Positions 1 to 64,000 of a stretch of 64,000 nt of DNA are shown in pieces. The notes beneath the pieces were generated by a model, which saw nothing but the letters and a program-made list of their open reading frames with translations, searched no databases and was not told the DNA's origin. Source of the DNA: Bombella favorum (GTDB taxonomy: Bacteria > Pseudomonadota > Alphaproteobacteria > Acetobacterales > Acetobacteraceae); the NCBI RefSeq assembly GCF_014048475.1, contig NZ_NWUS01000003.1, positions 62,001-126,000 on the forward strand, given 5' to 3'. The position numbers and the translations under genes were made by a program. Each line of letters opens with the position of its first letter. Position 1 is the stretch's first letter.

Positions 1-1
1 C

Positions 2-1651
2 GGTGTCATGGGCTTCTTCATCCGCTTTCAGCAAGGGTTTGAAAAACGGTTCAACAGCTTCCGGGATAGCTACTACGCCCTGCTGGTCCGCTGTGTAGAA
101 CAGCGCAAAATATTTGTCGGCGTCTTCCTTGGCCTCTCGATCCTTTCACTAGGGTTATACTTCACGGCTGGGCGGGACTTCTTCCCAGAGACGAAGTCTA
201 ATGCGCTCCAGATGCATATGCGTGCTCCGCTAGGTACCCGTATTGAGGTTGCCGGACGCATTGCCGCTCTGGTCTCCGACCGCATCGAGCATGATCTACC
301 CGGGCAGGTCGAAGAGATCGTCAGCAACTGTGGCCTGCCAGAAGGGGCGCATAACCAGGCCTTCATCCCCACTCCGACCATCGGAACACAGGATTGCGAC
401 CTGACAATAGCCCTGAAGGATGAAGCCTCCCCTGTTTGGGATTATCGTGCCCTACTGCGGAAGGACCTATCCGCCCGCTTCCCCGGCACGGTCTTCACCT
501 TCCAACCGGCGGACCTGACAGCCAAAATCCTCAACTTCGGCTCTCCCGCACCGATCGACATTCAGATCAACGGGCCAGATATTGCGGATAATTATGATTA
601 TGCCCGCAAGATCATAACGCGTCTGCGCCATATTCCGGGTGCTGCCGATGTCGTCATCCAGCAAACGATGAAGACACCAACCCTGATGATCCGTGGCAAC
701 CGGACCTTCAGCCAGGCCACCGGCCTGACCGAAGCCGACCTCGCCAACAACCAGCTGATGACGCTTTCTGGCTCCAGCACGGTGGACCCACAGTTCTGGC
801 TCGACCCCAGCAACGATGTCACCTTCCCGCTGAACACCTACGTCTCGCAGGACCAACTAACGCATCTGAGCGACCTGCTGACCATTCCGGTGGATAAGGG
901 CGATGGCAACCCAACCGGGACGGGCGACCAGCTTCTGGGAAGCATCAGCACTGTCGTGCCGACTGGCACGCCGGGTGAGGTCTCTCACTTCAACTCCATG
1001 CCGGAGGTGGACATCTATGTCTCCACCGAAGGGCGAGACCTTGGTGCTGTCCTAACGGACGTCAAGAAGGTCATCAACGACACGAAACCCCTGCTGCCCA
1101 AAACGGCTGCGACGGAGATTCACGGGGCCGCCGTGACCATGTATGGGGCCTACAGCCAGCTTGTTATCGGGCTGATGGTTTCTGTCGTGCTGATCTATCT
1201 GCTGATTGTCGTCAACTTCCAATCCTGGATGGATCCATTCATCATCATCACGGCTCTGCCGGGTGCGCTGGCAGGGATCGCCTGGGCCTTGTTCCTAACC
1301 GGAACACGCCTGTCCGTCCCGGCCCTAACGGGTGCCATCATGTGCATGGGGACCGCCACAGCGAACTCCATTCTTGTGGTGTCCTTCGCCAGAGAGCGGA
1401 TCGAAATGCATGGCGATGCCCTCCGGGCGGCAACAGAAGCCGGACGGGAACGTATCCGCCCCGTGCTGATGACCGCCCTTGCCATGGTGGTGGGGATGAT
1501 CCCCATGGCTACCTCCAACTCCACCAATGCCCCACTGGGCCGGGCCGTGATTGGCGGGCTGATTGTCGCCACGCTTTCCACACTGCTCTTTGTTCCCTGT
1601 GTCTATGCAATCCTTCACAACCGTAATGCGCGTCATAAGGAGACCGTCTGA
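2..1651 (+). CDS. RND efflux permease, C-terminal part (5' end outside window)
   Basis: This is the C-terminal half of an inner-membrane RND (AcrB-superfamily) proton-driven efflux permease. About 549 codons are visible against roughly 1,050 for the family, and the frame is open to the window edge, so the true start lies upstream. A transmembrane helix (about residues 37-55) is followed by a large periplasmic porter/docking region, then a hydrophobic block with typical RND signatures (QSWMDPFIIITALPGALAG and GTATANSILVV near nt 1215-1385). The stop TGA overlaps the ATG of the adaptor gene by one base, which indicates translational coupling. With the adaptor and outer-membrane factor it forms a complete tripartite pump. 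The substrate cannot be told from sequence. Confidence 0.93.
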   Translation, partial: GVMGFFIRFQQGFEKRFNSFRDSYYALLVRCVEQRKIFVGVFLGLSILSLGLYFTAGRDFFPETKSNALQMHMRAPLGTRIEVAGRIAALVSDRIEHDLPGQVEEIVSNCGLPEGAHNQAFIPTPTIGTQDCDLTIALKDEASPVWDYRALLRKDLSARFPGTVFTFQPADLTAKILNFGSPAPIDIQINGPDIADNYDYARKIITRLRHIPGAADVVIQQTMKTPTLMIRGNRTFSQATGLTEADLANNQLMTLSGSSTVDPQFWLDPSNDVTFPLNTYVSQDQLTHLSDLLTIPVDKGDGNPTGTGDQLLGSISTVVPTGTPGEVSHFNSMPEVDIYVSTEGRDLGAVLTDVKKVINDTKPLLPKTAATEIHGAAVTMYGAYSQLVIGLMVSVVLIYLLIVVNFQSWMDPFIIITALPGALAGIAWALFLTGTRLSVPALTGAIMCMGTATANSILVVSFARERIEMHGDALRAATEAGRERIRPVLMTALAMVVGMIPMATSNSTNAPLGRAVIGGLIVATLSTLLFVPCVYAILHNRNARHKETV

Positions 1652-2850
1652 TGGCCAGCATGTCCCGTAAACATAAATTACTGCTTGGCCTGATCGCCCT
1701 AGTGCTTGGCCTGTACGTCGTCGTGCTTCTGCTTGGCCGCATCACCCATAATGCCCATCTGCATGATGTCGCCGAGGAAAGTGCCGTGCCTAACGTGGCC
1801 GTCATCCTTCCCCACAAGGCAGACAGCAAAGTGAGCCTCACCCTCCCAGGCACAATTGACGCCTGGTATCAAGCCCCGATCTATGCGCAGGTCTCCGGCT
1901 ATGTGAAAATGTGGTACAAAGATTACGGTGCCGTCGTCCATCAAGGTGACGTGCTGGCCGAGATCAACGCCCCAGCACTGGATGCCCAATACGCCCAGGC
2001 TCTGGCTGATCTAGACGCCCAGAAGGCCAAGTATAATCTGGCCTCCGTAACAGCCAACCGTTGGCGGGCAATGGGCCACTCCCAAGCTGTGTCTGGTCAG
2101 TCTGTCTCCGTTGCCACGGCAGATGAACAGGCCGCCTATGCCAAGATGGAGGCAGCCCAGCGCAATGTGGACCACTTCGCCGCACTGGAGAAGTTCAAGC
2201 AGATCGTGGCTCCGTTCGATGGCGTCGTGACGGCCCGTTCCATCAATGTGGGTGACTACGTCAACAGCGGGGGCGGGCAGCTCAACGCTGCTGGTGGGGC
2301 CTCCGAACTCTTTACCGTTGCCGATACACACCGCCTGCGTCTCTTCATCTCCGTACCGGAAATCTTCTCCTATATACTAACAGACGGGCTGACGGCGGAG
2401 ATCCACGTGCCGCAGTATCCCGACCGCACCTTTACGGCCAAGTTCCTGACGGCCTCCCTCGGCTATGACCCCAACACCAGAACGGCCGTCTCTGAATTTA
2501 CGCTGGACAATGCCGACCACGCCCTCTGGCCGGGGACCTTCGCCTCCGTCTCGCTGAAGGCCAACAACAATGCCGCCCATCTGCTGAAGATTCCCACGGG
2601 GTCCCTCGTCTTCCAGGAGAAAGGAATGCAGGTTGCCACCGTGGATCAGAAAAACACCGTTCATTTCAAGAACATCCGTGTCGGCAAGATGGCGGATAGC
2701 TCCACCGAGGTTCAAGCCGGCATTACGGCGGATGACCGCATCATCAACAACCCGCCTGCCGACCTGCTGGAGGGCGACCCCGTCCATATCGTGACACCTG
2801 CCCGGGGCTACAATCAGAGTGGCTGGGAAGAATCCGGAGATGATGACTAA
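1651..2850 (+). CDS. HlyD-family periplasmic adaptor of the RND pump
   Basis: This 399-residue membrane fusion protein bridges the RND permease and the outer-membrane channel. An uncleaved N-terminal membrane anchor (about residues 9-28) precedes a lipoyl-like half motif (QVSGYVKMWYKDYGAVVHQG), a short alpha-helical hairpin rich in Ala/Gln, the second lipoyl half (IVAPFDGVVTARSINVGDYV) and a beta-barrel domain. These are the usual elements in the usual order. It starts on the ATG that shares its A with the permease stop, and its TAA overlaps the next gene's ATG. It therefore belongs to a strictly co-translated three-gene operon. Confidence 0.94.
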   Translation: MASMSRKHKLLLGLIALVLGLYVVVLLLGRITHNAHLHDVAEESAVPNVAVILPHKADSKVSLTLPGTIDAWYQAPIYAQVSGYVKMWYKDYGAVVHQGDVLAEINAPALDAQYAQALADLDAQKAKYNLASVTANRWRAMGHSQAVSGQSVSVATADEQAAYAKMEAAQRNVDHFAALEKFKQIVAPFDGVVTARSINVGDYVNSGGGQLNAAGGASELFTVADTHRLRLFISVPEIFSYILTDGLTAEIHVPQYPDRTFTAKFLTASLGYDPNTRTAVSEFTLDNADHALWPGTFASVSLKANNNAAHLLKIPTGSLVFQEKGMQVATVDQKNTVHFKNIRVGKMADSSTEVQAGITADDRIINNPPADLLEGDPVHIVTPARGYNQSGWEESGDDD

Positions 2851-4517
2851 TGACCACCATGATCTCTGAACATGTCTCCTCCATAAAGAAGGCTCGCCAC
2901 AAACTGAGCCGTCTGTCCCGTCGGGCTGCCTTAGGTGGCGGCCTGCTGGCCCTGACGAGCCTTGGTGCCTGCGACCTTGCCCCACGCTACGAACCGCCGC
3001 ATTTTGTCGTACCGGATAGCTGGGAAGGGCAGGCTCCCTTCGCCGTTGCCAAACCGGCTGATACAGCCCTACCCAGCGACTGGTGGACCCTCTTCCGTGA
3101 CCCACTACTGAACGAGCTGGAAGATAGAGCCATTGCGGAGAATGGCGACCTTCAGGCAGCGGCGGAACGGTTCCTTCAGGCCCGGTCTCTCGTCGCCAAA
3201 GCACGGGCAGACCTGCTCCCCCATCTCAGCCTTGATGCAGGCGGGTCGGATAACAAACAGTCGGCAGATAGGCTTTTCCGTAACGGGGCCACCCTAACCC
3301 AGACGCAGGAAGAATATGCCGGTCTAGCCTCGTGGGAGCCGGACATCTGGTCCTCCATCCGCAACCGTGTCCGCATGAACCGGCAGGCTGCCCAGCAGGA
3401 GGCCGCCCGCTTTGCCATGGCAAGGCTGAGCCTGGAGGCCGAACTGGCGACCGACTATATCCAGCTGCGTGGCTATGATGCACAAATCGCCATCTACCAG
3501 CAGTCCATCGCCTATTATAACCGAGCACTGGATGTCACCCGCACCCAGCTGAAATACAAGGCCGCCCCACGGCTGGACCTCGCCCGTGCGGAGGCCCAGC
3601 TCTACACCACGCAGGCGGCCCTGTACGACATTCAAGCTGCCCGTGAGGTTACAGAACACGCCATTGCCGTTCTAACCAACAGTGCGCCCTCCAGCTTCCA
3701 TATCGACCCGGTCAAAGCACTGGACTTCCACCAGCCTGCCATCCCTACGGGTGTACCCTCCGGCCTGCTCCAGCGGCGGCCTGACATTGCCAGTGCAGAG
3801 CGTGAAATGGCACAGGCAAACCGGGCCATCGGCATTGCCCGTGCCGCCTTCTACCCGCATTTCTCCCTCAATGCGGATGCCGGGTTCGAGGCCAATGGCT
3901 TCAAGCTGGCTAATCTGGCCAACTCGCTCTGGACCTACGGTGCCCGCATGAACATCCCGCTCTTTGATGGCGGCGTGCATCGGGCAGAGCTCCAGCGGTC
4001 ATGGTCAGCTTACCGGGAAACACGGGACCAGTACCGCACGACCGTTCTCTCCGCCTTCCGGGAAGTGGAGGATGGTCTCTCCCGCACCAACCGCCTGAAT
4101 CTGGAAAACCAAGCTCTGGAAAAGGCCGTCAATGCTAATCTGGAAACACAGAACATGACCATGACGCTCTATCAGGGCGGCGTGGGCACCTATCTGGATG
4201 CCATTTTCAGCCAGGAAAACACCCTCCACAGCCGCATCACGCAGGTGGAAGTAGCCACGAGGCTGTATCAGGCTGACGTCTCGCTAATTCGCAGCCTTGG
4301 CGGCGGGTGGGACTCTAAGAACCTTCCCACAATGGCCGAGACGCTATCGGTCGGTGCCTTCCAATATGAGGGGCTGCACCACCCCAAGCAGGTTGGCGAC
4401 GTCAATGCCTCCGAACATCCTGAAGCGCATGAGGACCTAACCCATGATGCCCCGGATGCCGTAGGCCGTGGCACTAATGCCCACCTCAAGCCGCTACCTA
4501 TCGGGGCGATGCCCTGA
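2850..4517 (+). CDS. NodT-family outer-membrane efflux lipoprotein
   Basis: This is the outer-membrane factor (TolC/OprM/NodT class) of the RND pump, 555 residues. A lipobox (LGAC, Cys41) follows a positively charged leader containing SRRAAL, so the N-terminus is probably processed as a lipoprotein; the twin arginine may be incidental. The family signature PRYEPPHFVVPDSW follows, then two repeated OEP domains rich in Ala/Gln heptads (for example RRPDIASAEREMAQANRAIG). Most relatives end soon after the SLGGGW motif. This one continues for about 65 residues with a His/Glu/Pro-rich, low-complexity tail of unknown role. Translation is coupled to the adaptor gene by a TAATG overlap. Confidence 0.92.
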   Translation: MTTMISEHVSSIKKARHKLSRLSRRAALGGGLLALTSLGACDLAPRYEPPHFVVPDSWEGQAPFAVAKPADTALPSDWWTLFRDPLLNELEDRAIAENGDLQAAAERFLQARSLVAKARADLLPHLSLDAGGSDNKQSADRLFRNGATLTQTQEEYAGLASWEPDIWSSIRNRVRMNRQAAQQEAARFAMARLSLEAELATDYIQLRGYDAQIAIYQQSIAYYNRALDVTRTQLKYKAAPRLDLARAEAQLYTTQAALYDIQAAREVTEHAIAVLTNSAPSSFHIDPVKALDFHQPAIPTGVPSGLLQRRPDIASAEREMAQANRAIGIARAAFYPHFSLNADAGFEANGFKLANLANSLWTYGARMNIPLFDGGVHRAELQRSWSAYRETRDQYRTTVLSAFREVEDGLSRTNRLNLENQALEKAVNANLETQNMTMTLYQGGVGTYLDAIFSQENTLHSRITQVEVATRLYQADVSLIRSLGGGWDSKNLPTMAETLSVGAFQYEGLHHPKQVGDVNASEHPEAHEDLTHDAPDAVGRGTNAHLKPLPIGAMP

Positions 4518-4529
4518 AGCAGAAAACAG

Positions 4530-4563
4530 CTCCACCTGCCACATCCGGCGGGTGGAGTCTTCT
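4530..4563 (+). terminator. Hairpin after the efflux operon
   Basis: A strong inverted repeat pairs 4530-4540 with 4547-4557 (CTCCACC/GGTGGAG plus GCC/GGC, one T-G wobble, 6-base loop) and is followed by the weak T-rich TCTTCT. It begins 13 bases after the NodT stop. It is probably a terminator, though the short T tract leaves doubt. Confidence 0.55.
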
Positions 4564-4653
4564 GGTGCGACCATCCACTTTTCTTCCCGTCATTGGTGAC
4601 ATCTGATACAGCCTGAGGGCAAAGTTCCATCACCTGTTAGGAAGATCATCCCA

Positions 4654-5748
4654 ATGGCACATTCCCCCCGCAAGGGCAGCCCAGCCCGCTGGGCTGCGGT
4701 CGTGCTGCCGCCACTTTGTCTGGGTGGCCTGATGGCCTGGACGGCTGGCGTTTTCAGTCCGGCCGCCATATCTCCTTCCCACTTCATGCAGCGTTTCCAG
4801 AAAGCCGGCGCACTGGACAGAGGCTTCCGCCGTGCCCACGCCAAAGGCATGTGTGCCACAGGCTGGTTCGACCCCACACCGGAGGGCCGTGCCCTGTCCC
4901 GCTCCGGTATATTCAAGGGGGAGCACCTACCTGTCATGGGGCGTTTTTCGCTAGCCCCGCCGCTGCCCTACCTGCCAGACAACCCGGCTGCAGCCCGCAG
5001 CCTAGCCATGCAAATACGCTCCTCAACTGGGGATGATTGGCGGATGGCCCTTGTGGATGCGCCTCTCCAAGTCATGCGGGATATTGCTGATGCCTTCGCT
5101 TTCTTCAAGACGGCACGGTTGGACCCTGCAACCAACAAGCCGGACCCGGCCGCCATCCGGGCCTATGCAGCCCAACGCCCCTGGCTAAAAACAGCCTTTG
5201 AGCAGGCTAAATCTCACAAGCAGGCGTCCGACCTGACCAACGACACCTACAACAGCCTCGACAGCTTCATTCTAACGGACGAAGCGGGAAAAAAGACGCC
5301 TGTCCGCTGGGCGGCCGTAGCACAAGAACCTTTCAGCCCAGCTGAAGGCAGCAGTGCCAATGATAAGAACTATCTCTTTAAACGGCTTGTGCAGACGTTA
5401 GACCAACGGCCTCTCCGCTGGGATATCGTCGCCACGATTGCCCGTGAGGGAGACCCCATTAACGACCCCAGCCAACCTTGGGACGAAGCCGACCAAAAAG
5501 TGACAGTCGGCACGGTGACGTTCACGAAAGCTTACAGCGAGGATGAAAGCCCCTGTGGCCCCATGGTGTTTGACCCCACCATCCTGCCGGATGGAATCAG
5601 CACCTCTGACGACCCGCTGCTGGCCCTGCGCTCGTCAGTCTACATGAAGTCCTATGCAACCCGATCTGCCGAGCACAAGACGCCCAGCATGGTTACACCG
5701 GGCGACATCACCCATCCCACCCTCACCCCGGACGGAAAAGGCCAGTAA
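4654..5748 (+). CDS. Catalase-related (SrpA-like) haem peroxidase, membrane-anchored or exported
   Basis: A 364-residue member of the small catalase-family peroxidases, about two thirds the length of classical catalase. The probable distal haem histidine is His62 in RRAHAKGMCATG, and the proximal tyrosine region is RSSVYMKSYATR (Tyr330), which has the R-x3-Y-x2-S spacing of the family. A hydrophobic N-terminal segment (about 13-33) suggests export or anchoring to the periplasmic side. An AGGAAG Shine-Dalgarno lies about 9 bases before the ATG. The cytochrome b561 gene follows after 3 bases; this pairing is common and suggests quinol-derived electrons feed peroxide reduction in the periplasm, which is inference. 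Confidence 0.88.
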   Translation: MAHSPRKGSPARWAAVVLPPLCLGGLMAWTAGVFSPAAISPSHFMQRFQKAGALDRGFRRAHAKGMCATGWFDPTPEGRALSRSGIFKGEHLPVMGRFSLAPPLPYLPDNPAAARSLAMQIRSSTGDDWRMALVDAPLQVMRDIADAFAFFKTARLDPATNKPDPAAIRAYAAQRPWLKTAFEQAKSHKQASDLTNDTYNSLDSFILTDEAGKKTPVRWAAVAQEPFSPAEGSSANDKNYLFKRLVQTLDQRPLRWDIVATIAREGDPINDPSQPWDEADQKVTVGTVTFTKAYSEDESPCGPMVFDPTILPDGISTSDDPLLALRSSVYMKSYATRSAEHKTPSMVTPGDITHPTLTPDGKGQ

Positions 5749-5751
5749 TCC

Positions 5752-6300
5752 ATGTCATTTCCACAGAATACGGGCCATGCTGCTCCCTTCCCCCGCCTCT
5801 CTATCCTGCTGCACTGGGTGATGGCGGCTCTCATCATTGTTATGCTCTTTGTCGGGCTGTTCATGGCGCATAACTCCACCGTTCACTACGCCAGTCTCTT
5901 CACGCTGCACCGCACGGTAGGTTTCCTGCTCCTACTGCTAGTGATTGTCCGGCTCATCAACCGGTTTACCAACCACACGCCACCACTACCCAATGATCTG
6001 CCCGCCCCCATGAAGCTGGCGGCGCATCTGTCCCATATCCTGCTTTATGGCTTCATGCTCGCCCTGCCGCTGGTCGGCTGGGCTATGCTCTCGGCGGGCG
6101 GATACCCGATCACCCTGTGGGGTGGCTGCCACATCCCGTCCCTCATGGGCTTCCATCCCCATCTCTGGGGTGAACTACGCTGCCTACACAGCCTGCTGGC
6201 CTATGGGCTGATCCTGCTTATCCTCGCCCATATCGGGGCTGCCCTACTGCATGGCATCATCCGGCGAGATGGTATCATGGGCTCCATGCTGGGGCGGTAA
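5752..6300 (+). CDS. Cytochrome b561-family membrane protein
   Basis: A 182-residue, four-helix di-haem cytochrome b561. Candidate haem ligands sit in LLHW (His21), TLHRTVG (His53) and the paired histidines in the last two helices (around LRCLHSLL and LILAHIGAALLHG). The closing IIRRDGIMGSML motif is characteristic of the bacterial b561 family. It starts 3 bases after the peroxidase stop and is followed by a strong terminator, so the two genes form a bicistronic unit. It is probably the electron donor from the quinol pool to the neighbouring peroxidase. Confidence 0.9.
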   Translation: MSFPQNTGHAAPFPRLSILLHWVMAALIIVMLFVGLFMAHNSTVHYASLFTLHRTVGFLLLLLVIVRLINRFTNHTPPLPNDLPAPMKLAAHLSHILLYGFMLALPLVGWAMLSAGGYPITLWGGCHIPSLMGFHPHLWGELRCLHSLLAYGLILLILAHIGAALLHGIIRRDGIMGSMLGR

Positions 6301-6314
6301 GACCTCCAGACACG

Positions 6315-6349
6315 AAAAAAGGCGGCCCCCATGGTGGAGCCGCCTTTTT
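6315..6349. terminator. Bidirectional rho-independent terminator
   Basis: An A-run, GGCGGC (6321-6326), a loop, GCCGCC (6339-6344) and a T-run. It sits between the convergent cytochrome b561 and aldehyde dehydrogenase genes and can serve both strands. Confidence 0.85.
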
Positions 6350-6379
6350 CATGACCAGAGATATGGACCAGCCCAGTTC

Positions 6380-7771
6380 TTAGAACGGAGCATCAATATC
6401 CACGACGTTGATGAGCTTGTGGTTCACAAACTCCTTGATGCCTAGGGCCATTAGTTCCCTGCCAAAGCCAGAACGGGCGATACCACCGAAGGGCAGTTCA
6501 GCCTTGGTACCCGTCGGATGGTTGATGAACACCATGCCAGTACGGAGCCTGGAGGCTACACGAAGCGCATGAGCCTCATCCTTGGAGAAGATGGAACCAC
6601 CCAGCCCGTAAGGGGAATCATTGGCGATGCGGACGGCATCATCCTCATCCTTCGCGCGGTAAAGCTGCGTGACAGGACCAAAGAACTCCCAGTGACGGGC
6701 CTCGTTGTTCTCATCAAGTCCGGTCAGGATGACGGGCTGGAAGAAAGCCCCCTGATTAGGCACAGGTACAGGGATCGTCTCGGCCTTCGCACCCTGCTTG
6801 ACGGCCTTCTGGACCAACTCCCGCAGATCATCCGCAGCCTTCTGAGAGGACAGAGGAGCAAAGGTAGTGTTCGGGTCCATCGGATCACCGGCCTTCAGCG
6901 CGGCGATGCCCTTCTTGTACAGTTCCACGAAACGATCATAGAGGCTGTCCACCACGATGATGCGTTTTGCAGACACACAGACCTGACCAGCGTTCCAGTG
7001 ACGGCCAAACACAGCCCATTTGACGGTCTTCTCGAGGTCGGCATCATCCAGAACAATGAAGGCATCGCTGCCCCCCAGCTCCATCGTTGCCTTTTTGAGG
7101 GCCTTACCAGCCGTACCAGCCACGATGGACCCGGCTCGCTCGGAGCCTGTCAGCGCAACGCCGCAGGTGCGGGGGTCTTCCAGTACCATGTCCGTGAATT
7201 TGTGCGGCATGTAAATGTTCTGGAACAGGCCCTTCGGTGCACCGGCTTCCTCAACCAATTCTTGGCAGGCCGCTGCACACTGGGGCAGGTTACCTGCGTG
7301 TTTCAGAAGAACGGCATTACCGGCAGAAAGCTGCGGGGCAACGATGCGCAGCACCTGATAGTAAGGGAAGTTCCAAGGTTCAATGGCAAGCACGATGCCC
7401 TGCGGCTCGTACACCATGGTCGCACGGCCCACCTTCGGGTCGGAGACCTTAAGCTCTTCCGGCTTCAATAGTTCGGCAAGATTCTCTGCGTAATATTCGC
7501 AGATCTCCGCAGAGAGAATCACCTCTGCCTTACCTTCGGTCAGTACCTTGCCCATCTCCAGTGCAGCTAGACGGGCCAGCTTATCAGCATCCCGCCGCAG
7601 CAGAGCACCGATATTCTTCATCAGCTTGGCACGCTCTTCGAAACTGGTTGCCCGCCATGCCTCGTAGGCCTTATGGCCTTTATCCAGAGCGGCCTTTACG
7701 TCCTGCTCGGTTGCCTCTGGGAATTCTTTAAGAAGTTCGTTCGTATAAGGGTTAATAGTGGCGAATGCCAT
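6380..7771 (-). CDS. NAD(P)-dependent aldehyde dehydrogenase (succinate-semialdehyde dehydrogenase-like)
   Basis: A 463-residue aldehyde dehydrogenase that oxidises an aldehyde to the acid. The catalytic nucleophile is Cys265 in NAGQVCVSAKR and the general base is Glu231 in MELGGSDAF. The cofactor-binding WNFPYYQV and the GSERAG loop are also present. Overall it most resembles the GabD/Sad-type succinate-semialdehyde dehydrogenases, but substrate cannot be fixed from sequence. A GAGG Shine-Dalgarno lies 6 bases from the start. It is 139 bases downstream of yqhD on the same strand, so it may act with YqhD and NemR in detoxifying reactive aldehydes. The spacer between them carries two hairpins, so the gene may also have its own control. 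Confidence 0.9.
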   Translation of the reverse strand: MAFATINPYTNELLKEFPEATEQDVKAALDKGHKAYEAWRATSFEERAKLMKNIGALLRRDADKLARLAALEMGKVLTEGKAEVILSAEICEYYAENLAELLKPEELKVSDPKVGRATMVYEPQGIVLAIEPWNFPYYQVLRIVAPQLSAGNAVLLKHAGNLPQCAAACQELVEEAGAPKGLFQNIYMPHKFTDMVLEDPRTCGVALTGSERAGSIVAGTAGKALKKATMELGGSDAFIVLDDADLEKTVKWAVFGRHWNAGQVCVSAKRIIVVDSLYDRFVELYKKGIAALKAGDPMDPNTTFAPLSSQKAADDLRELVQKAVKQGAKAETIPVPVPNQGAFFQPVILTGLDENNEARHWEFFGPVTQLYRAKDEDDAVRIANDSPYGLGGSIFSKDEAHALRVASRLRTGMVFINHPTGTKAELPFGGIARSGFGRELMALGIKEFVNHKLINVVDIDAPF

Positions 7772-7819
7772 GATACACCTCGCTCCTCTCAGGACGCCAG
7801 CGGCGGAGCCTTATGTTAT

Positions 7820-7850
7820 CTACGGGTAATTAAGGAATATTTACCCGTAG
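7820..7850. repeat. Perfect 10-bp inverted repeat upstream of the aldehyde dehydrogenase
   Basis: CTACGGGTAA (7820-7829) and TTACCCGTAG (7841-7850) flank an 11-base AT-rich loop, 49 bases upstream of the aldehyde dehydrogenase start. There is no T-run, so a regulator site or 5'-UTR hairpin fits better than a terminator. The half-motif CTACGGGT recurs upstream of yqhD at about 9090. Confidence 0.5.
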
Positions 7851-7857
7851 TTAGGCA

Positions 7858-7892
7858 GGGGGGAATGAGATGAATACATGAATCATCCCCCC
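7858..7892 (-). terminator. Hairpin after yqhD
   Basis: GGGGGG (7858-7863) plus ATGA pairs with TCAT plus CCCCCC (7883-7892), beginning about 18 bases beyond the yqhD stop. It lacks a clear T-tract, so termination may be partial and allow read-through into the aldehyde dehydrogenase. Confidence 0.4.
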
Positions 7893-7910
7893 TAGGTAGA
7901 TATTGGTACC

Positions 7911-9071
7911 TTACAGACTTCTTTCCAGAACTTTGCGGCTAATTTCTGGTGTAATGTCTGCACCTTCCCCAAGGGCGGTCATGCCATGCTCTTTAAGCTG
8001 AGCAATAATGGGGTCTATGCCGGTCTGATCAATCTCATAGGCGGACAAGCGGACGGGAATATCCAGCCCCTCAAAGAAGGCCTCAACACGGGCGATGGCA
8101 GCATCAATACGCTCATCCTCTGTGCCTTCCGTTAGTCCCAGCACTCGGGTCGCATATTGCAGCAGCTTGGCCCGCTTCTGCTCCCGGCGTTCCTTCAGCA
8201 TAGCCGGGAAGACAATGGCCAATGTCCGGGCATGGTCGATCCCGTATTTCGCTGTCAGTTCGTGACCGATAGCGTGAGTCGCCCAGTCCTGCTTCACCCC
8301 GGCACCGATCAGGCCATTCAGGGCCTGTGTTGCCACCCACATCAGATTAGCCCGCAGGTCATAATCATCGCTCGGGGCCTTGGTAATGCGCGCTGCAATA
8401 TCATGCAGGCTAAGCAGAAGCCCTTCTGCGTAGCGATCCTGCACCATCGCATCCTGCGGCAGTGTCATATACGCTTCCATCACATGTACGAAGGAATCCG
8501 CCACACCATTGGCCACCTGACGAGCTGGAAGGCTGAATGTCCGTGTCGGGTCCAGGACCGAGAAAACCGGGAAAACATGCGGGTTTGAGAAAGCCAACTT
8601 ATCACCTGTCTCCTTACGGGAGATCACGGCAATATTGTTCATCTCCGACCCAGTAGCTGGCAGCGTCACGACCGTGCCGAGCGGCAGGGCCTCTTTCACC
8701 GTTTCACCCTGCTTCAACAGAATTTCCCACGGTTCGCCCTGATAAGGCACAGCAGCAGCGACGAATTTTGTACCGTCCATGACGGAGCCACCACCCACGG
8801 CCAGCAGGAAATCCACCTTCTCCTTACGGGCAACATCAACGGCCTTCATAAGGGTTTCGTAAGTCGGGTTGGCTTCAATACCGCCAAACTCGCAGAAGCT
8901 ACGGTTCCCAAGGGCTTTGCGCACCTCGGCAAGCGTACCACTCTTCTCCGCACTGGAACCACCATAGAGGATGAGAACCCGTGCTTGCTTACCCAGCTGT
9001 TCATCCAGCTTGGCAATCATGCCTTTGCCAAAAAGAATCTTTGTCGGGTTATAGAATTCAAAATTATCCAT
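7911..9071 (-). CDS. yqhD: YqhD-type NADPH-dependent aldehyde reductase (iron-containing alcohol dehydrogenase family)
   Basis: A 386-residue group III metal-dependent alcohol dehydrogenase that reduces toxic aldehydes (methylglyoxal, glyoxal, short-chain aldehydes) using NADPH. It keeps the YqhD hallmarks: PTKILFGKGMI at the N-terminus, the nucleotide-binding AVGGGSVMDGTKF, PATGSEMN, and the metal-binding Asp/His set in NGVADSFVHVMEAY and DWATHAIGHELTAKYGIDHA. The length and EHGMTALGEGADIT tail also match E. coli YqhD. Its 5' side contains two copies of the NemR-like operator, and nemR lies directly upstream on the same strand. This implies induction by reactive electrophiles. Confidence 0.95.
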   Translation of the reverse strand: MDNFEFYNPTKILFGKGMIAKLDEQLGKQARVLILYGGSSAEKSGTLAEVRKALGNRSFCEFGGIEANPTYETLMKAVDVARKEKVDFLLAVGGGSVMDGTKFVAAAVPYQGEPWEILLKQGETVKEALPLGTVVTLPATGSEMNNIAVISRKETGDKLAFSNPHVFPVFSVLDPTRTFSLPARQVANGVADSFVHVMEAYMTLPQDAMVQDRYAEGLLLSLHDIAARITKAPSDDYDLRANLMWVATQALNGLIGAGVKQDWATHAIGHELTAKYGIDHARTLAIVFPAMLKERREQKRAKLLQYATRVLGLTEGTEDERIDAAIARVEAFFEGLDIPVRLSAYEIDQTGIDPIIAQLKEHGMTALGEGADITPEISRKVLERSL

Positions 9072-9109
9072 AACATCCTCTCTTTCACTCTACGGGTCGC
9101 ACCATGTAA

Positions 9110-9120
9110 TAGACTGGTCA
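9110..9120. promoter_or_regulatory. NemR-like operator copy 1 (yqhD promoter)
   Basis: TAGACTGGTCA, one mismatch from the perfect GACCGGTC palindrome, 39 bases upstream of the yqhD start. Like copy 2 it is followed by TCTCTAA. It resembles the NemR box half-sites as I recall them from E. coli. Confidence 0.65.
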
Positions 9121-9214
9121 TCTCTAAGCTGGCGTTACCACTAAACTCTCTATCCCTTATGGCCGGGGCACCTTACGGAGTCTGCCACTCGTCTTCATTG
9201 GGATCAATTAAAAA

Positions 9215-9225
9215 TAGACCGGTCA
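9215..9225. promoter_or_regulatory. NemR-like operator copy 2 (nemR-yqhD intergenic)
   Basis: TAGACCGGTCA with a perfect GACCGGTC core, preceded by an A-run and followed by TCTCTAAAA. It lies in the 214-base spacer between nemR and yqhD, about 105 bases from copy 1. Confidence 0.7.
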
Positions 9226-9285
9226 TCTCTAAAATGAAAGGCCATTCTGAAAAAATACACAAACCCTTTAAAAAAGGGCAGAAAA

Positions 9286-9879
9286 TCAGGCCGCTACGAG
9301 CCTTCTTGTTACTGCGAACGCTTCCTCAAACGGCACCGGCTGATGCGTCACCTTCACAAGCAAGGTGGCACCAAGCCATGTCTGATACACCACAGAAGCC
9401 ATCTGTCGGGCAGGCAGCCCCTTTGTGATGGAACCATCTTTCTGGCCTTCCTCGATGATGCGAGCCAGACGATCCACAATGCCGGTCGTTCCTTCCTCAA
9501 GAATCAAACGCATCCTTTCGGAAAGGTCGGACACCTCAGCTGCTAATTTGACGACAAGGCACTTCCCGCTCAAGCGTCCATTATGTTGAGCATCTATCCA
9601 ACACTGACAATAGATAGACAGCTTCTCGAACCCTGTTTTGCCCTTCTGGGCAATGAGGGCATCAAGACTCTCCATATACTGTTCGTTATAGAGCTCCAGC
9701 AGGGCCGCCCCGAAATGCTCCTTCGACTCAAAATAATGATAAAAGGAGCCTTTGGGGATATTGGCTGCCTCCAGAATCTGACTAAGACCCACGGCAGAAA
9801 ACCCCCTCATCCCGATGAGAGGACGGGCGGATTCTAGAATACGCCGACGGGCCTGCACATGTTTCTCTGCAACTGTCAT
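9286..9879 (-). CDS. nemR: NemR-like TetR-family electrophile/redox-sensing repressor
   Basis: A 197-residue TetR-family repressor from the start I prefer. The N-terminal helix-turn-helix includes IPKGSFYHYFESKEHFG, nearly identical to E. coli NemR. The effector domain keeps both residues that form the sensory sulfenamide bond in E. coli NemR (Cys106 and Lys175): here Cys107 in GKCLVVKLAAEVSDLSE and Lys176 in GATLLVKVTHQ. A longer frame starts at 9915, but it would begin beside an operator with no Shine-Dalgarno; ATG 9879 has AGAAG four bases upstream. An identical operator lies upstream (9921-9931), implying autorepression, with two more in front of yqhD. Confidence 0.9.
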   Translation of the reverse strand: MTVAEKHVQARRRILESARPLIGMRGFSAVGLSQILEAANIPKGSFYHYFESKEHFGAALLELYNEQYMESLDALIAQKGKTGFEKLSIYCQCWIDAQHNGRLSGKCLVVKLAAEVSDLSERMRLILEEGTTGIVDRLARIIEEGQKDGSITKGLPARQMASVVYQTWLGATLLVKVTHQPVPFEEAFAVTRRLVAA

Positions 9880-9920
9880 GCTACTTCTATAGCAGAGAGG
9901 TTCTAATCTGTCCATTAAAA

Positions 9921-9931
9921 TAGACCGGTCA
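9921..9931. promoter_or_regulatory. NemR-like operator copy 3 (nemR promoter)
   Basis: TAGACCGGTCA preceded by AAAA and followed by TTCTATTTT, 42 bases upstream of the preferred nemR start and between nemR and the divergent AraC gene. It is identical over 11 bases to copy 2, which fits autoregulation. Confidence 0.7.
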
Positions 9932-10020
9932 TTCTATTTTTGCAGCCCTCAATGGACGGCATAACGCTAAACGGATTATCCTAACCCTATTTGGGATCAG
10001 ACATGCCTTGAAATAATGCC

Positions 10021-10722
10021 ATGCTTCTTTCTTCCTCTTCTCTGCTTTCGTCCGGGCCGCCATGGCATTACTGGCGGGCCAGCCACCCCGACATAAAAGA
10101 GATGAGCATGGCACAAGGCACTACCCTCGCCTTGCCTTTACATTTTCATCAGGAAGATCAGCTCGCTTTCCTACTTTCGGGCTGCCGTCATTTTCTCATT
10201 GCGGGCCAGTCGATCCGTCTCACGGCGGGACAGGCCTTGCTCATCCCCGCTAACACGCCCCACATCTCCCGTGATGACAACCCCACACAGGCCGGGCAAA
10301 CTTTCTGCCTGAATCTCTATCTTATACCCGGCCTCTACACGGATCGAGCCGACTGTGCCGGGCTGATCCGCCATCATCTTGGGGAACAAGCTTCACGCAT
10401 CCATCTGGCACCACCTCTGCCCCTCCCGCTGCCTATGCAGGATGCCCCCTTGATGGGTTCTATCCAAACGCTTGCCCGTCAGGCCAGAATGAGCCGGGAG
10501 GCCTATTCCCGCCGCTTTCAACGTCATTACGGGCTAGCACCGCAGGCCTTCCGGCTACTTCAGCAACTCAATATGACCAAGGCGCAGCTCCGTTCCGGTA
10601 GCAGCAACCTACAGGCTGCCATAGATGCCGGCTTTGCCGACCAAAGCCATATGGGCCGCCTCTTCCGCCGGACATTCGGCACAACACCGGGCCGTTACCG
10701 GGTCGGCCCTGCACCGCTCTAA
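10021..10722 (+). CDS. AraC-family transcriptional regulator with cupin sensor domain
   Basis: A 233-residue regulator. The N-terminal half looks like a small cupin (LPLHFHQEDQLAFLLSG and GQALLIPANTPH), a fold that usually binds a small ligand or metal. The C-terminal half is a two-HTH AraC DNA-binding domain (LARQARMSREAYSRRFQRHY, then IDAGFADQSHMGRLFRRTFG and TPGRYR). It is divergent from nemR and 101 bases upstream of a DapA-superfamily aldolase that it may control. No strong Shine-Dalgarno is visible before the ATG, so the start is approximate. The ligand is unknown. Confidence 0.85.
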   Translation: MLLSSSSLLSSGPPWHYWRASHPDIKEMSMAQGTTLALPLHFHQEDQLAFLLSGCRHFLIAGQSIRLTAGQALLIPANTPHISRDDNPTQAGQTFCLNLYLIPGLYTDRADCAGLIRHHLGEQASRIHLAPPLPLPLPMQDAPLMGSIQTLARQARMSREAYSRRFQRHYGLAPQAFRLLQQLNMTKAQLRSGSSNLQAAIDAGFADQSHMGRLFRRTFGTTPGRYRVGPAPL

Positions 10723-10823
10723 CCACCGCTAGACCCAAGAGCCAGAAAGATCACATTCCTTCTATACGGTCCGGCCTTTTTCCCGCCATCATGCCCAGAC
10801 CGTAACGGCAAGGACTGATTTCC

Positions 10824-11726
10824 ATGACTTTTTCCTTCAAAGGGCTAAGTGCCTTCCCCATCACCCCTATGCATCAGGCAGCTCCTGATGAAGCACGCTT
10901 TGCGACACTAATTACCCGGTTGGTAGAAGCCAAGGTGGACTCTATCGGGGCTCTTGGCTCCACCGGCAGCTATGCCTTCCTGACGCGTAACGAACGTGAA
11001 AAAATCGCCCGACTAGCTGTACAGCAAGCCGGTACAACGCCGGTTCTCGTCAGCATCGGGGCCATTAATTTGCGGGATACCCTCCTCCTAGCTGAGGACG
11101 CCCAAAAAGCCGGTGCTAAAGCTCTGCTCCTGCCTCCTATGAGCTACTTTCCTCTACGGGAAGAAGAAGTTTTCACCCTGTACGAGACCGTCAATAAGCA
11201 CATTTCCGTTCCGCTGGTGGTGTACGATACCCCCGGCACAACGCAGTTCCATTTCTCCGATGCGCTGATGCAGCGCATCTGTGAGCTACCGCATGTCCGC
11301 TCCGTCAAGCTCCCTAGCGGCTCCCCCACGGTAGAGAAAGCCACAGCCCGGATGAAACGCCTGCTACCAACGCTACCTAAGAGCATTTCTCCCGGCATTA
11401 GTGGTGACCCAACGGCCGCCAATGCCCTGATGCAAGGTGCCCACATCTGGTATTCCGAATGGGGCGGCCTGTTCCCCCGTCTAGCCCGCCAGCTGACAGA
11501 TGCCGCTCTAGCCGGGCAAAAAGACGACGTGGCCCGCATCAATGCCATCTTCACCCCTTTCTGGGAGATGAGTGCCCGCTATGGTGGCTCCTTGCGTGTC
11601 ATCGCCTCGGCGGCAGAGATTATGGGCCTAGCAGGTGCCGATGCGCTCCCCAGTCCTCTGCAAAAGATTTCCCAAAACGACATGGAAAAACTCGCCTCGC
11701 TCATCAAAACGCATCAACCGAGTTAA
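10824..11726 (+). CDS. DapA-superfamily (dihydrodipicolinate synthase/N-acetylneuraminate lyase) aldolase
   Basis: A 300-residue class I aldolase with a TIM-barrel fold. The Schiff-base lysine is Lys162 in VRSVKLPSG and the catalytic tyrosine is Tyr134 in LVVYDTPGTT. The substrate-binding GSTGSY loop replaces the GTTGE of canonical DapA, so this is probably a paralogue acting on another 2-oxo acid rather than the lysine-pathway enzyme. It is preceded by an AraC regulator and followed by a strong terminator, so it appears to be a single-gene unit. The physiological substrate is not predictable here. Confidence 0.85.
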   Translation: MTFSFKGLSAFPITPMHQAAPDEARFATLITRLVEAKVDSIGALGSTGSYAFLTRNEREKIARLAVQQAGTTPVLVSIGAINLRDTLLLAEDAQKAGAKALLLPPMSYFPLREEEVFTLYETVNKHISVPLVVYDTPGTTQFHFSDALMQRICELPHVRSVKLPSGSPTVEKATARMKRLLPTLPKSISPGISGDPTAANALMQGAHIWYSEWGGLFPRLARQLTDAALAGQKDDVARINAIFTPFWEMSARYGGSLRVIASAAEIMGLAGADALPSPLQKISQNDMEKLASLIKTHQPS

Positions 11727-11737
11727 CCCCAACTACA

Positions 11738-11770
11738 ACAGGCCCCACATTATCGGGGCCTGTTTCTTTT
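11738..11770 (+). terminator. Rho-independent terminator
   Basis: ACAGGCCCC (11738-11746) pairs with GGGGCCTGT (11755-11763), followed by TTCTTTT, just after the aldolase stop. Confidence 0.88.
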
Positions 11771-11852
11771 CAAGCCACATGGCTTTCCCATAGGCTGAAC
11801 TATGATAGCGTTAGGGGGAGTTCTTCATTCCTTTTCATCCCATGACGGCCCC

Positions 11853-13187
11853 ATGTTATTTCATTCATCATACCATCGTCAGACATCCCGTCTCTGGGCG
11901 CATAGCCTACGTGCTGGTGCCCTAACACTTATCCTTGGTAGCCTCTCCCTCTGTCAGGCGCAGGCTAACCCGGCTGAGTGCACACCGCTAGAAGCACTCC
12001 AGCCCCCACAGGCCAACACGACAGACCCACACAAACCATTCTTTATTGATACATCCGGACTTCAGAACGGTAGCGGCGCCATGCCTGTGCACGACCCGCA
12101 CAACCCACTCTACCCACAGGCGATTGATCTACCAGATGAAACCCTGCCGCCAGCGAACAAAACAGGCAATTACATTCTTGGCCCGACTCATACCCTGCCC
12201 GCCCTATGGCAGGACATACAGCCTGCCCGGGGGCGGCTCATCAGCTTTACGCTAACCTCCTCCCCCACCAGTGGCTATAATCCCGGCACCATGCGGGACG
12301 AACCGGTGCCCTGCGCCACTGGAATGAAAAATGTATCCACCAGCCAGCCGGGTGATCCTTCCATCCTGAACGTACCCGGGGCCCATCCAGCACCATGGAC
12401 CCGCACGGTGGATGTTTATGTTCCTCCCAATATCCCTACTGATCGTCCTTTACCGTTCCTGATCTTCGGTGATGGCGGCAATGATGGCATTTACCCGGGC
12501 CGAGACCTGTTCGCCTTGGTCGATAGACTCATAGAGCAACACCGGATTCCTCCCATGGTCATTATTGGCGTAGGGTCAGGCGGTGGCGATGCCCAAGGCA
12601 GTGAGCGAGGACGGGAATATGACACCATGTCCGGTGCTTATGCGGATTGGGTGGAAGCGCATGTTCTACCTCTCGTGGAACAAAAGGCCAGCATCACCCT
12701 CTCCCACAACCCAGAGGAACGGGCCACCATGGGGTTTAGCTCCAGCGGGGCAGCGGCCTTTGCCATGGCGTGGTTTCGACCGAATCTCTATCACCGGGTG
12801 TTGGCCTATTCGCCATCTCTGGTCAATCAGCAATGGCCGCATGACCCAACCCTGCCTGGTGGCGGTTGGCAGCTTCATTCCCCGTGGGCAGGCACACCGC
12901 ACGCTGTGCCACCCCAGCCCGGTGCTGCCCTCATACCCGCCGCACAACGGGCCCCGCTACATATCTGGTACGAAATGGGAGATCAGGACCTCTTTTACCC
13001 TGTCCGCCCCATGCCAGACGGGATGCATGACTGGGTATTAGCTGGCGAGAATCTGGCCCGTGTGCTGGGAAACAAGGGCTATGACTATCAGTTCGTTTTC
13101 TCCCGCAATGCCCAACATGTAGACGCCCCCACTATTGAGCAGACTTTGCCTGAGGCTCTGGAATGGCTATGGCGACAGCACAACTAG
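11853..13187 (+). CDS. Secreted alpha/beta-hydrolase esterase (esterase D/enterochelin-esterase-like)
   Basis: From the preferred ATG this is a 444-residue exported hydrolase. A signal peptide ends near SLCQAQA; an in-frame upstream ATG at 11802 would put 17 extra residues before it and is less likely. After a Pro-rich stretch of about 150 residues comes an alpha/beta-hydrolase domain: VDVYVPPNIP, LPFLIFGDGGNDGIY, MVIIGVGSGGGD, the nucleophile elbow GFSSSGAAA (about residue 294), an acid in YEMGDQDLFYP and the His in NAQHVD. This matches the COG2382-like esterase superfamily that includes enterochelin esterases and feruloyl esterases. The substrate is unknown. It abuts the leader-distal end of the CRISPR array and has no visible link to it. 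Confidence 0.83.
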   Translation: MLFHSSYHRQTSRLWAHSLRAGALTLILGSLSLCQAQANPAECTPLEALQPPQANTTDPHKPFFIDTSGLQNGSGAMPVHDPHNPLYPQAIDLPDETLPPANKTGNYILGPTHTLPALWQDIQPARGRLISFTLTSSPTSGYNPGTMRDEPVPCATGMKNVSTSQPGDPSILNVPGAHPAPWTRTVDVYVPPNIPTDRPLPFLIFGDGGNDGIYPGRDLFALVDRLIEQHRIPPMVIIGVGSGGGDAQGSERGREYDTMSGAYADWVEAHVLPLVEQKASITLSHNPEERATMGFSSSGAAAFAMAWFRPNLYHRVLAYSPSLVNQQWPHDPTLPGGGWQLHSPWAGTPHAVPPQPGAALIPAAQRAPLHIWYEMGDQDLFYPVRPMPDGMHDWVLAGENLARVLGNKGYDYQFVFSRNAQHVDAPTIEQTLPEALEWLWRQHN

Positions 13188-13235
13188 CCGGCTTCCCCCT
13201 CTAAAGGGCAGATAACTGCATGCTATAAATAACAC

Positions 13236-16131
13236 GGTCTCATCCCCGCACAGGCGGGGAACAGTGGGCCGGGTAAAACGCATGATAGCCTTAAATCGGT
13301 TCATCCCCGCATGGGCGGGGAACAGCTTGGGCATGAGGGTGGTACGATATTAGGCATCGGTTCATCCCCGCATGGGCGGGGAACAGCGGAAGCAGATCAG
13401 CGTAACATTCAACATCGCCGGTTCATCCCCGCATGGGCGGGGAACAGGCACGGTACATATCTTCTGCGCTGTCACCGACCGGTTCATCCCCGCATGGGCG
13501 GGGAACAGAGCACAGGCGATTATAATCAGCGCTATAATCCCGGTTCATCCCCGCATGGGCGGGGAACAGACTGACAGCGTGACGCTGGAAGGAGCACACC
13601 GCGGTTCATCCCCGCATGGGCGGGGAACAGTCTGGTGGCTTATTCTCGCCCATCATCTGCCTCGGTTCATCCCCGCATGGGCGGGGAACAGTGGAAGAGA
13701 AACGCCTCGAGAAAGGCATGAGCCGGTTCATCCCCGCATGGGCGGGGAACAGCTTCTCTGCCAGATCATCAAGCGGCCAGCCATCGGTTCATCCCCGCAT
13801 GGGCAGGGAACAGTCTTTTTATCAGTACGGCCCCTCTTTTGGTGACGGTTCATCCCCGCATGGGCGGGGAACAGGCCGGTCCCCTCTGACACGATCTCCA
13901 GCTCGTCGGTTCATCCCCGCATGGGCGGGGAACAGTGGCCTGACCCGACAGCAAACGGACCTACTCGCGGTTCATCCCCGCATGGGCGGGGAACAGCATC
14001 CACCTCATCATGAGCAACCCACCGTCCCCGGTTCATCCCCGCATGGGCGGGGAACAGTCCAGAAATCGCTCGCCATGTCCGTCAAGCAGCGGTTCATCCC
14101 CGCATGGGCGGGGAACAGAGAACTGCTTCAACCGGGCGTCCATGTTTTCGCGGTTCATCCCCGCATGGGCGGGGAACAGGTGCGGAACATCGGTCTGGTG
14201 TCGCCCCCTCTCGGTTCATCCCCGCATGGGCGGGGAACAGTCCCGGCAGAGAGGATGAAAATGAAGCGAGGTCGGTTCATCCCCGCATGGGCGGGGAACA
14301 GACACGCCGAAACAAAAAAGGAGATCAGCCAGGCGGTTCATCCCCGCATGGGCGGGGAACAGATGATGAACTCGGCTCTACAGTGGCAGTTGGACGGTTC
14401 ATCCCCGCATGGGCGGGGAACAGAACGAACCATTGTTTTCCATAGGTTGTCCCTCCGGTTCATCCCCGCATGGGCGGGGAACAGTTAACGTTGCCTTTTG
14501 ACTTGTCAAGATGCGGCGGTTCATCCCCGCATGGGCGGGGAACAGCCATAAATCGTGAGCGGTACTCAATAATTCGGCGGTTCATCCCCGCATGGGCGGG
14601 GAACAGCACCCCAATCAGCACGGAGGACAGCCCCGGGGCGGTTCATCCCCGCATGGGCGGGGAACAGATTGAAATGTGTGGAGAGCGTTTCAATTCGCCC
14701 GGTTCATCCCCGCATGGGCGGGGAACAGTTTGCGAGCCTGGGCGGTGTCTCGTTCGCCATCGGTTCATCCCCGCATGGGCGGGGAACAGATGGGCGTTTT
14801 CTCATCGCTAGGCAGGTAGGCCGGTTCATCCCCGCATGGGCGGGGAACAGACCGCAGGCAAGTAAAGGAAAGCATCATGGCACGGTTCATCCCCGCATGG
14901 GCGGGGAACAGATTTTCCCCTCGAGGCAGCCCAAAAATGCCGCCGGTTCATCCCCGCATGGGCGGGGAACAGCGCCCGCAATTCTGCGGCAAGAGCGGCC
15001 TGTTCGGTTCATCCCCGCATGGGCGGGGAACAGCATGGTCAGTCATCGTTGCTCCCTCCCTCGTGCGGTTCATCCCCGCATGGGCGGGGAACAGGACGCT
15101 AGTCGGCGGTATAATATCCAGATACCCGGTTCATCCCCGCATGGGCGGGGAACAGTTTTGTGTGGACGCCGGCCATCCCCCGGCGTCCGGTTCATCCCCG
15201 CATGGGCGGGGAACAGCAAGTCGGCAGATGATGGTTTTTTTGAGCCGCCGGTTCATCCCCGCATGGGCGGGGAACAGACCTGCTGGATGACGGGGCCCAG
15301 CGCAACGGCCGGTTCATCCCCGCATGGGCGGGGAACAGTGTTCCCCATGGGTTTAGAGCGTCGTTTTCATCGGTTCATCCCCGCATGGGCGGGGAACAGC
15401 GCTTCCTCAATGGTTTTGATCCGCTCTTGGCCGGTTCATCCCCGCATGGGCGGGGAACAGTACTGCCAGACCGTTCGCACCGGCCCGAAACCCGGTTCAT
15501 CCCCGCATGGGCGGGGAACAGTCTTCTTTGGCATCGTAGCGGTCTTCCTCTGCCGGTTCATCCCCGCATGGGCGGGGAACAGCCAGCAGCCAGGATGAAG
15601 ATGAATCGGGACCACGGTTCATCCCCGCATGGGCGGGGAACAGGTCCCTGTCCTCTGCCTGCCTGCGGATCAAGCCGGTTCATCCCCGCATGGGCGGGGA
15701 ACAGCGCTCCGTTTGATCGTGAATCAATCAAGTGGCCGGTTCATCCCCGCATGGGCGGGGAACAGATCCCAGAGACAAAAATCAACCGATATATTGGCGG
15801 TTCATCCCCGCATGGGCGGGGAACAGCGTCCACGAATTCCATTAGTGGAGTTCAGCCGCGGTTCATCCCCGCATGGGCGGGGAACAGAGTTAGCGGCGTC
15901 TCTGTCTCGCCCGTTTCGTCGGTTCATCCCCGCATGGGCGGGGAACAGCACGCTATGCCGCATCCTCCAGAACCCACGGCAGGTTCATCCCCGCATGGGC
16001 GGGGAACAGGGTTGTAGTGTTGAGGTCGCCCCATCCACGCCCGGTTCATCCCCGCATGGGCGGGGAACAGCAGCCATTAACGCCGTTAATAGGGCGCATC
16101 CGCGGTTCATCCCCGCATGGGCGGGGAACAG
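13236..16131 (-). CRISPR. Type I-E CRISPR array, 48 repeats and 47 spacers
   Basis: A 29-bp repeat recurs every 61 bp, leaving 32-bp spacers. 47 periods of 61 bp span exactly from 13236 to the last repeat at 16103-16131. On the plus strand the repeat contains CATCCCCGCATGGGCGGGGA. Its reverse complement starts CTGTTCCCCGC and ends GGGGATGAACCG, matching the type I-E (E. coli-like) class and orientation on the minus strand. The leftmost repeat (13236-13264) is degenerate and the right side has an AT-rich leader, so transcription runs right to left and the newest spacers are near 16071. Other variants are repeat 10 (G to A inside the stem, about 13806) and repeat 46 (first base A at 15981). No cas gene lies within the window on either side. 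Confidence 0.98.
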
Positions 16132-16317
16132 ACTTCCTGTAACCATAAGTAATATAAGTCTTTTTTTTGTTGTCAAAGAACCTACCAACTTAAATATAAT
16201 TTTAATCCTTTCCCCAGCGCAAGCCTTCCTCTCTGCTTGTAGGGATAAAAAAACCCTCTCACATCATTAGCCTAGCAAGGCAAAAAATAATTTTATCCAC
16301 AGAGAACTCATGAACAT
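16132..16317 (-). promoter_or_regulatory. CRISPR leader
   Basis: This AT-rich stretch directly adjoins the intact rightmost repeat. Read on the minus strand, it holds a possible promoter (TTGCGC, then an AT-rich TTATAT box after about 17 bases near 16175-16230). It is bounded on its far side by a terminator. Its position and base composition, with degeneracy at the opposite end of the array, identify it as the leader. Confidence 0.75.
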
Positions 16318-16348
16318 AAAAAAAGGGAGGACTAAACCTCCCTTTTTT
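16318..16348. terminator. Bidirectional terminator between mannitol dehydrogenase and CRISPR leader
   Basis: An A-run, GGGAGG (16325-16330), a 6-base loop, CCTCCC (16337-16342) and TTTTTT. On the minus strand it ends the mannitol dehydrogenase transcript and insulates the leader. Confidence 0.88.
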
Positions 16349-16384
16349 CATCTCATACTTACACACCGGTCATGCGCAGTGGCA

Positions 16385-17848
16385 TCACACAGGCAAGCTA
16401 GACAGCACACCCTCCTTACGGATCAACTCCCGGTTATGTGCAATTTCTTTCTTGAGCTCAGGTGTCAGAAGATCACGCCAGCTATCAAAAGCCGGAAGAT
16501 TGATCGACTCTGAGACGTCATCAGAGGCAGCAATCTTCAACTGCTCTTCGCTCAAGAAAGGCTCTTGAAGCGCAATTTTCTCACCCTTTTCGTTCTTACC
16601 ACGCAGCAGCTCCAGCAGGAGAGCCATGCAATATACGATCCGGGTACGGTCCCGGCCTCCCTCCAGTACAGCACGCACTGTTTCCGTCCAGAACACCTGT
16701 GCCTTGGACGTTGCATCAGATGCAATACGGGCTACCTGATCCGCCATAGCCGCATTGGAGAAACGGGTCAGCAGGGTGCTTTTGTATTTGTGCAGGTCTA
16801 CACCCGGGGGTGCCTTAAGGGTGGGGATCACGTCCTTTTCCAGAACAGAATCCACAAACTTATGCACACGTGGCTCACCCAGAACTTCATCAACCAACTT
16901 GAGATTCAGCAACATACCCGCTGCGCTGAGAATAAGATGGCTGGAATTAAGCATCCGGATCTTGGCATGTTCATAGGCACTGACCTGATCCGTAAACTCG
17001 ACACCAACCTTCTCAAAAGCAGGGCGGCCCGCTGCAAACTTGTCCTCAATCACCCACTGGATGAAATCTTCAGAGAGAAGCGGCTGAAGGTCTTTTAGCC
17101 CGCTACGCTCATTCAGCTTGGCTTTGTCTTCATCCGAGACGGACGGAGTAATACGGTCCACCATCGCATTGGGGAACGTCACATTCTGGTCGATCCAGTC
17201 GGCCAGATCAGCATCCACAGCACGGGCATATCCAACAAAAGCCTTGCGGGACACATCCCCGTTATGACGCAAATTATCGCAAGACATGATGGTCAGGCCG
17301 CCATGCCCAGCCTCCCGGCGGCGACGGAGACCTTCCACCACAAAACCGAAGATGGTTCCGGGATTCTTCGGGTCAGCAAGGTCTGCCTGCACAGCTGGCA
17401 GAGACGTGCGGAACTCCCCTGTTGTCTCATCAATGTTATAACCACCTTCCGTGATGGTCATGGAGATGATCTTGGTGGCCTTGTCCGCCAAAAGGGCAAG
17501 CACCTTTTCCGGTTCATCCGGGGCCTGAAGATAATCTTTCAGACACCCCATAACACGGATCTCAGCCTTACCATCAGCGGCGATCTCCGTCAGGGAATAC
17601 AGCCCTTCCTGCGCCCGAAATTCTTCAGCCTTCCTGTCGGAATTGCCACCAGAACGCAGACCAACCCCGGTGATGCCCCAATGATGCTGGTCTGGCAGAG
17701 CCAGAACACGATCCACATAATAGGCCAGATGGGCCCGGAAAAAATTACCCACACCAAAATGCACGATACCCGACGTCACCTTGCGTACATCGTACGAAGG
17801 GCCAGCCACAGTTTCCGGTAAGGATTTCAGATCATCATATGTCAGCAT
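16385..17848 (-). CDS. Mannitol/polyol 2-dehydrogenase (long-chain MDR family)
   Basis: A 487-residue long-chain mannitol dehydrogenase that interconverts a polyol (mannitol, arabinitol or similar) and the ketose with NAD(P). The N-terminal dinucleotide-binding segment IVHFGVGNFFRAHLAYYVD is typical, as is the family block MSCDNLRHNGD. The catalytic lysine region is AKIRMLNSSH, with the K-x4-N-x2-H arrangement. In fructophilic acetic acid bacteria such enzymes let fructose act as an electron acceptor with mannitol as product; that role here is inference. A HAD phosphatase lies upstream on the same strand, suggesting joint sugar-alcohol metabolism. Confidence 0.92.
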   Translation of the reverse strand: MLTYDDLKSLPETVAGPSYDVRKVTSGIVHFGVGNFFRAHLAYYVDRVLALPDQHHWGITGVGLRSGGNSDRKAEEFRAQEGLYSLTEIAADGKAEIRVMGCLKDYLQAPDEPEKVLALLADKATKIISMTITEGGYNIDETTGEFRTSLPAVQADLADPKNPGTIFGFVVEGLRRRREAGHGGLTIMSCDNLRHNGDVSRKAFVGYARAVDADLADWIDQNVTFPNAMVDRITPSVSDEDKAKLNERSGLKDLQPLLSEDFIQWVIEDKFAAGRPAFEKVGVEFTDQVSAYEHAKIRMLNSSHLILSAAGMLLNLKLVDEVLGEPRVHKFVDSVLEKDVIPTLKAPPGVDLHKYKSTLLTRFSNAAMADQVARIASDATSKAQVFWTETVRAVLEGGRDRTRIVYCMALLLELLRGKNEKGEKIALQEPFLSEEQLKIAASDDVSESINLPAFDSWRDLLTPELKKEIAHNRELIRKEGVLSSLPV

Positions 17849-17895
17849 AACATGTCTCCAGAAGGCTCATGAATAAAACGGGCACCATGACCGGT

Positions 17896-17918
17896 CCGCT
17901 CCGACACATGCAGAGCGG
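17896..17918 (-). other. RNA hairpin between HAD and mannitol dehydrogenase genes
   Basis: CCGCTC (17896-17901) pairs with GAGCGG (17913-17918), with GGCA/TGCC able to extend it (17881-17884 with 17920-17923). There is no T-run. It could stabilise or attenuate a bicistronic transcript. Confidence 0.3.
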
Positions 17919-17944
17919 ATGCCACCCCCCAAGAGCAGCCTTTT

Positions 17945-18691
17945 TCAGCCCTTTTTGTGATGCTCTTTCTGTGCAGCGATGATCGTCTTCAGCAACGGCA
18001 CAAACTCATCAAGATGAGCAATGCGCAGCAGGCCCGGCCATGAAGGGGCGGGCTTGTCGAGATCGCGCAGCAATACGCAGGCCATACCTGCCCGACGGGC
18101 TGCCTCAACACCGGCATCGGAATCCTCCAGCACCAGGCAATGGGCCGGATCAACACCTTCCTGCTTCGCCCCATGCAGATAGATATCCGGGCGGGGTTTG
18201 GGCATGTTCAGGTCCCGGCCGGAATGGATGCGCTCTTCCTTCAGGATCTTATCCAGACCCGTGCTAGAGAACTTAGCCTCCATTTCCGCTTCTGAAGAGT
18301 TGGAACCAACACGGATCGGCAGGCGAATTTCATTGACGACATCCCGCAGCATCTTCGTAGCACCGGGTACTTCCTTCGCCTTTTTCCGCATCATCTCTAC
18401 GATGCGGTCCTGCATGATCATGTCCCAATTATCGGGCAGCTTGTCGCCAGTTTTCTCGGCGATCATCTCGCCAATCTTGGCCAGCTCGCCACCACCAAAC
18501 AGCTTGTTGCCCTCTTCATCGCTGATGTTCCAGCCGTGGCTACGGGCATCCTCGGACATCAGGGCGGTGGAAAGATGCTCCCCCCCCACCAGCACGCCGT
18601 CACAGTCAAAAAGGATCATATCAAGGCGCCCTGTGGGCAGCACGGCAGCAGGGGCCTGATCGGGGATCGGGAAATTCGTATGCTTGCTCAT
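17945..18691 (-). CDS. HAD-superfamily phosphatase (beta-phosphoglucomutase-like subfamily)
   Basis: A 248-residue haloacid-dehalogenase hydrolase. Motif I is FDCDGVLV (Asp nucleophile plus second Asp), motif II is in RVGSNSS, the motif III lysine is in MPKPRPDIY and motif IV is LVLEDSDAGVEAA. A helical cap sits between motifs I and II. I chose the ATG at 18691 because a strong AAGGAG lies 7 bases upstream; the longer frame to 18772 has no such site. It is probably co-transcribed with mannitol dehydrogenase 96 bases downstream and may dephosphorylate a sugar or sugar-alcohol phosphate. The exact substrate is not determinable. Confidence 0.88.
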   Translation of the reverse strand: MSKHTNFPIPDQAPAAVLPTGRLDMILFDCDGVLVGGEHLSTALMSEDARSHGWNISDEEGNKLFGGGELAKIGEMIAEKTGDKLPDNWDMIMQDRIVEMMRKKAKEVPGATKMLRDVVNEIRLPIRVGSNSSEAEMEAKFSSTGLDKILKEERIHSGRDLNMPKPRPDIYLHGAKQEGVDPAHCLVLEDSDAGVEAARRAGMACVLLRDLDKPAPSWPGLLRIAHLDEFVPLLKTIIAAQKEHHKKG

Positions 18692-18909
18692 GAATACTCC
18701 TTCCTTGCCTGGACCGGATTCGGTCTCTGAAAATTTCGGTGCCTGTTTTCTTCTCTCAAGAGTAACAGGCAAGAAAAAGATCGCAACATCTTGAAAAGCT
18801 GTTAACGAGCCTTATAGCCTTACACGTGAGGGATTTTCCCTCCTACACGAGGGCGGTGCATCCTCTTCGAAAGCCGCTCTCCTTATTCTTCCTCGCAAGG
18901 TTCCCCTGA

Positions 18910-19692
18910 ATGCTTCACCAACTCTTCCCGAATCTCGCTCTTAACATCTGGATGTTCCTAAAGCTGGTAACCGGCTTCGCCATCATCATCGCTTATCTCA
19001 ACATCTCTGGCCGCAGCCAGGTCTCCCAGATGAACGCCATCGACCTTGTCGGTAACTTCATTCTCGGTGGGCTCGTTGGCGGGGTCCTTTACACGACTAA
19101 CATATCCTTTCACGAATATGTCATCGCCCTGCTCATCGGGGTCGGTATTCTGCTAACACTGACACGTTTCTGCAGAAAAATCAACATGTTCAGAAATGTA
19201 ACCATAGGCAGACAGATACCGATCATCAAAGATGGTCGTTTTCTTATGGAAAATATCCGCGATAAAAACAACAAGATCGACATGCTCAATATTGCTTCAC
19301 AGCTCAATATTCAGGGCATTTACTCGTTTGATGATGTTTACTTCGCACAGATCGAACCAAGCGGTGCCATCACTGCAATTACAGACAAAAAGAAGCTTCC
19401 TGCACTTATCATCTATTATGATGGCGTCGTCCGTGCAGATGACCTTGAAGATGTCGGCCTCTCTGAAGAGGACCTCCTGGAGGATATGAAAAAACGGAAC
19501 ATCGAAAAACTGGAAGATATCTTCCTCGCTGAGATCAAGGACGGCCAGTTCCGCTATGTCCTCATGGATGGGAATGTCATCCCGCACACACGACACGATA
19601 ATCGGGACGGCGCCCCCACAAAGGCCCCGCACAGTCCCGGCGCAGCAGCAGCCCTCGCTAACGGCCTGACAAGCCCGAAGAAGGGCGGCTAA
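18910..19692 (+). CDS. DUF421-family (YetF/YrbG-like) membrane protein
   Basis: A 260-residue protein with three N-terminal transmembrane helices (about 12-32, 44-62 and 68-85) and a cytoplasmic alpha/beta domain with the conserved segments NISGRSQVSQMNAIDLVGNF, IPIIKDGRF and FAQIEPSGAI. These define the DUF421/YetF family, whose biochemical role is not established. The last 40 residues are a low-complexity Pro/Ala/Gly tail. Its stop abuts the stop of the convergent SLT lipoprotein gene with no spacer. Confidence 0.87.
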   Translation: MLHQLFPNLALNIWMFLKLVTGFAIIIAYLNISGRSQVSQMNAIDLVGNFILGGLVGGVLYTTNISFHEYVIALLIGVGILLTLTRFCRKINMFRNVTIGRQIPIIKDGRFLMENIRDKNNKIDMLNIASQLNIQGIYSFDDVYFAQIEPSGAITAITDKKKLPALIIYYDGVVRADDLEDVGLSEEDLLEDMKKRNIEKLEDIFLAEIKDGQFRYVLMDGNVIPHTRHDNRDGAPTKAPHSPGAAAALANGLTSPKKGG

Positions 19693-20361
19693 TCAGAACA
19701 GCCAGTCCAGGAAGTTTTCCCACCAGCCGCCTTTTAGCCTGTCTTTGCAGGCATCATACTGCTGCTGGTACTGCTGAGCACGGTGGCCCACCTTACGGGC
19801 CACCGTTACCAGCCAACCTTTTGAGGCATAGGTACGGCGGCGATAGCCGGTCCATCCCTCATGGTAGGCAAGATACTGCCTCGTAGCATCCGTCACGGGG
19901 ATGCCATCTACCTTCCGGGTATTGGTAATGTACCAATTCATGAAATTGAGAGCATCGGCATAATCTGTCCGGCTGCCACCGGCACCAGTCTGACGCTGAT
20001 AATCATGCCAGATTTCATTTTTAGCCTGGGCATAACCGTAAGCCGTGCTGATGTGCCCCCACGGGATGATCCAGAGAATATAGGTCCGCCTGGTCCGTGC
20101 ATTAGCCCGGAAGCTGGATTCCTGATTCATAATAGCCATAGGGACGGAGGCAGGAATATGCCATTTTTCCTCCTGTCGCATGGCCGTATGATACCAGCCA
20201 CGCTTTTCCTGAAAAATATCGCAGAGGTTATTAGGATTGCGTGGAGGCGAAGTAGCACAGCCTGCCAGCATGCTCCCGACCAACACCAATAACGCACCGG
20301 CCCGCACACACCCTTTTACAGCCTGCCTATTCGCTGCTCCGCTCATCCCTAACTTTCCCAC
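19693..20361 (-). CDS. SLT-domain lipoprotein (putative lytic transglycosylase)
   Basis: A 222-residue lipoprotein with lipobox LAGC (Cys35) after a hydrophobic leader. The body resembles a compact lysozyme-like SLT domain: the presumed catalytic Glu lies in MAIMNQESSFRANA, followed by AYGYAQAKNEIW, NFMNWYI and AYHEGWTGYRR, a pattern seen in membrane-bound lytic transglycosylases. It probably cleaves peptidoglycan from the periplasmic face. The longest frame starts with GTG at 20361; ATG 20346 is an alternative five codons in. It lies 72 bases downstream of ssb on the same strand and may be read through from it. Confidence 0.8.
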   Translation of the reverse strand: MGKLGMSGAANRQAVKGCVRAGALLVLVGSMLAGCATSPPRNPNNLCDIFQEKRGWYHTAMRQEEKWHIPASVPMAIMNQESSFRANARTRRTYILWIIPWGHISTAYGYAQAKNEIWHDYQRQTGAGGSRTDYADALNFMNWYITNTRKVDGIPVTDATRQYLAYHEGWTGYRRRTYASKGWLVTVARKVGHRAQQYQQQYDACKDRLKGGWWENFLDWLF

Positions 20362-20432
20362 CCTCTGGCCGTATCTTTCTATGGCCCGATGCTATGCCGC
20401 CCCACCGGGCCCTTTGTTACGACACTACCGGA

Positions 20433-21002
20433 TCAGAAAGGAATTTCGTCATCCAGCTCCTGGCCACCATGGTTCGGTGAGCTATCCCAACCAACGTTGG
20501 AACCACCACCCATGCCACCGCCCTGCTGCGGACCACGGCTGCCGCCACGACCTGAAGACATGCCGTTACCGCCGCCCCAGTTGCTACCACCACCGTTAGA
20601 GCCGCCATCATAACCATCATCGCCAAAGCCACCATCACCACCACCGCTACGCTGGCCATCCAGCAGCACCAGATTGCCACGAAAACGGTCGATCACCACT
20701 TCGGTCGTATATTTCTCTACACCCTGCTGGTCCGTCCATTTACGGGTGCGCAGTTCGCCCTCAATATAGACCTTGCGACCTTTACGCAGGTAGCGTTCGG
20801 CAACATCACCGACACGCTCATTGAAGATGACGACACGGTGCCATTCTGTACGGTCCCGCCGCTCACCCGTGTTGCGGTCATTCCATGTGTCACTTGTGGC
20901 AATGGCCAGATTGACGATCTTGCTACCGGACTGTGTATTGCGAACCTCCGGGTCACGACCCAGATTCCCTACCAGAATGACCTTATTCACACTGCCTGCC
21001 AT
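20433..21002 (-). CDS. ssb: Single-stranded DNA-binding protein
   Basis: A 189-residue SSB. The N-terminal OB fold (NKVILVGNLGRDPEVR, TEWHRVVIFNERVGDVAERYLRKG) spans about residues 5-112. A Gly/Asn/Ser-rich flexible linker follows, then the acidic tip DDEIPF that recruits partner proteins. Tetramers coat ssDNA during replication and repair. The gene is divergent from uvrA across 139 bases, a common alphaproteobacterial arrangement. I could not find a convincing LexA box (GTTC-N7-GTTC or GAAC-N7-GAAC) between them. Confidence 0.98.
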   Translation of the reverse strand: MAGSVNKVILVGNLGRDPEVRNTQSGSKIVNLAIATSDTWNDRNTGERRDRTEWHRVVIFNERVGDVAERYLRKGRKVYIEGELRTRKWTDQQGVEKYTTEVVIDRFRGNLVLLDGQRSGGGDGGFGDDGYDGGSNGGGSNWGGGNGMSSGRGGSRGPQQGGGMGGGSNVGWDSSPNHGGQELDDEIPF

Positions 21003-21141
21003 GCGTCTTCTTCCACTTCTCTAAAGAACTTTTCATTGCCACGGTTCGATTCTGGCACCGTGTACCCATATTGCCTATATTGCACAGATAGACCGCCCAT
21101 GCATCCACCACAGCCCGCAAGGCCGTCATTGAGGACATAGC

Positions 21142-24078
21142 GTGACAGATACAGCCACTCCCGCCAGCACAAGCCACATCATCGTCCGTGGTGCCCGTAC
21201 ACATAATCTACGGAACGTCAATGTCACTATCCCTCGGGATAAGCTAACCGTGCTGACGGGCCTTTCCGGCTCTGGCAAGTCCTCCCTCGCTTTCGACACC
21301 ATTTATGCCGAAGGGCAGCGTCGCTATGTAGAAAGCCTCTCTGCCTACGCTCGCCAGTTTCTGGAGCTCATGGGTAAGCCGGATGTAGATTCCATTGAAG
21401 GTCTCTCCCCGGCCATTTCCATCGAGCAGAAAACAACCTCTCGCAATCCACGCTCCACGGTCGGCACGATCACCGAAATTCACGACTATATGCGCCTGCT
21501 CTGGGCACGGGCTGGCGTTCCCTACTCCCCGGCCACCGGCCTACCCATCGAGGCCCAGAGCATCAGCCAGATGGTAGACCGTGTCATGACTATGCCCACC
21601 GGCACACGGCTCATGCTTCTGGCCCCGGTCGTGCGGGACCGAAAAGGCGACTGTGCGAAAGAACTAGCCGAGCTGACCCGCCGTGGCTTCGCCCGTGTGC
21701 GGATTGACGGCACACTCTACGAAATCAGCGAAGCCCCGAAACTGAACCGCAAGACACGCCACAATGTGGATGTCGTAGTAGACCGTGTGGTGCTGAAAGA
21801 AGGTGTGGAAACCCGGCTGGCTGACAGTTTTGAAACCGCTCTGGAACTTTCGGACGGGCTGGCCTCTGTCGAGGAGGTCCTCCGCAATGGGAAGGACCGT
21901 GAGCCGCTGAAGGCCTCTTTCTCCTCCCGCTATTCCTGCCCGGAATCCGGCTTCATGCTGGAGAGTGTGGAACCACGCCTTTTCTCCTTCAACGCCCCAA
22001 TGGGAGCCTGCCCAACCTGTGACGGGCTGGGGACAGAAACACATTTCGACCCCAACCTCATCATCCCCGATGACAGCCTGACCCTGCGTGAAGGGGCCAT
22101 TGCCCCGTGGCGGAATGAGCAGGACCCGCTCTTCGACCAGACCCTCGCCGCCATTGCCCACCATTGCGGGGAAACGCTGGACACGCCCTGGAGCAAGCTG
22201 AAGGACAGCTCACGCCATTTTCTCCTACATGGTGCTCCTGAGCCTGTCAGCATCCCCTATCAAGATGACAAGGGGAAGACCTACACCATCAACCGGCCCT
22301 TTGAGGGCATCATCAACCATCTGCAACGCCGTCTGGCGCAAAGCAGCAGCATCCATGTGCGAGAAGCTCTAGGCCGGTATCAATCCGCCATGCCCTGCCC
22401 CGCCTGTCATGGTGCCCGCCTGCGGCCGGAAGCCCTCTGCGTGAAGGTTAATGATAGCAACATTGCTGAAGCTTCAGAACTAACCATCAGCGAGGCTCTT
22501 GCATGGTTCAACACTGTGGAAGCCAGCCTGACACCCCAGCGGGCCGAGATCGCCCGGCGCATCCTCAAGGAAATCACCGAACGGCTACATTTCCTCGACC
22601 GTGTGGGCCTGGACTATCTCACTCTCTCACGCAGTTCCGGCACGCTCTCCGGCGGGGAGAGCCAGCGCATCCGGCTGGCCTCGCAGATTGGCTCCGGCCT
22701 GACAGGCGTCCTCTATGTGCTGGATGAACCCTCCATCGGGCTACACCAGCGGGACAATGCCCGCCTGCTCACCATGCTGGAGAGACTGCGAAATCTCGGC
22801 AATACCGTCCTTGTCGTGGAACATGATGAAGATGCCATCCGGCAGGCGGACTATCTCATCGACATGGGGCCAGGAGCTGGAACGCAAGGCGGGCATGTCA
22901 TCGCCTACGGCACACCGGAAGAAGTTGCCCAGAATCCCGACAGCCTAACCGGCGCATGGCTAGCGGGCCGCCGGGGCATCCCCGTCCCCGCCACACGCCG
23001 CACAAGCAAACGCTGGGTAAGTATTCATGGGGCCAAGGGGAATAACCTCAAGAATGTCAGTGTGAAATTCCCGCTCGGCACCTTCATTGCCGTTACGGGT
23101 GTTTCCGGTAGCGGAAAATCGACACTGATTACCGATACCTTCTATAAAGCCCTGGCCCGGCAGATCATGAAATCCGCTGCTGTTCCCCTCCCTTATGGGC
23201 GGCTAGAAGGCACCGAACAGCTCGATAAGATCATCGAGATTGACCAGTCCCCCATCGGGCGGACACCACGCTCCAACCCCGCCACCTATACGGACCTCTT
23301 CGCCCCTATCCGGGACTGGTTTGCCGAACTGCCAGAAGCCAAGGCACGAGGCTATAAACCGGGGCGTTTCTCCTTTAACGTCAAAGGAGGACGCTGCGAG
23401 GCCTGCCAAGGTGACGGTGTGCTGAAGATTGAGATGCACTTCCTGCCGGATGTGTTCGTCACCTGCGATACCTGCAAGGGCGCCCGCTATAACCGGGAAA
23501 CACTGGAGATCAAGTTCAAGGGCAAGTCCATTGCGGACGTTCTGGCCATGACGGTGGACGAGGCCGTGCCGTTCTTCAGTGCGGTGCCCCGCATTGCGGA
23601 CCGTCTCTCCATTCTCCAGCAGGTGGGTCTAGGCTATGTAGCCCTCGGCCAACAAGCCACGACCCTCTCCGGTGGTGAGGCCCAGCGTGTGAAGCTCGCC
23701 AAGGAACTCGCCCGCCGTGCCACAGGCCGGACCCTCTACGTGCTGGATGAACCCACCACCGGACTCCATACCGAAGATGTCCACAAGCTACTAAATGTCC
23801 TTCACGCTCTGGTAGAGCAGGGCAATACGGTGCTGGTCATCGAGCATAATCTTGATCTCATCAAGACAGCGGATTGGGTGATCGACATCGGGCCGGAAGG
23901 TGGCGCAGGCGGTGGGCAGGTTGTCGCCACTGGCACACCGGAGGACATTGCCGCCTGCAAGGAGAGCCATACCGGGCAGTTCCTCGCCCCCATGCTGGCC
24001 ACCGGGAAGACAGAACCGACACCAGCCACACCGCAGCAAGGTACCAGCAAGAAAGGTGGCAGAAAAAAGAAATCCTGA
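21142..24078 (+). CDS. uvrA: Excinuclease ABC subunit A
   Basis: A 978-residue UvrA, the damage-recognition ATPase of nucleotide excision repair. Two ABC modules are present: Walker [10 protein letters not shown] and signature [12 protein letters not shown] in the first, GVSGSGKST and [12 protein letters not shown] in the second. Zinc-binding cysteine clusters lie in [15 protein letters not shown] and in CEACQGDG with [10 protein letters not shown]. The GTG start is supported by GAGGA about seven bases upstream. The C-terminal Thr/Pro/Lys-rich tail is usual. An SMR gene follows after 14 bases. Confidence 0.98.
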
Positions 24079-24092
24079 TATAGGACATTGCC

Positions 24093-24431
24093 ATGACGCC
24101 TTTTCTTGCCTGGCTCTTCCTATTCGGGGCTATCCTTCTGGAGGTTCTGGCAACTAGCCTGCTGAACATCTCCAACGGGTTCCGCAAGCCCCTGCCCACC
24201 ATCGGCTCGCTCCTGCTCTATGGGGCGGCCTTTTTCTGTCTGGCACAGGCCCTCAAATGCGTCCCCCTCGGCATTGCCTATGCTGTCTGGTGCGGGGTGG
24301 GGATCGTCTGCATCGCTGTCATCGGCGTGACCATCTTCCGTCAGCCGCTCAATCTAACGGCTTATCTAGGAATCGGGTTAATTCTACTCGGAACGCTGCT
24401 AGCCTGCCTCTCCGGTGGGGTACGGCACTGA
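24093..24431 (+). CDS. Small multidrug resistance (EmrE/SMR) family transporter
   Basis: A 112-residue, four-helix membrane protein of the SMR family. The essential membrane glutamate is Glu17 in AILLEVLATSLL, and the family motifs SNGFRKPLPTIGSLLLY and GIAYAVWCGVGIV are conserved, aligning closely with EmrE. It probably works as a dual-topology dimer exchanging protons for cationic compounds or guanidinium; Gdx and Qac subtypes cannot be separated with certainty. It follows uvrA by 14 bases and precedes the DUF2946 gene by 3, so it could be part of a longer transcript. Confidence 0.92.
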   Translation: MTPFLAWLFLFGAILLEVLATSLLNISNGFRKPLPTIGSLLLYGAAFFCLAQALKCVPLGIAYAVWCGVGIVCIAVIGVTIFRQPLNLTAYLGIGLILLGTLLACLSGGVRH

Positions 24432-24434
24432 CCC

Positions 24435-24965
24435 ATGAAGGCCTTCCCCACCCACAGCCTGATGACCTCTACCCTGCTGCGCTGGCATCCGCTGCGCTAC
24501 CTCATGGTGCTGGTCATGCTGCTGGGCTTTGGGGCACAGACTCTTCTCACAGCATCTAGCCTGCCGGATGAAAACCCCCGGGCTGCCATCCTACGGCTGA
24601 CGGGCATCGATATTGCTCCCGCAGCCTTTATACAAGCTGCATCCTCCATGCCCGACATGGACCATGCCAGCATGATGCAGGAAGAACAGCAGCCCCATTA
24701 CCCGCCCCAACCTTCCACTCCCCACATGAAGAGCCACCATCATTCTGGCGGGCATCATCATCACGGACTGGACTGCCCGCTCTGCCCCCTGTTGGGCCAT
24801 GTTCTTCTAGCTCTGACAGTCCTTACCGTTCTGCTCAGCTGCATCCGGCTGGCTCGGCAGGTTTGGCAAGAAACACCCCCTGCACACGCCCCGCCGGAAC
24901 AGACCCGGCAACGCCCCCCTAGCCGTGGGCCACCCTCATTCATCCTGAATCACGCACTCACTTGA
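24435..24965 (+). CDS. DUF2946-like His/Met-rich metal-associated membrane protein
   Basis: A 176-residue protein with a hydrophobic N-terminal segment (about 22-42), a His/Met-rich periplasmic-type loop (SSMPDMDHASMM, then HHHSGGHHHHGLDCPLCP) and a second transmembrane segment. The CPLC motif next to the histidines matches DUF2946 proteins, which often neighbour TonB copper receptors. A copper-sensing or copper-handling role is therefore inferred. It starts 3 bases after the SMR stop and precedes the copper receptor. The C-terminal 30 residues are Pro/Arg-rich and poorly constrained. Confidence 0.72.
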   Translation: MKAFPTHSLMTSTLLRWHPLRYLMVLVMLLGFGAQTLLTASSLPDENPRAAILRLTGIDIAPAAFIQAASSMPDMDHASMMQEEQQPHYPPQPSTPHMKSHHHSGGHHHHGLDCPLCPLLGHVLLALTVLTVLLSCIRLARQVWQETPPAHAPPEQTRQRPPSRGPPSFILNHALT

Positions 24966-25066
24966 CCGATCCAGCCTGAGGAAGGCTGCGCATCGGCCTT
25001 TCCGCATGTTTTCTTCAGAATGGATGAGTTTTGTCTATTTTCCACCCTTATGAAGGCGGGCGCAGC

Positions 25067-27361
25067 ATGCGTCCGGCCTATGTGTTTCGTCATCTACCGT
25101 CCTTCTCGGCTCTGACCACCCTGCTGCTGGGCAGCCTGATCCTGCCAACCAAAGAAACAGAGGCCCAAACCACACCGAAAAGCCATATAACCCCCGCCAG
25201 CCAGCCACAGCTCTCTCCCATCCAGCAATTACCCACCTCATCGCCTAGTACACAGCCTATTGAACAGATCAACGTCATAGCTACACGACGCCCCTTCACG
25301 CAGGCAGCCGACACAGCAGCCCTGTTTCGGGACGTACCGGGGTTCAGCAGTTACAAAACGGGAGGCATTGCCAGCCTGCCGGTCCTCAACGGCATGGCGG
25401 ATGACCGGGTCGCCACCTTCGTGGATGGCATGCCCCTAATGGCGGACTGTCCCAACCACATGAATCCCGCCCTCTCACAAATCAGCCTTGATGAAGTATC
25501 CCACAGCGTAGCCATTGCCGGAATAACGCCTGTTAGCCTCGGCGGGGACAGCACGGGAGGCACCATCTCCGTAGAACGAAAAGACCCGCAGTTCGCCAAA
25601 GAAGGCAACATCCTCGTAACAGGCGATGGACGGGAAGATTGGCGCAGTAATGGGGGGGGCTCCGGTGCTGGTGGTTCCATCACAGTGGCTAACGACATGC
25701 TCAGCCTGCGCTACAGCGGCTCCTACACCCATGCCAGCGACTACACCGCTGGAGGGCGTGGGGGGCGGGTTCTCTCCAGCAACTATCTCAGCTTTAATCA
25801 TGACGTAACAGCAGGCCTGAAGCTGAAAAACCATCTCTTCAGCCTAACATTCGGCCAGCAGGACACACCTTATGAAGGCTTCCCCAACCAGTATATGGAT
25901 GAGACCAACAACCGCTCTACCTTCGTGAATGGCAAATATGTCGGCACGTTCAACTGGGGTACGCTAGAGGCCCGGGGCTACTGGCAACGTGTAACCCACG
26001 CCATGAACATGCTAGCCGACAAGGGTGGCCACAGTGCTACCACCGGCATGCCCATGAATAGCGATGGCCGTACGGCAGGCTACAGTCTGGTTGCCACCAT
26101 ACCGCTCGGGCAACGCCATCAACTCAAGGTCGGCAGTGCCTTCAGCCATGATGGCCTCAATGACTGGTGGCCGCCTGTCATGAGCAGCATGATGATGGGG
26201 CCGGGTACGTTCCACAGCCTGAACAATGCCCACAGGAACCATCTCGGCCATTTCATCCAATGGAATGCCCAATGGACGCCCCGCCTCTCCACCGAGCTTG
26301 GTATGCGCAGTGACGTCATCTTGATGAATACCGGCCCGGTCTCCCCTTATCAGGGCCTATCCCCCATGAGTGGAATGGGCAGCATGGGCATGGGAGGAAT
26401 GTCTGGCATGTCCATGATGAGTATGGGCCACATGTCGGATATGGGCATGTCCGGTATGGGAATGGGGAGCATGAGTATGGGCAGCACCAATCAGGCGGCC
26501 GCCCGTACCTTCAACAGTGCCCGCCGGGGACGTACAGACGATAATTTCGATGTCACAGCTCTGCTACGCTACAAAGCCAGTGCCTACCTGAACATCGAGG
26601 GCGGCTATGCCCGCAAGACACGCTCCCCCAACCTGTATGAACGCTATGGCTGGAGCCGGGAAAGCATGACAGCCCGGATGATAAACTGGTTTGGTGATGG
26701 TAATGGCTATGTCGGTAATCTGAACCTGAAACCTGAAGTCGCCAACACCGCAAGCGTAACGTTCCGCTTCCATGATGCGGATGATCATCAGTGGGAGGCC
26801 ATGATCCAGCCTTTCTACACCTACACGCACAATTACATAAACGTTGTGCGCATCGGTGCCCTGTCACGCGGTTTCAACTTGCTCCAGTTCGTCAACCACA
26901 ACGCCCAGAGCTACGGCATCAACGCCTCCGGCCGGACGACCCTGTGGGACAATACGCACTGGGGCACGGGGGAACTTTCCGCCAATCTGAATTGGGTGCG
27001 GGGGCAGGACTTCAAAACCCATTCCGGCCTGTACCAGCAAATGCCGCTCAACGGGACTATCCGCTTGCATGAGCATTTCGGCCCGTGGCACGGCATGGCA
27101 GAAGTCGTGCTTGTCAAAGCAAAACATACGGTGGACTGGGTCCGCAACGAACCCCGGACACCCGGCTATGCGCTGTTCAACCTCGGGGCTGGGTATCACT
27201 GGTCCCGCTATCTTCAGCTGGATGTGAGCCTCGACAACCTGCTGAACCAGCGTTACGCCCTGCCGCTAGGAGGGCGGGCCGTCAGCACGGCGGGCAGCCC
27301 GCCCGGCCCGGTTCTGGGCATGGGCCGGTCGGTCAATCTGACCCTACGGGAACATTTCTGA
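25067..27361 (+). CDS. TonB-dependent copper receptor (OprC/NosA-like)
   Basis: From ATG 25067 this is a 764-residue outer-membrane receptor; an in-frame TTG at 25031 is less likely. A signal peptide is followed by a TonB-box-like segment (EQINVIATRR), a plug domain (about 80-190) and a 22-strand barrel ending in LTLREHF. The plug has ADCPNHMNP (Cys128 and Met132) and a barrel loop has THAMNM (His311 and Met313), matching the CxxxM and HxM copper ligands I recall for P. aeruginosa OprC. Residues 434-474 are a loop with 16 methionines in 41 residues. The DUF2946 neighbour supports copper as the substrate. Confidence 0.9.
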   Translation: MRPAYVFRHLPSFSALTTLLLGSLILPTKETEAQTTPKSHITPASQPQLSPIQQLPTSSPSTQPIEQINVIATRRPFTQAADTAALFRDVPGFSSYKTGGIASLPVLNGMADDRVATFVDGMPLMADCPNHMNPALSQISLDEVSHSVAIAGITPVSLGGDSTGGTISVERKDPQFAKEGNILVTGDGREDWRSNGGGSGAGGSITVANDMLSLRYSGSYTHASDYTAGGRGGRVLSSNYLSFNHDVTAGLKLKNHLFSLTFGQQDTPYEGFPNQYMDETNNRSTFVNGKYVGTFNWGTLEARGYWQRVTHAMNMLADKGGHSATTGMPMNSDGRTAGYSLVATIPLGQRHQLKVGSAFSHDGLNDWWPPVMSSMMMGPGTFHSLNNAHRNHLGHFIQWNAQWTPRLSTELGMRSDVILMNTGPVSPYQGLSPMSGMGSMGMGGMSGMSMMSMGHMSDMGMSGMGMGSMSMGSTNQAAARTFNSARRGRTDDNFDVTALLRYKASAYLNIEGGYARKTRSPNLYERYGWSRESMTARMINWFGDGNGYVGNLNLKPEVANTASVTFRFHDADDHQWEAMIQPFYTYTHNYINVVRIGALSRGFNLLQFVNHNAQSYGINASGRTTLWDNTHWGTGELSANLNWVRGQDFKTHSGLYQQMPLNGTIRLHEHFGPWHGMAEVVLVKAKHTVDWVRNEPRTPGYALFNLGAGYHWSRYLQLDVSLDNLLNQRYALPLGGRAVSTAGSPPGPVLGMGRSVNLTLREHF

Positions 27362-27368
27362 ACATAAC

Positions 27369-27400
27369 AAAGGCGTCCCCCCTTGCGGGAGACGCCTTTT
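27369..27400. terminator. Bidirectional terminator
   Basis: AAAGGCGTC pairs with GACGCCTTTT around a C-rich/G-rich inner stem, between the convergent copper receptor and trhO genes. Confidence 0.88.
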
Positions 27401-27429
27401 CCACAACACATCAGGATTTGAAAAACAGG

Positions 27430-28374
27430 TCAGCCCTGCGCCTCATCCCCTAGATGAGCCTGCCCTCGTTCTGCTGCTAGCTGTGCCTGACGCTGCCGCT
27501 CACGATAACGCTGTCGCTGAGCATCCGTTCTCTGTCCGTAACAGTGCGGGCAGCTCACACCTTCCTCATACTGGGGCGACTCTTTATCTTCCACACTGAT
27601 GGGTGCACGACAGGCATGGCAGAGGTCATACTTGCCCAGTTTCAACCCGTGCCCAACTGACACACGCTGGTCGAACACGAAACATTCCCCATCCCACAGG
27701 CTTTCTTCCTCTGGAATCTCTTCCAGATATTTCAGGATGCCACCCTTGAGATGGTACACATCGTCCACCCCTTCCTGCCGGGCAAAGGCAGTGGATTTTT
27801 CGCACCGTATGCCCCCCGTGCAGAACATGGCGATCTTCGGTGTACGGCCCTGTGCCTCCACCTCTTTCCGCCAGTTGCGGAACCACTCGGGGAAGGCACG
27901 GAATGTCTTCAGGTTCGGGTCCACAGCGCCGCGGAAGGTGCCAATGGCTACTTCGTAGTCGTTGCGGGTATCCATCACGACCGTATCAGGGTCAGAAATC
28001 AGGGCATTCCAGTCCTTCGGCTCAACATAACGGCCAACACAGACATGGGGGTCAATATCCGGCTGTCCCATCGTGACGATCTCTTTCTTCAGCCGCACTT
28101 TCATACGCAAGAAAGGCATCGTCTTCGCACGGGACTTCTTGTAATCGAACCCGGCACAGCCTGGCAGGCTGTCGATATAAGCCAGTACGGCATCAATGCC
28201 CGCATCTGGCCCGGCGATCGTGCCGTTAATGCCCTCACGGGCCAGCAGCAAACTGCCTTTGACACCCTCCTTCTGGCATATCTCCAGAAGCGGTTCACGC
28301 AGGGCTTTATGATCCTCAAACGCCGTAAAATGATAAAGAGCGGCCACACAGACCGGCAGAGATGTTATCGTCAT
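27430..28374 (-). CDS. trhO: Rhodanese-domain tRNA uridine-34 hydroxylase (TrhO/YceA)
   Basis: A 314-residue TrhO-type protein, which introduces the hydroxyl group of 5-hydroxyuridine at tRNA position 34. An N-terminal acylphosphatase-like domain ([12 protein letters not shown] and [14 protein letters not shown]) precedes a rhodanese domain with [14 protein letters not shown] and the active-site loop [11 protein letters not shown]. The C-terminal zinc-type cysteines (CHACRAPIS and CPHC) are also usual. A Gln/Arg-rich tail ends the protein. It shares a terminator with the convergent copper receptor and seems unrelated to the neighbouring PKS cluster. Confidence 0.95.
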
Positions 28375-28458
28375 TCAGTCAACCATTCTCGCAAAGAAGG
28401 AACCTGACTGCCCTTCTAGCAGGCTGCCCCATAAATGACACCCTGCCGGGCATGATGG

Positions 28459-28479
28459 GAGGGTGGGGATGCCACCCTC
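28459..28479 (-). terminator. Hairpin at the 3' end of the PKS-glycosyltransferase cluster
   Basis: GAGGGTGG (28459-28466) pairs with CCACCCTC (28472-28479) around a 5-base loop, 8 bases past the last gene of the cluster on the minus strand. There is no T-run, so it is a possible terminator or 3'-end stabiliser. Confidence 0.45.
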
Positions 28480-28487
28480 ATTAGTGG

Positions 28488-30005
28488 TTAAAGTTTCCAG
28501 TAAACTTCATGCCGATGCTCATACCCTTGCCGCCCTGCCACTTCTGCGACCTCTTTCACCCGCTCCACATCGTCAGGCCACGGCTCACCAGCCGCCACGG
28601 CGGGCGGAACAAGGTCATGATCCCGACAAAGCTTCTTAATGACAGACAACACATAAGACGTGCTGATATTCCGCGTACATTCAAAAGCACGCTCTGTCCC
28701 TTTATGACGGGGGCAGAACAGATAGTCGTTATGCTGGAAAGGCGTCCGCAGATCGTGCCAGCAGCTATTACAACCATGATTACTGAACACACGGTACGGC
28801 GTCTGGAACTCATTGATCGGGTCTGTAAAACCGCTGATCATGACAACAGGTGTTCCAACAGCCCAAGCCAGCCATGAAAGGCCGGAAGACAGGCCGACAA
28901 AAAAATCAGCATGTTTTATCCAGCGGGCCCGTTCTGCTAGCGGACGCTCCCCGGTTTCATCCTCCACACCGTTGGGCATATGGTTCCATGTGATGTTATG
29001 GCCGACCACGGGGTCCTTATCGATACAGATAACACGATAGCCCATCTTTTTCAGATACTGGACCGTATCCAGCCATCCTAGCGGGTTCTGCCACATCTTG
29101 CAGGCACAGGATGCCTGTACGGCCACCACCACATAAGGCTCCTCTATCGGGCGGGTATCGGCTTTCTCGATAGCCACCCGGGGGCGGATCTCTGTCGGGT
29201 CCACACCCATAATCCATCCGGCTGTCCGATGCAGGCCAACAGCACGGAAGTCCCGTGGCTGCCAAGCCTGTTCCTCATCATGGAAAAACAGTCCGATATA
29301 ATAGCTGGCGTAAAACTCGCCTTTCACTCCGACAAACTCCGCCTCCTTCAGGAAGCGAATATGCGGGTAGGCCGGCCCCATGAGGTCGACAATCACTTCG
29401 CTCGTCACGACGGTCATGTCGCAGTCATGCTTCTGTCCGAACCGATCGATATACGGTACCCACCCCAACGGGTCCCCTAACGTCCCGGTCGGCATGATGA
29501 TGGCGACTTTCTTCCGCCGCGCATCATATTCATGCGTCCAGACAAGTTCATCACCCTCAAACAGCTCGATCAACACCTGTAGAAAGTATTTCTTACGGGA
29601 AGAGACATATTCTCCTCCAGATTTACCATCATACAGGCAGGTATCTGTCTCCATATCCCAGAAGCGCACACGCCACTGCTCACCTTCTGGCATCTTGATC
29701 CGGATACCGAGGTTGAAGTCATAGCGCAGGCCGTAGGGCCCCTCCTGTGTGGGCTCCATCTCCGGTGCTGGGAATGGGAGGTTGGGCAGCCGCTCTATGC
29801 CGTCATCTTTCTTATTCAACGGCCCTTTGCCACTTGCCTCGAGAGAAGCAGACGGCAGTTCAGCCGCAGAGAAAACCATGCGGTCCTCTTGCCCTTCCAC
29901 ACCGGAATCCACTGTTTCTTCCGTAAAGGGTAGTATGGAGGCAGAGGAAGGTGGCCTCAGGGCGACGATATCCTGCAAGACACGTTCCGTTTTCTTCTCA
30001 GTCAT
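28488..30005 (-). CDS. BAHT-type (TibC/AAH-like) glycosyltransferase, copy 1
   Basis: A 505-residue glycosyltransferase from the preferred ATG. The body is a GT-B enzyme of the bacterial autotransporter heptosyltransferase type: IIMPTGTLGDPLGWVPY, GWLDTVQYLKKMGYRVICID, a sugar-nucleotide site around FVGLSSGLSWLAWAVGTPVVMISG, and a four-cysteine finger (CNSC, then YLFC and FEC) that binds iron in TibC. An N-terminal extension of about 100 residues is acidic and low-complexity, unlike copy 2. Its ATG overlaps the preceding stop as ATGACTGA, so translation is coupled. Known family members add heptose to serine of autotransporter repeats; none is visible here, so the acceptor may differ. Confidence 0.85.
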   Translation of the reverse strand: MTEKKTERVLQDIVALRPPSSASILPFTEETVDSGVEGQEDRMVFSAAELPSASLEASGKGPLNKKDDGIERLPNLPFPAPEMEPTQEGPYGLRYDFNLGIRIKMPEGEQWRVRFWDMETDTCLYDGKSGGEYVSSRKKYFLQVLIELFEGDELVWTHEYDARRKKVAIIMPTGTLGDPLGWVPYIDRFGQKHDCDMTVVTSEVIVDLMGPAYPHIRFLKEAEFVGVKGEFYASYYIGLFFHDEEQAWQPRDFRAVGLHRTAGWIMGVDPTEIRPRVAIEKADTRPIEEPYVVVAVQASCACKMWQNPLGWLDTVQYLKKMGYRVICIDKDPVVGHNITWNHMPNGVEDETGERPLAERARWIKHADFFVGLSSGLSWLAWAVGTPVVMISGFTDPINEFQTPYRVFSNHGCNSCWHDLRTPFQHNDYLFCPRHKGTERAFECTRNISTSYVLSVIKKLCRDHDLVPPAVAAGEPWPDDVERVKEVAEVAGRQGYEHRHEVYWKL

Positions 30006-31173
30006 TCTGTGACAGCTCCCCAAACCCCGGAATCTGCTCAATGGTTGTTTTCACCTGTGTGAAGGAAATCCCTCGGGAACATTCAAACATCTTTTCTGTC
30101 CCCTTATGACGCGGGCAGAAGAAAGGATCGCTCGGTTTCAACTCGATATTCACATCATTGGCACAGCCATTGCAGACATTCCTATTAATGATGCGATACG
30201 GCGTATAGAACTCGTTATATGGCTCGGTATAGCCGCTGATCATGACCACCTTGGCACCAGCAGCCCAAGCCAGCCACGCCAGACCGGAAGAGGTTCCCAC
30301 GAAGAATTCAGCATGCTGCAACCAGCGGACACGCTCTGGCAATGGGCGGTTCCCGGTCTCGTCCTGCGCCCCATGAGGGATGGTCCGGATGGCTGTGATA
30401 GGCCCAGATACACGGTCCTTATCAATACAGACAACCTTGTAGCCTTTCTCCTTCAGGAAGCGGATCAGATCATACCAGCCGCGAGGGTTATTCCAGTATT
30501 TACTAAGCCCTGATGCCTGCGCCCCGATGCAAACGTAGGGCTCTTCCATCGGGCGGCCCCCTGGCTCAACAACGACACGGGGCTTCCGCTCCTGCGGCGA
30601 CAGCCCCAATATATAGGCACCCATGTGGGAAAGACCGGTCTGCCGGTAATCATTAGGCTGGCACGTAAACTCCGTATCCCCAAAAAAGACCAGCACCTTG
30701 TAATGGGCGTAATATTGCCGGTCGCTCTGATCATCCTCATCAATAAACCGAATATGGGGGTAGGCATCCTCAAAAAGAGGAATCATGGCCTTATTTACGA
30801 AGAAACTCGCACGACAGCCATGCTTCTCCACAAAGCTAGCGGCCTGCCCAATCCAAGCGATATGGTCACCCAGCCCGCCCATATACATCGTTATGAGGAC
30901 TTCACGATCCTTCAGATCGCAAACATGGGTGAAAAACTCTTCCCCATCCTTCCAAATGGTGATCTCAAAGCGGACATAATACCGCTTCAAGCTCTGCACC
31001 ATGCCAGCCCCGTTGATCTCCTGAAAGAATAGGACCGTATCTGTATCCAGGTCCCGCAACCTTACTGCCCAAAGGGCTCCCTCCGGCACACAGACACGAC
31101 AGCCATCATTGAAGTCATAGCGGATCCCTCCGGGACCAGCCTGCGTCAAAACAATCTTGTCATTGTCACTCAC
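29998..31173 (-). CDS. BAHT-type (TibC/AAH-like) glycosyltransferase, copy 2
   Basis: A 391-residue paralogue of the adjacent gene. It shares the small N-terminal domain (IRYDFNDGCRVCVPEG), VLITMYMGGLGDHIAWIGQ, GWYDLIRFLKEKGYKVVCID, GTSSGLAWLAWAAGAKVVMISG and the four-cysteine finger (CNGC, FFC, FEC). I prefer the GTG at 31173 because AGGAG lies 7 bases upstream; the open frame continues to 31233 without a site. In strict BAHT enzymes the cysteine finger coordinates iron and is needed for dodecamer assembly. Two unequal copies could form a hetero-oligomer or act in sequence on one acceptor; this is inference. Confidence 0.85.
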   Translation of the reverse strand: MSDNDKIVLTQAGPGGIRYDFNDGCRVCVPEGALWAVRLRDLDTDTVLFFQEINGAGMVQSLKRYYVRFEITIWKDGEEFFTHVCDLKDREVLITMYMGGLGDHIAWIGQAASFVEKHGCRASFFVNKAMIPLFEDAYPHIRFIDEDDQSDRQYYAHYKVLVFFGDTEFTCQPNDYRQTGLSHMGAYILGLSPQERKPRVVVEPGGRPMEEPYVCIGAQASGLSKYWNNPRGWYDLIRFLKEKGYKVVCIDKDRVSGPITAIRTIPHGAQDETGNRPLPERVRWLQHAEFFVGTSSGLAWLAWAAGAKVVMISGYTEPYNEFYTPYRIINRNVCNGCANDVNIELKPSDPFFCPRHKGTEKMFECSRGISFTQVKTTIEQIPGFGELSQND

Positions 31174-31245
31174 GGCCACACTCCTGCACACATGCCTCCT
31201 CTTCTCTCTCCCGGGCGAGCATGCACCCTGCACCGCAGTTTCTGC

Positions 31246-33072
31246 TCATAGCGGTGTTTCTCCCCATGCCAGAATCTCGACCCTCTCCAGTTCATCCAAG
31301 CCGAAGCACTGCTCCTGCACGATAGGAAGACGCCCCGCCACAAAAGCCTCGGACGTTGCAGAAAGGCGAATCTTACCACTTGGCGTACGATGCACACCGC
31401 CCTGCCGCACCAGAACACAACGCAATTTTCGGGCTGGACAGGCTTGCCGTATGGCACGGGCCATCCCAGCCAGAAGCTTCTCATGACCGGTTTCCTGCCT
31501 CACTTGCGCCAGAGACAGCTCACCCATCACACACAACTCTCCCTCGTGCCGAAACACCGTCACACCCCGGCTGCTGAAGACAGGACAAGCCTGCCGCACG
31601 GCCTGTGCCAGATCATCCGGGTCATAACGCTGCTCACCAATAAGGAGACTATTCTCCATACGGCCCGTCACGAAGAGATGTCCCTTCACGAGGAAGCCTG
31701 AATCCCGGCTGCGGAACCACTTGCGGCCCTCTGCATCGGTGCTGAAACGCTCCCGATTTTCCTGCTCCCGGTTCAGATAACCCGGTGTCACACAGGGGCC
31801 GCTCAACCACAACTCACCAACCTGACCATCCGGTAGGCTATCACCGGTCTCGGGGTCCACAACAAGGATGGCATGCTCTTCTATCACGCAGCCACAATCG
31901 GCCAGAACACGCCTGTCATGCTCATCATGCGGTGGTTCAGCACGTCCCTCCGCCAGCCCGGCCCGAGAGAATGTTGCGAAGGACACGGCCTCCTCACCAT
32001 CCCGGCTACCACTCGTGATCATCAAAGTTGTCTCGGCCATGCCATAACCCGGCCGAAGGACGGAGGGATCCAACCCAAGAGGGGCATACCGTTCCAGAAA
32101 CCGGTTTACTGTCCCCCGTTCGATCATCTCAGCCCCGATGACGGACCATTTCCAGCAGGACAGGTCCAGCCCTTTCAAAGCAGAGTCCGGCACATTGCGC
32201 GCTAAAAGCTCATAAGCGAAATTGGGACCAATGGAGAAATTGACCCGATACCGGTCTATCGCCTGCACCCAACGTTCCGGGCGAGCAATAAAATGCTCCG
32301 GTTTCATCAACCATGTAGGCCCGCCCGTTGCTATCCCGAACATGAGGCTCACCAGTCCCATATCATGAGACAAAGGCAGCCATATCAGCCCCAGCCTACC
32401 AAGCCAAATATCGCTACGAATCACCAACAGGTGCAGGTTGGTCCCCAGGTTACGATGCGTGATCTTCACCCCACGGGGCCGCCCGATGGAGCCGGACGTA
32501 TATTGCACAAGGGCCACGTCATCCAGCTCTGCCACGCAACGGCGGTGGAGCGGCTCGGCACTTTCGGCCCCCTCAATGGGAATCCATTTCACCTTGCGAG
32601 CCCGGCCTGCGGCCTGGCGCCGAAACCCCATCAGGACCTCCCGCGGCCCCAGCACAGCCACAGCCTCGGAGTCCTCCAGAATATCGAACAGCCGGTCCAC
32701 ACTACCAACCATGCTGGGACAGACACCCGATACCGGCACGGTATTGGCGTAGACACAGCCAAAGAAACCAGCCACGGCCGCCGTGTCATTCTCAAAACAG
32801 AGCAGAACCCGCTCCCGTTCCGACACAAAGCGATCCAAAAGCCCCGCTACCCGGCAGGCCCAATCATGGGCCTGCTGAAAGGTCAGGGTGTCGGCCACTT
32901 CCAGCGTCTCATCCAGCACGACACACTGTAGCTGCTCCGGCCTTTCCATGGCCCGGAAGCTTAACATCTCATCCAGCCGATGGCTGTGCCGGTCCAATAT
33001 GGTGAAGCCCTGCTCGTATTGCTCAATCACATAACCGGACTGATGGACGATGCGACATGTCCGGGCGGTCAT
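31246..33072 (-). CDS. Fatty acyl-AMP ligase (FAAL)
   Basis: A 608-residue adenylate-forming enzyme of the FAAL subgroup (FadD32-like), which activates a fatty acid as acyl-AMP and passes it to an acyl carrier protein rather than to CoA. Core motifs are VQYTSGSIGRPRGVKITHRN, WLPLSHDMGLVS, IGPNFAYELLARN and GYGMAETTL, all diagnostic of FAALs. A C-terminal lid carries the likely catalytic lysine in TPSGKIRLS. Its ATG overlaps the PKS stop (ATGA), so the two are co-translated; the simplest reading is that it loads the starter acyl chain on the PKS. Confidence 0.92.
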   Translation of the reverse strand: MTARTCRIVHQSGYVIEQYEQGFTILDRHSHRLDEMLSFRAMERPEQLQCVVLDETLEVADTLTFQQAHDWACRVAGLLDRFVSERERVLLCFENDTAAVAGFFGCVYANTVPVSGVCPSMVGSVDRLFDILEDSEAVAVLGPREVLMGFRRQAAGRARKVKWIPIEGAESAEPLHRRCVAELDDVALVQYTSGSIGRPRGVKITHRNLGTNLHLLVIRSDIWLGRLGLIWLPLSHDMGLVSLMFGIATGGPTWLMKPEHFIARPERWVQAIDRYRVNFSIGPNFAYELLARNVPDSALKGLDLSCWKWSVIGAEMIERGTVNRFLERYAPLGLDPSVLRPGYGMAETTLMITSGSRDGEEAVSFATFSRAGLAEGRAEPPHDEHDRRVLADCGCVIEEHAILVVDPETGDSLPDGQVGELWLSGPCVTPGYLNREQENRERFSTDAEGRKWFRSRDSGFLVKGHLFVTGRMENSLLIGEQRYDPDDLAQAVRQACPVFSSRGVTVFRHEGELCVMGELSLAQVRQETGHEKLLAGMARAIRQACPARKLRCVLVRQGGVHRTPSGKIRLSATSEAFVAGRLPIVQEQCFGLDELERVEILAWGETPL

Positions 33073-36000
33073 GCCTCCCCTCCAGCGGCCTGCACCCCTT
33101 CCAGAGCAACAGTACCACCCTGCTGGGCCATCACCACCGCCTGCCGCAGCAAGCTGCGAGCCATTTCGATGATGGTTTCATTCCGAGCCAGCAACACAAG
33201 GGAGACATCGACACCAAATTCCGAGCGAATGGCTGTCTGAAGCTCCACACCAGCGAGGGAATCAATCCCCAGTTCGGAGAGACGGGCACCATCCTCAATC
33301 GTCTCCGGCTCCACCTGCAGGACGGACCCAAGCTGCTGCTTGAGACGCAGCAGAACATAATCCAGACGCTCATTCTCTGGCATGTTCATCAGCAGCTGGA
33401 CAGAGTCCGATATGCCGCCTTTATGGCTTTCCTGCTGCAAAAGTGCGAAGCGTGCAGAGTTTTTCAGCCACGCCAGTGCCCCAAAGACCTGCACCCAATT
33501 AAGGTCCACTAGAGACACATCGCTGCGGTCCACGCCGTAAAGCACCGGCAAATAAGCCAGAGAATCCGCCGCTGTCATGGTCTTAATCCCGGCAACATCA
33601 AACATGCGCCCGGCAGCATCACTTTCGGTCAGCATCCCCACGTCGCCGATGGCACCCCACCCCACAGCCAAAGCAGGTAGCCCCTGCTGACGCCGATTTT
33701 CTGCCAAAGCATTCAGGTAGCTATTAGCCGCCATGTAGCTGCTCTGCCCGAGATTACCAATCTCCGCCGTAAAGGAGGAATAAAGCACGAAGTGGTCCAG
33801 CTCCAGCCCACGGGTCGCCTCATCTAGCGCCTGTGCGCCCAGCACCTTAGGTGCCATGACGGTGGCAATATTGGCCGCCCCCACCTTGCTGATGAGCTGA
33901 TCATCCACCACACCGGCAGCATGGAAGACACCCCGCAGCGGCACTTCATCCCGAGCCAGCTTTTTGACCAGATCGTGCACGGCCTTCCGATCCGTTACAT
34001 CCAGACGATGGGTCACTACCTTGCCGCCGACACTCTCGGCCAGCTTTTTCAGGGTAGCGATGGCATGTTTCCGTTCCGGGTCCTTCGGCAGAGACCGGCC
34101 TACCAGATGAAGCACCCCTGCCCCCCGAGACAGAAGATATTCTGCCGTCTTAAGGCCAAAACCACCCATGCCACCTGTGATCAGGTAAGAACCCTGACGA
34201 CTGAACCCCGGCTGAACCCGTGGCAGCGGACGAGCCTTGATGCCACTCATATCCTCATAAGAGAGCATAATCTTGCCAATATGGCGTGAGGACATGAGGT
34301 AGCGGAAGGCCTCGGAAGCCTCAGCAGCTGGGAAGATGCGTGTCTGCGGGAAGGAGAACTTCCCCTGACGGGCCAGAAGCAGAATCTCGTCCATGACGCC
34401 ATAAAGCTTCTTATGCGGCATCATCCGGTCCATATCGAAGGAGAAATAGGCCAGATTTTCATTGAACGGCATCAGTTCCAACGCCCGATGCTCTACAATA
34501 TCTCGCTTACCGATCTCCAGAAAACGGCCCATCGGTGCCACAAGCCGCAAGCTGTGGATCATCGCCTCGCCGGGCAGGGAGTTCAGCACCACATCAACGC
34601 CTCGGCCATTCGTGGCCTCACGGATGCCATCCACAAACTCCAGCGTTCGGGAATCCCAGACACCGGCACATCCCTGCTTACGCAGATAGTCCCGCTTCTC
34701 TGGATTACCAGCTGTACTGTAGATCACTGCCTTTTTCAGCTGGGCAATTTGGATGGCAGCCTGCCCCACACCACCAGCCCCGGCATGGATGAGAACACTC
34801 TCCCCTTCCTGAAGCTGAGCCAGATGAATCAGCGTGTAATAAGCTGTCACGAACACCAGCGGCAGGCCAGCGATCTGCTCCAGTGAGAAAGGCAGCTCCT
34901 CTCCCGACAAAGGCAGGGCACAATAAGCCAACTCGCTCGCCTTCACGATGCGGCGGGACGTAAAGCTATCCGGGTAGACAAGCGCCAGCAGGTCGCCGGG
35001 CTTCATGTCCTCAACCCCTTCACCAACCGCCTCGACCTCTACAACACATTCCAACCCAAGGGCATCGCCGCTAAAGGTCCCTTCTGTCACGCTCTCCGGC
35101 AGGAGAGACATGGCCTTCAGCACGTCCTTGAAATTAAGACTGGCCATACGTGTGCGCACCTTGACCTCACCCGGCCCTGGCTCCGACACAGCAAAAGCCT
35201 GCCATGTGACCCCTTCCAACGTACCGGAGCGGCTGCCTTCAAGACGGACACCGATAGTGCCATCATCCGCACCACCCATGATCTCTTCCAGCGGGACGGG
35301 CTGGGGTTCTGGCTCCAACGGCGGCGACACCAGCCGCTGGACCATACGTTCTACCCCTTCCCCTGCGGCATCCTCTTCTGCCCCCTTGGTGGCCGGACGC
35401 AGCCAGACTGTATCTTCTGACGTATCCTCAAGCACAAGCTCGGCAGCAATATCGTCTAGCAGGGCCTCTGCCCCCTCAGCCGGCACATCGACATAACGAA
35501 TAGCGAGGTCCAAAACACGCTCGGCTGCGGCACCACGGAACAGACCCTGAAACGCCCGCTGAAGTGCCTGTGCGTCCCCGTCCCTGCCATAGGCGCCACG
35601 GGTAACAATAATGACCGGCAAACGCCGTTTACGGTTTCGTGTTGGTACACGCTGGAGCAACGCCACGCAGGCGGCCATGTCATCAAGACACTGCTGATAA
35701 TCAGCACCAGCCTGCGGGAACAGGACCAACGCCCGCTGCTTGGACAAGAATGGTTCGTGATCCAGAACATCTGCAAGCTCGGCACCATCCAGCTGGGAGC
35801 TAACAGTCAGCTCTGCACCATTATCCTTCAACACATCAGCCAACTGGGCAGCCAGACCACTCCCTTCACCCAGCAGGGTAATAGCCTGCGGTTCGCTCAA
35901 CAGGATCTGACGCTCTGCGCTCATCCAGTTCGGCGCATAGATCAGCCTAGCCGCAGAAGAAGCCTCATGCCCGCTACGCGCCACACGGCGGCAGCACAGG

Positions 36001-39000
36001 CCCAGTACCTCACAAAGCAGTTCCCCTTCCGGCGTGAACAGGCGCATATCGGCCATAATCTTGCGCTGTGTCCGCAAGGTGGGGGTCACCTTTACATAGG
36101 CCCGTGATACTTTCTGGCCCATATAGCTGACACGGTCGATTGAGGCCGGAACATACACATCCTTCTGCTCCTCAAAGGGGAAGGCCCCAATGAGCGCATG
36201 CATAGCACCATCCAGCAATGCCGGATGCAGGTGATAATCCTCCAGCGTGGCGACCTGTTCATCCTTGAGGGCAATCTCCGCTACAGAATAGCCATCCCCC
36301 CGGTACAGGTACTGCATAGTTTGAAAGGCTGGACCATAATTCAGCCCCATAGCGGCGAGAGCCTCGTAAACTTCGGCCCCTTCAAAGCGGGTTGCCCCTT
36401 TACACAAGGCCTCGAAATCGAACGTTTTATTTTCCGTCGATATCGTGCACCATGGGGCAGCCTGAAGAACGGTCGCCTGACCATGTGTCTGCCAGTCGCC
36501 ATTCCACGCCACTGTTTCGCTATCGAAAACAAGACGGCGGGTCGCCATGTCAAACCGCCACATGACAACCGGTGCCTGTCCCTCCTGCACCATCAACGGC
36601 GTGCTGATCGTGATGTCCTCCACCACGGCCGGGGTCTTAGCCTCCAACTGGAAATGCGCCGCAAGAGTTGCCTCGACATAAGCAGCAGCTGGGAATAGGG
36701 CCATACCGTGGACCTTATGGTCCATCAGCCATTCCATCAGAACCACCCCAATGTCAGCCCGCCATGCCCGGCTTTCCAGCAGGCTCGGCGTACCCAGAAC
36801 AGGATGAACCTGTTCATCCAGACGGTCACGGCGGGAGGCTTCGGTCTCCAGCCACATCTTGCCACCTTCTTCCCAACGGTAATAAGGCCGCTCAATCAGT
36901 TCCGGCTTCAAAACATAACGCCAGTCCCATTCAGCACCGGCAAGAGCCAGACGGATCAAGGCACGCAGAAGCCCATCTGCATCGTCTTGCTTGCGGCGCA
37001 GAGACGGTATGACGGCAACCTCATAGCGGCCTTCCTCCGCACAGCCCGTTACAGACGTACCCAGAACCGGATGAGCTGCGAGCTCAAGGAAAATAGCGTG
37101 ACCATCATTCAGCATGGCCCGCATAGCATCATGGAAGAGGACGGGCTCCCGAGCATTGGCATACCAATAAGCAGCATCATGCCGTTCATCTTCGCCCCAC
37201 AGCTTACCCGTAACCGTAGAGTAAAGCGGAACTTCCGGTGTTTTCGGGCTAATATGAGCCAGAGAGGACAGCATATCCTTCTCAATCGCCGCCATTTCCG
37301 GGCTGTGATACGGCACTTCCACTTTCAGAAGCCGTACGAACACGCCTTCCTTTGCGCAGTCTGCCTCCAGCACCTTTAGGTCCTTAAGAGGACCCGCCAC
37401 CGTGCAGGAATCGCCACTATTGATAGCCGCAATGGCAAGCCTGCCCTTAAAGCCTTCCAGCCGCTCTTCTAGCAAGCTACGGCCCATCCCAACGGCCAAC
37501 ATAGTGCCACGGCCTGCCAATGTGGCCTGAAGACGGCTACGATGATAGATGACCGTCACGGCATCTTCTAACGTCAGCGCACCGCTGACATAGGCAGCAG
37601 CTACCTCGCCCACGCTATGGCCGACAATGGCACCGGGCATTACGCCATGACGGGTAAAAAACGCCGCCAAACAAATCTGCACGAGGAAGATGGCAGGCTG
37701 GGCGACCTCCGTCTCCTGTATGCGGGACTTGGACTCCGGCTTCAGTAACTCTTCCTGCAGAGACCAGCCTGCCAGTTTTGTGAACAGCTCATCACAACGC
37801 TGCGCCAGATTGCGAACCTCTACCGGCCCTTTCCGCAGGAGGTAACGGCCCATTCCCCACCACTGGGGCCCCATGCCGGAGAAAAGGAAAACCGGCTTTG
37901 CAGCATCATCCACAACGGCCTTGCCGGTAAACAGAGCCGGGTGTGCCCTGCCTTCAGCCAGAGCATGCAAGGCATCACGGGCCTGTATAATTTCTTCTTC
38001 ACCCTGTGGCGGAAGAATCACCGCCCGATGGCGGAACCACGTCCCATAGCGTGCTGCAGAGAAGCAAAGTGCCTCCCACAGGCTACGTTCAGCGGGACCA
38101 GCCTCCAGCCGTTCCGCATAGGCTTTGGCCATAAAACCAAGAGAGGCTTCCGAGAATGTGCTGAGCAGCAGAGGCACCCGCCGCATAAAGCCGGCAGGCC
38201 GCACTCCCTTCAACTTATTATCACGCACCGTTCGGCGCTGCGCTGCGGTCCGCTCTTTTTCGGTCGGGCGGCGCAACAGGGCGACAGCATTTGTTCCGCC
38301 ATAACCAAAGGAATTGACGACAGCATAAAGCCTGTCACGCTCTGGCAAGGCGACTGCTTCCCCCTGTGCAACCTGCACGCGGTATTCATCAAACGGAATG
38401 ACCGGATTCAGCTCTTTCAAATTAGCCTGTCCGGGCACCTTACCATGCTCAAGACACAGCATGGTCTTTAGGACAGCCGCAGCGCCAGCAGCAGCCTCCA
38501 TATGACCCAGATTGGCCTTTACGGAACCAATAAGAACCTTCTGCCCTTCTGGTTGATACTGCCCAATGGCCTTTGCAATGGCTTTAACTTCGATCGGGTC
38601 GCCAACAGGTGTTCCCGTCCCATGCGCTTCCACATAGACCACATCCTGCGCCGAAACATCAGCCCGATGCAGCACATCACGGATCAGCGTTTCCTGCGCA
38701 TCGGCGTCCGGCATGGTTAGCACAGGGGTGCGGCCGTCCTGATTCACGCCAGAACTACAGACAACACCTTTAATATCATCACCATCCCGCATGGCATCTT
38801 TCAGCCGTTTGAGCATGAGAATGACACAGCCTTCCCCACGCCCATAGCCGTCTGCATCTGCAGCGAAAGACTTGGAACGGCCATTCTTGGCAAGGAAGTG
38901 CCCCTTCGTCATAAGCATGGCTGTCTGCGGGGAGGCCATGAAATTCACACCACCGGCCAGAGCCACGTCACACTCACCAAGACGCAGGCTGTTACAGGCC

Positions 39001-39575
39001 TGATGCAGAGCCACCAGAGATGAAGAGCAAGCCGTATCCATGGCGATGGCCGGCCCTTTTAACCCGAAGACATGGGCAATACGGGCCGCATACATGGTCA
39101 TACCGGCAGAGACTGCGGCAAACTGATCCCGAATTTGCGGCTGCATGAAGGGGCTGCCACACTGGACAAGCTGATCCTGCGTGAAGCTACCTATGAAAAC
39201 GCCCGTTTTGGTCCCCTCGAGCGTGCGCGCAACCACATTTGCATTTTCTATAGCGCGCCACGCCACACCCAGAAGGAGACGCTGCTGGATGTCCATCACC
39301 ATCCCCTCACGGGGAGAAATACCAAAGAACAGCGGCTCGAACTGATGGTCCTCCTGGTGCATGAAGTGACCATATTCCATGGTTGTCTTGCCCGGGGTCT
39401 GGTCGACCGGGTCATAAAACCGTTTACGCCCCCAACGGTATTCCGGAATAGCCACGCAGCCGTCCCGGCGCTCCAACAGGAACCGCCAGAGGGAGTCGCC
39501 ATCCGCCAGTCCAGCCGGCAGAACACAGCCAACGCCAATAATGGCAATTTCATCGGGATTATATGTTTGACTCAT
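33069..39575 (-). CDS. Fully reducing type I polyketide synthase (KS-AT-DH-ER-KR-ACP)
   Basis: A single-module, 2,168-residue synthase from the ATG with AGGA-rich upstream sequence (12 more codons are open to 39611). Domain order: KS (about 9-430; Cys183 in DTACSSS, His in VEAHGTGTPVG and KANLGHMEAA), AT (GHSVGEV near 652; VPYHS at the specificity position), DH (HKVHGMALFP near 950, second motif DGAMH), ER (HAGAGGVGQAA near 1597), KR (GGMGGFG near 1800; YSSFTAEIGNLGQSSYMAAN) and ACP (Ser near 2102 in LGIDSLAGVEL). There is no thioesterase. The layout is that of MAS/HglE-like iterative synthases that elongate fatty acids. With the coupled FAAL it would make a saturated long-chain acyl product. 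Confidence 0.95.
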   Translation of the reverse strand: MSQTYNPDEIAIIGVGCVLPAGLADGDSLWRFLLERRDGCVAIPEYRWGRKRFYDPVDQTPGKTTMEYGHFMHQEDHQFEPLFFGISPREGMVMDIQQRLLLGVAWRAIENANVVARTLEGTKTGVFIGSFTQDQLVQCGSPFMQPQIRDQFAAVSAGMTMYAARIAHVFGLKGPAIAMDTACSSSLVALHQACNSLRLGECDVALAGGVNFMASPQTAMLMTKGHFLAKNGRSKSFAADADGYGRGEGCVILMLKRLKDAMRDGDDIKGVVCSSGVNQDGRTPVLTMPDADAQETLIRDVLHRADVSAQDVVYVEAHGTGTPVGDPIEVKAIAKAIGQYQPEGQKVLIGSVKANLGHMEAAAGAAAVLKTMLCLEHGKVPGQANLKELNPVIPFDEYRVQVAQGEAVALPERDRLYAVVNSFGYGGTNAVALLRRPTEKERTAAQRRTVRDNKLKGVRPAGFMRRVPLLLSTFSEASLGFMAKAYAERLEAGPAERSLWEALCFSAARYGTWFRHRAVILPPQGEEEIIQARDALHALAEGRAHPALFTGKAVVDDAAKPVFLFSGMGPQWWGMGRYLLRKGPVEVRNLAQRCDELFTKLAGWSLQEELLKPESKSRIQETEVAQPAIFLVQICLAAFFTRHGVMPGAIVGHSVGEVAAAYVSGALTLEDAVTVIYHRSRLQATLAGRGTMLAVGMGRSLLEERLEGFKGRLAIAAINSGDSCTVAGPLKDLKVLEADCAKEGVFVRLLKVEVPYHSPEMAAIEKDMLSSLAHISPKTPEVPLYSTVTGKLWGEDERHDAAYWYANAREPVLFHDAMRAMLNDGHAIFLELAAHPVLGTSVTGCAEEGRYEVAVIPSLRRKQDDADGLLRALIRLALAGAEWDWRYVLKPELIERPYYRWEEGGKMWLETEASRRDRLDEQVHPVLGTPSLLESRAWRADIGVVLMEWLMDHKVHGMALFPAAAYVEATLAAHFQLEAKTPAVVEDITISTPLMVQEGQAPVVMWRFDMATRRLVFDSETVAWNGDWQTHGQATVLQAAPWCTISTENKTFDFEALCKGATRFEGAEVYEALAAMGLNYGPAFQTMQYLYRGDGYSVAEIALKDEQVATLEDYHLHPALLDGAMHALIGAFPFEEQKDVYVPASIDRVSYMGQKVSRAYVKVTPTLRTQRKIMADMRLFTPEGELLCEVLGLCCRRVARSGHEASSAARLIYAPNWMSAERQILLSEPQAITLLGEGSGLAAQLADVLKDNGAELTVSSQLDGAELADVLDHEPFLSKQRALVLFPQAGADYQQCLDDMAACVALLQRVPTRNRKRRLPVIIVTRGAYGRDGDAQALQRAFQGLFRGAAAERVLDLAIRYVDVPAEGAEALLDDIAAELVLEDTSEDTVWLRPATKGAEEDAAGEGVERMVQRLVSPPLEPEPQPVPLEEIMGGADDGTIGVRLEGSRSGTLEGVTWQAFAVSEPGPGEVKVRTRMASLNFKDVLKAMSLLPESVTEGTFSGDALGLECVVEVEAVGEGVEDMKPGDLLALVYPDSFTSRRIVKASELAYCALPLSGEELPFSLEQIAGLPLVFVTAYYTLIHLAQLQEGESVLIHAGAGGVGQAAIQIAQLKKAVIYSTAGNPEKRDYLRKQGCAGVWDSRTLEFVDGIREATNGRGVDVVLNSLPGEAMIHSLRLVAPMGRFLEIGKRDIVEHRALELMPFNENLAYFSFDMDRMMPHKKLYGVMDEILLLARQGKFSFPQTRIFPAAEASEAFRYLMSSRHIGKIMLSYEDMSGIKARPLPRVQPGFSRQGSYLITGGMGGFGLKTAEYLLSRGAGVLHLVGRSLPKDPERKHAIATLKKLAESVGGKVVTHRLDVTDRKAVHDLVKKLARDEVPLRGVFHAAGVVDDQLISKVGAANIATVMAPKVLGAQALDEATRGLELDHFVLYSSFTAEIGNLGQSSYMAANSYLNALAENRRQQGLPALAVGWGAIGDVGMLTESDAAGRMFDVAGIKTMTAADSLAYLPVLYGVDRSDVSLVDLNWVQVFGALAWLKNSARFALLQQESHKGGISDSVQLLMNMPENERLDYVLLRLKQQLGSVLQVEPETIEDGARLSELGIDSLAGVELQTAIRSEFGVDVSLVLLARNETIIEMARSLLRQAVVMAQQGGTVALEGVQAAGGEA

Positions 39576-39631
39576 TCCTGTCCTATTTCCTGTATCCGAG
39601 CGTCTCGGCATTTATCCTGCACTATAAAAAA

Positions 39632-41149
39632 TCAGCTCTTCCGGGCGCCAAGCTCGTTCCGGATATAATCTTTCAGCGCCATTTTCAGCCGGTCCCTATC
39701 CACGTGCCCTTCTGATGTCCGTGGTATTGTGGGCACCCATATCATGGTAACGGGCGGCAAGGCGGCATAACGCTTCCGTAACTGAGCCGACAGTGCCTGT
39801 CCGTCAAACGTCTCATGCGAGACAATGGCGGCGTAGAAATGCTCCTGCCCCTGCTCATCCGTCATCACGAAAACGCCAGCGTCACGGATACGCTCTTCGG
39901 TACGCAGGAGGTCCTCCAGCACGCCTAGATCAAATTTGGCACCGCCCATATTGACCAGCTCATCCGTTCGCCCACACAAATAAAGCACGCCTTTATCGGA
40001 CAGGTATCCCCGATCCCCCGGGTAAAACCAGCCGTCTCTAAAACGCTGTGCCGCATCGGAGTTTCCATCAACATAGCCATGCACGACACCACCACCCCGG
40101 ATGCGAATATTACCGACCTTCCCAGCCGGGAGCCTACGCCCTTCAGCATCCACGATATCGACATCCACCCACGGCAGAGGCGCACCAACCTCATCCTCGG
40201 TCTGGCGCAACTCGGCAGGCATCGCTGCAACAAGCCCGCTTTCATCTGTGCCGTAGACGACCTGCACTTGTAGCGTAAAACGTTCCCTCGTTTCCTTCAG
40301 AACCGCATCGGAAAGTTTGCCACCCACAACGCTAAGATAAATGTGGTTCATGGCCCGCCCCTGCGGGGGCAGAGAGCGCAAAAGATGCTCAAGATGAACC
40401 GGGGTCATGACAATCATAAGAGCAGAAGCCTGCATAACCTCCGCCCCAATACTCTGGGCATCACTGCTACGCAGGGTCGTGCCACCCGCAAGGGCAGCCC
40501 CAGTCATAAGGAATCCGCTCAGGGACTGAGGGCCGACCGTACAAAGCAGCTGTGGCTTTCCCACCATCCGGCCGCGGCCTCTGGTATTGCGGAAGAAATA
40601 CTCCACCATGTCATGATAAATGATCCGGTGCAGCTGCCCCTCTACCTCACCGAAGCTAAGTTCCAGCAGGTGCATATCCCGTCCCGTGCCGCTAGCCAGC
40701 GCAGCACGACAAGGCGCAGACCGCTCCACCGGAACAGGAGGATAATAACAGGAGGCATCATCTTCCTCCACCTTGGCAAGGGCACGACTGAACCAGTCTT
40801 CACCCAGCACAAGCCGCCCTTCACCAGGTGCCAGCCCACTCTCCCCATGCAGGATGATAAGGTCTGGCTGCAATATGGCCAGCTCTTCATCCGAAACTTC
40901 CCCGTTGGACAAAGAGGCCGAGGCAAGCCCCAACCGGCCCAGAGCCAGTGTCAGGCACCAGTGCCGCCATGTATCAGGACATTGCACCGCAACACGGCGA
41001 AGGCCCAGGGTTCGCAACCCTTCCAGCTTATGAGCCAGACGGCTAACTGTTGCCTCCAGCAAGGCATAAGACCGCTTACGGGAGAGGCTGCCAAAAGCCA
41101 CCTCGTCACCCATAGTCCGGGCATTATAGGCCACAAACCGATCCAGCAT
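39632..41149 (-). CDS. Divergent acyl-adenylate (ANL) ligase-like protein lacking the usual lysines
   Basis: A 505-residue ANL-superfamily protein. The middle and C-terminal motifs are recognisable: VVYGTDESG for the adenine loop, GWFYPGDRGYLSDKGVLYLCGR for the hinge and aspartate, and VNMGGAKFDLGVLEDLL. However the phosphate-binding loop, normally TSGTTGxPKG, is replaced by LASGTGRDMH without the lysine. The C-terminal catalytic lysine (usually GK) is His in TSEGHVDRDRL. It may be catalytically altered, may work only in the thioester half-reaction, or may be a scaffold. It lies directly upstream of the PKS gene (56 bases from the preferred PKS start). Confidence 0.82.
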   Translation of the reverse strand: MLDRFVAYNARTMGDEVAFGSLSRKRSYALLEATVSRLAHKLEGLRTLGLRRVAVQCPDTWRHWCLTLALGRLGLASASLSNGEVSDEELAILQPDLIILHGESGLAPGEGRLVLGEDWFSRALAKVEEDDASCYYPPVPVERSAPCRAALASGTGRDMHLLELSFGEVEGQLHRIIYHDMVEYFFRNTRGRGRMVGKPQLLCTVGPQSLSGFLMTGAALAGGTTLRSSDAQSIGAEVMQASALMIVMTPVHLEHLLRSLPPQGRAMNHIYLSVVGGKLSDAVLKETRERFTLQVQVVYGTDESGLVAAMPAELRQTEDEVGAPLPWVDVDIVDAEGRRLPAGKVGNIRIRGGGVVHGYVDGNSDAAQRFRDGWFYPGDRGYLSDKGVLYLCGRTDELVNMGGAKFDLGVLEDLLRTEERIRDAGVFVMTDEQGQEHFYAAIVSHETFDGQALSAQLRKRYAALPPVTMIWVPTIPRTSEGHVDRDRLKMALKDYIRNELGARKS

Positions 41150-41236
41150 CGTTATCCCCCCACACGGCCCTGCTAGAAGCCCACCAGCACACTTCCCCGA
41201 CTGGTAACCAGCAGGCCCATATATTAACAGATAACT

Positions 41237-41242
41237 ATTATA
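41237..41242 (-). promoter_or_regulatory. Possible -10 box for the ligase-PKS transcript
   Basis: The minus strand reads TATAAT here, inside an AT-rich 149-base gap between the GT4 gene and the ligase gene. No convincing -35 at 16-18 bases was found, so this is tentative. Confidence 0.25.
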
Positions 41243-41298
41243 TCGTTGATGCGCAGCGAACGCATCCCTGCATCACAGCTTTTTGCCCGCCCAACGAC

Positions 41299-42255
41299 TT
41301 AATCCCAAAGCTGGCTATACACCTGCTGCAACCGCACACTGACCTTATCTGGAGTATAAGGCTGCGCTGCTGCCTGTCCCTGCGCTACCATCTTCCTGAT
41401 AACAGCACTACCGGAGGCACAGCCCTCCAACGCCATTGCCAGGGAGTCCACCATACCTTCCACATCTTCGGGAGAATGCCAGAAACCATTCTGCGAGGTG
41501 GCATAGTCGCTCCCCCCACCACCGTGGCACCCCACAACGAGACACCCCGCCGCCATGGCCTCCAACGCTGTGATGCCAAGGGCCTCCAGCCGTCCCAGCG
41601 ATAGACAAACAGCCGACTCACCCATGAGAGCCGCCACTTCCTCTTCCTTTCTCTCCTGGAGTAGCACCCATGGAACAGAAGAAAACTGCGGGTATTTAAG
41701 TTTCAGCATATCTTGAAGCAGCGTAGCATAACGCGGCAGCCCGCCCTGCTGGGGCCACTTCCATTCAGCACAGACAATCTGAAGTTTCTTCTGCCTTGGC
41801 CTGAACAGATTACCATCCACCACAGGCGGGGTAACCTGAACATTCTCCAGCCCTAGAACACGCTGCAACAAATGCGCCGCCCCTACCCCCGGGGCTAAAA
41901 CCTGCGTCACCCCCAATTCCGCCAATTTTTGGGCTGATGGGCCATATGTGAAGAAATAATAAGGATTCTGGCAGAAAATGACCTTCTTCCCAATCATGGG
42001 CGTGCTGATCATATCCGCATACCATTCCCTCAACACCTCAGGGAAAACGAATATATCCTGCCTCGTGAGGTTAGTGACTGTCTCGCACATCAAAGGGTGC
42101 ATCTCTTTACCCAGCCATGAAGGCACACCCTCTGCCTGAAGAACCTGCACATGAAACCCCGCCTGGCGAAGCAACAAAGCATGACGGTACATTGTCTTGA
42201 TGCCACCCGAGACAAGGTCCCGCGGAAAGCAGTTCAGAAAAATAATGCGCCTCAC
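41299..42255 (-). CDS. GT4-family glycosyltransferase
   Basis: A 318-residue retaining GT-B glycosyltransferase. The N-terminal acceptor domain starts with IIFLNCFPRDLVSGGIKTMY. The C-terminal nucleotide-sugar domain has SLGRLEALGITALEAMAAGC, matching the family E-x7-E signature, then GCHGGGGSDYA. It probably transfers a sugar to the lipid or polyketide product made by the downstream genes. The reading frame starts with GTG at 42255 with only a weak G-rich upstream site. It is the first gene of the cluster, 149 bases upstream of the ligase, and may have a separate promoter. Confidence 0.85.
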   Translation of the reverse strand: MRRIIFLNCFPRDLVSGGIKTMYRHALLLRQAGFHVQVLQAEGVPSWLGKEMHPLMCETVTNLTRQDIFVFPEVLREWYADMISTPMIGKKVIFCQNPYYFFTYGPSAQKLAELGVTQVLAPGVGAAHLLQRVLGLENVQVTPPVVDGNLFRPRQKKLQIVCAEWKWPQQGGLPRYATLLQDMLKLKYPQFSSVPWVLLQERKEEEVAALMGESAVCLSLGRLEALGITALEAMAAGCLVVGCHGGGGSDYATSQNGFWHSPEDVEGMVDSLAMALEGCASGSAVIRKMVAQGQAAAQPYTPDKVSVRLQQVYSQLWD

Positions 42256-42338
42256 CAGCCGATAACCCCCATTTTCCGTTACGCTATACCACTCAAGGCG
42301 ACCACCGAGACGAATGGCATGCGTAAAATTGGCAAAAT

Positions 42339-42395
42339 ACTAATATTAAGTAAACGTAACGACCTATAAAATCGTTTCTCCGCTTTAATATTAGT
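42339..42395. repeat. 11-bp inverted repeat between dsbD-like gene and GT4 gene
   Basis: ACTAATATTAA (42339-42349) and its exact complement TTAATATTAGT (42385-42395) flank 35 bases. The second arm overlaps the stop codon of the dsbD-like gene. The all-AT cores argue against a terminator; an operator pair or promoter region for the GT4/PKS cluster is possible. Confidence 0.4.
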
Positions 42396-44613
42396 CTGTT
42401 TCACTTCCCCGGTTAGGGAACAAAAATTTCAGCACAAGGCCAGGTGTCAAAATCTGCGGCAATATTTGCTCGGTCTCATGGGGGGGATAATACAGATAGA
42501 GGGGAACACCATCACGGCCATGATCCCGCAAAAATGCGGTAATCCGCTCATCGCGGCGGGTCCAGTCCCCTCGCAAAATGGTCACCCCATGCTGCCGGAA
42601 AGCCTGCCGGACAGAAGGAACATCCAACGCCACATGTTCATTAACCATACAGGTCACACACCAAGAGGCGGTCATATCCACAAACACGGCCCGCCCCTCT
42701 GCCCGCAGAGCCGCTAACCGCTCTGCCGAAAAAGGCTCAATGATCGGACCATCCGAGGCCTGCACTCCGGCTCCAACCTTTTCTGCAGTCATGGAGGACA
42801 CGTTAGACGCTTCCTCTCCCGCCATGACACTCCGCCCCAAGCCGGCAAGACAGACCAGCAAGCACAATAGAGCCAGCACACGGCAGACCAACACAGATCG
42901 GAACGCCTGACCAAGAATAGCCCACTGCTGGGCGAGCCCGTACAACCAGCCCCCCAGCCCCAGCAGTACAGCCCCTCCGGCCATCAGCACTACAGCGTCT
43001 CCTCCACGCTGCAGCACAGCAACCCAGAGCAGCCACACACAGCTTGCCAGCAGAGGAAACGCCAGAAGCTGCTTCAGCCGTTCCATCCATGCCCCCGGGC
43101 GAGGAAGACACCGAGCCAACCCCGGTACGAGTGCCAGCACGCAATAAGGTGCCGCCAACCCCAACCCCATAGCCAAAAAGATCAACAGCCCTGCCCATAC
43201 GGGCCCACCCAAGGCGGCGGCAATCGCTACACCCATAAAAGGTGCTGTACAGGGGGTCGCCACGATAACAGCCAACAGACCTGCCAGAAGGTCACTCGCT
43301 GGACCATGCCCAGCGGCCATCTCCCCTGCACGCCCAGCCAGACGCCCCCCTGTGATCTGGAACACCCCCAGCAGGTTGAGTGCCATGACAAATAACAGCC
43401 ACCCAACCCCGACCACAAAAGCCGATGACTGGAACTGAAACCCCCACCCTACAGAGGCTCCTCCATAACGCAGAGCGATCATCAACGCACCGAGAGCCGC
43501 AAAGCATCCCATGATCCCCCCGCTATAAAAGGCCGCACTCCGCCAGCGTGTCCGCCAACTTGCGCCCCCCATATGTGCGAAGGACAGAATCTTCATGGCC
43601 AGTACGGGAAACACGCAAGGCATGAGATTAAGAATGATACCACCCAGAAACGCCGAAAGCAGGCTGCCCCATATAGCCCGCTCCGTTTTACCCCCACCGG
43701 GTGCGGCAGGCTGCTCCACCTGCGCACTCCCAGAAACAGGCACAACCCCTACCTGAAGGGCCGACCGGTTACCTGCACCATCCACAAGCACAACGACACC
43801 AGCCATCGGCTTTTGCCAAAGAGGCGGATGAGCGGCGTAGGAATCTGGCTTCAGCTGCAAGGCTAACTGCCCAGCCTGAACGGAGAGAGCCTGCGGTACA
43901 TTCTGGGCAATCACGCCGCCTTCTTGTGGCATAAACCACGCCTGCCGCACCGTAGCAGGTGAAAGACCAGCACCACGCAAGGTCAGCACACCATCAGGGC
44001 CGATCTGCGCCGTGAAAGGAGACGCTTGAGGCATGGCCGCATCCGCCCGACGGAATAGCTCTGCCTCGGCCGCCTGCGGCACAGGGCCGGAAGAACGGGC
44101 GGGTAATGTGAGCGAAAACTCACCTTTTTCCGGCACGCAGACATCGGCACAAACAAGCCAATCTGCTTTGGCTGTAATCTGCACCTCGCCCGTATCCCGC
44201 CCCTGCACGGGCACCCGCACGGGCAGCACGACATCCCCCTGATAGGCATAGGCCATTAGCCCACCTTCCGAGACACGTTCTGGCACGGGCCATTCCACAC
44301 CGTCCGCTGTCCCGGTCCGGCTACCGCTCACCGTAACATGAATATGCGGAGCCTCACCGGCATCACCGGGATTCTGCCAATATGTATGCCAACCAGACTT
44401 TAGCTGGAGCCTTAGAGCAACACGCAGGCTACCTTTCCCGGGATCATCACCTGTTGGCGTTCCAACTGCATCCACCTCGCTGATGAGCGTCGCTTTAGTA
44501 TGGCTGGTCTCAACCGGCGTACTTTCTGCCGCCCAAGCCGGAGCCGATAATAATATCACCCCGCCCATCAGGGCCAGAACAGCCCCCATTGCCATACCAC
44601 TATACCGCTTCAT
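42391..44613 (-). CDS. DsbD/ScsB-family thiol-disulfide reductase
   Basis: A 740-residue membrane protein that carries electrons from cytoplasmic thioredoxin to periplasmic thiols. A signal peptide (ends near PAWA) precedes an N-terminal domain with the cysteine pair ADWLVCADVCVP. The eight-helix DsbD core has cysteines in NLMPCVFPVLAMK and VATPCTAPFMGVA, and a C-terminal thioredoxin domain has ASWCVTC. The N-domain pair resembles ScsB proteins linked to copper tolerance more than classical DsbD; this fits the copper receptor 15 kb away, but no direct link is shown. The ATG immediately follows the TAG of a 31-codon ORF. Confidence 0.9.
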   Translation of the reverse strand: MKRYSGMAMGAVLALMGGVILLSAPAWAAESTPVETSHTKATLISEVDAVGTPTGDDPGKGSLRVALRLQLKSGWHTYWQNPGDAGEAPHIHVTVSGSRTGTADGVEWPVPERVSEGGLMAYAYQGDVVLPVRVPVQGRDTGEVQITAKADWLVCADVCVPEKGEFSLTLPARSSGPVPQAAEAELFRRADAAMPQASPFTAQIGPDGVLTLRGAGLSPATVRQAWFMPQEGGVIAQNVPQALSVQAGQLALQLKPDSYAAHPPLWQKPMAGVVVLVDGAGNRSALQVGVVPVSGSAQVEQPAAPGGGKTERAIWGSLLSAFLGGIILNLMPCVFPVLAMKILSFAHMGGASWRTRWRSAAFYSGGIMGCFAALGALMIALRYGGASVGWGFQFQSSAFVVGVGWLLFVMALNLLGVFQITGGRLAGRAGEMAAGHGPASDLLAGLLAVIVATPCTAPFMGVAIAAALGGPVWAGLLIFLAMGLGLAAPYCVLALVPGLARCLPRPGAWMERLKQLLAFPLLASCVWLLWVAVLQRGGDAVVLMAGGAVLLGLGGWLYGLAQQWAILGQAFRSVLVCRVLALLCLLVCLAGLGRSVMAGEEASNVSSMTAEKVGAGVQASDGPIIEPFSAERLAALRAEGRAVFVDMTASWCVTCMVNEHVALDVPSVRQAFRQHGVTILRGDWTRRDERITAFLRDHGRDGVPLYLYYPPHETEQILPQILTPGLVLKFLFPNRGSETD

Positions 44614-44709
44614 CTACTCGTCCTTCTGCTTATCCATGCTGGACAGGCCCGCAAACCACAGCTGTGTCCAACGGGCCATAACACCGCCTCCCGCCCGTCT
44701 TAAAGACAT
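44614..44709 (-). CDS. 31-residue ORF coupled to the dsbD-like gene
   Basis: A short open frame encodes MSLRRAGGGVMARW followed by TQLWFAGLSSMDKQKDE. It has an excellent Shine-Dalgarno (GGAGG, 5 bases before the ATG) and its TAG is followed at once by the dsbD ATG. This suggests a translated small protein or a leader peptide coupled to dsbD translation. It resembles neither a signal peptide nor a family I can name. The reading frame might be a regulatory upstream ORF rather than a stable protein. Confidence 0.5.
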   Translation of the reverse strand: MSLRRAGGGVMARWTQLWFAGLSSMDKQKDE

Positions 44710-44759
44710 AATTACCTCCTAGTATCGTCCGCTTCTTTTCTCACAACTTACGCCTAACC

Positions 44760-45398
44760 ATGACCACTCATCCCCCTCCCTCTTATCCCAAAGCCGGCAT
44801 ATGGGCCCGTTTGATAGCCCGTATCATTGATCTTGCCGTCTATGCGTTTTTCCTCTCACTGCCCGTTTATGGCCTTATTCATGGTCTGGAGACATTCTTC
44901 CCCAGCCTGAAGATCATCGGCACACTAACACCTGGCTTCACGCTACCCATCATGAATGCCGCCATTGCCGATCTACTGTTCATCCTTCCCCTCTCCATGG
45001 TGCTGGATGCCCTAATAGGGGCCTATTATGGTAATACATTGGGTAAGTATCTTCTCGGCATCAGGCCCCTGCGCACTAATGGTCGAAAACTCGACCTCTC
45101 TACCTGCTTGAAACGCAATTACCTCATTTATGTCACTTGCTATACAGGAGGCATCTACTTCCTGACGCCCCTAGCAGAAATCATCCACTACATACGGTAC
45201 AGACGCACCGGTACAACGTTCTGGGATCAGGAAGTGGGCACGATGGTTCTAGCTCCTAAGGGGAGCCCGCCCCGCACGGTCATCGTAGCTATTATATGGT
45301 TTTTCGTCTCAATCCCTCTCTCCATGTTGGAGGACAGGCTCTTCCAACATTTCCTGGCCGATACCAACACACCCCCCCGGCCATTAGCAAAGAAATAA
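44760..45398 (+). CDS. RDD-family membrane protein
   Basis: A 212-residue integral membrane protein with the RDD signature: WARLIARIIDLAVYAFFL at the first helix (the second R-D pair), and GNTLGKYLLGIRPL later. Four or five helices are predicted by eye. RDD proteins are widespread, with transport roles proposed for a few; no function is assigned here. It is divergent from the small ORF/dsbD unit across about 50 bases. Confidence 0.82.
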   Translation: MTTHPPPSYPKAGIWARLIARIIDLAVYAFFLSLPVYGLIHGLETFFPSLKIIGTLTPGFTLPIMNAAIADLLFILPLSMVLDALIGAYYGNTLGKYLLGIRPLRTNGRKLDLSTCLKRNYLIYVTCYTGGIYFLTPLAEIIHYIRYRRTGTTFWDQEVGTMVLAPKGSPPRTVIVAIIWFFVSIPLSMLEDRLFQHFLADTNTPPRPLAKK

Positions 45399-45658
45399 CG
45401 GGTATCCGGAACAATTGGTTGATATCTCCCATTTGCGGCACTGGCCCCGCCACGTTCTGGGTTAACTAGTTGTCAGGATCTTTTTGTATCGCTATTAGAA
45501 GATTGACTGGCTCAGTCCTTACAAGGGAAGCTGGCAATAAAGTCCTACTTTTTTCCTGGCCTGGATACAGCGCCTTTAAAGGCTGCTGCCGACCAGATCG
45601 GGATTCTGAAAGTTGGATTAACGCCGGCCAGCCCAAGGAAAATTAATGCAGATCAGTA
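45399..45658. other. Gene-free spacer at the edge of a possible acquired segment
   Basis: About 260 bases with no supported gene, RNA or terminator. Base use differs by eye from flanking core genes. It precedes the LysR/oxidoreductase/ISL3 segment and may contain decayed sequence. Confidence 0.4.
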
Positions 45659-46552
45659 TCATTTACTTCTATTTCCAAATGTCGCTACAGAGAAATCTAG
45701 GAAACTGCGTAGTTTAGGAGTCATCCGGCGGTCTGGAGTATATAAAATATGCAAAGGTGACGCAGGTACAGCATATTGACTAAGTAGTCTCACAAGAGAC
45801 CCATTTCGCAGTGCATCCCCGACCAATTCTAGTGGCTGCAGAATTACACCTAGCCCAGCTATGGCGGCCGCGAGTAACGGGTAACCCTGATTAATCGTCA
45901 ATCTGCTTTTAATTGGTACATCTATTCGTCCTTCAGGACCGTCAAAACTCCAGCTCGAACGACCATCGGAATAGCCAAAGCCGAGGCATTCATGTTGCTG
46001 GAGGTCCCATGGTGTTTTGATGGGGAGCCTCCGCTCCAGATAAAACGGAGCGGCACACAAAACCAGCTGATAGGGCATGAGCGGAATTGCCTTGAGGCCG
46101 CTGTCTTGCAGCACACCGATCCGAAAAACGGCATCGTAACCGTCATCAACCACATCGACCAGTTCGTTCGATAGTGTCAGGTCCAGTGACACCTGGGGGT
46201 ACTTGACCATGTACTCAAGAAGACGTGGGGACAGGGCATGCATGCCAAAGGTGACGGGGGCGTTGATGCGCAAGCGACCGCTGGGTACGCCACGGGCCTC
46301 AGCAGCTAAGCTCTCTACAGCGTACATGTCTGCCAGGATCATCTTCGCGCGTTGGTAAAATGTCCGGCCGAAATCAGTGAGGCTCTGCCGACGTGTCGTT
46401 CGATTCAGCAGAGAGACTCCCAGATGCTGCTCAAGCATTTTTACCTGTTTGCCAACCAGTTGGGGAGACATGTTGAGGTCGTCAGCAGCGGCACTAAACG
46501 AGCCCAGCTCCACTGCTTTGACGAACGTAGCCATCTGAGACAAACGATCCAT
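45659..46552 (-). CDS. LysR-family transcriptional regulator
   Basis: A 297-residue LysR regulator from the preferred start MDRLSQMATFVKAVELGSFS; the open frame extends 16 codons further to 46600, but family N-termini align with the shorter form. The winged HTH spans about residues 5-62 (AAADDLNMSPQLVGKQVKMLE), followed by a two-lobed effector domain. It is divergent from a zinc/quinone-type oxidoreductase across 182 bases and most likely controls it in response to its substrate. Codon use looks less GC-biased at third positions than flanking genes, consistent with acquisition. Confidence 0.88.
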   Translation of the reverse strand: MDRLSQMATFVKAVELGSFSAAADDLNMSPQLVGKQVKMLEQHLGVSLLNRTTRRQSLTDFGRTFYQRAKMILADMYAVESLAAEARGVPSGRLRINAPVTFGMHALSPRLLEYMVKYPQVSLDLTLSNELVDVVDDGYDAVFRIGVLQDSGLKAIPLMPYQLVLCAAPFYLERRLPIKTPWDLQQHECLGFGYSDGRSSWSFDGPEGRIDVPIKSRLTINQGYPLLAAAIAGLGVILQPLELVGDALRNGSLVRLLSQYAVPASPLHILYTPDRRMTPKLRSFLDFSVATFGNRSK

Positions 46553-46734
46553 TATAAACTTCATGTTTCTAATCTTGAGCCGACATAGGCCTTTATCCAT
46601 TAGCTAGCAACACCTAAATTGTCGATCACGCCTTGAGAGCATAACGGATCAGCGACGAAGAAATGGAAGTATTCCCATTAATTTGTCCAGTATGCCCTAA
46701 GTACCTGACCCTAACGACGAAAGAGGTAACCACT

Positions 46735-47724
46735 ATGGCACGAATTGTAAGAATCCATGAATACGGTGACGCTAGCGTCCTCAAGTTGGAGGAATTGGAC
46801 GTACATGCACCGGCAGCAGACGAGATACAAATTGGCGTTAAAGCCATTGGCTTGAACCGCGCCGAAGTGATGTTTCGTAATCATGCTTACCTGCAAGAGG
46901 CCGACTTTCCCAGTCGCCTTGGCTACGAGGCCGCAGGCCTTGTAACGGCTGTTGGTAGCGAGGTAACGGATATCAAGGAGGGAGATTCCGTCGCCTTGAT
47001 TCCCCCACTGGATATTGCCCGTTGGGGTACATACGGAGAATTGGCCAATGTGCCGGCTCACCTTGTGGTCAAGAACCCAGCGAACCTGTCCTTCGAAGAG
47101 GCCGCTGCATCTTGGATGCAGTACGTTACGGCCTGGGGCGCCCTTATTGAGCAGGCTAAACTGCAGGAAGGCGACTTTGTTCTAGTCACTGCCGCTTCCA
47201 GTAGTGTCGGCTTGGCTGCCTTCCAGATGGCTCGCATGGTCGGCGCTACACCAATAGCGATTACGCGTACCCGTGCAAAGAAGCAAGCACTTCTGGATGC
47301 TGGAGCCGCTCACGTCATCGTTAGCGATGAAGAAGATATCGTCGAGCGAGTCATGGCGTTGACTAACGGTCAAGGTGCCCGCGTAGTGTTCGATCCTGTT
47401 GGAGGCCCATCTTTCGAGCCGCTCACACAGAGCATGGCCCGAGGCGGTATTCTTCTGCAGTATGGCGCACTAAGCACAGAGCCAACCCCGTTCCCACTGT
47501 TTACCGTTCTGGGGAAGAGCCTGACTCTCAAGGGCTACCTTTACGCAGAAATCGTTTCTGACCTTGCAGCTCTCGCGCGAGCCAAATCATTTATTCTAGA
47601 GGGTTTGGAATCTGGAGGTCTCCGCCCACTCATAGCAAAAACCTTTGCGCTAGACGACATTCAGGAAGCCCATAAGTTTCTGGAAGCTAATCAGCAGATC
47701 GGAAAGATTGTAGTTACGGTCTGA
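46735..47724 (+). CDS. Medium-chain NADPH:quinone/zinc-type oxidoreductase
   Basis: A 329-residue MDR-family oxidoreductase from ATG 46735 (AGAGG upstream; the frame is open to 46663 without a better site). It has a GroES-like N-domain (GLNRAEVMFRNHAYLQ, GYEAAGLVTAVGSEV) and a Rossmann domain with TAASSSVGLAAFQMA. It lacks the structural zinc cysteine cluster of true alcohol dehydrogenases, so a quinone-oxidoreductase-like role is more likely. It is the presumed target of the divergent LysR gene. An ISL3 remnant follows 66 bases downstream. Confidence 0.88.
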   Translation: MARIVRIHEYGDASVLKLEELDVHAPAADEIQIGVKAIGLNRAEVMFRNHAYLQEADFPSRLGYEAAGLVTAVGSEVTDIKEGDSVALIPPLDIARWGTYGELANVPAHLVVKNPANLSFEEAAASWMQYVTAWGALIEQAKLQEGDFVLVTAASSSVGLAAFQMARMVGATPIAITRTRAKKQALLDAGAAHVIVSDEEDIVERVMALTNGQGARVVFDPVGGPSFEPLTQSMARGGILLQYGALSTEPTPFPLFTVLGKSLTLKGYLYAEIVSDLAALARAKSFILEGLESGGLRPLIAKTFALDDIQEAHKFLEANQQIGKIVVTV

Positions 47725-47790
47725 TCATTAAAAAAGTGAGGCTGGCATCAGCTCCTCGCGAATAAATTCAGCTTTATAGGCGAGGGCTGC

Positions 47791-48321
47791 GTGACCAGCC
47801 TACCCAACAACATCCTTCACCTACCGGAGTACCACCTCCTGGACTCCAAGGAAGAGGAGCACGACTTCCACTTCCAGCTAGAAGCTCCCACCCCCGTCAT
47901 CTGCGAGGAGTGCGGAGTTCAGGGTGAGTTCGTCCGGTTCGGCAAGAAGCAAAGCACCTACTGCGACCTGCCGATGTACGGTAAGCGGGTCACCCTGTGG
48001 ATGATCCGCCGCCGCTATATCTGCCGTGCCTGCGACCAGACCTTCCGGCCTCGCCTGCCCGAGATCGTGGACGGTTACCGCATGACTCGCCGGCTTCACA
48101 CTCATGTCGAGAAGGCGCTGGCTCAATGGATTAACGACATCCCGCGGGGGCAGAAGGAGGTCTGGAAGGATCTCGTCAAGGCTGTCAGCAACTGGCGCGA
48201 AGAGATACTGACCTACTTCGAGACCGAAATCCCGATCACCAACGCCCTCACGGAGTCGATCTATCAACCTTCTGGGAAGAATAAGGTTTTGGTGGATCAG
48301 AAGAGAACGTCAACCACTTAA
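47791..48321 (+). pseudogene. ISL3-family transposase remnant with internal deletion
   Basis: The first 110 codons encode the N-terminal zinc ribbon of an ISL3 transposase (CEECGVQGEFVRFGKK, then RRRYICRACDQTFRPRLPE). The frame then jumps, inside HVEKALAQWI, to the C-terminal part (DIPRGQKEVWKDLVKAVSNW, ILTYFETEIPITNALTES). About 220 residues carrying most of the DDE core are missing in frame. After TESI the sequence diverges from the family. It cannot be an active transposase. It marks the right side of the likely imported LysR/oxidoreductase segment. Confidence 0.88.
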
Positions 48322-48408
48322 TCCGGATACCCGAAATAACCCCAAGTAACGGTTACATCCCACCCTAATGCGGAGGTGAATTTTTCTCTGCTACCGTAAA
48401 ACAGACAT

Positions 48409-48435
48409 AAAAAAAGGGGGCCAAAGCCCCCTTTT
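48409..48435. terminator. Bidirectional terminator
   Basis: An A-run, GGGGGC (48416-48421), a short loop, GCCCCC (48426-48431) and TTTT. It serves the YncE gene on the minus strand. Confidence 0.88.
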
Positions 48436-48480
48436 CCTACAAAACACCATGAGACAGATGCGATCTCCTAACCAGAGAAT

Positions 48481-49761
48481 TTAGCGCATAATGCCCGTAT
48501 GGCCGATGCTGTACCGACCCGGCTGAGGCCAGACGGTCAGGCCATGAGGCTCAGCACCAACGGGGATAATCTTCATAGCCCCGGTCTGGGTATCAATGGC
48601 ATAAACGACATCATCAAACCGGCCAGAGAGCCAGAGCATTTTGCCGTCTGCACTGACATTCCCCATGTCCGGGCTGCCACCACCGGGAATGGGCCATGTC
48701 TTCAGCACCTTGTCCGTTGCCACATCCACAACGGAAACACTGCCCTTGCTGTGGCGAGGACCATGCACCATGTGGGACCCACGGTTAGCCACATAAATCA
48801 GCTTGGCATCACGGCTCGGATACAGGCCATGTGTCCCCAGCCCTGTGGGAATGAAGCCCGTCTCCTTGAAGCTATCACCATCAATGATGAACACGCCATC
48901 TGCATGCATGTCAGCTACATAGAATTTGTGGCCATCCGGTGCGGCCAGAACATCCTGCGGCATCCCCCCTTTGGAGAGTTTTAGCATCCCCAGCAACGTA
49001 CGGTTGACCGTATCCACCTTGGCCAGGTACCGCCCAAACTCGCACGTAAAGATCGCATAGCGTCCATCCGCAGAGAAGGCAGCGTGGTTGATTCCCTCGC
49101 ACAGAGGTGCCTCAACAGAGCTTTTCAACGCCATGCTATGCGGGTCCCGGAAGTCCAGACGACGATGAGCTTCCGCCACAACGATCGCATTCTGCCCATC
49201 CGGCGTGAAATACATGTTGTACGGGTCATCCACGGCAACAGCCTTACCGGGTTTACCCGTTAGCGGGTCGATCGGTGTCAGGGAGCCATCCGTATGGCCC
49301 TCACTGTTATTCGTCACCCATAGCGTCCGCAAATCCCATGAGGGTACAACATGCTGAGGAGACCGCCCCACCGGGAACGTATCCACAACCTTATAGGTTT
49401 TGGGGTCGATCACGGAGACACTATTGCCACGCAGATTAGGCACATAGATACGCTCCAGATCATGCGCCACAACGGGAGAGAGCTTATCCGGACCGCTTGC
49501 CTCGCTATAGATATTATGAATATCCGGCACGGGCGGCATACCCGGAATAGTCTGCACAACCAGTGCCTGCTCTGTCACTGTGCCAGAAGCAGATGATGAA
49601 ACCTTGCCATCTGCGGTAGGGTCACCATCTGGGAACGGCTTTGGTGAATCGGCAACGATCGGTTCATCCTGCGGGTCAGGATGATTGGCTGTCTGCTGGG
49701 CCTGAGCTGCCCCCGCAGCTAGTAACGCCCCCATCGCCAAAAAAGAAACTTTAAGCCTCAT
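48481..49761 (-). CDS. Secreted YncE-like YVTN beta-propeller protein
   Basis: A 426-residue exported protein (signal peptide MRLKVSFLAMGALLAAGAAQ ending AQA). The body holds repeated propeller blades of the YVTN/YncE type: IYVPNLRGNSVSVIDPKTYK, LWVTNNSEGHTDGSLTPIDP, FYVADMHADGVFIIDG, IYVANRGSHM and MLWLSGRFDDVVYAID. Propellers of this class bind ligands or metals in the periplasm. Its ATG overlaps the creatininase-family stop by 4 bases, so the two genes are translationally coupled. The pair probably acts together on an extracytoplasmic compound; no substrate is apparent. Confidence 0.88.
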   Translation of the reverse strand: MRLKVSFLAMGALLAAGAAQAQQTANHPDPQDEPIVADSPKPFPDGDPTADGKVSSSASGTVTEQALVVQTIPGMPPVPDIHNIYSEASGPDKLSPVVAHDLERIYVPNLRGNSVSVIDPKTYKVVDTFPVGRSPQHVVPSWDLRTLWVTNNSEGHTDGSLTPIDPLTGKPGKAVAVDDPYNMYFTPDGQNAIVVAEAHRRLDFRDPHSMALKSSVEAPLCEGINHAAFSADGRYAIFTCEFGRYLAKVDTVNRTLLGMLKLSKGGMPQDVLAAPDGHKFYVADMHADGVFIIDGDSFKETGFIPTGLGTHGLYPSRDAKLIYVANRGSHMVHGPRHSKGSVSVVDVATDKVLKTWPIPGGGSPDMGNVSADGKMLWLSGRFDDVVYAIDTQTGAMKIIPVGAEPHGLTVWPQPGRYSIGHTGIMR

Positions 49762-50663
49762 GGGTGTCTCCTGTTGAAAGACGAAATGGCCTCAGCAGCG
49801 GCCTGCACTTGCATGGCTGTGCCGGCCCGGCCAAGTTCAGCCGTTGCCTGCCGCGGGTCACCACCATAGACACCATCGGCAGAATCTGGTTTGTCAGCCT
49901 GCCTCAGAAGCCCCTCCAACACAAGGGACGGGTCCACAGCAAGCATGAGTGACGTATCGCTTATGTCGGCATGTTTCCCTAAAGCCACACCATAGCCCCG
50001 CTGCCGCAGATAATCCCCATACTTCCCGGCCACGACCTCATAATACGCCCCGACATACAGGGCTCTCACCGCCCCCTCCGCAGCCCACCGCCTGTTCAGC
50101 TTTTTGGCCAGAGCCGCCAGCTGGGTTTGATAGCCCCCATGATCCCCCAACAACACGATGGTCGTGAATCCTTGTGCCTTCAGGCTTTCTGCGGTGCCTT
50201 CCACCAATCCGGCGAACACTGCGGGAGGGATGGAAAGCGTCCCTGCAAAACGCATATGCCCCGTACGCGGGTGGGTTGAACCTTCCGGCACATAAGCCAA
50301 TACGGGGGCTACCAGCGTCCGCCCCACCTTACGGGCGATCTCATCCGCTAAAACATGGGCCCGGATATTATGTTTTCCCACCGCCATGTAAGGGCCACTC
50401 TGCTCCGTGCCACCAACAGGCAGAATAACCGTTCTGGTGCCCGCCTTCATGGCAGCGTCAATCTCCGTCCAGCTCTGGCAGGCCAGTTCCACCTGCCGGG
50501 CAGGGGGTGGGCAGGCCGGGGCTAGGTTCTCCGGCTCTTCTGCTCTGGCAGGGGCAGACAGGCCAGACAGACCGGCCAAGAGCAGCCCGCAAAGCCAAGA
50601 CCGACCCAACAAGACGCCGTTCCCCCTCATAGTTCTGTTGCCCATCCAGCTCCCCTTGTGCAT
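49758..50663 (-). CDS. Exported creatininase-family amidohydrolase
   Basis: A 301-residue creatininase-superfamily protein from the preferred start, with a signal peptide ending SAPARA. Metal-site motifs resemble the family: LPVGGTEQSGPYM (Glu), GKHNIRAHVLADEI (His at the usual Asp/His site), LLGDHGGYQ (Asp/His), and a Glu-type position near the C-terminus. The open frame continues to 50954, but that part would be antisense to the DUF2721 gene. The ATG at 50663 has GAGAGG 5 bases upstream; ATG 50645 is an alternative. Most relatives are cytoplasmic, so an exported form coupled to a propeller is unusual. Confidence 0.83.
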   Translation of the reverse strand: MHKGSWMGNRTMRGNGVLLGRSWLCGLLLAGLSGLSAPARAEEPENLAPACPPPARQVELACQSWTEIDAAMKAGTRTVILPVGGTEQSGPYMAVGKHNIRAHVLADEIARKVGRTLVAPVLAYVPEGSTHPRTGHMRFAGTLSIPPAVFAGLVEGTAESLKAQGFTTIVLLGDHGGYQTQLAALAKKLNRRWAAEGAVRALYVGAYYEVVAGKYGDYLRQRGYGVALGKHADISDTSLMLAVDPSLVLEGLLRQADKPDSADGVYGGDPRQATAELGRAGTAMQVQAAAEAISSFNRRHP

Positions 50664-50775
50664 TATCGCCTCTCTATGAGGTCTCGATGTTCCGGCGATG
50701 GTTCCGCTCATGCCCATAGCGTGAACAGACCTTATCCGGCATACTGCCCTAGCGTACAACCCACCCAGAACCATC

Positions 50776-51330
50776 ATGACCGTGCCCCTGCTGAACCCCC
50801 TGCCCTTCCTGAGCCAGATGAACAATATCGACGATGCTGCCCACATCATCCAGATGGCCCTAACCCCCGTCTTTATGCTCTCGGGTATCGGTACGCTGAT
50901 CAATATTTTCAATACGAGGCTGGCCCGTGTCTCGGACCATCTGGACAATGTCAACCGCCTACTGGCCGCTCCACCTTCCGAGCAAGACCACCAGTACAGC
51001 TATGATACGCCACAAAGATTGAAGACCCGTCAGAAACGCCTGACCCGCCGCATTGTCGTGCTGGACCTCGCCATCATCCTCAACGGGCTAGGCGGGGCTA
51101 TGACCTGCGGCGCCGCCATAGCCCTCTTTGTCGGCTCGCTCGGGGACGCCACAACGTCTCTCTGGCTGCTCGCCCTCTTCGGCACTGCACTAGGCTGCAC
51201 CGTAGCCGCCCTGCTGGCCTTTCTGGCCGATACACTCCTCAGCTGGCACGGCCTACGGCATGAAGGGCAGGTCTCCCTACTTACTTCCCTGCTGCGCTCG
51301 AAGGCCAGCCACGCAAAACGGCATCACTAA
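50776..51330 (+). CDS. DUF2721 membrane protein
   Basis: A 184-residue protein with an N-terminal amphipathic/TM segment (IIQMALTPVFMLSGIGTLINIF), a basic middle (LKTRQKRLTRRI) and two more hydrophobic segments. These fit DUF2721, whose function is unknown. It is divergent from the creatininase gene, and its last 50 bases overlap the 3' end of pstS on the other strand. ATG 50818 (MNNIDDAAH) is an alternative start. Confidence 0.82.
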   Translation: MTVPLLNPLPFLSQMNNIDDAAHIIQMALTPVFMLSGIGTLINIFNTRLARVSDHLDNVNRLLAAPPSEQDHQYSYDTPQRLKTRQKRLTRRIVVLDLAIILNGLGGAMTCGAAIALFVGSLGDATTSLWLLALFGTALGCTVAALLAFLADTLLSWHGLRHEGQVSLLTSLLRSKASHAKRHH

Positions 51331-52336
51331 CGGATGCAGGCAGCCCCACATAGCCAAGCCGGGCATTAATCTCCGCCCCGTGAGTAAAGCCCCAACTAAA
51401 GAACCGCTTCACGCCCTGCCCCTCAGGCCGGTTGACGGCATCTTCAGGCACTAGAGCGTAAGTAGCAGACACGATAGGCCAACTCGTTGCCCCGGGCTGA
51501 TCCAGCAAACTAACAGCGAAATGGTCTTCCGCCTTCCACTCCGCCGCTGAAGCTGCTGCAATGAAGCCCTTTAGAGACGGCAGCACGAATTGCCCATCAT
51601 GATTCTTCATTTGGACAATGCCTAAGTGATTCTGAGCGGCATAGGCATATTCTACGTAGCCGATGCTCCCTTCCGTCTGCCGGACAAGGGCGGCAATGCC
51701 ATCATTGCCTCGGGCACCGGCCCCACCGGCCCACTCCACAAGCGTGCCTGCTCCAATCTTAGCTTCCCACTCTGGGGATGTTCGGGAGAGGTAGGAGGTG
51801 AATACATAGGTCGTCCCAGCACCATCCGCCCGATGCACGGCTACAACCCCCATATCTGGCAGCTTCACCCCGGGATTGAGGGCCTGAATACGAGGATCAT
51901 CCCAATCCGTAATGCGCCCATCATACAGAGCTGCCAGTGTCGGGCCATCCAGCCGCAGAGCGTCTGCCTCGATACCCGGCAGATTGACCACTAACACCAC
52001 ACCGCTCATGACGGTTGGGAACTGATAAAGATGCGTTTCTGCCAGACGGGCCGGGCTCATGGGCTTATCAGATGCCCCGAAATCTACCGTTCGAGCCACG
52101 ACCTGATCCTGCCCTGCGCTGGAGCCGACCGTCTGATAATTGACCTGTAGACCCGCCTGCTCCCCGGCTGGAACGCTCCAGCTCTGATAAACCGGTGCGG
52201 CGAAGCTAGAGCCCGCCCCTGTTATCTCTACATCCTCTGCGTGGGCCACTCCCATGAGAGCGGATGAAACGGACAGCACCAGCATGCAAGCCCTGCCGTA
52301 TTTCCTCCAATGGAGAAGACCTTTGTCTATCGGACG
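51281..52336 (-). CDS. pstS: Phosphate ABC transporter substrate-binding protein PstS
   Basis: A 351-residue periplasmic phosphate-binding protein (signal peptide ending MGVAHA). The family motifs are clear: ITGAGSSFAAPVYQSW, VDFGASDKPMSP, RADGAGTTYVFTSYLS and GSIGYVEYAYA. It lacks pstC, pstA or pstB neighbours, which must be elsewhere. The ATG at 52336 has GAGGGG upstream; the frame continues to 52444 without support. The upstream spacer shared with the divergent porin shows no clear Pho box by eye. The two genes might still share a phosphate-limited control. Confidence 0.93.
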   Translation of the reverse strand, partial: RPIDKGLLHWRKYGRACMLVLSVSSALMGVAHAEDVEITGAGSSFAAPVYQSWSVPAGEQAGLQVNYQTVGSSAGQDQVVARTVDFGASDKPMSPARLAETHLYQFPTVMSGVVLVVNLPGIEADALRLDGPTLAALYDGRITDWDDPRIQALNPGVKLPDMGVVAVHRADGAGTTYVFTSYLSRTSPEWEAKIGAGTLVEWAGGAGARGNDGIAALVRQTEGSIGYVEYAYAAQNHLGIVQMKNHDGQFVLPSLKGFIAAASAAEWKAEDHFAVSLLDQPGATSWPIVSATYALVPEDAVNRPEGQGVKRFFSWGFTHGAEINARLGYVGLPASVSDAVLRGWPSSAAGK

Positions 52337-52496
52337 CATAAACCCCTCGGCACACGCAATGATCACCTGTCTGCCGTTATAGCTGCGCCACCATCCCAGA
52401 CAATAAAAATATACAAAGACACAAAGAAAAGTCTTTTTAAACACAACAAAATGAGTAAATAGACACGTTAAGCCATGTGCTCTGCAGGAGTTATTC

Positions 52497-54278
52497 GTGA
52501 AACTGACAAAAAAATGTAATATAACTTCCTTTTGTTACAGTTTTATGACAGTAATATTTCTGTCATACAGTGCATCACACTTCATTTCATCCGCCTATGC
52601 AGCTGGGTCTGACGATGCCATCACTCTGATGGAAAGACAGATACACGCCATGCAAGCCCAGCTTGAGGCCATGAAGCAGAAACAAGCCGCCGAGAATCGG
52701 CGTGTCCGGGCTGAACTTGCCCGCCAGAGAGAACTCATCGAGGCAGACCCTTATGCCTCCAGAGCACGGGTTCTAGGCCAGCCCACCACCGTAGGGTACG
52801 GGGTACCATCATCACACCCTCAGGCTGGGGCGTACGATGATGTCTTCGGCCTTGGCAACACCATCCTCGCCCCCTCCCGCACAGCCAGTACCCCCTATGG
52901 TGAACTGACCGCCATTCCCCCAGCCCATCCAGACCTCTACAGCCCCATGCGCCGGGGACAGCTCCAGATTGGCGGTATCCGCCTGACACTGGGCGGGTAC
53001 CTGGAAGCCGCAGGCGTCTGGCGGTCTCGCAACAGTGCAGCCGACATTGCCAGTGCCTATAATGGCATCCCGTGGCATAATCAGCCTGCCTCCCACATGA
53101 GCGAATTCCATCAGACTGAACGACAGAGCCGCCTTGCCTTTCTGGCAGAAGGGATGCTGACCCACTGGCTGGAAGCTGACGCCTATGTGGAAACAGACTT
53201 TCAAGGATCGGGCTCATCCTCCAACTCCCGTCAATCCAATTCCTATGTGCCGCGCGCCCGTGTCGTCTATGGTGAACTGAAAGACCGGGAAGATGGCTGG
53301 TACCTGCTGGGTGGGCAGAGCTGGTCGCTAATTACGCTCTTCAACAAGGGAATGTTGGCTCGTGATGAGCAAACCCCGATGGTCATTGAGGCGCAATACG
53401 TTCCCGGCTTTAACTGGACACGCAACTCCCAGTTCCGTGTGGTCAAGACATTCGGTAAAGAAGAACGCTACGCTGCCGGTCTATCCATCGAAAATCCCAG
53501 CTCGGTTCCGGCTGGTGTGTCACCCTGCTCCAACGCAGCTAACCACTGCACCACGACGGACCGGCTGACAGGTACGAATGTCAATAACCCTTCCACCTAC
53601 TACACAACCGACCCAGCACCGGACCTCATCGCCAAGGTAGCTGCCGACCCCGGCTGGGGCCATTACGAGCTTACAGGCGTCATGCGCTTCTTCCGGGACC
53701 GGACAAGCACGTTGGGCGAAGGGCACAACCATACCCGCATCGCTGGAGGCGGTGGGGGTGGCATGGTCCTACCCCTCATCAATAGCAAACTATATTTTCA
53801 GGCTTCTGGTCTCGTCGGTACAGGGCTAGGCCGCTATGGCACGTCGAACATGCCGGATTATACCTACGGGCGTAACGGTGCCGTCACACCTCTGCCAGAA
53901 GCCAACCTACTTATCGGCCTTTATGGCACCCCCCTCAAAAAACTGAAGCTCTACTCCTATGCGGGGGCGGAGACTGTCCTCAGCCGCCGTGCCTTTGATG
54001 ATAATGGTGCCCATTATGGTTATGGCAACCGGGGCTTCGACATGCGGGGCTGCTCTACCGAACTCGCCACCAACTGCGCTGCTTCTGGCAATATCCGCAC
54101 AGTAGCACAAGTAACAGGGGGCTTCTGGTACACAGCGGCCAAGGGTGATTATGGCACTCTATTGGTTGGCGGGCAGTACGCCCACACCCATGTACAGGCT
54201 TTTTCCGGCCTTGGTGGCAAACCCAAGAGTGACGCCGATATGGTCCTGATGTCCCTCCGCTACCAGCCGTTTAATTGA
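52497..54278 (+). CDS. Outer-membrane porin with N-terminal coiled coil (DcaP-like)
   Basis: A 593-residue exported protein. A GTG start has GGAG 6 bases upstream. After the signal peptide (ends SSAYA), residues about 45-85 form a coiled coil (LMERQIHAMQAQLEAMKQKQ onward), as in DcaP-like trimeric porins. A barrel follows, with alternating aromatic strands (LGGYLEAAGVW, WLEADAYVETDF, YLLGGQSWSL) and a final strand ending RYQPFN. Its divergent neighbour is pstS, so anion/phosphate uptake is a possible role; this is inference only. The Cys pair in CSTELATNC may form a loop disulfide. Confidence 0.83.
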   Translation: MKLTKKCNITSFCYSFMTVIFLSYSASHFISSAYAAGSDDAITLMERQIHAMQAQLEAMKQKQAAENRRVRAELARQRELIEADPYASRARVLGQPTTVGYGVPSSHPQAGAYDDVFGLGNTILAPSRTASTPYGELTAIPPAHPDLYSPMRRGQLQIGGIRLTLGGYLEAAGVWRSRNSAADIASAYNGIPWHNQPASHMSEFHQTERQSRLAFLAEGMLTHWLEADAYVETDFQGSGSSSNSRQSNSYVPRARVVYGELKDREDGWYLLGGQSWSLITLFNKGMLARDEQTPMVIEAQYVPGFNWTRNSQFRVVKTFGKEERYAAGLSIENPSSVPAGVSPCSNAANHCTTTDRLTGTNVNNPSTYYTTDPAPDLIAKVAADPGWGHYELTGVMRFFRDRTSTLGEGHNHTRIAGGGGGGMVLPLINSKLYFQASGLVGTGLGRYGTSNMPDYTYGRNGAVTPLPEANLLIGLYGTPLKKLKLYSYAGAETVLSRRAFDDNGAHYGYGNRGFDMRGCSTELATNCAASGNIRTVAQVTGGFWYTAAKGDYGTLLVGGQYAHTHVQAFSGLGGKPKSDADMVLMSLRYQPFN

Positions 54279-54287
54279 GGAGGGCCG

Positions 54288-56081
54288 TTACGGTCCTCCC
54301 ATATCCAGTTCTCTGCCGTAATGCTCACTAGGGACATTCCACACAGTACAAGCGAGCTCAGCCAACCACTGAGCTCGCTGACGAATTGTATTCTTATTCC
54401 ACTCATCAAATGGATGCATATGGGCCACTGCCCGATCAATAGCTGTATTTCCTATGTCCGGTTTCTCAGAAATGATTCTCGTTAACAAATAACGAGACTT
54501 GGGATAGATACGTTTCTTATAAGAAAACGCCTTGTTACCCAAAGACATATTGATTGACTTTTCTACAAGGGCCAGATTTCCAATGGACCAAATTAAGCTT
54601 GGATCATCAGCACCTAAACCAAACTCCTTGTAAACATCGCAGTCTGACTTCTGTGGGAGAATATGCTCTAGGTGAATTTCCTTGGTGTTGCAATAATAGG
54701 AAAGAGGATTATCGCTTCCGTAAGCGTCTCTATCAACAGCCTGCGTTAGTTTCCCAAGAACATAATCAAACTGATATTTTGGCAATGACCTATTATCTAT
54801 ACTCCTAAACATATCATAAAATTTAGATGAGTGTTTTTTCTTCTGCGCCTGAAACGTTTCCTTTGAGAACGCTTTATAATCTTCCATCGTTCTCACTCGA
54901 GAAAGAAGAAGAGACCACTTAGCAAATAAAGCCTCAAATGTTCTAATTTCTTCTCTCACAAGGATACATACAAACAGAAACGATTCAATATCACGACATA
55001 AGGCTGAGAAAACTTCAGATGAAAGGTTACGACCCGCAAGAAGGAGAACCAAATACTGCCTGGCAGATGTATGTTTCCTATACAAAAAAGATATATTCTC
55101 AAGAATATAATTCTGCTCTCCCCTACTATCCTTCTTCTTCAAAAAGAAAGCATACGCTTTCAAAGCTTCTTTCAATTTTTCGGTAAACCCAACTGGGTTA
55201 TCGCTTAGACCAATCTTCTTATCATTATTGATAAGCCATTCATATAGTTCATCTTTCGCAAGTCGTGGCACACCCCATTTAGAAAAAATAAAATACCTCA
55301 GAAAACGCAGAGGCTTCTCATTAATTTTATACAATTCATCTACAATAAACTTCCAACATTCTTGTAGATATTCAAACTGAGTTTTCTCAGCATTCATAAA
55401 TAGAAGATTTTTCAATAAATCCATAGCATTCAACCCAATGCCACGATCATTAATTGTTTCAAATATCTTCAAAGCCCTACCAAAACTATCTGTGTATATC
55501 TTTATAAGCTTTACATTAGCCATAAGATATCCAAAGAATTTCTTTATTTCTACAACAGAATCATCAAGATCATTTGATAGAAAATCTTTCACAACATTAT
55601 AAGCAATAGAAATATTCTTTATTGATCTTGTATCTTTACTTGTTATTTTCCGACCTTCTATCAAATCATCGAAAACACCCTCTGCATCTTTATATTGTGG
55701 TTCTAAACGTGCTCGATGGCAGTCATTACCATACTGATCTGTATCAACATCAACGATGCTCTTTTTTATTCCCTCCAAGTTCTCCTCTCCGAGCGCAGAT
55801 AATCTGTCCCTTATTGCACATAATACGATAAAAAGCGTTGTAATACGCTGTTGGCCATCAATAAGATCATCAGCTCCCCTTTCTGTTTGACTCGGACAAA
55901 CCACTACAGAACCAATAAAATACTCAGAGTACTCTCCTTCCATTTGCTCAGAACGTATATCCCCCAAAAGCTGAGTTACTTGATTCTTTCCCCAGACGTA
56001 CTCTCGTTGGTAACGAGGGACAATATAGAACTTCTGGAAAAGTTCTTTTACACTTACGTCTCTTGATTCAATCGCAGCCAT
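54288..56081 (-). CDS. DUF262/DUF1524 (GmrSD-like) restriction-type defence protein
   Basis: A 597-residue protein. The N-terminal DUF262 domain has RYQREYVWGKNQ and the nucleotide-type DGQQRITTLF; the C-terminal DUF1524 has an HNH-like HLEHILPQ with GNLALVEKSIN. This is the domain layout of GmrSD type IV enzymes that cut modified (e.g. glucosylated) phage DNA, and of related defence proteins. It is markedly AT-rich compared with its neighbours and stands alone between porin and ugd, which suggests acquisition. ATG 56081 has a GGTGGG upstream; a GTG at 56093 is an alternative. Activity on modified DNA is inferred from family. Confidence 0.88.
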   Translation of the reverse strand: MAAIESRDVSVKELFQKFYIVPRYQREYVWGKNQVTQLLGDIRSEQMEGEYSEYFIGSVVVCPSQTERGADDLIDGQQRITTLFIVLCAIRDRLSALGEENLEGIKKSIVDVDTDQYGNDCHRARLEPQYKDAEGVFDDLIEGRKITSKDTRSIKNISIAYNVVKDFLSNDLDDSVVEIKKFFGYLMANVKLIKIYTDSFGRALKIFETINDRGIGLNAMDLLKNLLFMNAEKTQFEYLQECWKFIVDELYKINEKPLRFLRYFIFSKWGVPRLAKDELYEWLINNDKKIGLSDNPVGFTEKLKEALKAYAFFLKKKDSRGEQNYILENISFLYRKHTSARQYLVLLLAGRNLSSEVFSALCRDIESFLFVCILVREEIRTFEALFAKWSLLLSRVRTMEDYKAFSKETFQAQKKKHSSKFYDMFRSIDNRSLPKYQFDYVLGKLTQAVDRDAYGSDNPLSYYCNTKEIHLEHILPQKSDCDVYKEFGLGADDPSLIWSIGNLALVEKSINMSLGNKAFSYKKRIYPKSRYLLTRIISEKPDIGNTAIDRAVAHMHPFDEWNKNTIRQRAQWLAELACTVWNVPSEHYGRELDMGGP

Positions 56082-56219
56082 TTGACCCACCACAAAGAAA
56101 AATTAAAAAGTCTATTTATGAAAAGACAAAAACCACAATTAACTTTTTTTATCAAACATGAATTTACCATAATATACATTTTATATATTGTTCACGCCCT
56201 TACCCTCCTAGGAGACCCC

Positions 56220-57563
56220 ATGCACATCACCATGATTGGCGGCGGTTATGTCGGGCTGGTATCGGGGGCCTGTCTGGCAGCTGTCGGCACGAACGTGACC
56301 ATCATCGAACATGACCCGACACGGCTTAATCGCCTGAAGGCCGGAGACATCCCGCTTTATGAACCCGGGCTTGAGGAACTAGTTGCCGAGCAACGGCAAG
56401 CAGGGCGGCTAGCATTTTCTGATGACCTAGCAGCGGCCCTGCAGAAAAGCCGTGCCGTTTTTATCGCCGTAGGCACCCCTACACGCCGAGGCAGCGGCCA
56501 CGCCGATCTAAGTTACGTCCACGCCGCAGCACGGGCCATTGCCGCCCATGCGCCTGACGGCCTGTTGATCGTCACAAAATCCACCGTCCCGGTTGGCACC
56601 GGGCGGCAGGTTGCGGCCATCGTCCGGCAAGCCCGCCCTGACCTGACCTTTCACATCGCCTCTAATCCCGAATTCCTACGGGAAGGCCATGCCATTGCTG
56701 ACTTCATGCAGCCGGACCGTGTCATCATTGGGCTGGAAAGCTCCCCCACTATCCCTTCCACAGCCCGCACTCTGCTGGAACAACTTTATGCCCCTCTAAA
56801 CGGGCCAGAAAACCGCCTGCTCTTCATGGGGTTGGAAAGTGCAGAACTGACAAAATATGCCGCCAATGCCTTCCTTGCCATGAAGGTGACCTTCGCTAAT
56901 GAAATGGCCGATCTCTGCGAGGCCACAGGCGGGCAGATTGCCGATGTGACCCACGGTATGGGTATGGACCCCCGCATAGGCCCTCATTTTCTCATGCCGG
57001 GGCCGGGCTATGGCGGGTCTTGTTTCCCCAAAGATACGCAAGCTCTGGCAACCTCTGCACGGCAGGCAGGTACCCCGGTGCAGCTTATTGAGACCACCAT
57101 CGCCGCTAATGAGGCCCGCAAACGCCGCCTTGCCGAACGTATCCTTGCCCTTGCTAAGGGTGACATCACCGACTGCACCATCGCCGTGCTGGGGCTGACC
57201 TTCAAAGCCCACACTGATGACATGCGGCAGGCCCCTGCTCTGACTATCCTGCCTCTTCTGCATGAAGCGGGAGCGACATTGCGTGTTCATGACCCACAGG
57301 GGATGAGCACAGCCAAGCCCTTGCTGCCAGATGGCATCACCTATGCCGACAGCCCCCTTCAAGCCGCCGAGGGGGCCGATATGCTGCTGGTCCTGACAGA
57401 ATGGCCCGTTTTTGCGTCCCTTACTCCGGCTCAGCTGGCCCCCAAAATGCGTGGCAGACTGATTCTGGACTACCGGCAGATATGGCAGGGCCATGACTGG
57501 CAGCAGGCTGGCTTTCACTATCATTCTCTAGGGTACGGCACACACCGTGACAGCCACTCCTGA
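56220..57563 (+). CDS. ugd: UDP-glucose 6-dehydrogenase
   Basis: A 447-residue NAD-dependent enzyme that makes UDP-glucuronate. The N-terminal Rossmann motif MIGGGYVGLVSGACLA, FIAVGTPTRRGS, TKSTVPVGT and the catalytic cysteine in GYGGSCFPKDTQAL are all present, as is the central-domain NPEFLREG. ATG 56220 with GGAG five to six bases upstream is the start; the frame upstream to 56082 lies in AT-rich sequence and lacks homology. The product feeds exopolysaccharide or lipid-sugar synthesis. It is not adjacent to other glycan genes. Confidence 0.95.
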   Translation: MHITMIGGGYVGLVSGACLAAVGTNVTIIEHDPTRLNRLKAGDIPLYEPGLEELVAEQRQAGRLAFSDDLAAALQKSRAVFIAVGTPTRRGSGHADLSYVHAAARAIAAHAPDGLLIVTKSTVPVGTGRQVAAIVRQARPDLTFHIASNPEFLREGHAIADFMQPDRVIIGLESSPTIPSTARTLLEQLYAPLNGPENRLLFMGLESAELTKYAANAFLAMKVTFANEMADLCEATGGQIADVTHGMGMDPRIGPHFLMPGPGYGGSCFPKDTQALATSARQAGTPVQLIETTIAANEARKRRLAERILALAKGDITDCTIAVLGLTFKAHTDDMRQAPALTILPLLHEAGATLRVHDPQGMSTAKPLLPDGITYADSPLQAAEGADMLLVLTEWPVFASLTPAQLAPKMRGRLILDYRQIWQGHDWQQAGFHYHSLGYGTHRDSHS

Positions 57564-57745
57564 CAGTCCCGCCCATCATCGCCATATCCCTGCCTATAAA
57601 GCGGGCTATCCTCATGCCGCCCGGCTGCCTATAATGACAATAATGGTAACGGGGCCATAAACGGTGAAGGGCTGACAGGACCTGCCGCCTGTCTGGTCCT
57701 ATAGGCAACCTATCTTTGCCATATCTTATATTCGGGAGTCCCTGA

Positions 57746-58894
57746 GTGAGCATGCGTAACATCCGGACCTGTCTTTCCCTGTTCCTTAGGCGCAGTATGT
57801 GCCTTGGGACCATTCTGGGCAGCACCCTGATGGCTGGCAGCAGTCTGGCGGCTGAATCCCATGCTGTCCTCCATGCTGATGAGCTGGACCTCAGTGCGCC
57901 CTGTGCTCAGGTTCATATCAGGGCGGATGCTACCCTAAAGGACAGCATGGTGGTCGAGGAGGCCGTTGGCTTCACCCCGGATATACAGACAACCCGCGAT
58001 GGCACAGAAAGTCACGTTCGCCTTGCCCTGCACAACTGCCCCAAGGGAGGGCGGCTAGTGTTGCATCTTTCCAGCGACACCGCCCTGACACTGCATGACA
58101 GCCCGCAGGCCCACATCACCATCAGCGGTACACTCACCACGCTAGAGAGCAATTTGGACGATGCGTCCCTGCAGGTAGAACGTGTAGAATCGCTGGACAT
58201 GTCTATCTCCGGCACGACACAGGCCCATATTGCCCAGCTGAATCGGGCAGCGCAGCTCAATGCTACGGGGGCCTCTCATCTAGAGGTAGATACCGCTCTT
58301 CTCTCCGCCTTTTCGGCTCAAATGTCCGATAACAGCCAGCTCTCCATCGCCGCTGGGCAGATCGACAGCCTGACACTGAACGCCTCCCATCAGGCGGATG
58401 CCTCCATCATGGCAACTGTCAACAATGCCAGCATCACCACCAATGATGCCGCCAGTGTTACACTCAGCAAAGTTACGGGTAGCGTACAGGATGGCGGAAC
58501 AAAACACATCACCCACGCCAGCCCGCCAGAACCTGCCCCGGTAAAACAGACCGTACAGCCTTCTACCCAGCCTCCCCAGCCGGATGGTCAGGCACAGGGG
58601 CTGAACAACCCCACCGTTCCCCATGTGCCGAAGCAGGTGATCGTAACACCTCCCGCCCCCTCTCCAGCAGTCAGCAGCCCTACCGCTGGGCAGGCGGGCA
58701 CTATCCCGGCACAGCCCGCACCGCCTGCACCAACGGCACCACTTCCTACATCAGGCACTCTGCCGCAAGCACCCCAGCAGCCTACGCCGCCAGCAGCAGC
58801 CAGCACCCCGGCACACCCCGCCGCTGCCCTGCCATCTAAGCCCGCTCCACAAGGGAGCGCACCGGTAACACCGCAGAACCAAACACCAAAATGA
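57746..58894 (+). CDS. Secreted GIN/DUF2807-like beta-solenoid protein with proline-rich tail
   Basis: A 382-residue protein with a signal peptide (ends SSLAA). Residues about 45-255 form short, repeated Ser/Ala/Thr-rich beta segments (LTLHDSPQAHITISG, LDMSISGTTQAHIAQL, LNATGASHLEVDTA) typical of GIN or DUF2807 auto-transporter-adhesin-like heads. The last 120 residues are Pro/Ala/Gln-rich and probably span the cell wall or extend from it. The GTG at 57746 has GGGAG 7 bases upstream. It precedes mlaE by 25 bases, so may be co-transcribed. Function is unknown. Confidence 0.72.
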   Translation: MSMRNIRTCLSLFLRRSMCLGTILGSTLMAGSSLAAESHAVLHADELDLSAPCAQVHIRADATLKDSMVVEEAVGFTPDIQTTRDGTESHVRLALHNCPKGGRLVLHLSSDTALTLHDSPQAHITISGTLTTLESNLDDASLQVERVESLDMSISGTTQAHIAQLNRAAQLNATGASHLEVDTALLSAFSAQMSDNSQLSIAAGQIDSLTLNASHQADASIMATVNNASITTNDAASVTLSKVTGSVQDGGTKHITHASPPEPAPVKQTVQPSTQPPQPDGQAQGLNNPTVPHVPKQVIVTPPAPSPAVSSPTAGQAGTIPAQPAPPAPTAPLPTSGTLPQAPQQPTPPAAASTPAHPAAALPSKPAPQGSAPVTPQNQTPK

Positions 58895-58919
58895 CCGGCA
58901 GACAGCAAAGGCAGAACGT

Positions 58920-59705
58920 GTGAGAGCTTTATCCCTTCCTTTCATCTTCCTTGGGCGTAGCGTATTGAGCGGGCTGCACCATGCTGGTGCGCTCAGCCTG
59001 TTTGCCCTGCGCGGGCTGGCAGGTACCTTCCGTTTACCTGTTTACGGGCAGATCATATTTTCCTGCCTGGTTGAGATCGGCTTTCTCTCCCTGCCTGTCG
59101 TGGCTCTCACAGCCATATTCTCTGGGGCGGTCATCGCTCTGCAATCTTATAGCGGGTTTAGCCAGTATCACGCCCAGAATGCCGTTGGCGGCATTGTGGT
59201 CATGGCTATTACGAAAGAGCTAGGGCCGGTTCTAGCCGGGCTCATGGTGGCAGGCCGCATCGGGGCAGCCATTGCCGCACAGATCGGGGCTATGCGAGTG
59301 ACTGATCAAATTGATGCCCTCAGCACACTGGCGACTGATCCCATCAAATATCTTGTCACACCCCGCCTTCTTGCCGGTATTCTGGCTCTGCCATTCCTTG
59401 TGCTGATTGCCGATATTCTGGGGGTTGCTGGCGGGTTTATCGTTGCTGTGAGCAAGCTGGGGTTCAGCCCTGCGCTGTATATCCATTCCACCTATGCCTC
59501 CCTCCATAGCCATGATGTCTTGGTTGGATTGCTCAAAGCGGCTGTCTTCGGCTTCCTTATCGCCCTACTGGGCTGTTACGAAGGCTATCACAGCCGTGGT
59601 GGAGCTGAGGGAGTCGGACGGGCTGCCACAGCCACCGTTGTGACGGCCTCCATTCTGATTCTCGCCTTTGATTATCTGCTGACGGACCTCTTCTTTACCG
59701 CATGA
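58920..59705 (+). CDS. mlaE: MlaE-family lipid ABC transporter permease
   Basis: A 261-residue permease of the Mla phospholipid-transport system. MlaE signatures include LPVVALTAIFSGAVIALQSY, KELGPVLAGLMVAGRIGAAI and AMRVTDQIDALSTLATDP. It has five hydrophobic segments. The GTG start follows the GIN-like gene, and its stop overlaps the ATPase ATG by 4 bases. The MCE-domain partner MlaD is not in this window, unlike the usual mlaE-F-D order. Confidence 0.92.
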   Translation: MRALSLPFIFLGRSVLSGLHHAGALSLFALRGLAGTFRLPVYGQIIFSCLVEIGFLSLPVVALTAIFSGAVIALQSYSGFSQYHAQNAVGGIVVMAITKELGPVLAGLMVAGRIGAAIAAQIGAMRVTDQIDALSTLATDPIKYLVTPRLLAGILALPFLVLIADILGVAGGFIVAVSKLGFSPALYIHSTYASLHSHDVLVGLLKAAVFGFLIALLGCYEGYHSRGGAEGVGRAATATVVTASILILAFDYLLTDLFFTA

Positions 59706-60541
59706 CAACAGTACCATCCCCCTCTCAGCAGACCGCTGCAAACGATCAACCACGCCTGCGCATCCGTGGCCTGAAGAAAGCCTTCAACGGGCGGACAATC
59801 CTCAACGGGATTGATCTGGATGTGCCTGCTGGTCAGTCCACAGTCATCATCGGGGGCTCTGGCAACGGCAAGTCCCTCCTGCTCCGCTGTATTTTGGGGC
59901 TGATCGAACCAGATGCAGGAACCATTGAGATTGATGGTGAGAACATCATCGAGGCCTCACGCAGCCGCCGTGAGGCCCTGCTGCGGCGGATTGGGATGCT
60001 CTTTCAGAATGCTGCCCTGTTCGACAGCATGAGCGTGCTAGACAATATCCTGTTCGGCCTTAGAGCCAAGGGGAGTGACCGCAACAAAGACCACGCCGCA
60101 CAAGAGCAGGAAGCACTCCACCTGCTGGAACTGGTAGGGCTGGGGCCCCATGTGGCACCGCTCAACCCAGCGGAACTTTCGGGCGGGATGCAGAAGCGTG
60201 TCGGGCTGGCCCGTGCCTTGGCCGGGCAGCCGGACATTCTCTTTTTTGATGAACCCACTACCGGGCTGGACCCCATCATGTCTGCCGTGATTGATGGCCT
60301 CATCAGCAATTGTGTTACCCAACTGGGGTCCACCGCCCTGACCATCACACATGACATGACCTCCGTAACCCGTATCGGCGACCACGCCGCCATGCTCTAC
60401 GGGGGGAAAATCATCTGGCAGGGGCCCGCCGAGACACTGATGAACAGTGGCAACCCGATTGTCGACCAATTTACCCACGGGCGGCTTGAAGGGCCAATCC
60501 CTACCGGCAACCTGACAGCCACCCCTACGGACAAACGCTGA
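59702..60541 (+). CDS. mlaF: MlaF-family lipid ABC transporter ATPase
   Basis: A 279-residue ABC ATPase. Walker A IIGGSGNGKSLLLR, Q-loop FQNAALFDSMSV, signature LSGGMQKRVGLARALA, Walker B DILFFDEPTTGLDP and H-loop ITHDMTS are intact. The close match is to MlaF, which powers lipid movement through MlaE. It is co-translated with mlaE (4-base overlap) and followed after one base by radA. Confidence 0.93.
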   Translation: MTTVPSPSQQTAANDQPRLRIRGLKKAFNGRTILNGIDLDVPAGQSTVIIGGSGNGKSLLLRCILGLIEPDAGTIEIDGENIIEASRSRREALLRRIGMLFQNAALFDSMSVLDNILFGLRAKGSDRNKDHAAQEQEALHLLELVGLGPHVAPLNPAELSGGMQKRVGLARALAGQPDILFFDEPTTGLDPIMSAVIDGLISNCVTQLGSTALTITHDMTSVTRIGDHAAMLYGGKIIWQGPAETLMNSGNPIVDQFTHGRLEGPIPTGNLTATPTDKR

Positions 60542-60542
60542 C

Positions 60543-61952
60543 ATGGCCCGGAAACCCGCCAGCCTGTTCGTCTGCCAGAACTGTCAGGCTCAATTTCCAA
60601 AATGGACAGGCCGCTGTGAGCAATGCGGCGAGTGGAACAGTCTGGAAGAAGAAACCAGAGCCGCCACCCCTGGCAGGACCACCGCCGCCACACGAAAAGG
60701 GGGCGGACTAAAGACAACACGACTGGATGGCAAAGCCACCCCTCCAGCTCGGCTAGACACGAACATGGCAGAGCTAAACCGGGTGCTGGGCAGTGGGCTC
60801 GTCCCCGGCTCGGTCGTGTTGGTGGGCGGAGACCCGGGCATTGGTAAATCCACCCTCATGCTTCAGATGACCTGCGCCCTCGCCAAGGCGCAGCATAATG
60901 TTCTCTATGTTTCCGGCGAAGAAGCCATAGACCAGATACGCCTACGAGCACGACGGCTAGAGCTGGACAAAGACCCAAAAGCACTGGATCAACTGGAGCT
61001 GGCAGCGTCCATCAATGTCAACGACATCACTGCAACGCTGGAGGATAAGCGGGCTTTTCAGGTCGTAGTCATCGACTCCATACAAACCATGTGGCTGGAA
61101 GGCGTGGCCAGTGCTCCTGGCTCGGTCTCACAGGTCCGCAGCTGTGCCTTCGAGCTGATCCGCCTCGCCAAAACATTAGGGTTTGTGCTCATCCTCATCG
61201 GCCACGTCACAAAGGAAGGCGCACTTGCTGGCCCCCGTGTGCTGGAACATATGGTCGATGCCGTACTGTATTTTGAAGGTGACCGAGGCCATCAATTCCG
61301 TATTCTCCGGGCGGCCAAGAACCGCTTTGGTGCTACCGATGAGATCGGCGTTTTCGCCATGACCGATACCGGCCTGCGGGAGGTCCCCAACCCTTCTGCC
61401 CTGTTCCTAGCCGAGCGACATGGCAATGTTGCTGGGTCTGCCGTGTTCGCTGGACTAGAAGGAACCCGCCCCATATTGCTGGAGGTGCAGGTCCTGCTTT
61501 CTGCCAAAAGTAGCGACGGAGCAGCCCGCCGTGCCGTGCTTGGCTGGGATAGCTCCCGGCTGAATATGGTCCTTGCCGTGCTGGAAGCCCGCTGCGGGCT
61601 GAAGCTAGGCAGCATGGATGTTCACCTCAATGTCACTGGTGGGCTGAAAGTAACCGAGCCTGCTGCCGACCTTGCCGTAGCCGCAGCCTTGATCTCCGCC
61701 GCTACAGGCCAGCCCACTGCTCCTGATGAAGCTTATTTCGGGGAGATCGGTCTTTCGGGGGAGATACGGCAAGTCAGCCAGACGGGCATCAGGCTGAAAG
61801 AGATCGCCAAGCTTGGATTCCGACAGGCTGTTATCCCCCGCCATGTGGGTACGGCCAATGCCCGCCCCAAAGCTCCGCGCTCCCTCACTATTGCAGAAAC
61901 CGGACATCTCAGCGAACTGGTCCGCCGCTTTTCACCAGCTGGGAAAGATTAA
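60543..61952 (+). CDS. radA: DNA repair protein RadA/Sms
   Basis: A 469-residue RadA helicase that promotes branch migration in recombination. An N-terminal C4 zinc finger (CQNCQAQFPKWTGRCEQC), Walker A GGDPGIGKST, the RadA-specific motif AAKNRFGATDEIG and a C-terminal Lon-protease-like domain (about 300-469; DVHLNVTGGLK, GEIGLSGEIR) define the family. It follows mlaF by one base and is probably part of that transcript. Confidence 0.97.
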   Translation: MARKPASLFVCQNCQAQFPKWTGRCEQCGEWNSLEEETRAATPGRTTAATRKGGGLKTTRLDGKATPPARLDTNMAELNRVLGSGLVPGSVVLVGGDPGIGKSTLMLQMTCALAKAQHNVLYVSGEEAIDQIRLRARRLELDKDPKALDQLELAASINVNDITATLEDKRAFQVVVIDSIQTMWLEGVASAPGSVSQVRSCAFELIRLAKTLGFVLILIGHVTKEGALAGPRVLEHMVDAVLYFEGDRGHQFRILRAAKNRFGATDEIGVFAMTDTGLREVPNPSALFLAERHGNVAGSAVFAGLEGTRPILLEVQVLLSAKSSDGAARRAVLGWDSSRLNMVLAVLEARCGLKLGSMDVHLNVTGGLKVTEPAADLAVAAALISAATGQPTAPDEAYFGEIGLSGEIRQVSQTGIRLKEIAKLGFRQAVIPRHVGTANARPKAPRSLTIAETGHLSELVRRFSPAGKD

Positions 61953-62036
61953 ATTGCCCTTATTAGCTTGACCAAACAGCCAACAGATCAGCAACATATG
62001 GTGAGTTCTTCTAGTCGTTCCTGAAAAGTAACCTCT

Positions 62037-63029
62037 ATGTCTGCCTCTTCTCCCCCACCGCAGCCAGAGCATAAGGCCCGTTTCATTGCCCGACATGTGC
62101 GATACCCGCACATCCATATTCCCCATATCCATTTTTCCCGCCGGGAACTGGTGGACCGCCCGCTGGCTGGCAAACCTCACCCTGACCAGCCCCTCCACTG
62201 GAAGCTCTACTTCATGGAGGCCATCGCCACAGCCATCATGCTGACCATCGGCATCAGCACGACCACTATTCTAGCCTCGGGCAGATCGCCCCTTGCCGCC
62301 CTGCTGGCCCCTCATCCTGTCATACGCTCCATTCTTATCGGGCTGTTCTTTGGGCTAGCAGGGACCATCGCTACGCTATCCCCCTTCGGCAAGGTCAGCG
62401 GGGCGCATCTCAACCCCTCTGTGACACTGGCTTTCTTCCTCACCAAGAAGATTCGCTGGCCCGATGCCTTGGGCTATCTCGGTGCCCAACTTGTTGGAGC
62501 CTTCTCTGGCACACTCATTGCATGTCTGGGGATCAGCTTGCTGCTGCCCATCTGGCATCCCATGGTCAGCCAGATCAATTATGCCGGGACGTTCCCCTCT
62601 AGCAATTACGGTCTCGGCCTTGCCGCCTTGATGGAGGCCATCGCCACGGCAGGGCTGATCATGATCATCTATTTCACGGCCTCAAGGCCGAAATGGCAGC
62701 ATCTGACAACATGGATTTGTGCCTTCTATTTTGCCATCACCAATCCGCTAATTTCTGGATTTTCCGGCAATAGTACAAATTTTATGCGAACACTGGCCCC
62801 CGATACGCTGGCCCATAATCTGCATGGTGTATGGATCTATCTAGTCGGGCCTTTCATCGGTTCGGCACTGGCACTCCAACTAGCTCGCCTTCTTTTCTCC
62901 ATGCATGGGCTAAAAGAGGCCCGCATTGTCAATTTTGGCCATCATGGGCGTGTGCCCCGCTATGAAGCCCCCGAGGCTACCGGCCCCACGCCGCAAGAAC
63001 TCAAACAACAAGACCAAGAAAAGACCTGA
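62037..63029 (+). CDS. Aquaporin/glycerol-facilitator-like protein with altered NPA motifs
   Basis: A 330-residue MIP-family channel with six hydrophobic segments and two half-helices. The first NPA box is NPS (SGAHLNPSVTLAFF) and the second is NFM (SGNSTNFMRTLAPD), although the arginine of the selectivity filter seems kept. A basic, His-rich N-terminus of about 55 residues and a Pro/Gln-rich tail are extra to the family. Water or small-solute transport may be changed or replaced. Neither box is a sequencing artefact by eye, since the frame is intact. The neighbours give no substrate hint. Confidence 0.82.
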   Translation: MSASSPPPQPEHKARFIARHVRYPHIHIPHIHFSRRELVDRPLAGKPHPDQPLHWKLYFMEAIATAIMLTIGISTTTILASGRSPLAALLAPHPVIRSILIGLFFGLAGTIATLSPFGKVSGAHLNPSVTLAFFLTKKIRWPDALGYLGAQLVGAFSGTLIACLGISLLLPIWHPMVSQINYAGTFPSSNYGLGLAALMEAIATAGLIMIIYFTASRPKWQHLTTWICAFYFAITNPLISGFSGNSTNFMRTLAPDTLAHNLHGVWIYLVGPFIGSALALQLARLLFSMHGLKEARIVNFGHHGRVPRYEAPEATGPTPQELKQQDQEKT

Positions 63030-63062
63030 CAGAGAGGGGTTTCAGCCCCTCCGTCACGGCTG

Positions 63063-63656
63063 CTACTGCTCATCCAGCACACGGATAGGCTCCTGACCCC
63101 GTGTCAGGTCCCGCAGCCAGTTTTCTACGGCTGTACGTTCCTGCACGGGAACAGCTAGCTCCATCGTCGCCCCTTCAGCCCCGAAATCGCAACGTCGTAT
63201 CTCTACATTCCAACCCGGAAGTTTAGCCTCTACCTCGGCATAAACGGGGAAAGGGCAATGAAACCCGAGGCGGATACGTTCCACCCGCTCAATTTTAGCA
63301 GCCTCCCGCAGGCAGGCCGCCGCCGCCCCGCCATAAGCCCGAACCAACCCACCAGCCCCAAGCTTAATGCCACCAAACCAGCGGATGACGACTACCATTA
63401 CGCCATCAAAATCCTGCCCCTCTATAGCAGAGAGGATCGGACGGCCTGCAGTACCAGACGGCTCGCCATCATCACTTACACGGTATCGCCCGCCAACACG
63501 GAAGGCCCAACAATTATGGGTAGCGTCCGGCACAGCCACTTTTGCCAGAAAGGCCATGGCCCCGGCCTCATCTTCCACAGGGGCTGCCAGAGTGCGGAAC
63601 ACGCTATGGCGGATGATACTTTCATGCTCGGCAATGCCGTCCAACGTCCAGGTCAT
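63063..63656 (-). CDS. YigZ/IMPACT-family protein
   Basis: A 197-residue protein of the YigZ/IMPACT (UPF0029) family, linked in bacteria and eukaryotes to translation-associated control. The signature SDDGEPSGTAGRPIL is complete, followed by VVVIRWFGGIKLGAGGLVRAY. ATG 63656 matches family N-termini (SIIRHSVFRTLAAPV); the frame is open to 63707. It converges with the aquaporin-like gene, whose stop lies 33 bases away. Confidence 0.88.
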   Translation of the reverse strand: MTWTLDGIAEHESIIRHSVFRTLAAPVEDEAGAMAFLAKVAVPDATHNCWAFRVGGRYRVSDDGEPSGTAGRPILSAIEGQDFDGVMVVVIRWFGGIKLGAGGLVRAYGGAAAACLREAAKIERVERIRLGFHCPFPVYAEVEAKLPGWNVEIRRCDFGAEGATMELAVPVQERTAVENWLRDLTRGQEPIRVLDEQ

Positions 63657-63789
63657 ACATCCATTTTGCCGCAGATCAGCCGTCCTGTCAGCCAGAAAGC
63701 CCCACATCGAAACAGAGTACCCAATGGCCTACTCTGGTGGGTATTAGGACATACATCACCCTCTTTTCCCTCACAGATCATCGCAAGGG

Positions 63790-63935
63790 ATAGAAAAAAG
63801 CCATCCATCGGGCTAGTAATCCCTGTGCCTATGGTAGTCGCTGGGACGAGATCCCCGGTCTTAACTGCCAGAAAGCACCATCATCACACTCCCGACAGGG
63901 CCCTACTAAGAGCCATGCGGGAATGTTCCGGTCCG
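63790..63935 (+). ncRNA. ssrS: 6S RNA candidate
   Basis: The transcript would contain GGGCUAGUAAUCCCUGUG (from 63810), close to the E. coli 6S segment GGGCCAGUCCCCUGAG, and AGAGCCAUGCGGG (from 63909), close to its 3' partner ACAGCCUGCGGC. The region folds as a rod: AGUA (63815-63818) with UACU (63904-63907), CCCUGU (63821-63826) with ACAGGG (63895-63900), GGUAGU (63833-63838) with ACUGCC (63864-63869) and GGGA/UCCC at the tip, leaving an asymmetric central bubble. This is the 6S architecture that mimics an open promoter and binds RNA polymerase. A terminator-like hairpin follows. Ends are estimated. Confidence 0.65.
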
Positions 63936-63939
63936 GCTG

Positions 63940-63966
63940 AGGGGCCGCCTGGCCCTGGCCTTTTAT
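63940..63966 (+). terminator. Terminator after the 6S-like RNA
   Basis: GGGCC (63942-63946 region) pairs with GGCCC (63951-63955), followed by GGCC and TTTTATT. It fits the 3' end of the plus-strand RNA. Confidence 0.5.
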
Positions 63967-64000
63967 TCCATGCAGAGCCTGCAAGGACACAAAGGGGACA

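Follow-up and report, generated by a model that had tools for sequence, protein, structure and literature searches.

Clusters built around a type-1 polyketide synthase (T1PKS) and an O-heptosyltransferase have been described as the "beta-group", in an account that records the duplication of the heptosyltransferase in the Bombella clade and Hint-domain proteins in Asaia, and gives the clusters without a product (PMC8776678). In the literature searched, this paper alone was found for Bombella or Acetobacteraceae together with a heptosyltransferase or O-heptosyltransferase. A T1PKS cluster of Bombella apis with two adenylation domains has been proposed as an antifungal cluster (PMC8262860). Other systems comparable in part are the autotransporter heptosyltransferases TibC and AAH with their SLS adhesins (PMC4358343), mycobacterial lipid systems of the Pks2/Mas type, and Hedgehog-type Hint proteins (PMC7906309).

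The locus considered here lies in a 64,000-nucleotide stretch of the Bombella favorum genome, referred to below as the window. As in the beta-group, its PKS is flanked by acyl ligases and accompanied by an O-heptosyltransferase, with no PLP aminotransferase; the domain order KS-AT-DH-ER-KR-PP, the extra glycosyltransferase and a thioredoxin-like gene are also shared (PMC8776678). A sequence-only reading of the window knew of no described system with these enzymes, a statement that needs qualifying given the clusters with an O-heptosyltransferase, duplicated in Bombella, in PMC8776678. While the cluster itself is already published, a likely acceptor of the heptosyltransferases is added here. 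The acceptor, its SLS repeats, the displaced Bombella orthologue, the heptosyltransferase clades and a lysine-less ANL-fold protein go beyond the beta-group section of that paper. Our preferred reading, to which we give a probability of roughly 0.55, is that a single system both attaches heptose to an SLS-Hint surface protein and produces a long-chain lipid that serves the same pathway.

Gene organization and flanking genes

Open reading frames and profile searches agree on six minus-strand genes in the order GT4, divergent ANL, PKS, FAAL, BAHT2 and BAHT1, spanning 28488..42255 (Table 1), as first read from the sequence. The two overlaps noted at that time are also present, and the one between BAHT2 and BAHT1, ATGACTGA, implies that BAHT1 starts from the ATG at 30005 and not from the TTG at 30041. 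Gaps of 20 bases (ANL/PKS), 12 bases (FAAL/BAHT2) and 149 bases (GT4/ANL) separate the other genes. Terminators that would mark two unrelated units, which the earlier reading had named as a sign against it, were not seen in the gaps between block genes by consensus scan, a scan that found 28 terminator-like sites against a shuffled mean of 16.6 and in which any single site is weak evidence. All block genes are under purifying selection (dN/dS 0.055-0.108). Profile searches of the six proteins found no autotransporter, thioesterase, PPTase or exporter domain, in agreement with the first description, and no self-protection gene is present among the six; one PF01648 phosphopantetheinyl transferase is encoded elsewhere in the genome (G000:C1:626502).

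Table 1. Features of the block and its flanks (window coordinates).
Feature	Position	Strand	Basis or remark
Terminator-like hairpin after TrhO	27369..27399	-	Consensus scan, 13 pairs
TrhO tRNA hydroxylase	27430..28374	-	NF001133, 316.2 bits; flanking, probably not part
BAHT1	28488..30005	-	TibC-like predicted protein O-heptosyltransferase with N-terminal extension; ORF extendable to 30041
VLQDIVAL motif near BAHT1 start, possible docking helix	29958..29981	-	Pattern search
Overlap of BAHT2 stop and BAHT1 start, ATGACTGA	29998..30005	-	Sequence
BAHT2	29998..31233	-	TibC-like predicted protein O-heptosyltransferase
FAAL, fatty acyl-AMP ligase	31246..33072	-	AMP-binding, 176.6 bits (Pfam)
Overlap of PKS stop and FAAL start, ATGA	33069..33072	-	Sequence
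PKS, iterative-type reducing	33069..39611	-	KS-AT-DH-ER-KR-ACP (Pfam); MT absent, TE absent
ANL-fold protein without A10 lysine and usual P-loop	39632..41149	-	Pfam; alignment
ANL A10-position codon, His482 replaces Lys	39704..39706	-	Alignment
GT4-type glycosyltransferase, accessory	41299..42255	-	Pfam
DsbD-like thiol:disulfide interchange protein	42391..44613	-	Pfam; flanking, probably not part

The flanking DsbD and TrhO genes look like neighbours of the block. They were considered as system parts and rejected because BAHTs adjoin them without a PKS, DsbD in L175 and L176 and TrhO in L176 and L177. In PMC8776678 the thioredoxin is taken as a hint of sulfur, whereas here DsbD looks like a neighbour. 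The same three loci (L175-L177) speak for a chance neighbourhood, in which an older BAHT, lying between TrhO and DsbD, acquired the PKS unit as a neighbour by insertion. We consider this very improbable. Their BAHTs belong to the non-PKS clade, apart from those of the block, and the block recurs in relatives of several genera with differing flanks: its gene content lies beside an aspartokinase and a methyltransferase in L071, adjoins a helicase and a protease in Acetobacter, and is arranged as a divergent operon pair in Asaia, all away from TrhO and DsbD. Recurrence with different flanking genes argues that this is not a chance neighbourhood.

The predicted lipid module

The PKS carries KS, AT, DH, ER, KR and carrier domains in this order, with all active-site motifs present in the window copy; its best model, NF041183, reaches 1106.8 bits, short of the cut-off of 2400. 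Several FAAL models are among the best NCBIfam matches of the FAAL, all below their cut-offs, and the A10 lysine is retained in 30/30 aligned copies (this control omits loci L050-L054, whose FAALs are weaker and which had no BAHT in the fetched stretch; rows existed for three of these). This lysine is missing from 29/29 aligned homologues of the divergent ANL protein, in which the P-loop is replaced by A-x-G-T-x, the Pfam AMP-binding match is limited to residues 214-359, and dN/dS is 0.076 relative to G118. The GT4 match is weak yet above its Pfam cut-off (36.6 versus 26.4 bits). A GT4 is present in many block loci and adjoins the BAHTs in Asaia-type loci; three of the seven Bombella relatives (L064-L066) have none between DsbD and ANL. 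A FAAL beside a single reducing PKS resembles the mycobacterial FAAL-PKS systems. Unlike those, the block has no Pap-type acyltransferase or lipid exporter and is linked to predicted protein heptosylation.

Alternatively, the PKS, FAAL and ANL proteins could produce a polyketide that is secreted in free form, namely the antifungal proposed for B. apis, with the BAHTs unrelated or only loosely linked. Spent medium of B. apis inhibits fungi, and the candidate of the authors who proposed this is a T1PKS cluster (PMC8262860) from the same organism group, in which two adenylation-type genes likewise flank a single reducing PKS. The block is present in B. apis MRM1, the genome's only PS-DH match is the block PKS, and BAHTs occur without a PKS too. 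We nevertheless find this reading doubtful: an exporter, a thioesterase and a self-protection gene are absent from the six genes, which overlap and recur jointly in several genera with different flanks, and the PKS-linked BAHTs form clades of their own. The cluster also occurs in many acetic acid bacteria, and acids have been offered as the antifungal cause (PMC9147383). In contrast to the secreted antifungal proposed in PMC8262860, the genes found here suggest a role at the cell surface.

The predicted heptosyltransferase pair

Both BAHTs match TIGR04414 above its cut-off of 200 bits (BAHT1, 552.9; BAHT2, 524.8), and TibC is the only PDB relative of BAHT1 at E<=0.001 and likewise the only one of BAHT2. 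TibC residues D110, K230, R286 and W305 and its four iron-binding cysteines are kept in 70/70 aligned BAHTs; the T226 position holds S or T, and the P300 position holds S in 69/70, as in AAH. On this family evidence, the pair is predicted to consist of heptosyltransferases of a surface protein. The BAHT fold, the catalytic and iron-finger residues and a candidate partner with SLS-type repeats, degenerate in Bombella, recall the TibC/AAH systems, while the presence here of two paralogues, one of them N-terminally extended, and their connection to a PKS and a FAAL are not (PMC4358343).

In a tree that omits the split BAHT2 of L069, the BAHTs fall into three clades, namely PKS-linked BAHT1 (28 sequences), PKS-linked BAHT2 (22) and the sampled non-PKS BAHTs (20). 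The separate PKS-linked clades suggest that the PKS block owns its own enzyme pair. An N-terminal pattern of BAHT1 occurs in 21/22 copies at loci with BAHT2 and 0/6 at loci without it, against a shuffled expectation of 0.05 over 28, although it was built, after reading them, from the same rows in which it was counted. An earlier pattern had matched only 8/28, and the motif was not seen by eye in the N-termini of the 20 sampled non-PKS BAHTs.

The sequence-only reading had named a glycosylated polyketide or lipid as a plausible product, and a heptosylated glycolipid, made by the BAHTs or GT4 from the PKS product, would account for the tight operon with the PKS, the dedicated BAHT clades and the GT4 in many loci. 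However, TibC, the closest solved relative, modifies proteins, and every catalytic and iron-binding residue checked is conserved. GT4 is absent in the three Bombella relatives mentioned above, and the block comes with an SLS-like/Hint protein, either in cis, encoded by the operon itself in other genera, or in trans. We consequently regard a glycolipid product as quite unlikely.

Candidate acceptor protein

In other genera, the block operon itself encodes a protein with strand-loop-strand-like (SLS) repeats, the type of target known for BAHTs, and a terminal Hint domain, without an autotransporter barrel. For example, the order in Acetobacter sacchari is SLS/Hint-ANL-PKS-FAAL-BAHT2-BAHT1, all co-directional; two of the junctions have gaps of 77 and 20 bases, and the other three are 4-base overlaps. 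A Hint protein is present in 18/29 fetched block loci; the 11 without one comprise nine from Bombella or its sister genus and two that are cut off beside ANL. No acceptor is visible in the window because Bombella encodes its SLS-like/Hint protein (1342 aa, G000:C2:143099-147127) on a contig other than that of the block. This protein groups within the Hint proteins encoded in block operons (97/94 with L069 and L070; 100/98 with L076 and L078), and an orthologue is found in 8/8 Bombella genomes (66-100%).

Hint_2 scores above its cut-off in 12/12 distinct block-linked Hint genes scanned, while TIGR04415 is over its cut-off in five, below it in five and without a match in two; Pfam reported Hint_2 and some AIDA repeats, and no autotransporter barrel, in these 12 or in L087. 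The repeats of the Bombella protein are degenerate, scoring 20.8 bits with TIGR04415 in hmmscan, where the cut-off is 30, or 41 bits in a frame search with neighbouring repeats counted. No TIGR04415 match is present in the Commensalibacter-type acceptor (L071) or in that of ESL0709. TIGR04415 co-occurs with a BAHT in 82/88 BAHT genomes, a count that, like the distance-matrix congruence, is uncorrected for shared ancestry. Genome G101, a congener of G158 and G201, lacks the block FAAL, a BAHT, a TIGR04415 match and a close Hint orthologue together, and G201 has only a doubtful SLS-like/Hint orthologue. Hint_2 occurs in 226/299 family genomes, far more commonly than the PKS. From linkage, phylogeny and co-presence, the SLS-like/Hint protein is the likely acceptor of the BAHTs.

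The starting Cys of the Hint domain is present in all 31 rows extending to it and T-x-E-H in 32/32, and a conserved region lies downstream of it in the aligned proteins. These features resemble the Cys1, TxxH and conserved following region of Hedgehog-type Hint proteins (PMC7906309); the top PDB hit for this part of the protein is an intein-like domain from bacteria (E 1.3). Unlike the TibC/AAH partners, the protein ends in Hint and a conserved tail, with no barrel found (PMC4358343). By analogy, Hint might detach the C-terminal part of the heptosylated SLS-like protein and join the remaining fibre to the PKS/FAAL/ANL lipid, giving a Hedgehog-like anchor without a barrel, which we think rather unlikely. 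In the literature searched, no paper was found on a Hint domain with Acetobacteraceae or Asaia, and strand-loop-strand with Hint returned only papers on other subjects, judging by their titles and abstracts.

Distribution among relatives

A BAHT adjoins the FAAL in 28/29 fetched loci with a FAAL of at least 290 bits, a threshold chosen after seeing the list, where no score falls between 295 and 270 bits. The one locus that departs from this, L047, is a duplicate; the remaining copy of that genome, L048, carries FAAL and BAHT together. Moreover, 0/29 genomes at this threshold have the PKS unit without any BAHT. In seven of the 29 loci the PKS falls outside the fetched stretch, and it was seen beyond ANL only in the Asaia bogorensis record. 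Several locus and genome handles appear to denote the same records (L083=G061, L084=G259, L080=G118, L082=G296, L087=G122). In a contig search with the ANL alignment, which bears on whether the block exists beyond the family, the first eight of at least 79 loci carry the block and none of the 43 others mapped does (51 mapped). Together with the co-directional, overlapping genes and the two PKS-linked BAHT clades, the FAAL-BAHT association supports the earlier view of the block as one unit.

The reverse does not hold, as BAHTs occur without the PKS in 59 of the other 270 family genomes. Conservation of BAHTs without the PKS had been named as a sign against a single unit; on its face it is found, but the 20 sampled BAHTs form a separate clade. 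The 20 loci all lie apart from the block, 19 in genomes that lack it and one in G173, which has it. At least 12 have SLS or Hint neighbours; among the remaining eight, the neighbours of L166 and L177, scanned with family models, are an aldehyde dehydrogenase and an RND permease. The pairing of SLS/Hint with BAHT in the absence of any PKS suggests that the lipid is not required for heptosylation as such. Across 337 genomes of the class, a BAHT outside the family was found in one genome only (G575). Plasmid spread of the block was considered and rejected: by tblastn, 211 of 72,556 plasmid records hold BAHTs, mostly from Escherichia (170), none of which covers 80% of BAHT1, and the best FAAL match is 34%.

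Proposed pathway and significance

Under the preferred reading, in which protein heptosylation and lipid synthesis serve one pathway, the BAHT pair would add heptose from an ADP-heptose to Ser/Thr of a long beta-helical SLS-like protein, as the family evidence suggests. The acceptor would be the SLS-like/Hint protein, encoded apart from the block in Bombella and as the leading gene of the block operon elsewhere. A mixed complex of BAHT1 and BAHT2, joined through the N-terminal motif of BAHT1, is probable, and GT4 may lengthen the heptose. Judging by the domains, the FAAL would make acyl-AMP from a fatty acid and load the PKS, which would extend it to a reduced long chain. The lysine-less ANL protein would make no adenylate itself and would more likely aid chain transfer or release. 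Because the block has no thioesterase or exporter, we infer that the lipid may serve the SLS-like/Hint protein as well, or help to attach it to the cell.

A bee-symbiont cluster so far read as antifungal would in this way become a testable surface-protein system, with the acceptor, the glycosyltransferase pair and the lipid module named. If the lipid does join the protein, this would be a new mode of anchoring bacterial adhesins, with a possible parallel to Hedgehog. Even otherwise, the system offers a way to learn what the PKS makes and whether its product bears on the protection of bee brood.

Conservation of the block in Acetobacteraceae

The six-gene cluster in the window is real, conserved and reported before; the assignment proposed for it here is new. 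By profile searches it encodes, in order, a GT4, a divergent adenylate-forming-fold protein (ANL), a PKS (KS-AT-DH-ER-KR-ACP), a fatty acyl-AMP ligase (FAAL) and two BAHT-family heptosyltransferases (BAHT2 and BAHT1). On this strand, DsbD precedes the block and TrhO follows it. A sequence-only reading had named overlaps between genes, and these were confirmed in the window sequence. The genome comprises 1.97 Mb in 7 contigs. As for earlier reports, PMC8776678 describes a "beta-group" type-1 PKS cluster whose O-heptosyltransferase is duplicated in Bombella, PMC8262860 puts forward as a candidate for the B. apis antifungal a T1PKS cluster containing two adenylation domains, and PMC9147383 describes the cluster as present in every Bombella genome studied there and in other acetic acid bacteria.

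We counted a FAAL as block-type at 290 bits or more and found one in 29 of 299 sampled family genomes. BAHT genes were present in all 29 of these versus 59 of the 270 others (Fisher p 9e-18, uncorrected for shared ancestry), and a BAHT adjoined the FAAL at 28 of 29 fetched loci (28 relatives). The PKS was seen in the stretch at 22 of the 29 loci, once as two ORFs; at the remaining seven it would fall beyond the fetched stretch. The block also occurs in at least eight named records, five of them also among the sampled genomes: Acetobacteraceae B3987, Bombella apis MRM1, Bombella mellum, Acetobacteraceae ESL0709, Asaia bogorensis, Acetobacter sacchari, Acetobacter nitrogenifigens and Commensalibacter melissae.

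Coordinates of features in the window and in related genomes (G, sampled genome, G000 being that of B. favorum; L, fetched locus; C, contig)
Feature	Location	Strand
Six-gene block	window 42255 to 28488	minus
Divergent ANL	window 39632-41149	minus
SLS-like/Hint protein of B. favorum	G000:C2:143099-147127	
Split BAHT2 of G136	L069:5002-6161	minus
BAHT outside the family	G575:C22:18816-19937	
593-aa ORF	window 52497-54278	plus
GmrSD-type restriction enzyme	window 54288-56093	minus
Low-GC stretch	window 54000-57000	

A candidate acceptor

Strand-loop-strand (SLS) repeats are BAHT targets according to part of PMC4358343. The model named for them, TIGR04415, matched in 82 of the 88 BAHT genomes of the family, and in 85 genomes overall. 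Hint proteins lie in 18 of the 29 fetched block loci. The operon of Acetobacter sacchari reads SLS/Hint-ANL-PKS-FAAL-BAHT2-BAHT1, where the first two junctions are spacers of 77 and 20 bases and the next three are 4-base overlaps, and that of ESL0709 reads DsbD, GT4, GT4, SLS-like/Hint, ANL, PKS, FAAL, BAHT2, BAHT1. Commensalibacter melissae has a 1870-aa Hint protein first in the block and no BAHT2. The genes of Asaia bogorensis form facing sets, two Hint proteins, ANL and PKS opposite GT4, BAHT2, BAHT1 and FAAL. At L076 and L078, the SLS/Hint gene sits between ANL and PKS, with a further Hint frame at the start of the stretch.

Twelve distinct block-linked Hint genes, that of B. favorum included, were scanned. 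All were above the Hint_2 cut-off; TIGR04415 was above its cut-off in five (L047, L069, L076, L085, L086) and weaker in five (B. favorum, L072, two in L084, L078), and had no match in L071 and ESL0709. In the Hint alignment, Cys1 is kept in 31/31 rows reaching that position and T-x-E-H in 32/32, and the motifs DDRR-LG and RWT-G-A follow the Hint region in nearly all 32. The Hint part had no significant sequence relation to solved Hint structures (best E 1.3).

Of the five Hint_2 proteins in B. favorum, only one, of 1342 aa, carries SLS-like repeats (two single-repeat matches scoring 27.3 and 22.8 bits, rising to 41 bits when neighbouring repeats are counted, but 20.8 bits by hmmscan); it also has a partial AIDA-I match. 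The other four, on contigs C1 and C3 (L055, L056, L057, L059; 524-584 aa), share the same C-terminal region and gave no SLS match. In the Hint-region tree, operon-linked proteins from loci L069 and L070 form the sister group of the SLS-like/Hint protein (97/94), and these fall within a group that includes L076 and L078 (100/98); block-linked Hint proteins together are not one clade (6 changes). The orthologue of the SLS-like/Hint protein is present in 8/8 Bombella genomes (66-100%) and in G158 (54%), and is doubtful in G201; G101, a congener of those two, shows neither a block FAAL nor a BAHT, TIGR04415 match or close orthologue. By these comparisons, the putative acceptor gene has been relocated away from the block in Bombella.

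The heptosyltransferases

TibC was the only PDB relative of BAHT1 and BAHT2 at E<=0.001. Among 28 BAHT1s, 22 BAHT2s and 20 sampled BAHTs from loci without a PKS, D110, K230, R286, W305 and four cysteines are kept in 70/70. Position 300 is Ser in 69/70, as in AAH, an enzyme that accepts both ADP-heptoses according to part of PMC4358343. These sets form three groups in a midpoint-rooted tree (support 100/96, 100/100 and 99/94), the BAHT1 and BAHT2 labels coming from the best match to the window copies. At L069, BAHT2 is split into two ORFs and the adjacent BAHT1 is open. The sole BAHT outside the family among 337 class genomes scored 638 bits.

BAHT1s carry extensions of 65-118 residues, with a motif near the start (VLQDIVAL in the window copy, IIDSILNF in the Asaia type). 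A pattern built from the same rows on which it was scored fits 21/22 BAHT1s at loci with BAHT2 and 0/6 at Commensalibacter-type loci without BAHT2, these six being one lineage. This suggests, as a lead, that the motif may bind BAHT2. TibC functions as a ring of back-to-back dimers, as described in part of PMC4358343.

The predicted lipid-making genes

Every active-site motif checked is present in the window PKS, the sole PS-DH match in its genome. The PKSs of L076 and L078 are ~2010 aa and have no GHSxGE acyltransferase motif. In ANL enzymes, the A10 lysine serves adenylation, not thioester formation. This lysine is kept in 30/30 FAAL copies, whereas the corresponding position of the ANL is H, R, Q, F, M, S or E in 29/29 and never lysine (the Ser row, L048, has an odd C-terminus). 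The ANL has an altered P-loop and retains Y, E and G of A5 and G-D of A7. It is not decaying, since its dN/dS against G118 (0.076) is in line with the other block genes (0.055-0.108); the value for the SLS-like/Hint gene is 0.214 (983-codon part). With the lysine in the FAAL and not in the ANL, the latter would be expected to handle the acyl chain produced by FAAL and PKS. Commensalibacter-type FAALs (L071, L074, L075, L077, L079, L042) have a C-terminal extension resembling part of a carrier protein; Pfam found no carrier match there in the one scanned, L071.

Other features of the window

The GmrSD-type gene (PF03235, PF07510) adjoins a UDP-glucose dehydrogenase gene and lies in a stretch with 40-45% GC, far below the remaining window, that looks acquired. 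The 593-aa ORF had no Pfam match at 1e-4.

A proposed product

Gene order, linkage, clades and conserved residues are established here. We infer that in the cytoplasm BAHT1 and BAHT2 would transfer heptose from ADP-heptose to the SLS-like region, and that FAAL and PKS would produce a long-chain reduced acyl group. An HldE-like gene, scoring 343.4 bits against a cut-off of 345, and a PPTase gene are present in the genome. We think that the lipid would belong to the same product as the heptosylated acceptor, because the block has no thioesterase or exporter and the acceptor gene comes first in the operon in other genera. A direct link between lipid and Hint is a minority reading, because Hint proteins occur widely across the family (226/299 genomes), also where this PKS is lacking. 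We assign the cluster to the known BAHT/SLS glycosylation systems as a variant whose proposed acceptor ends in a Hint domain and which also carries a lipid-making module.
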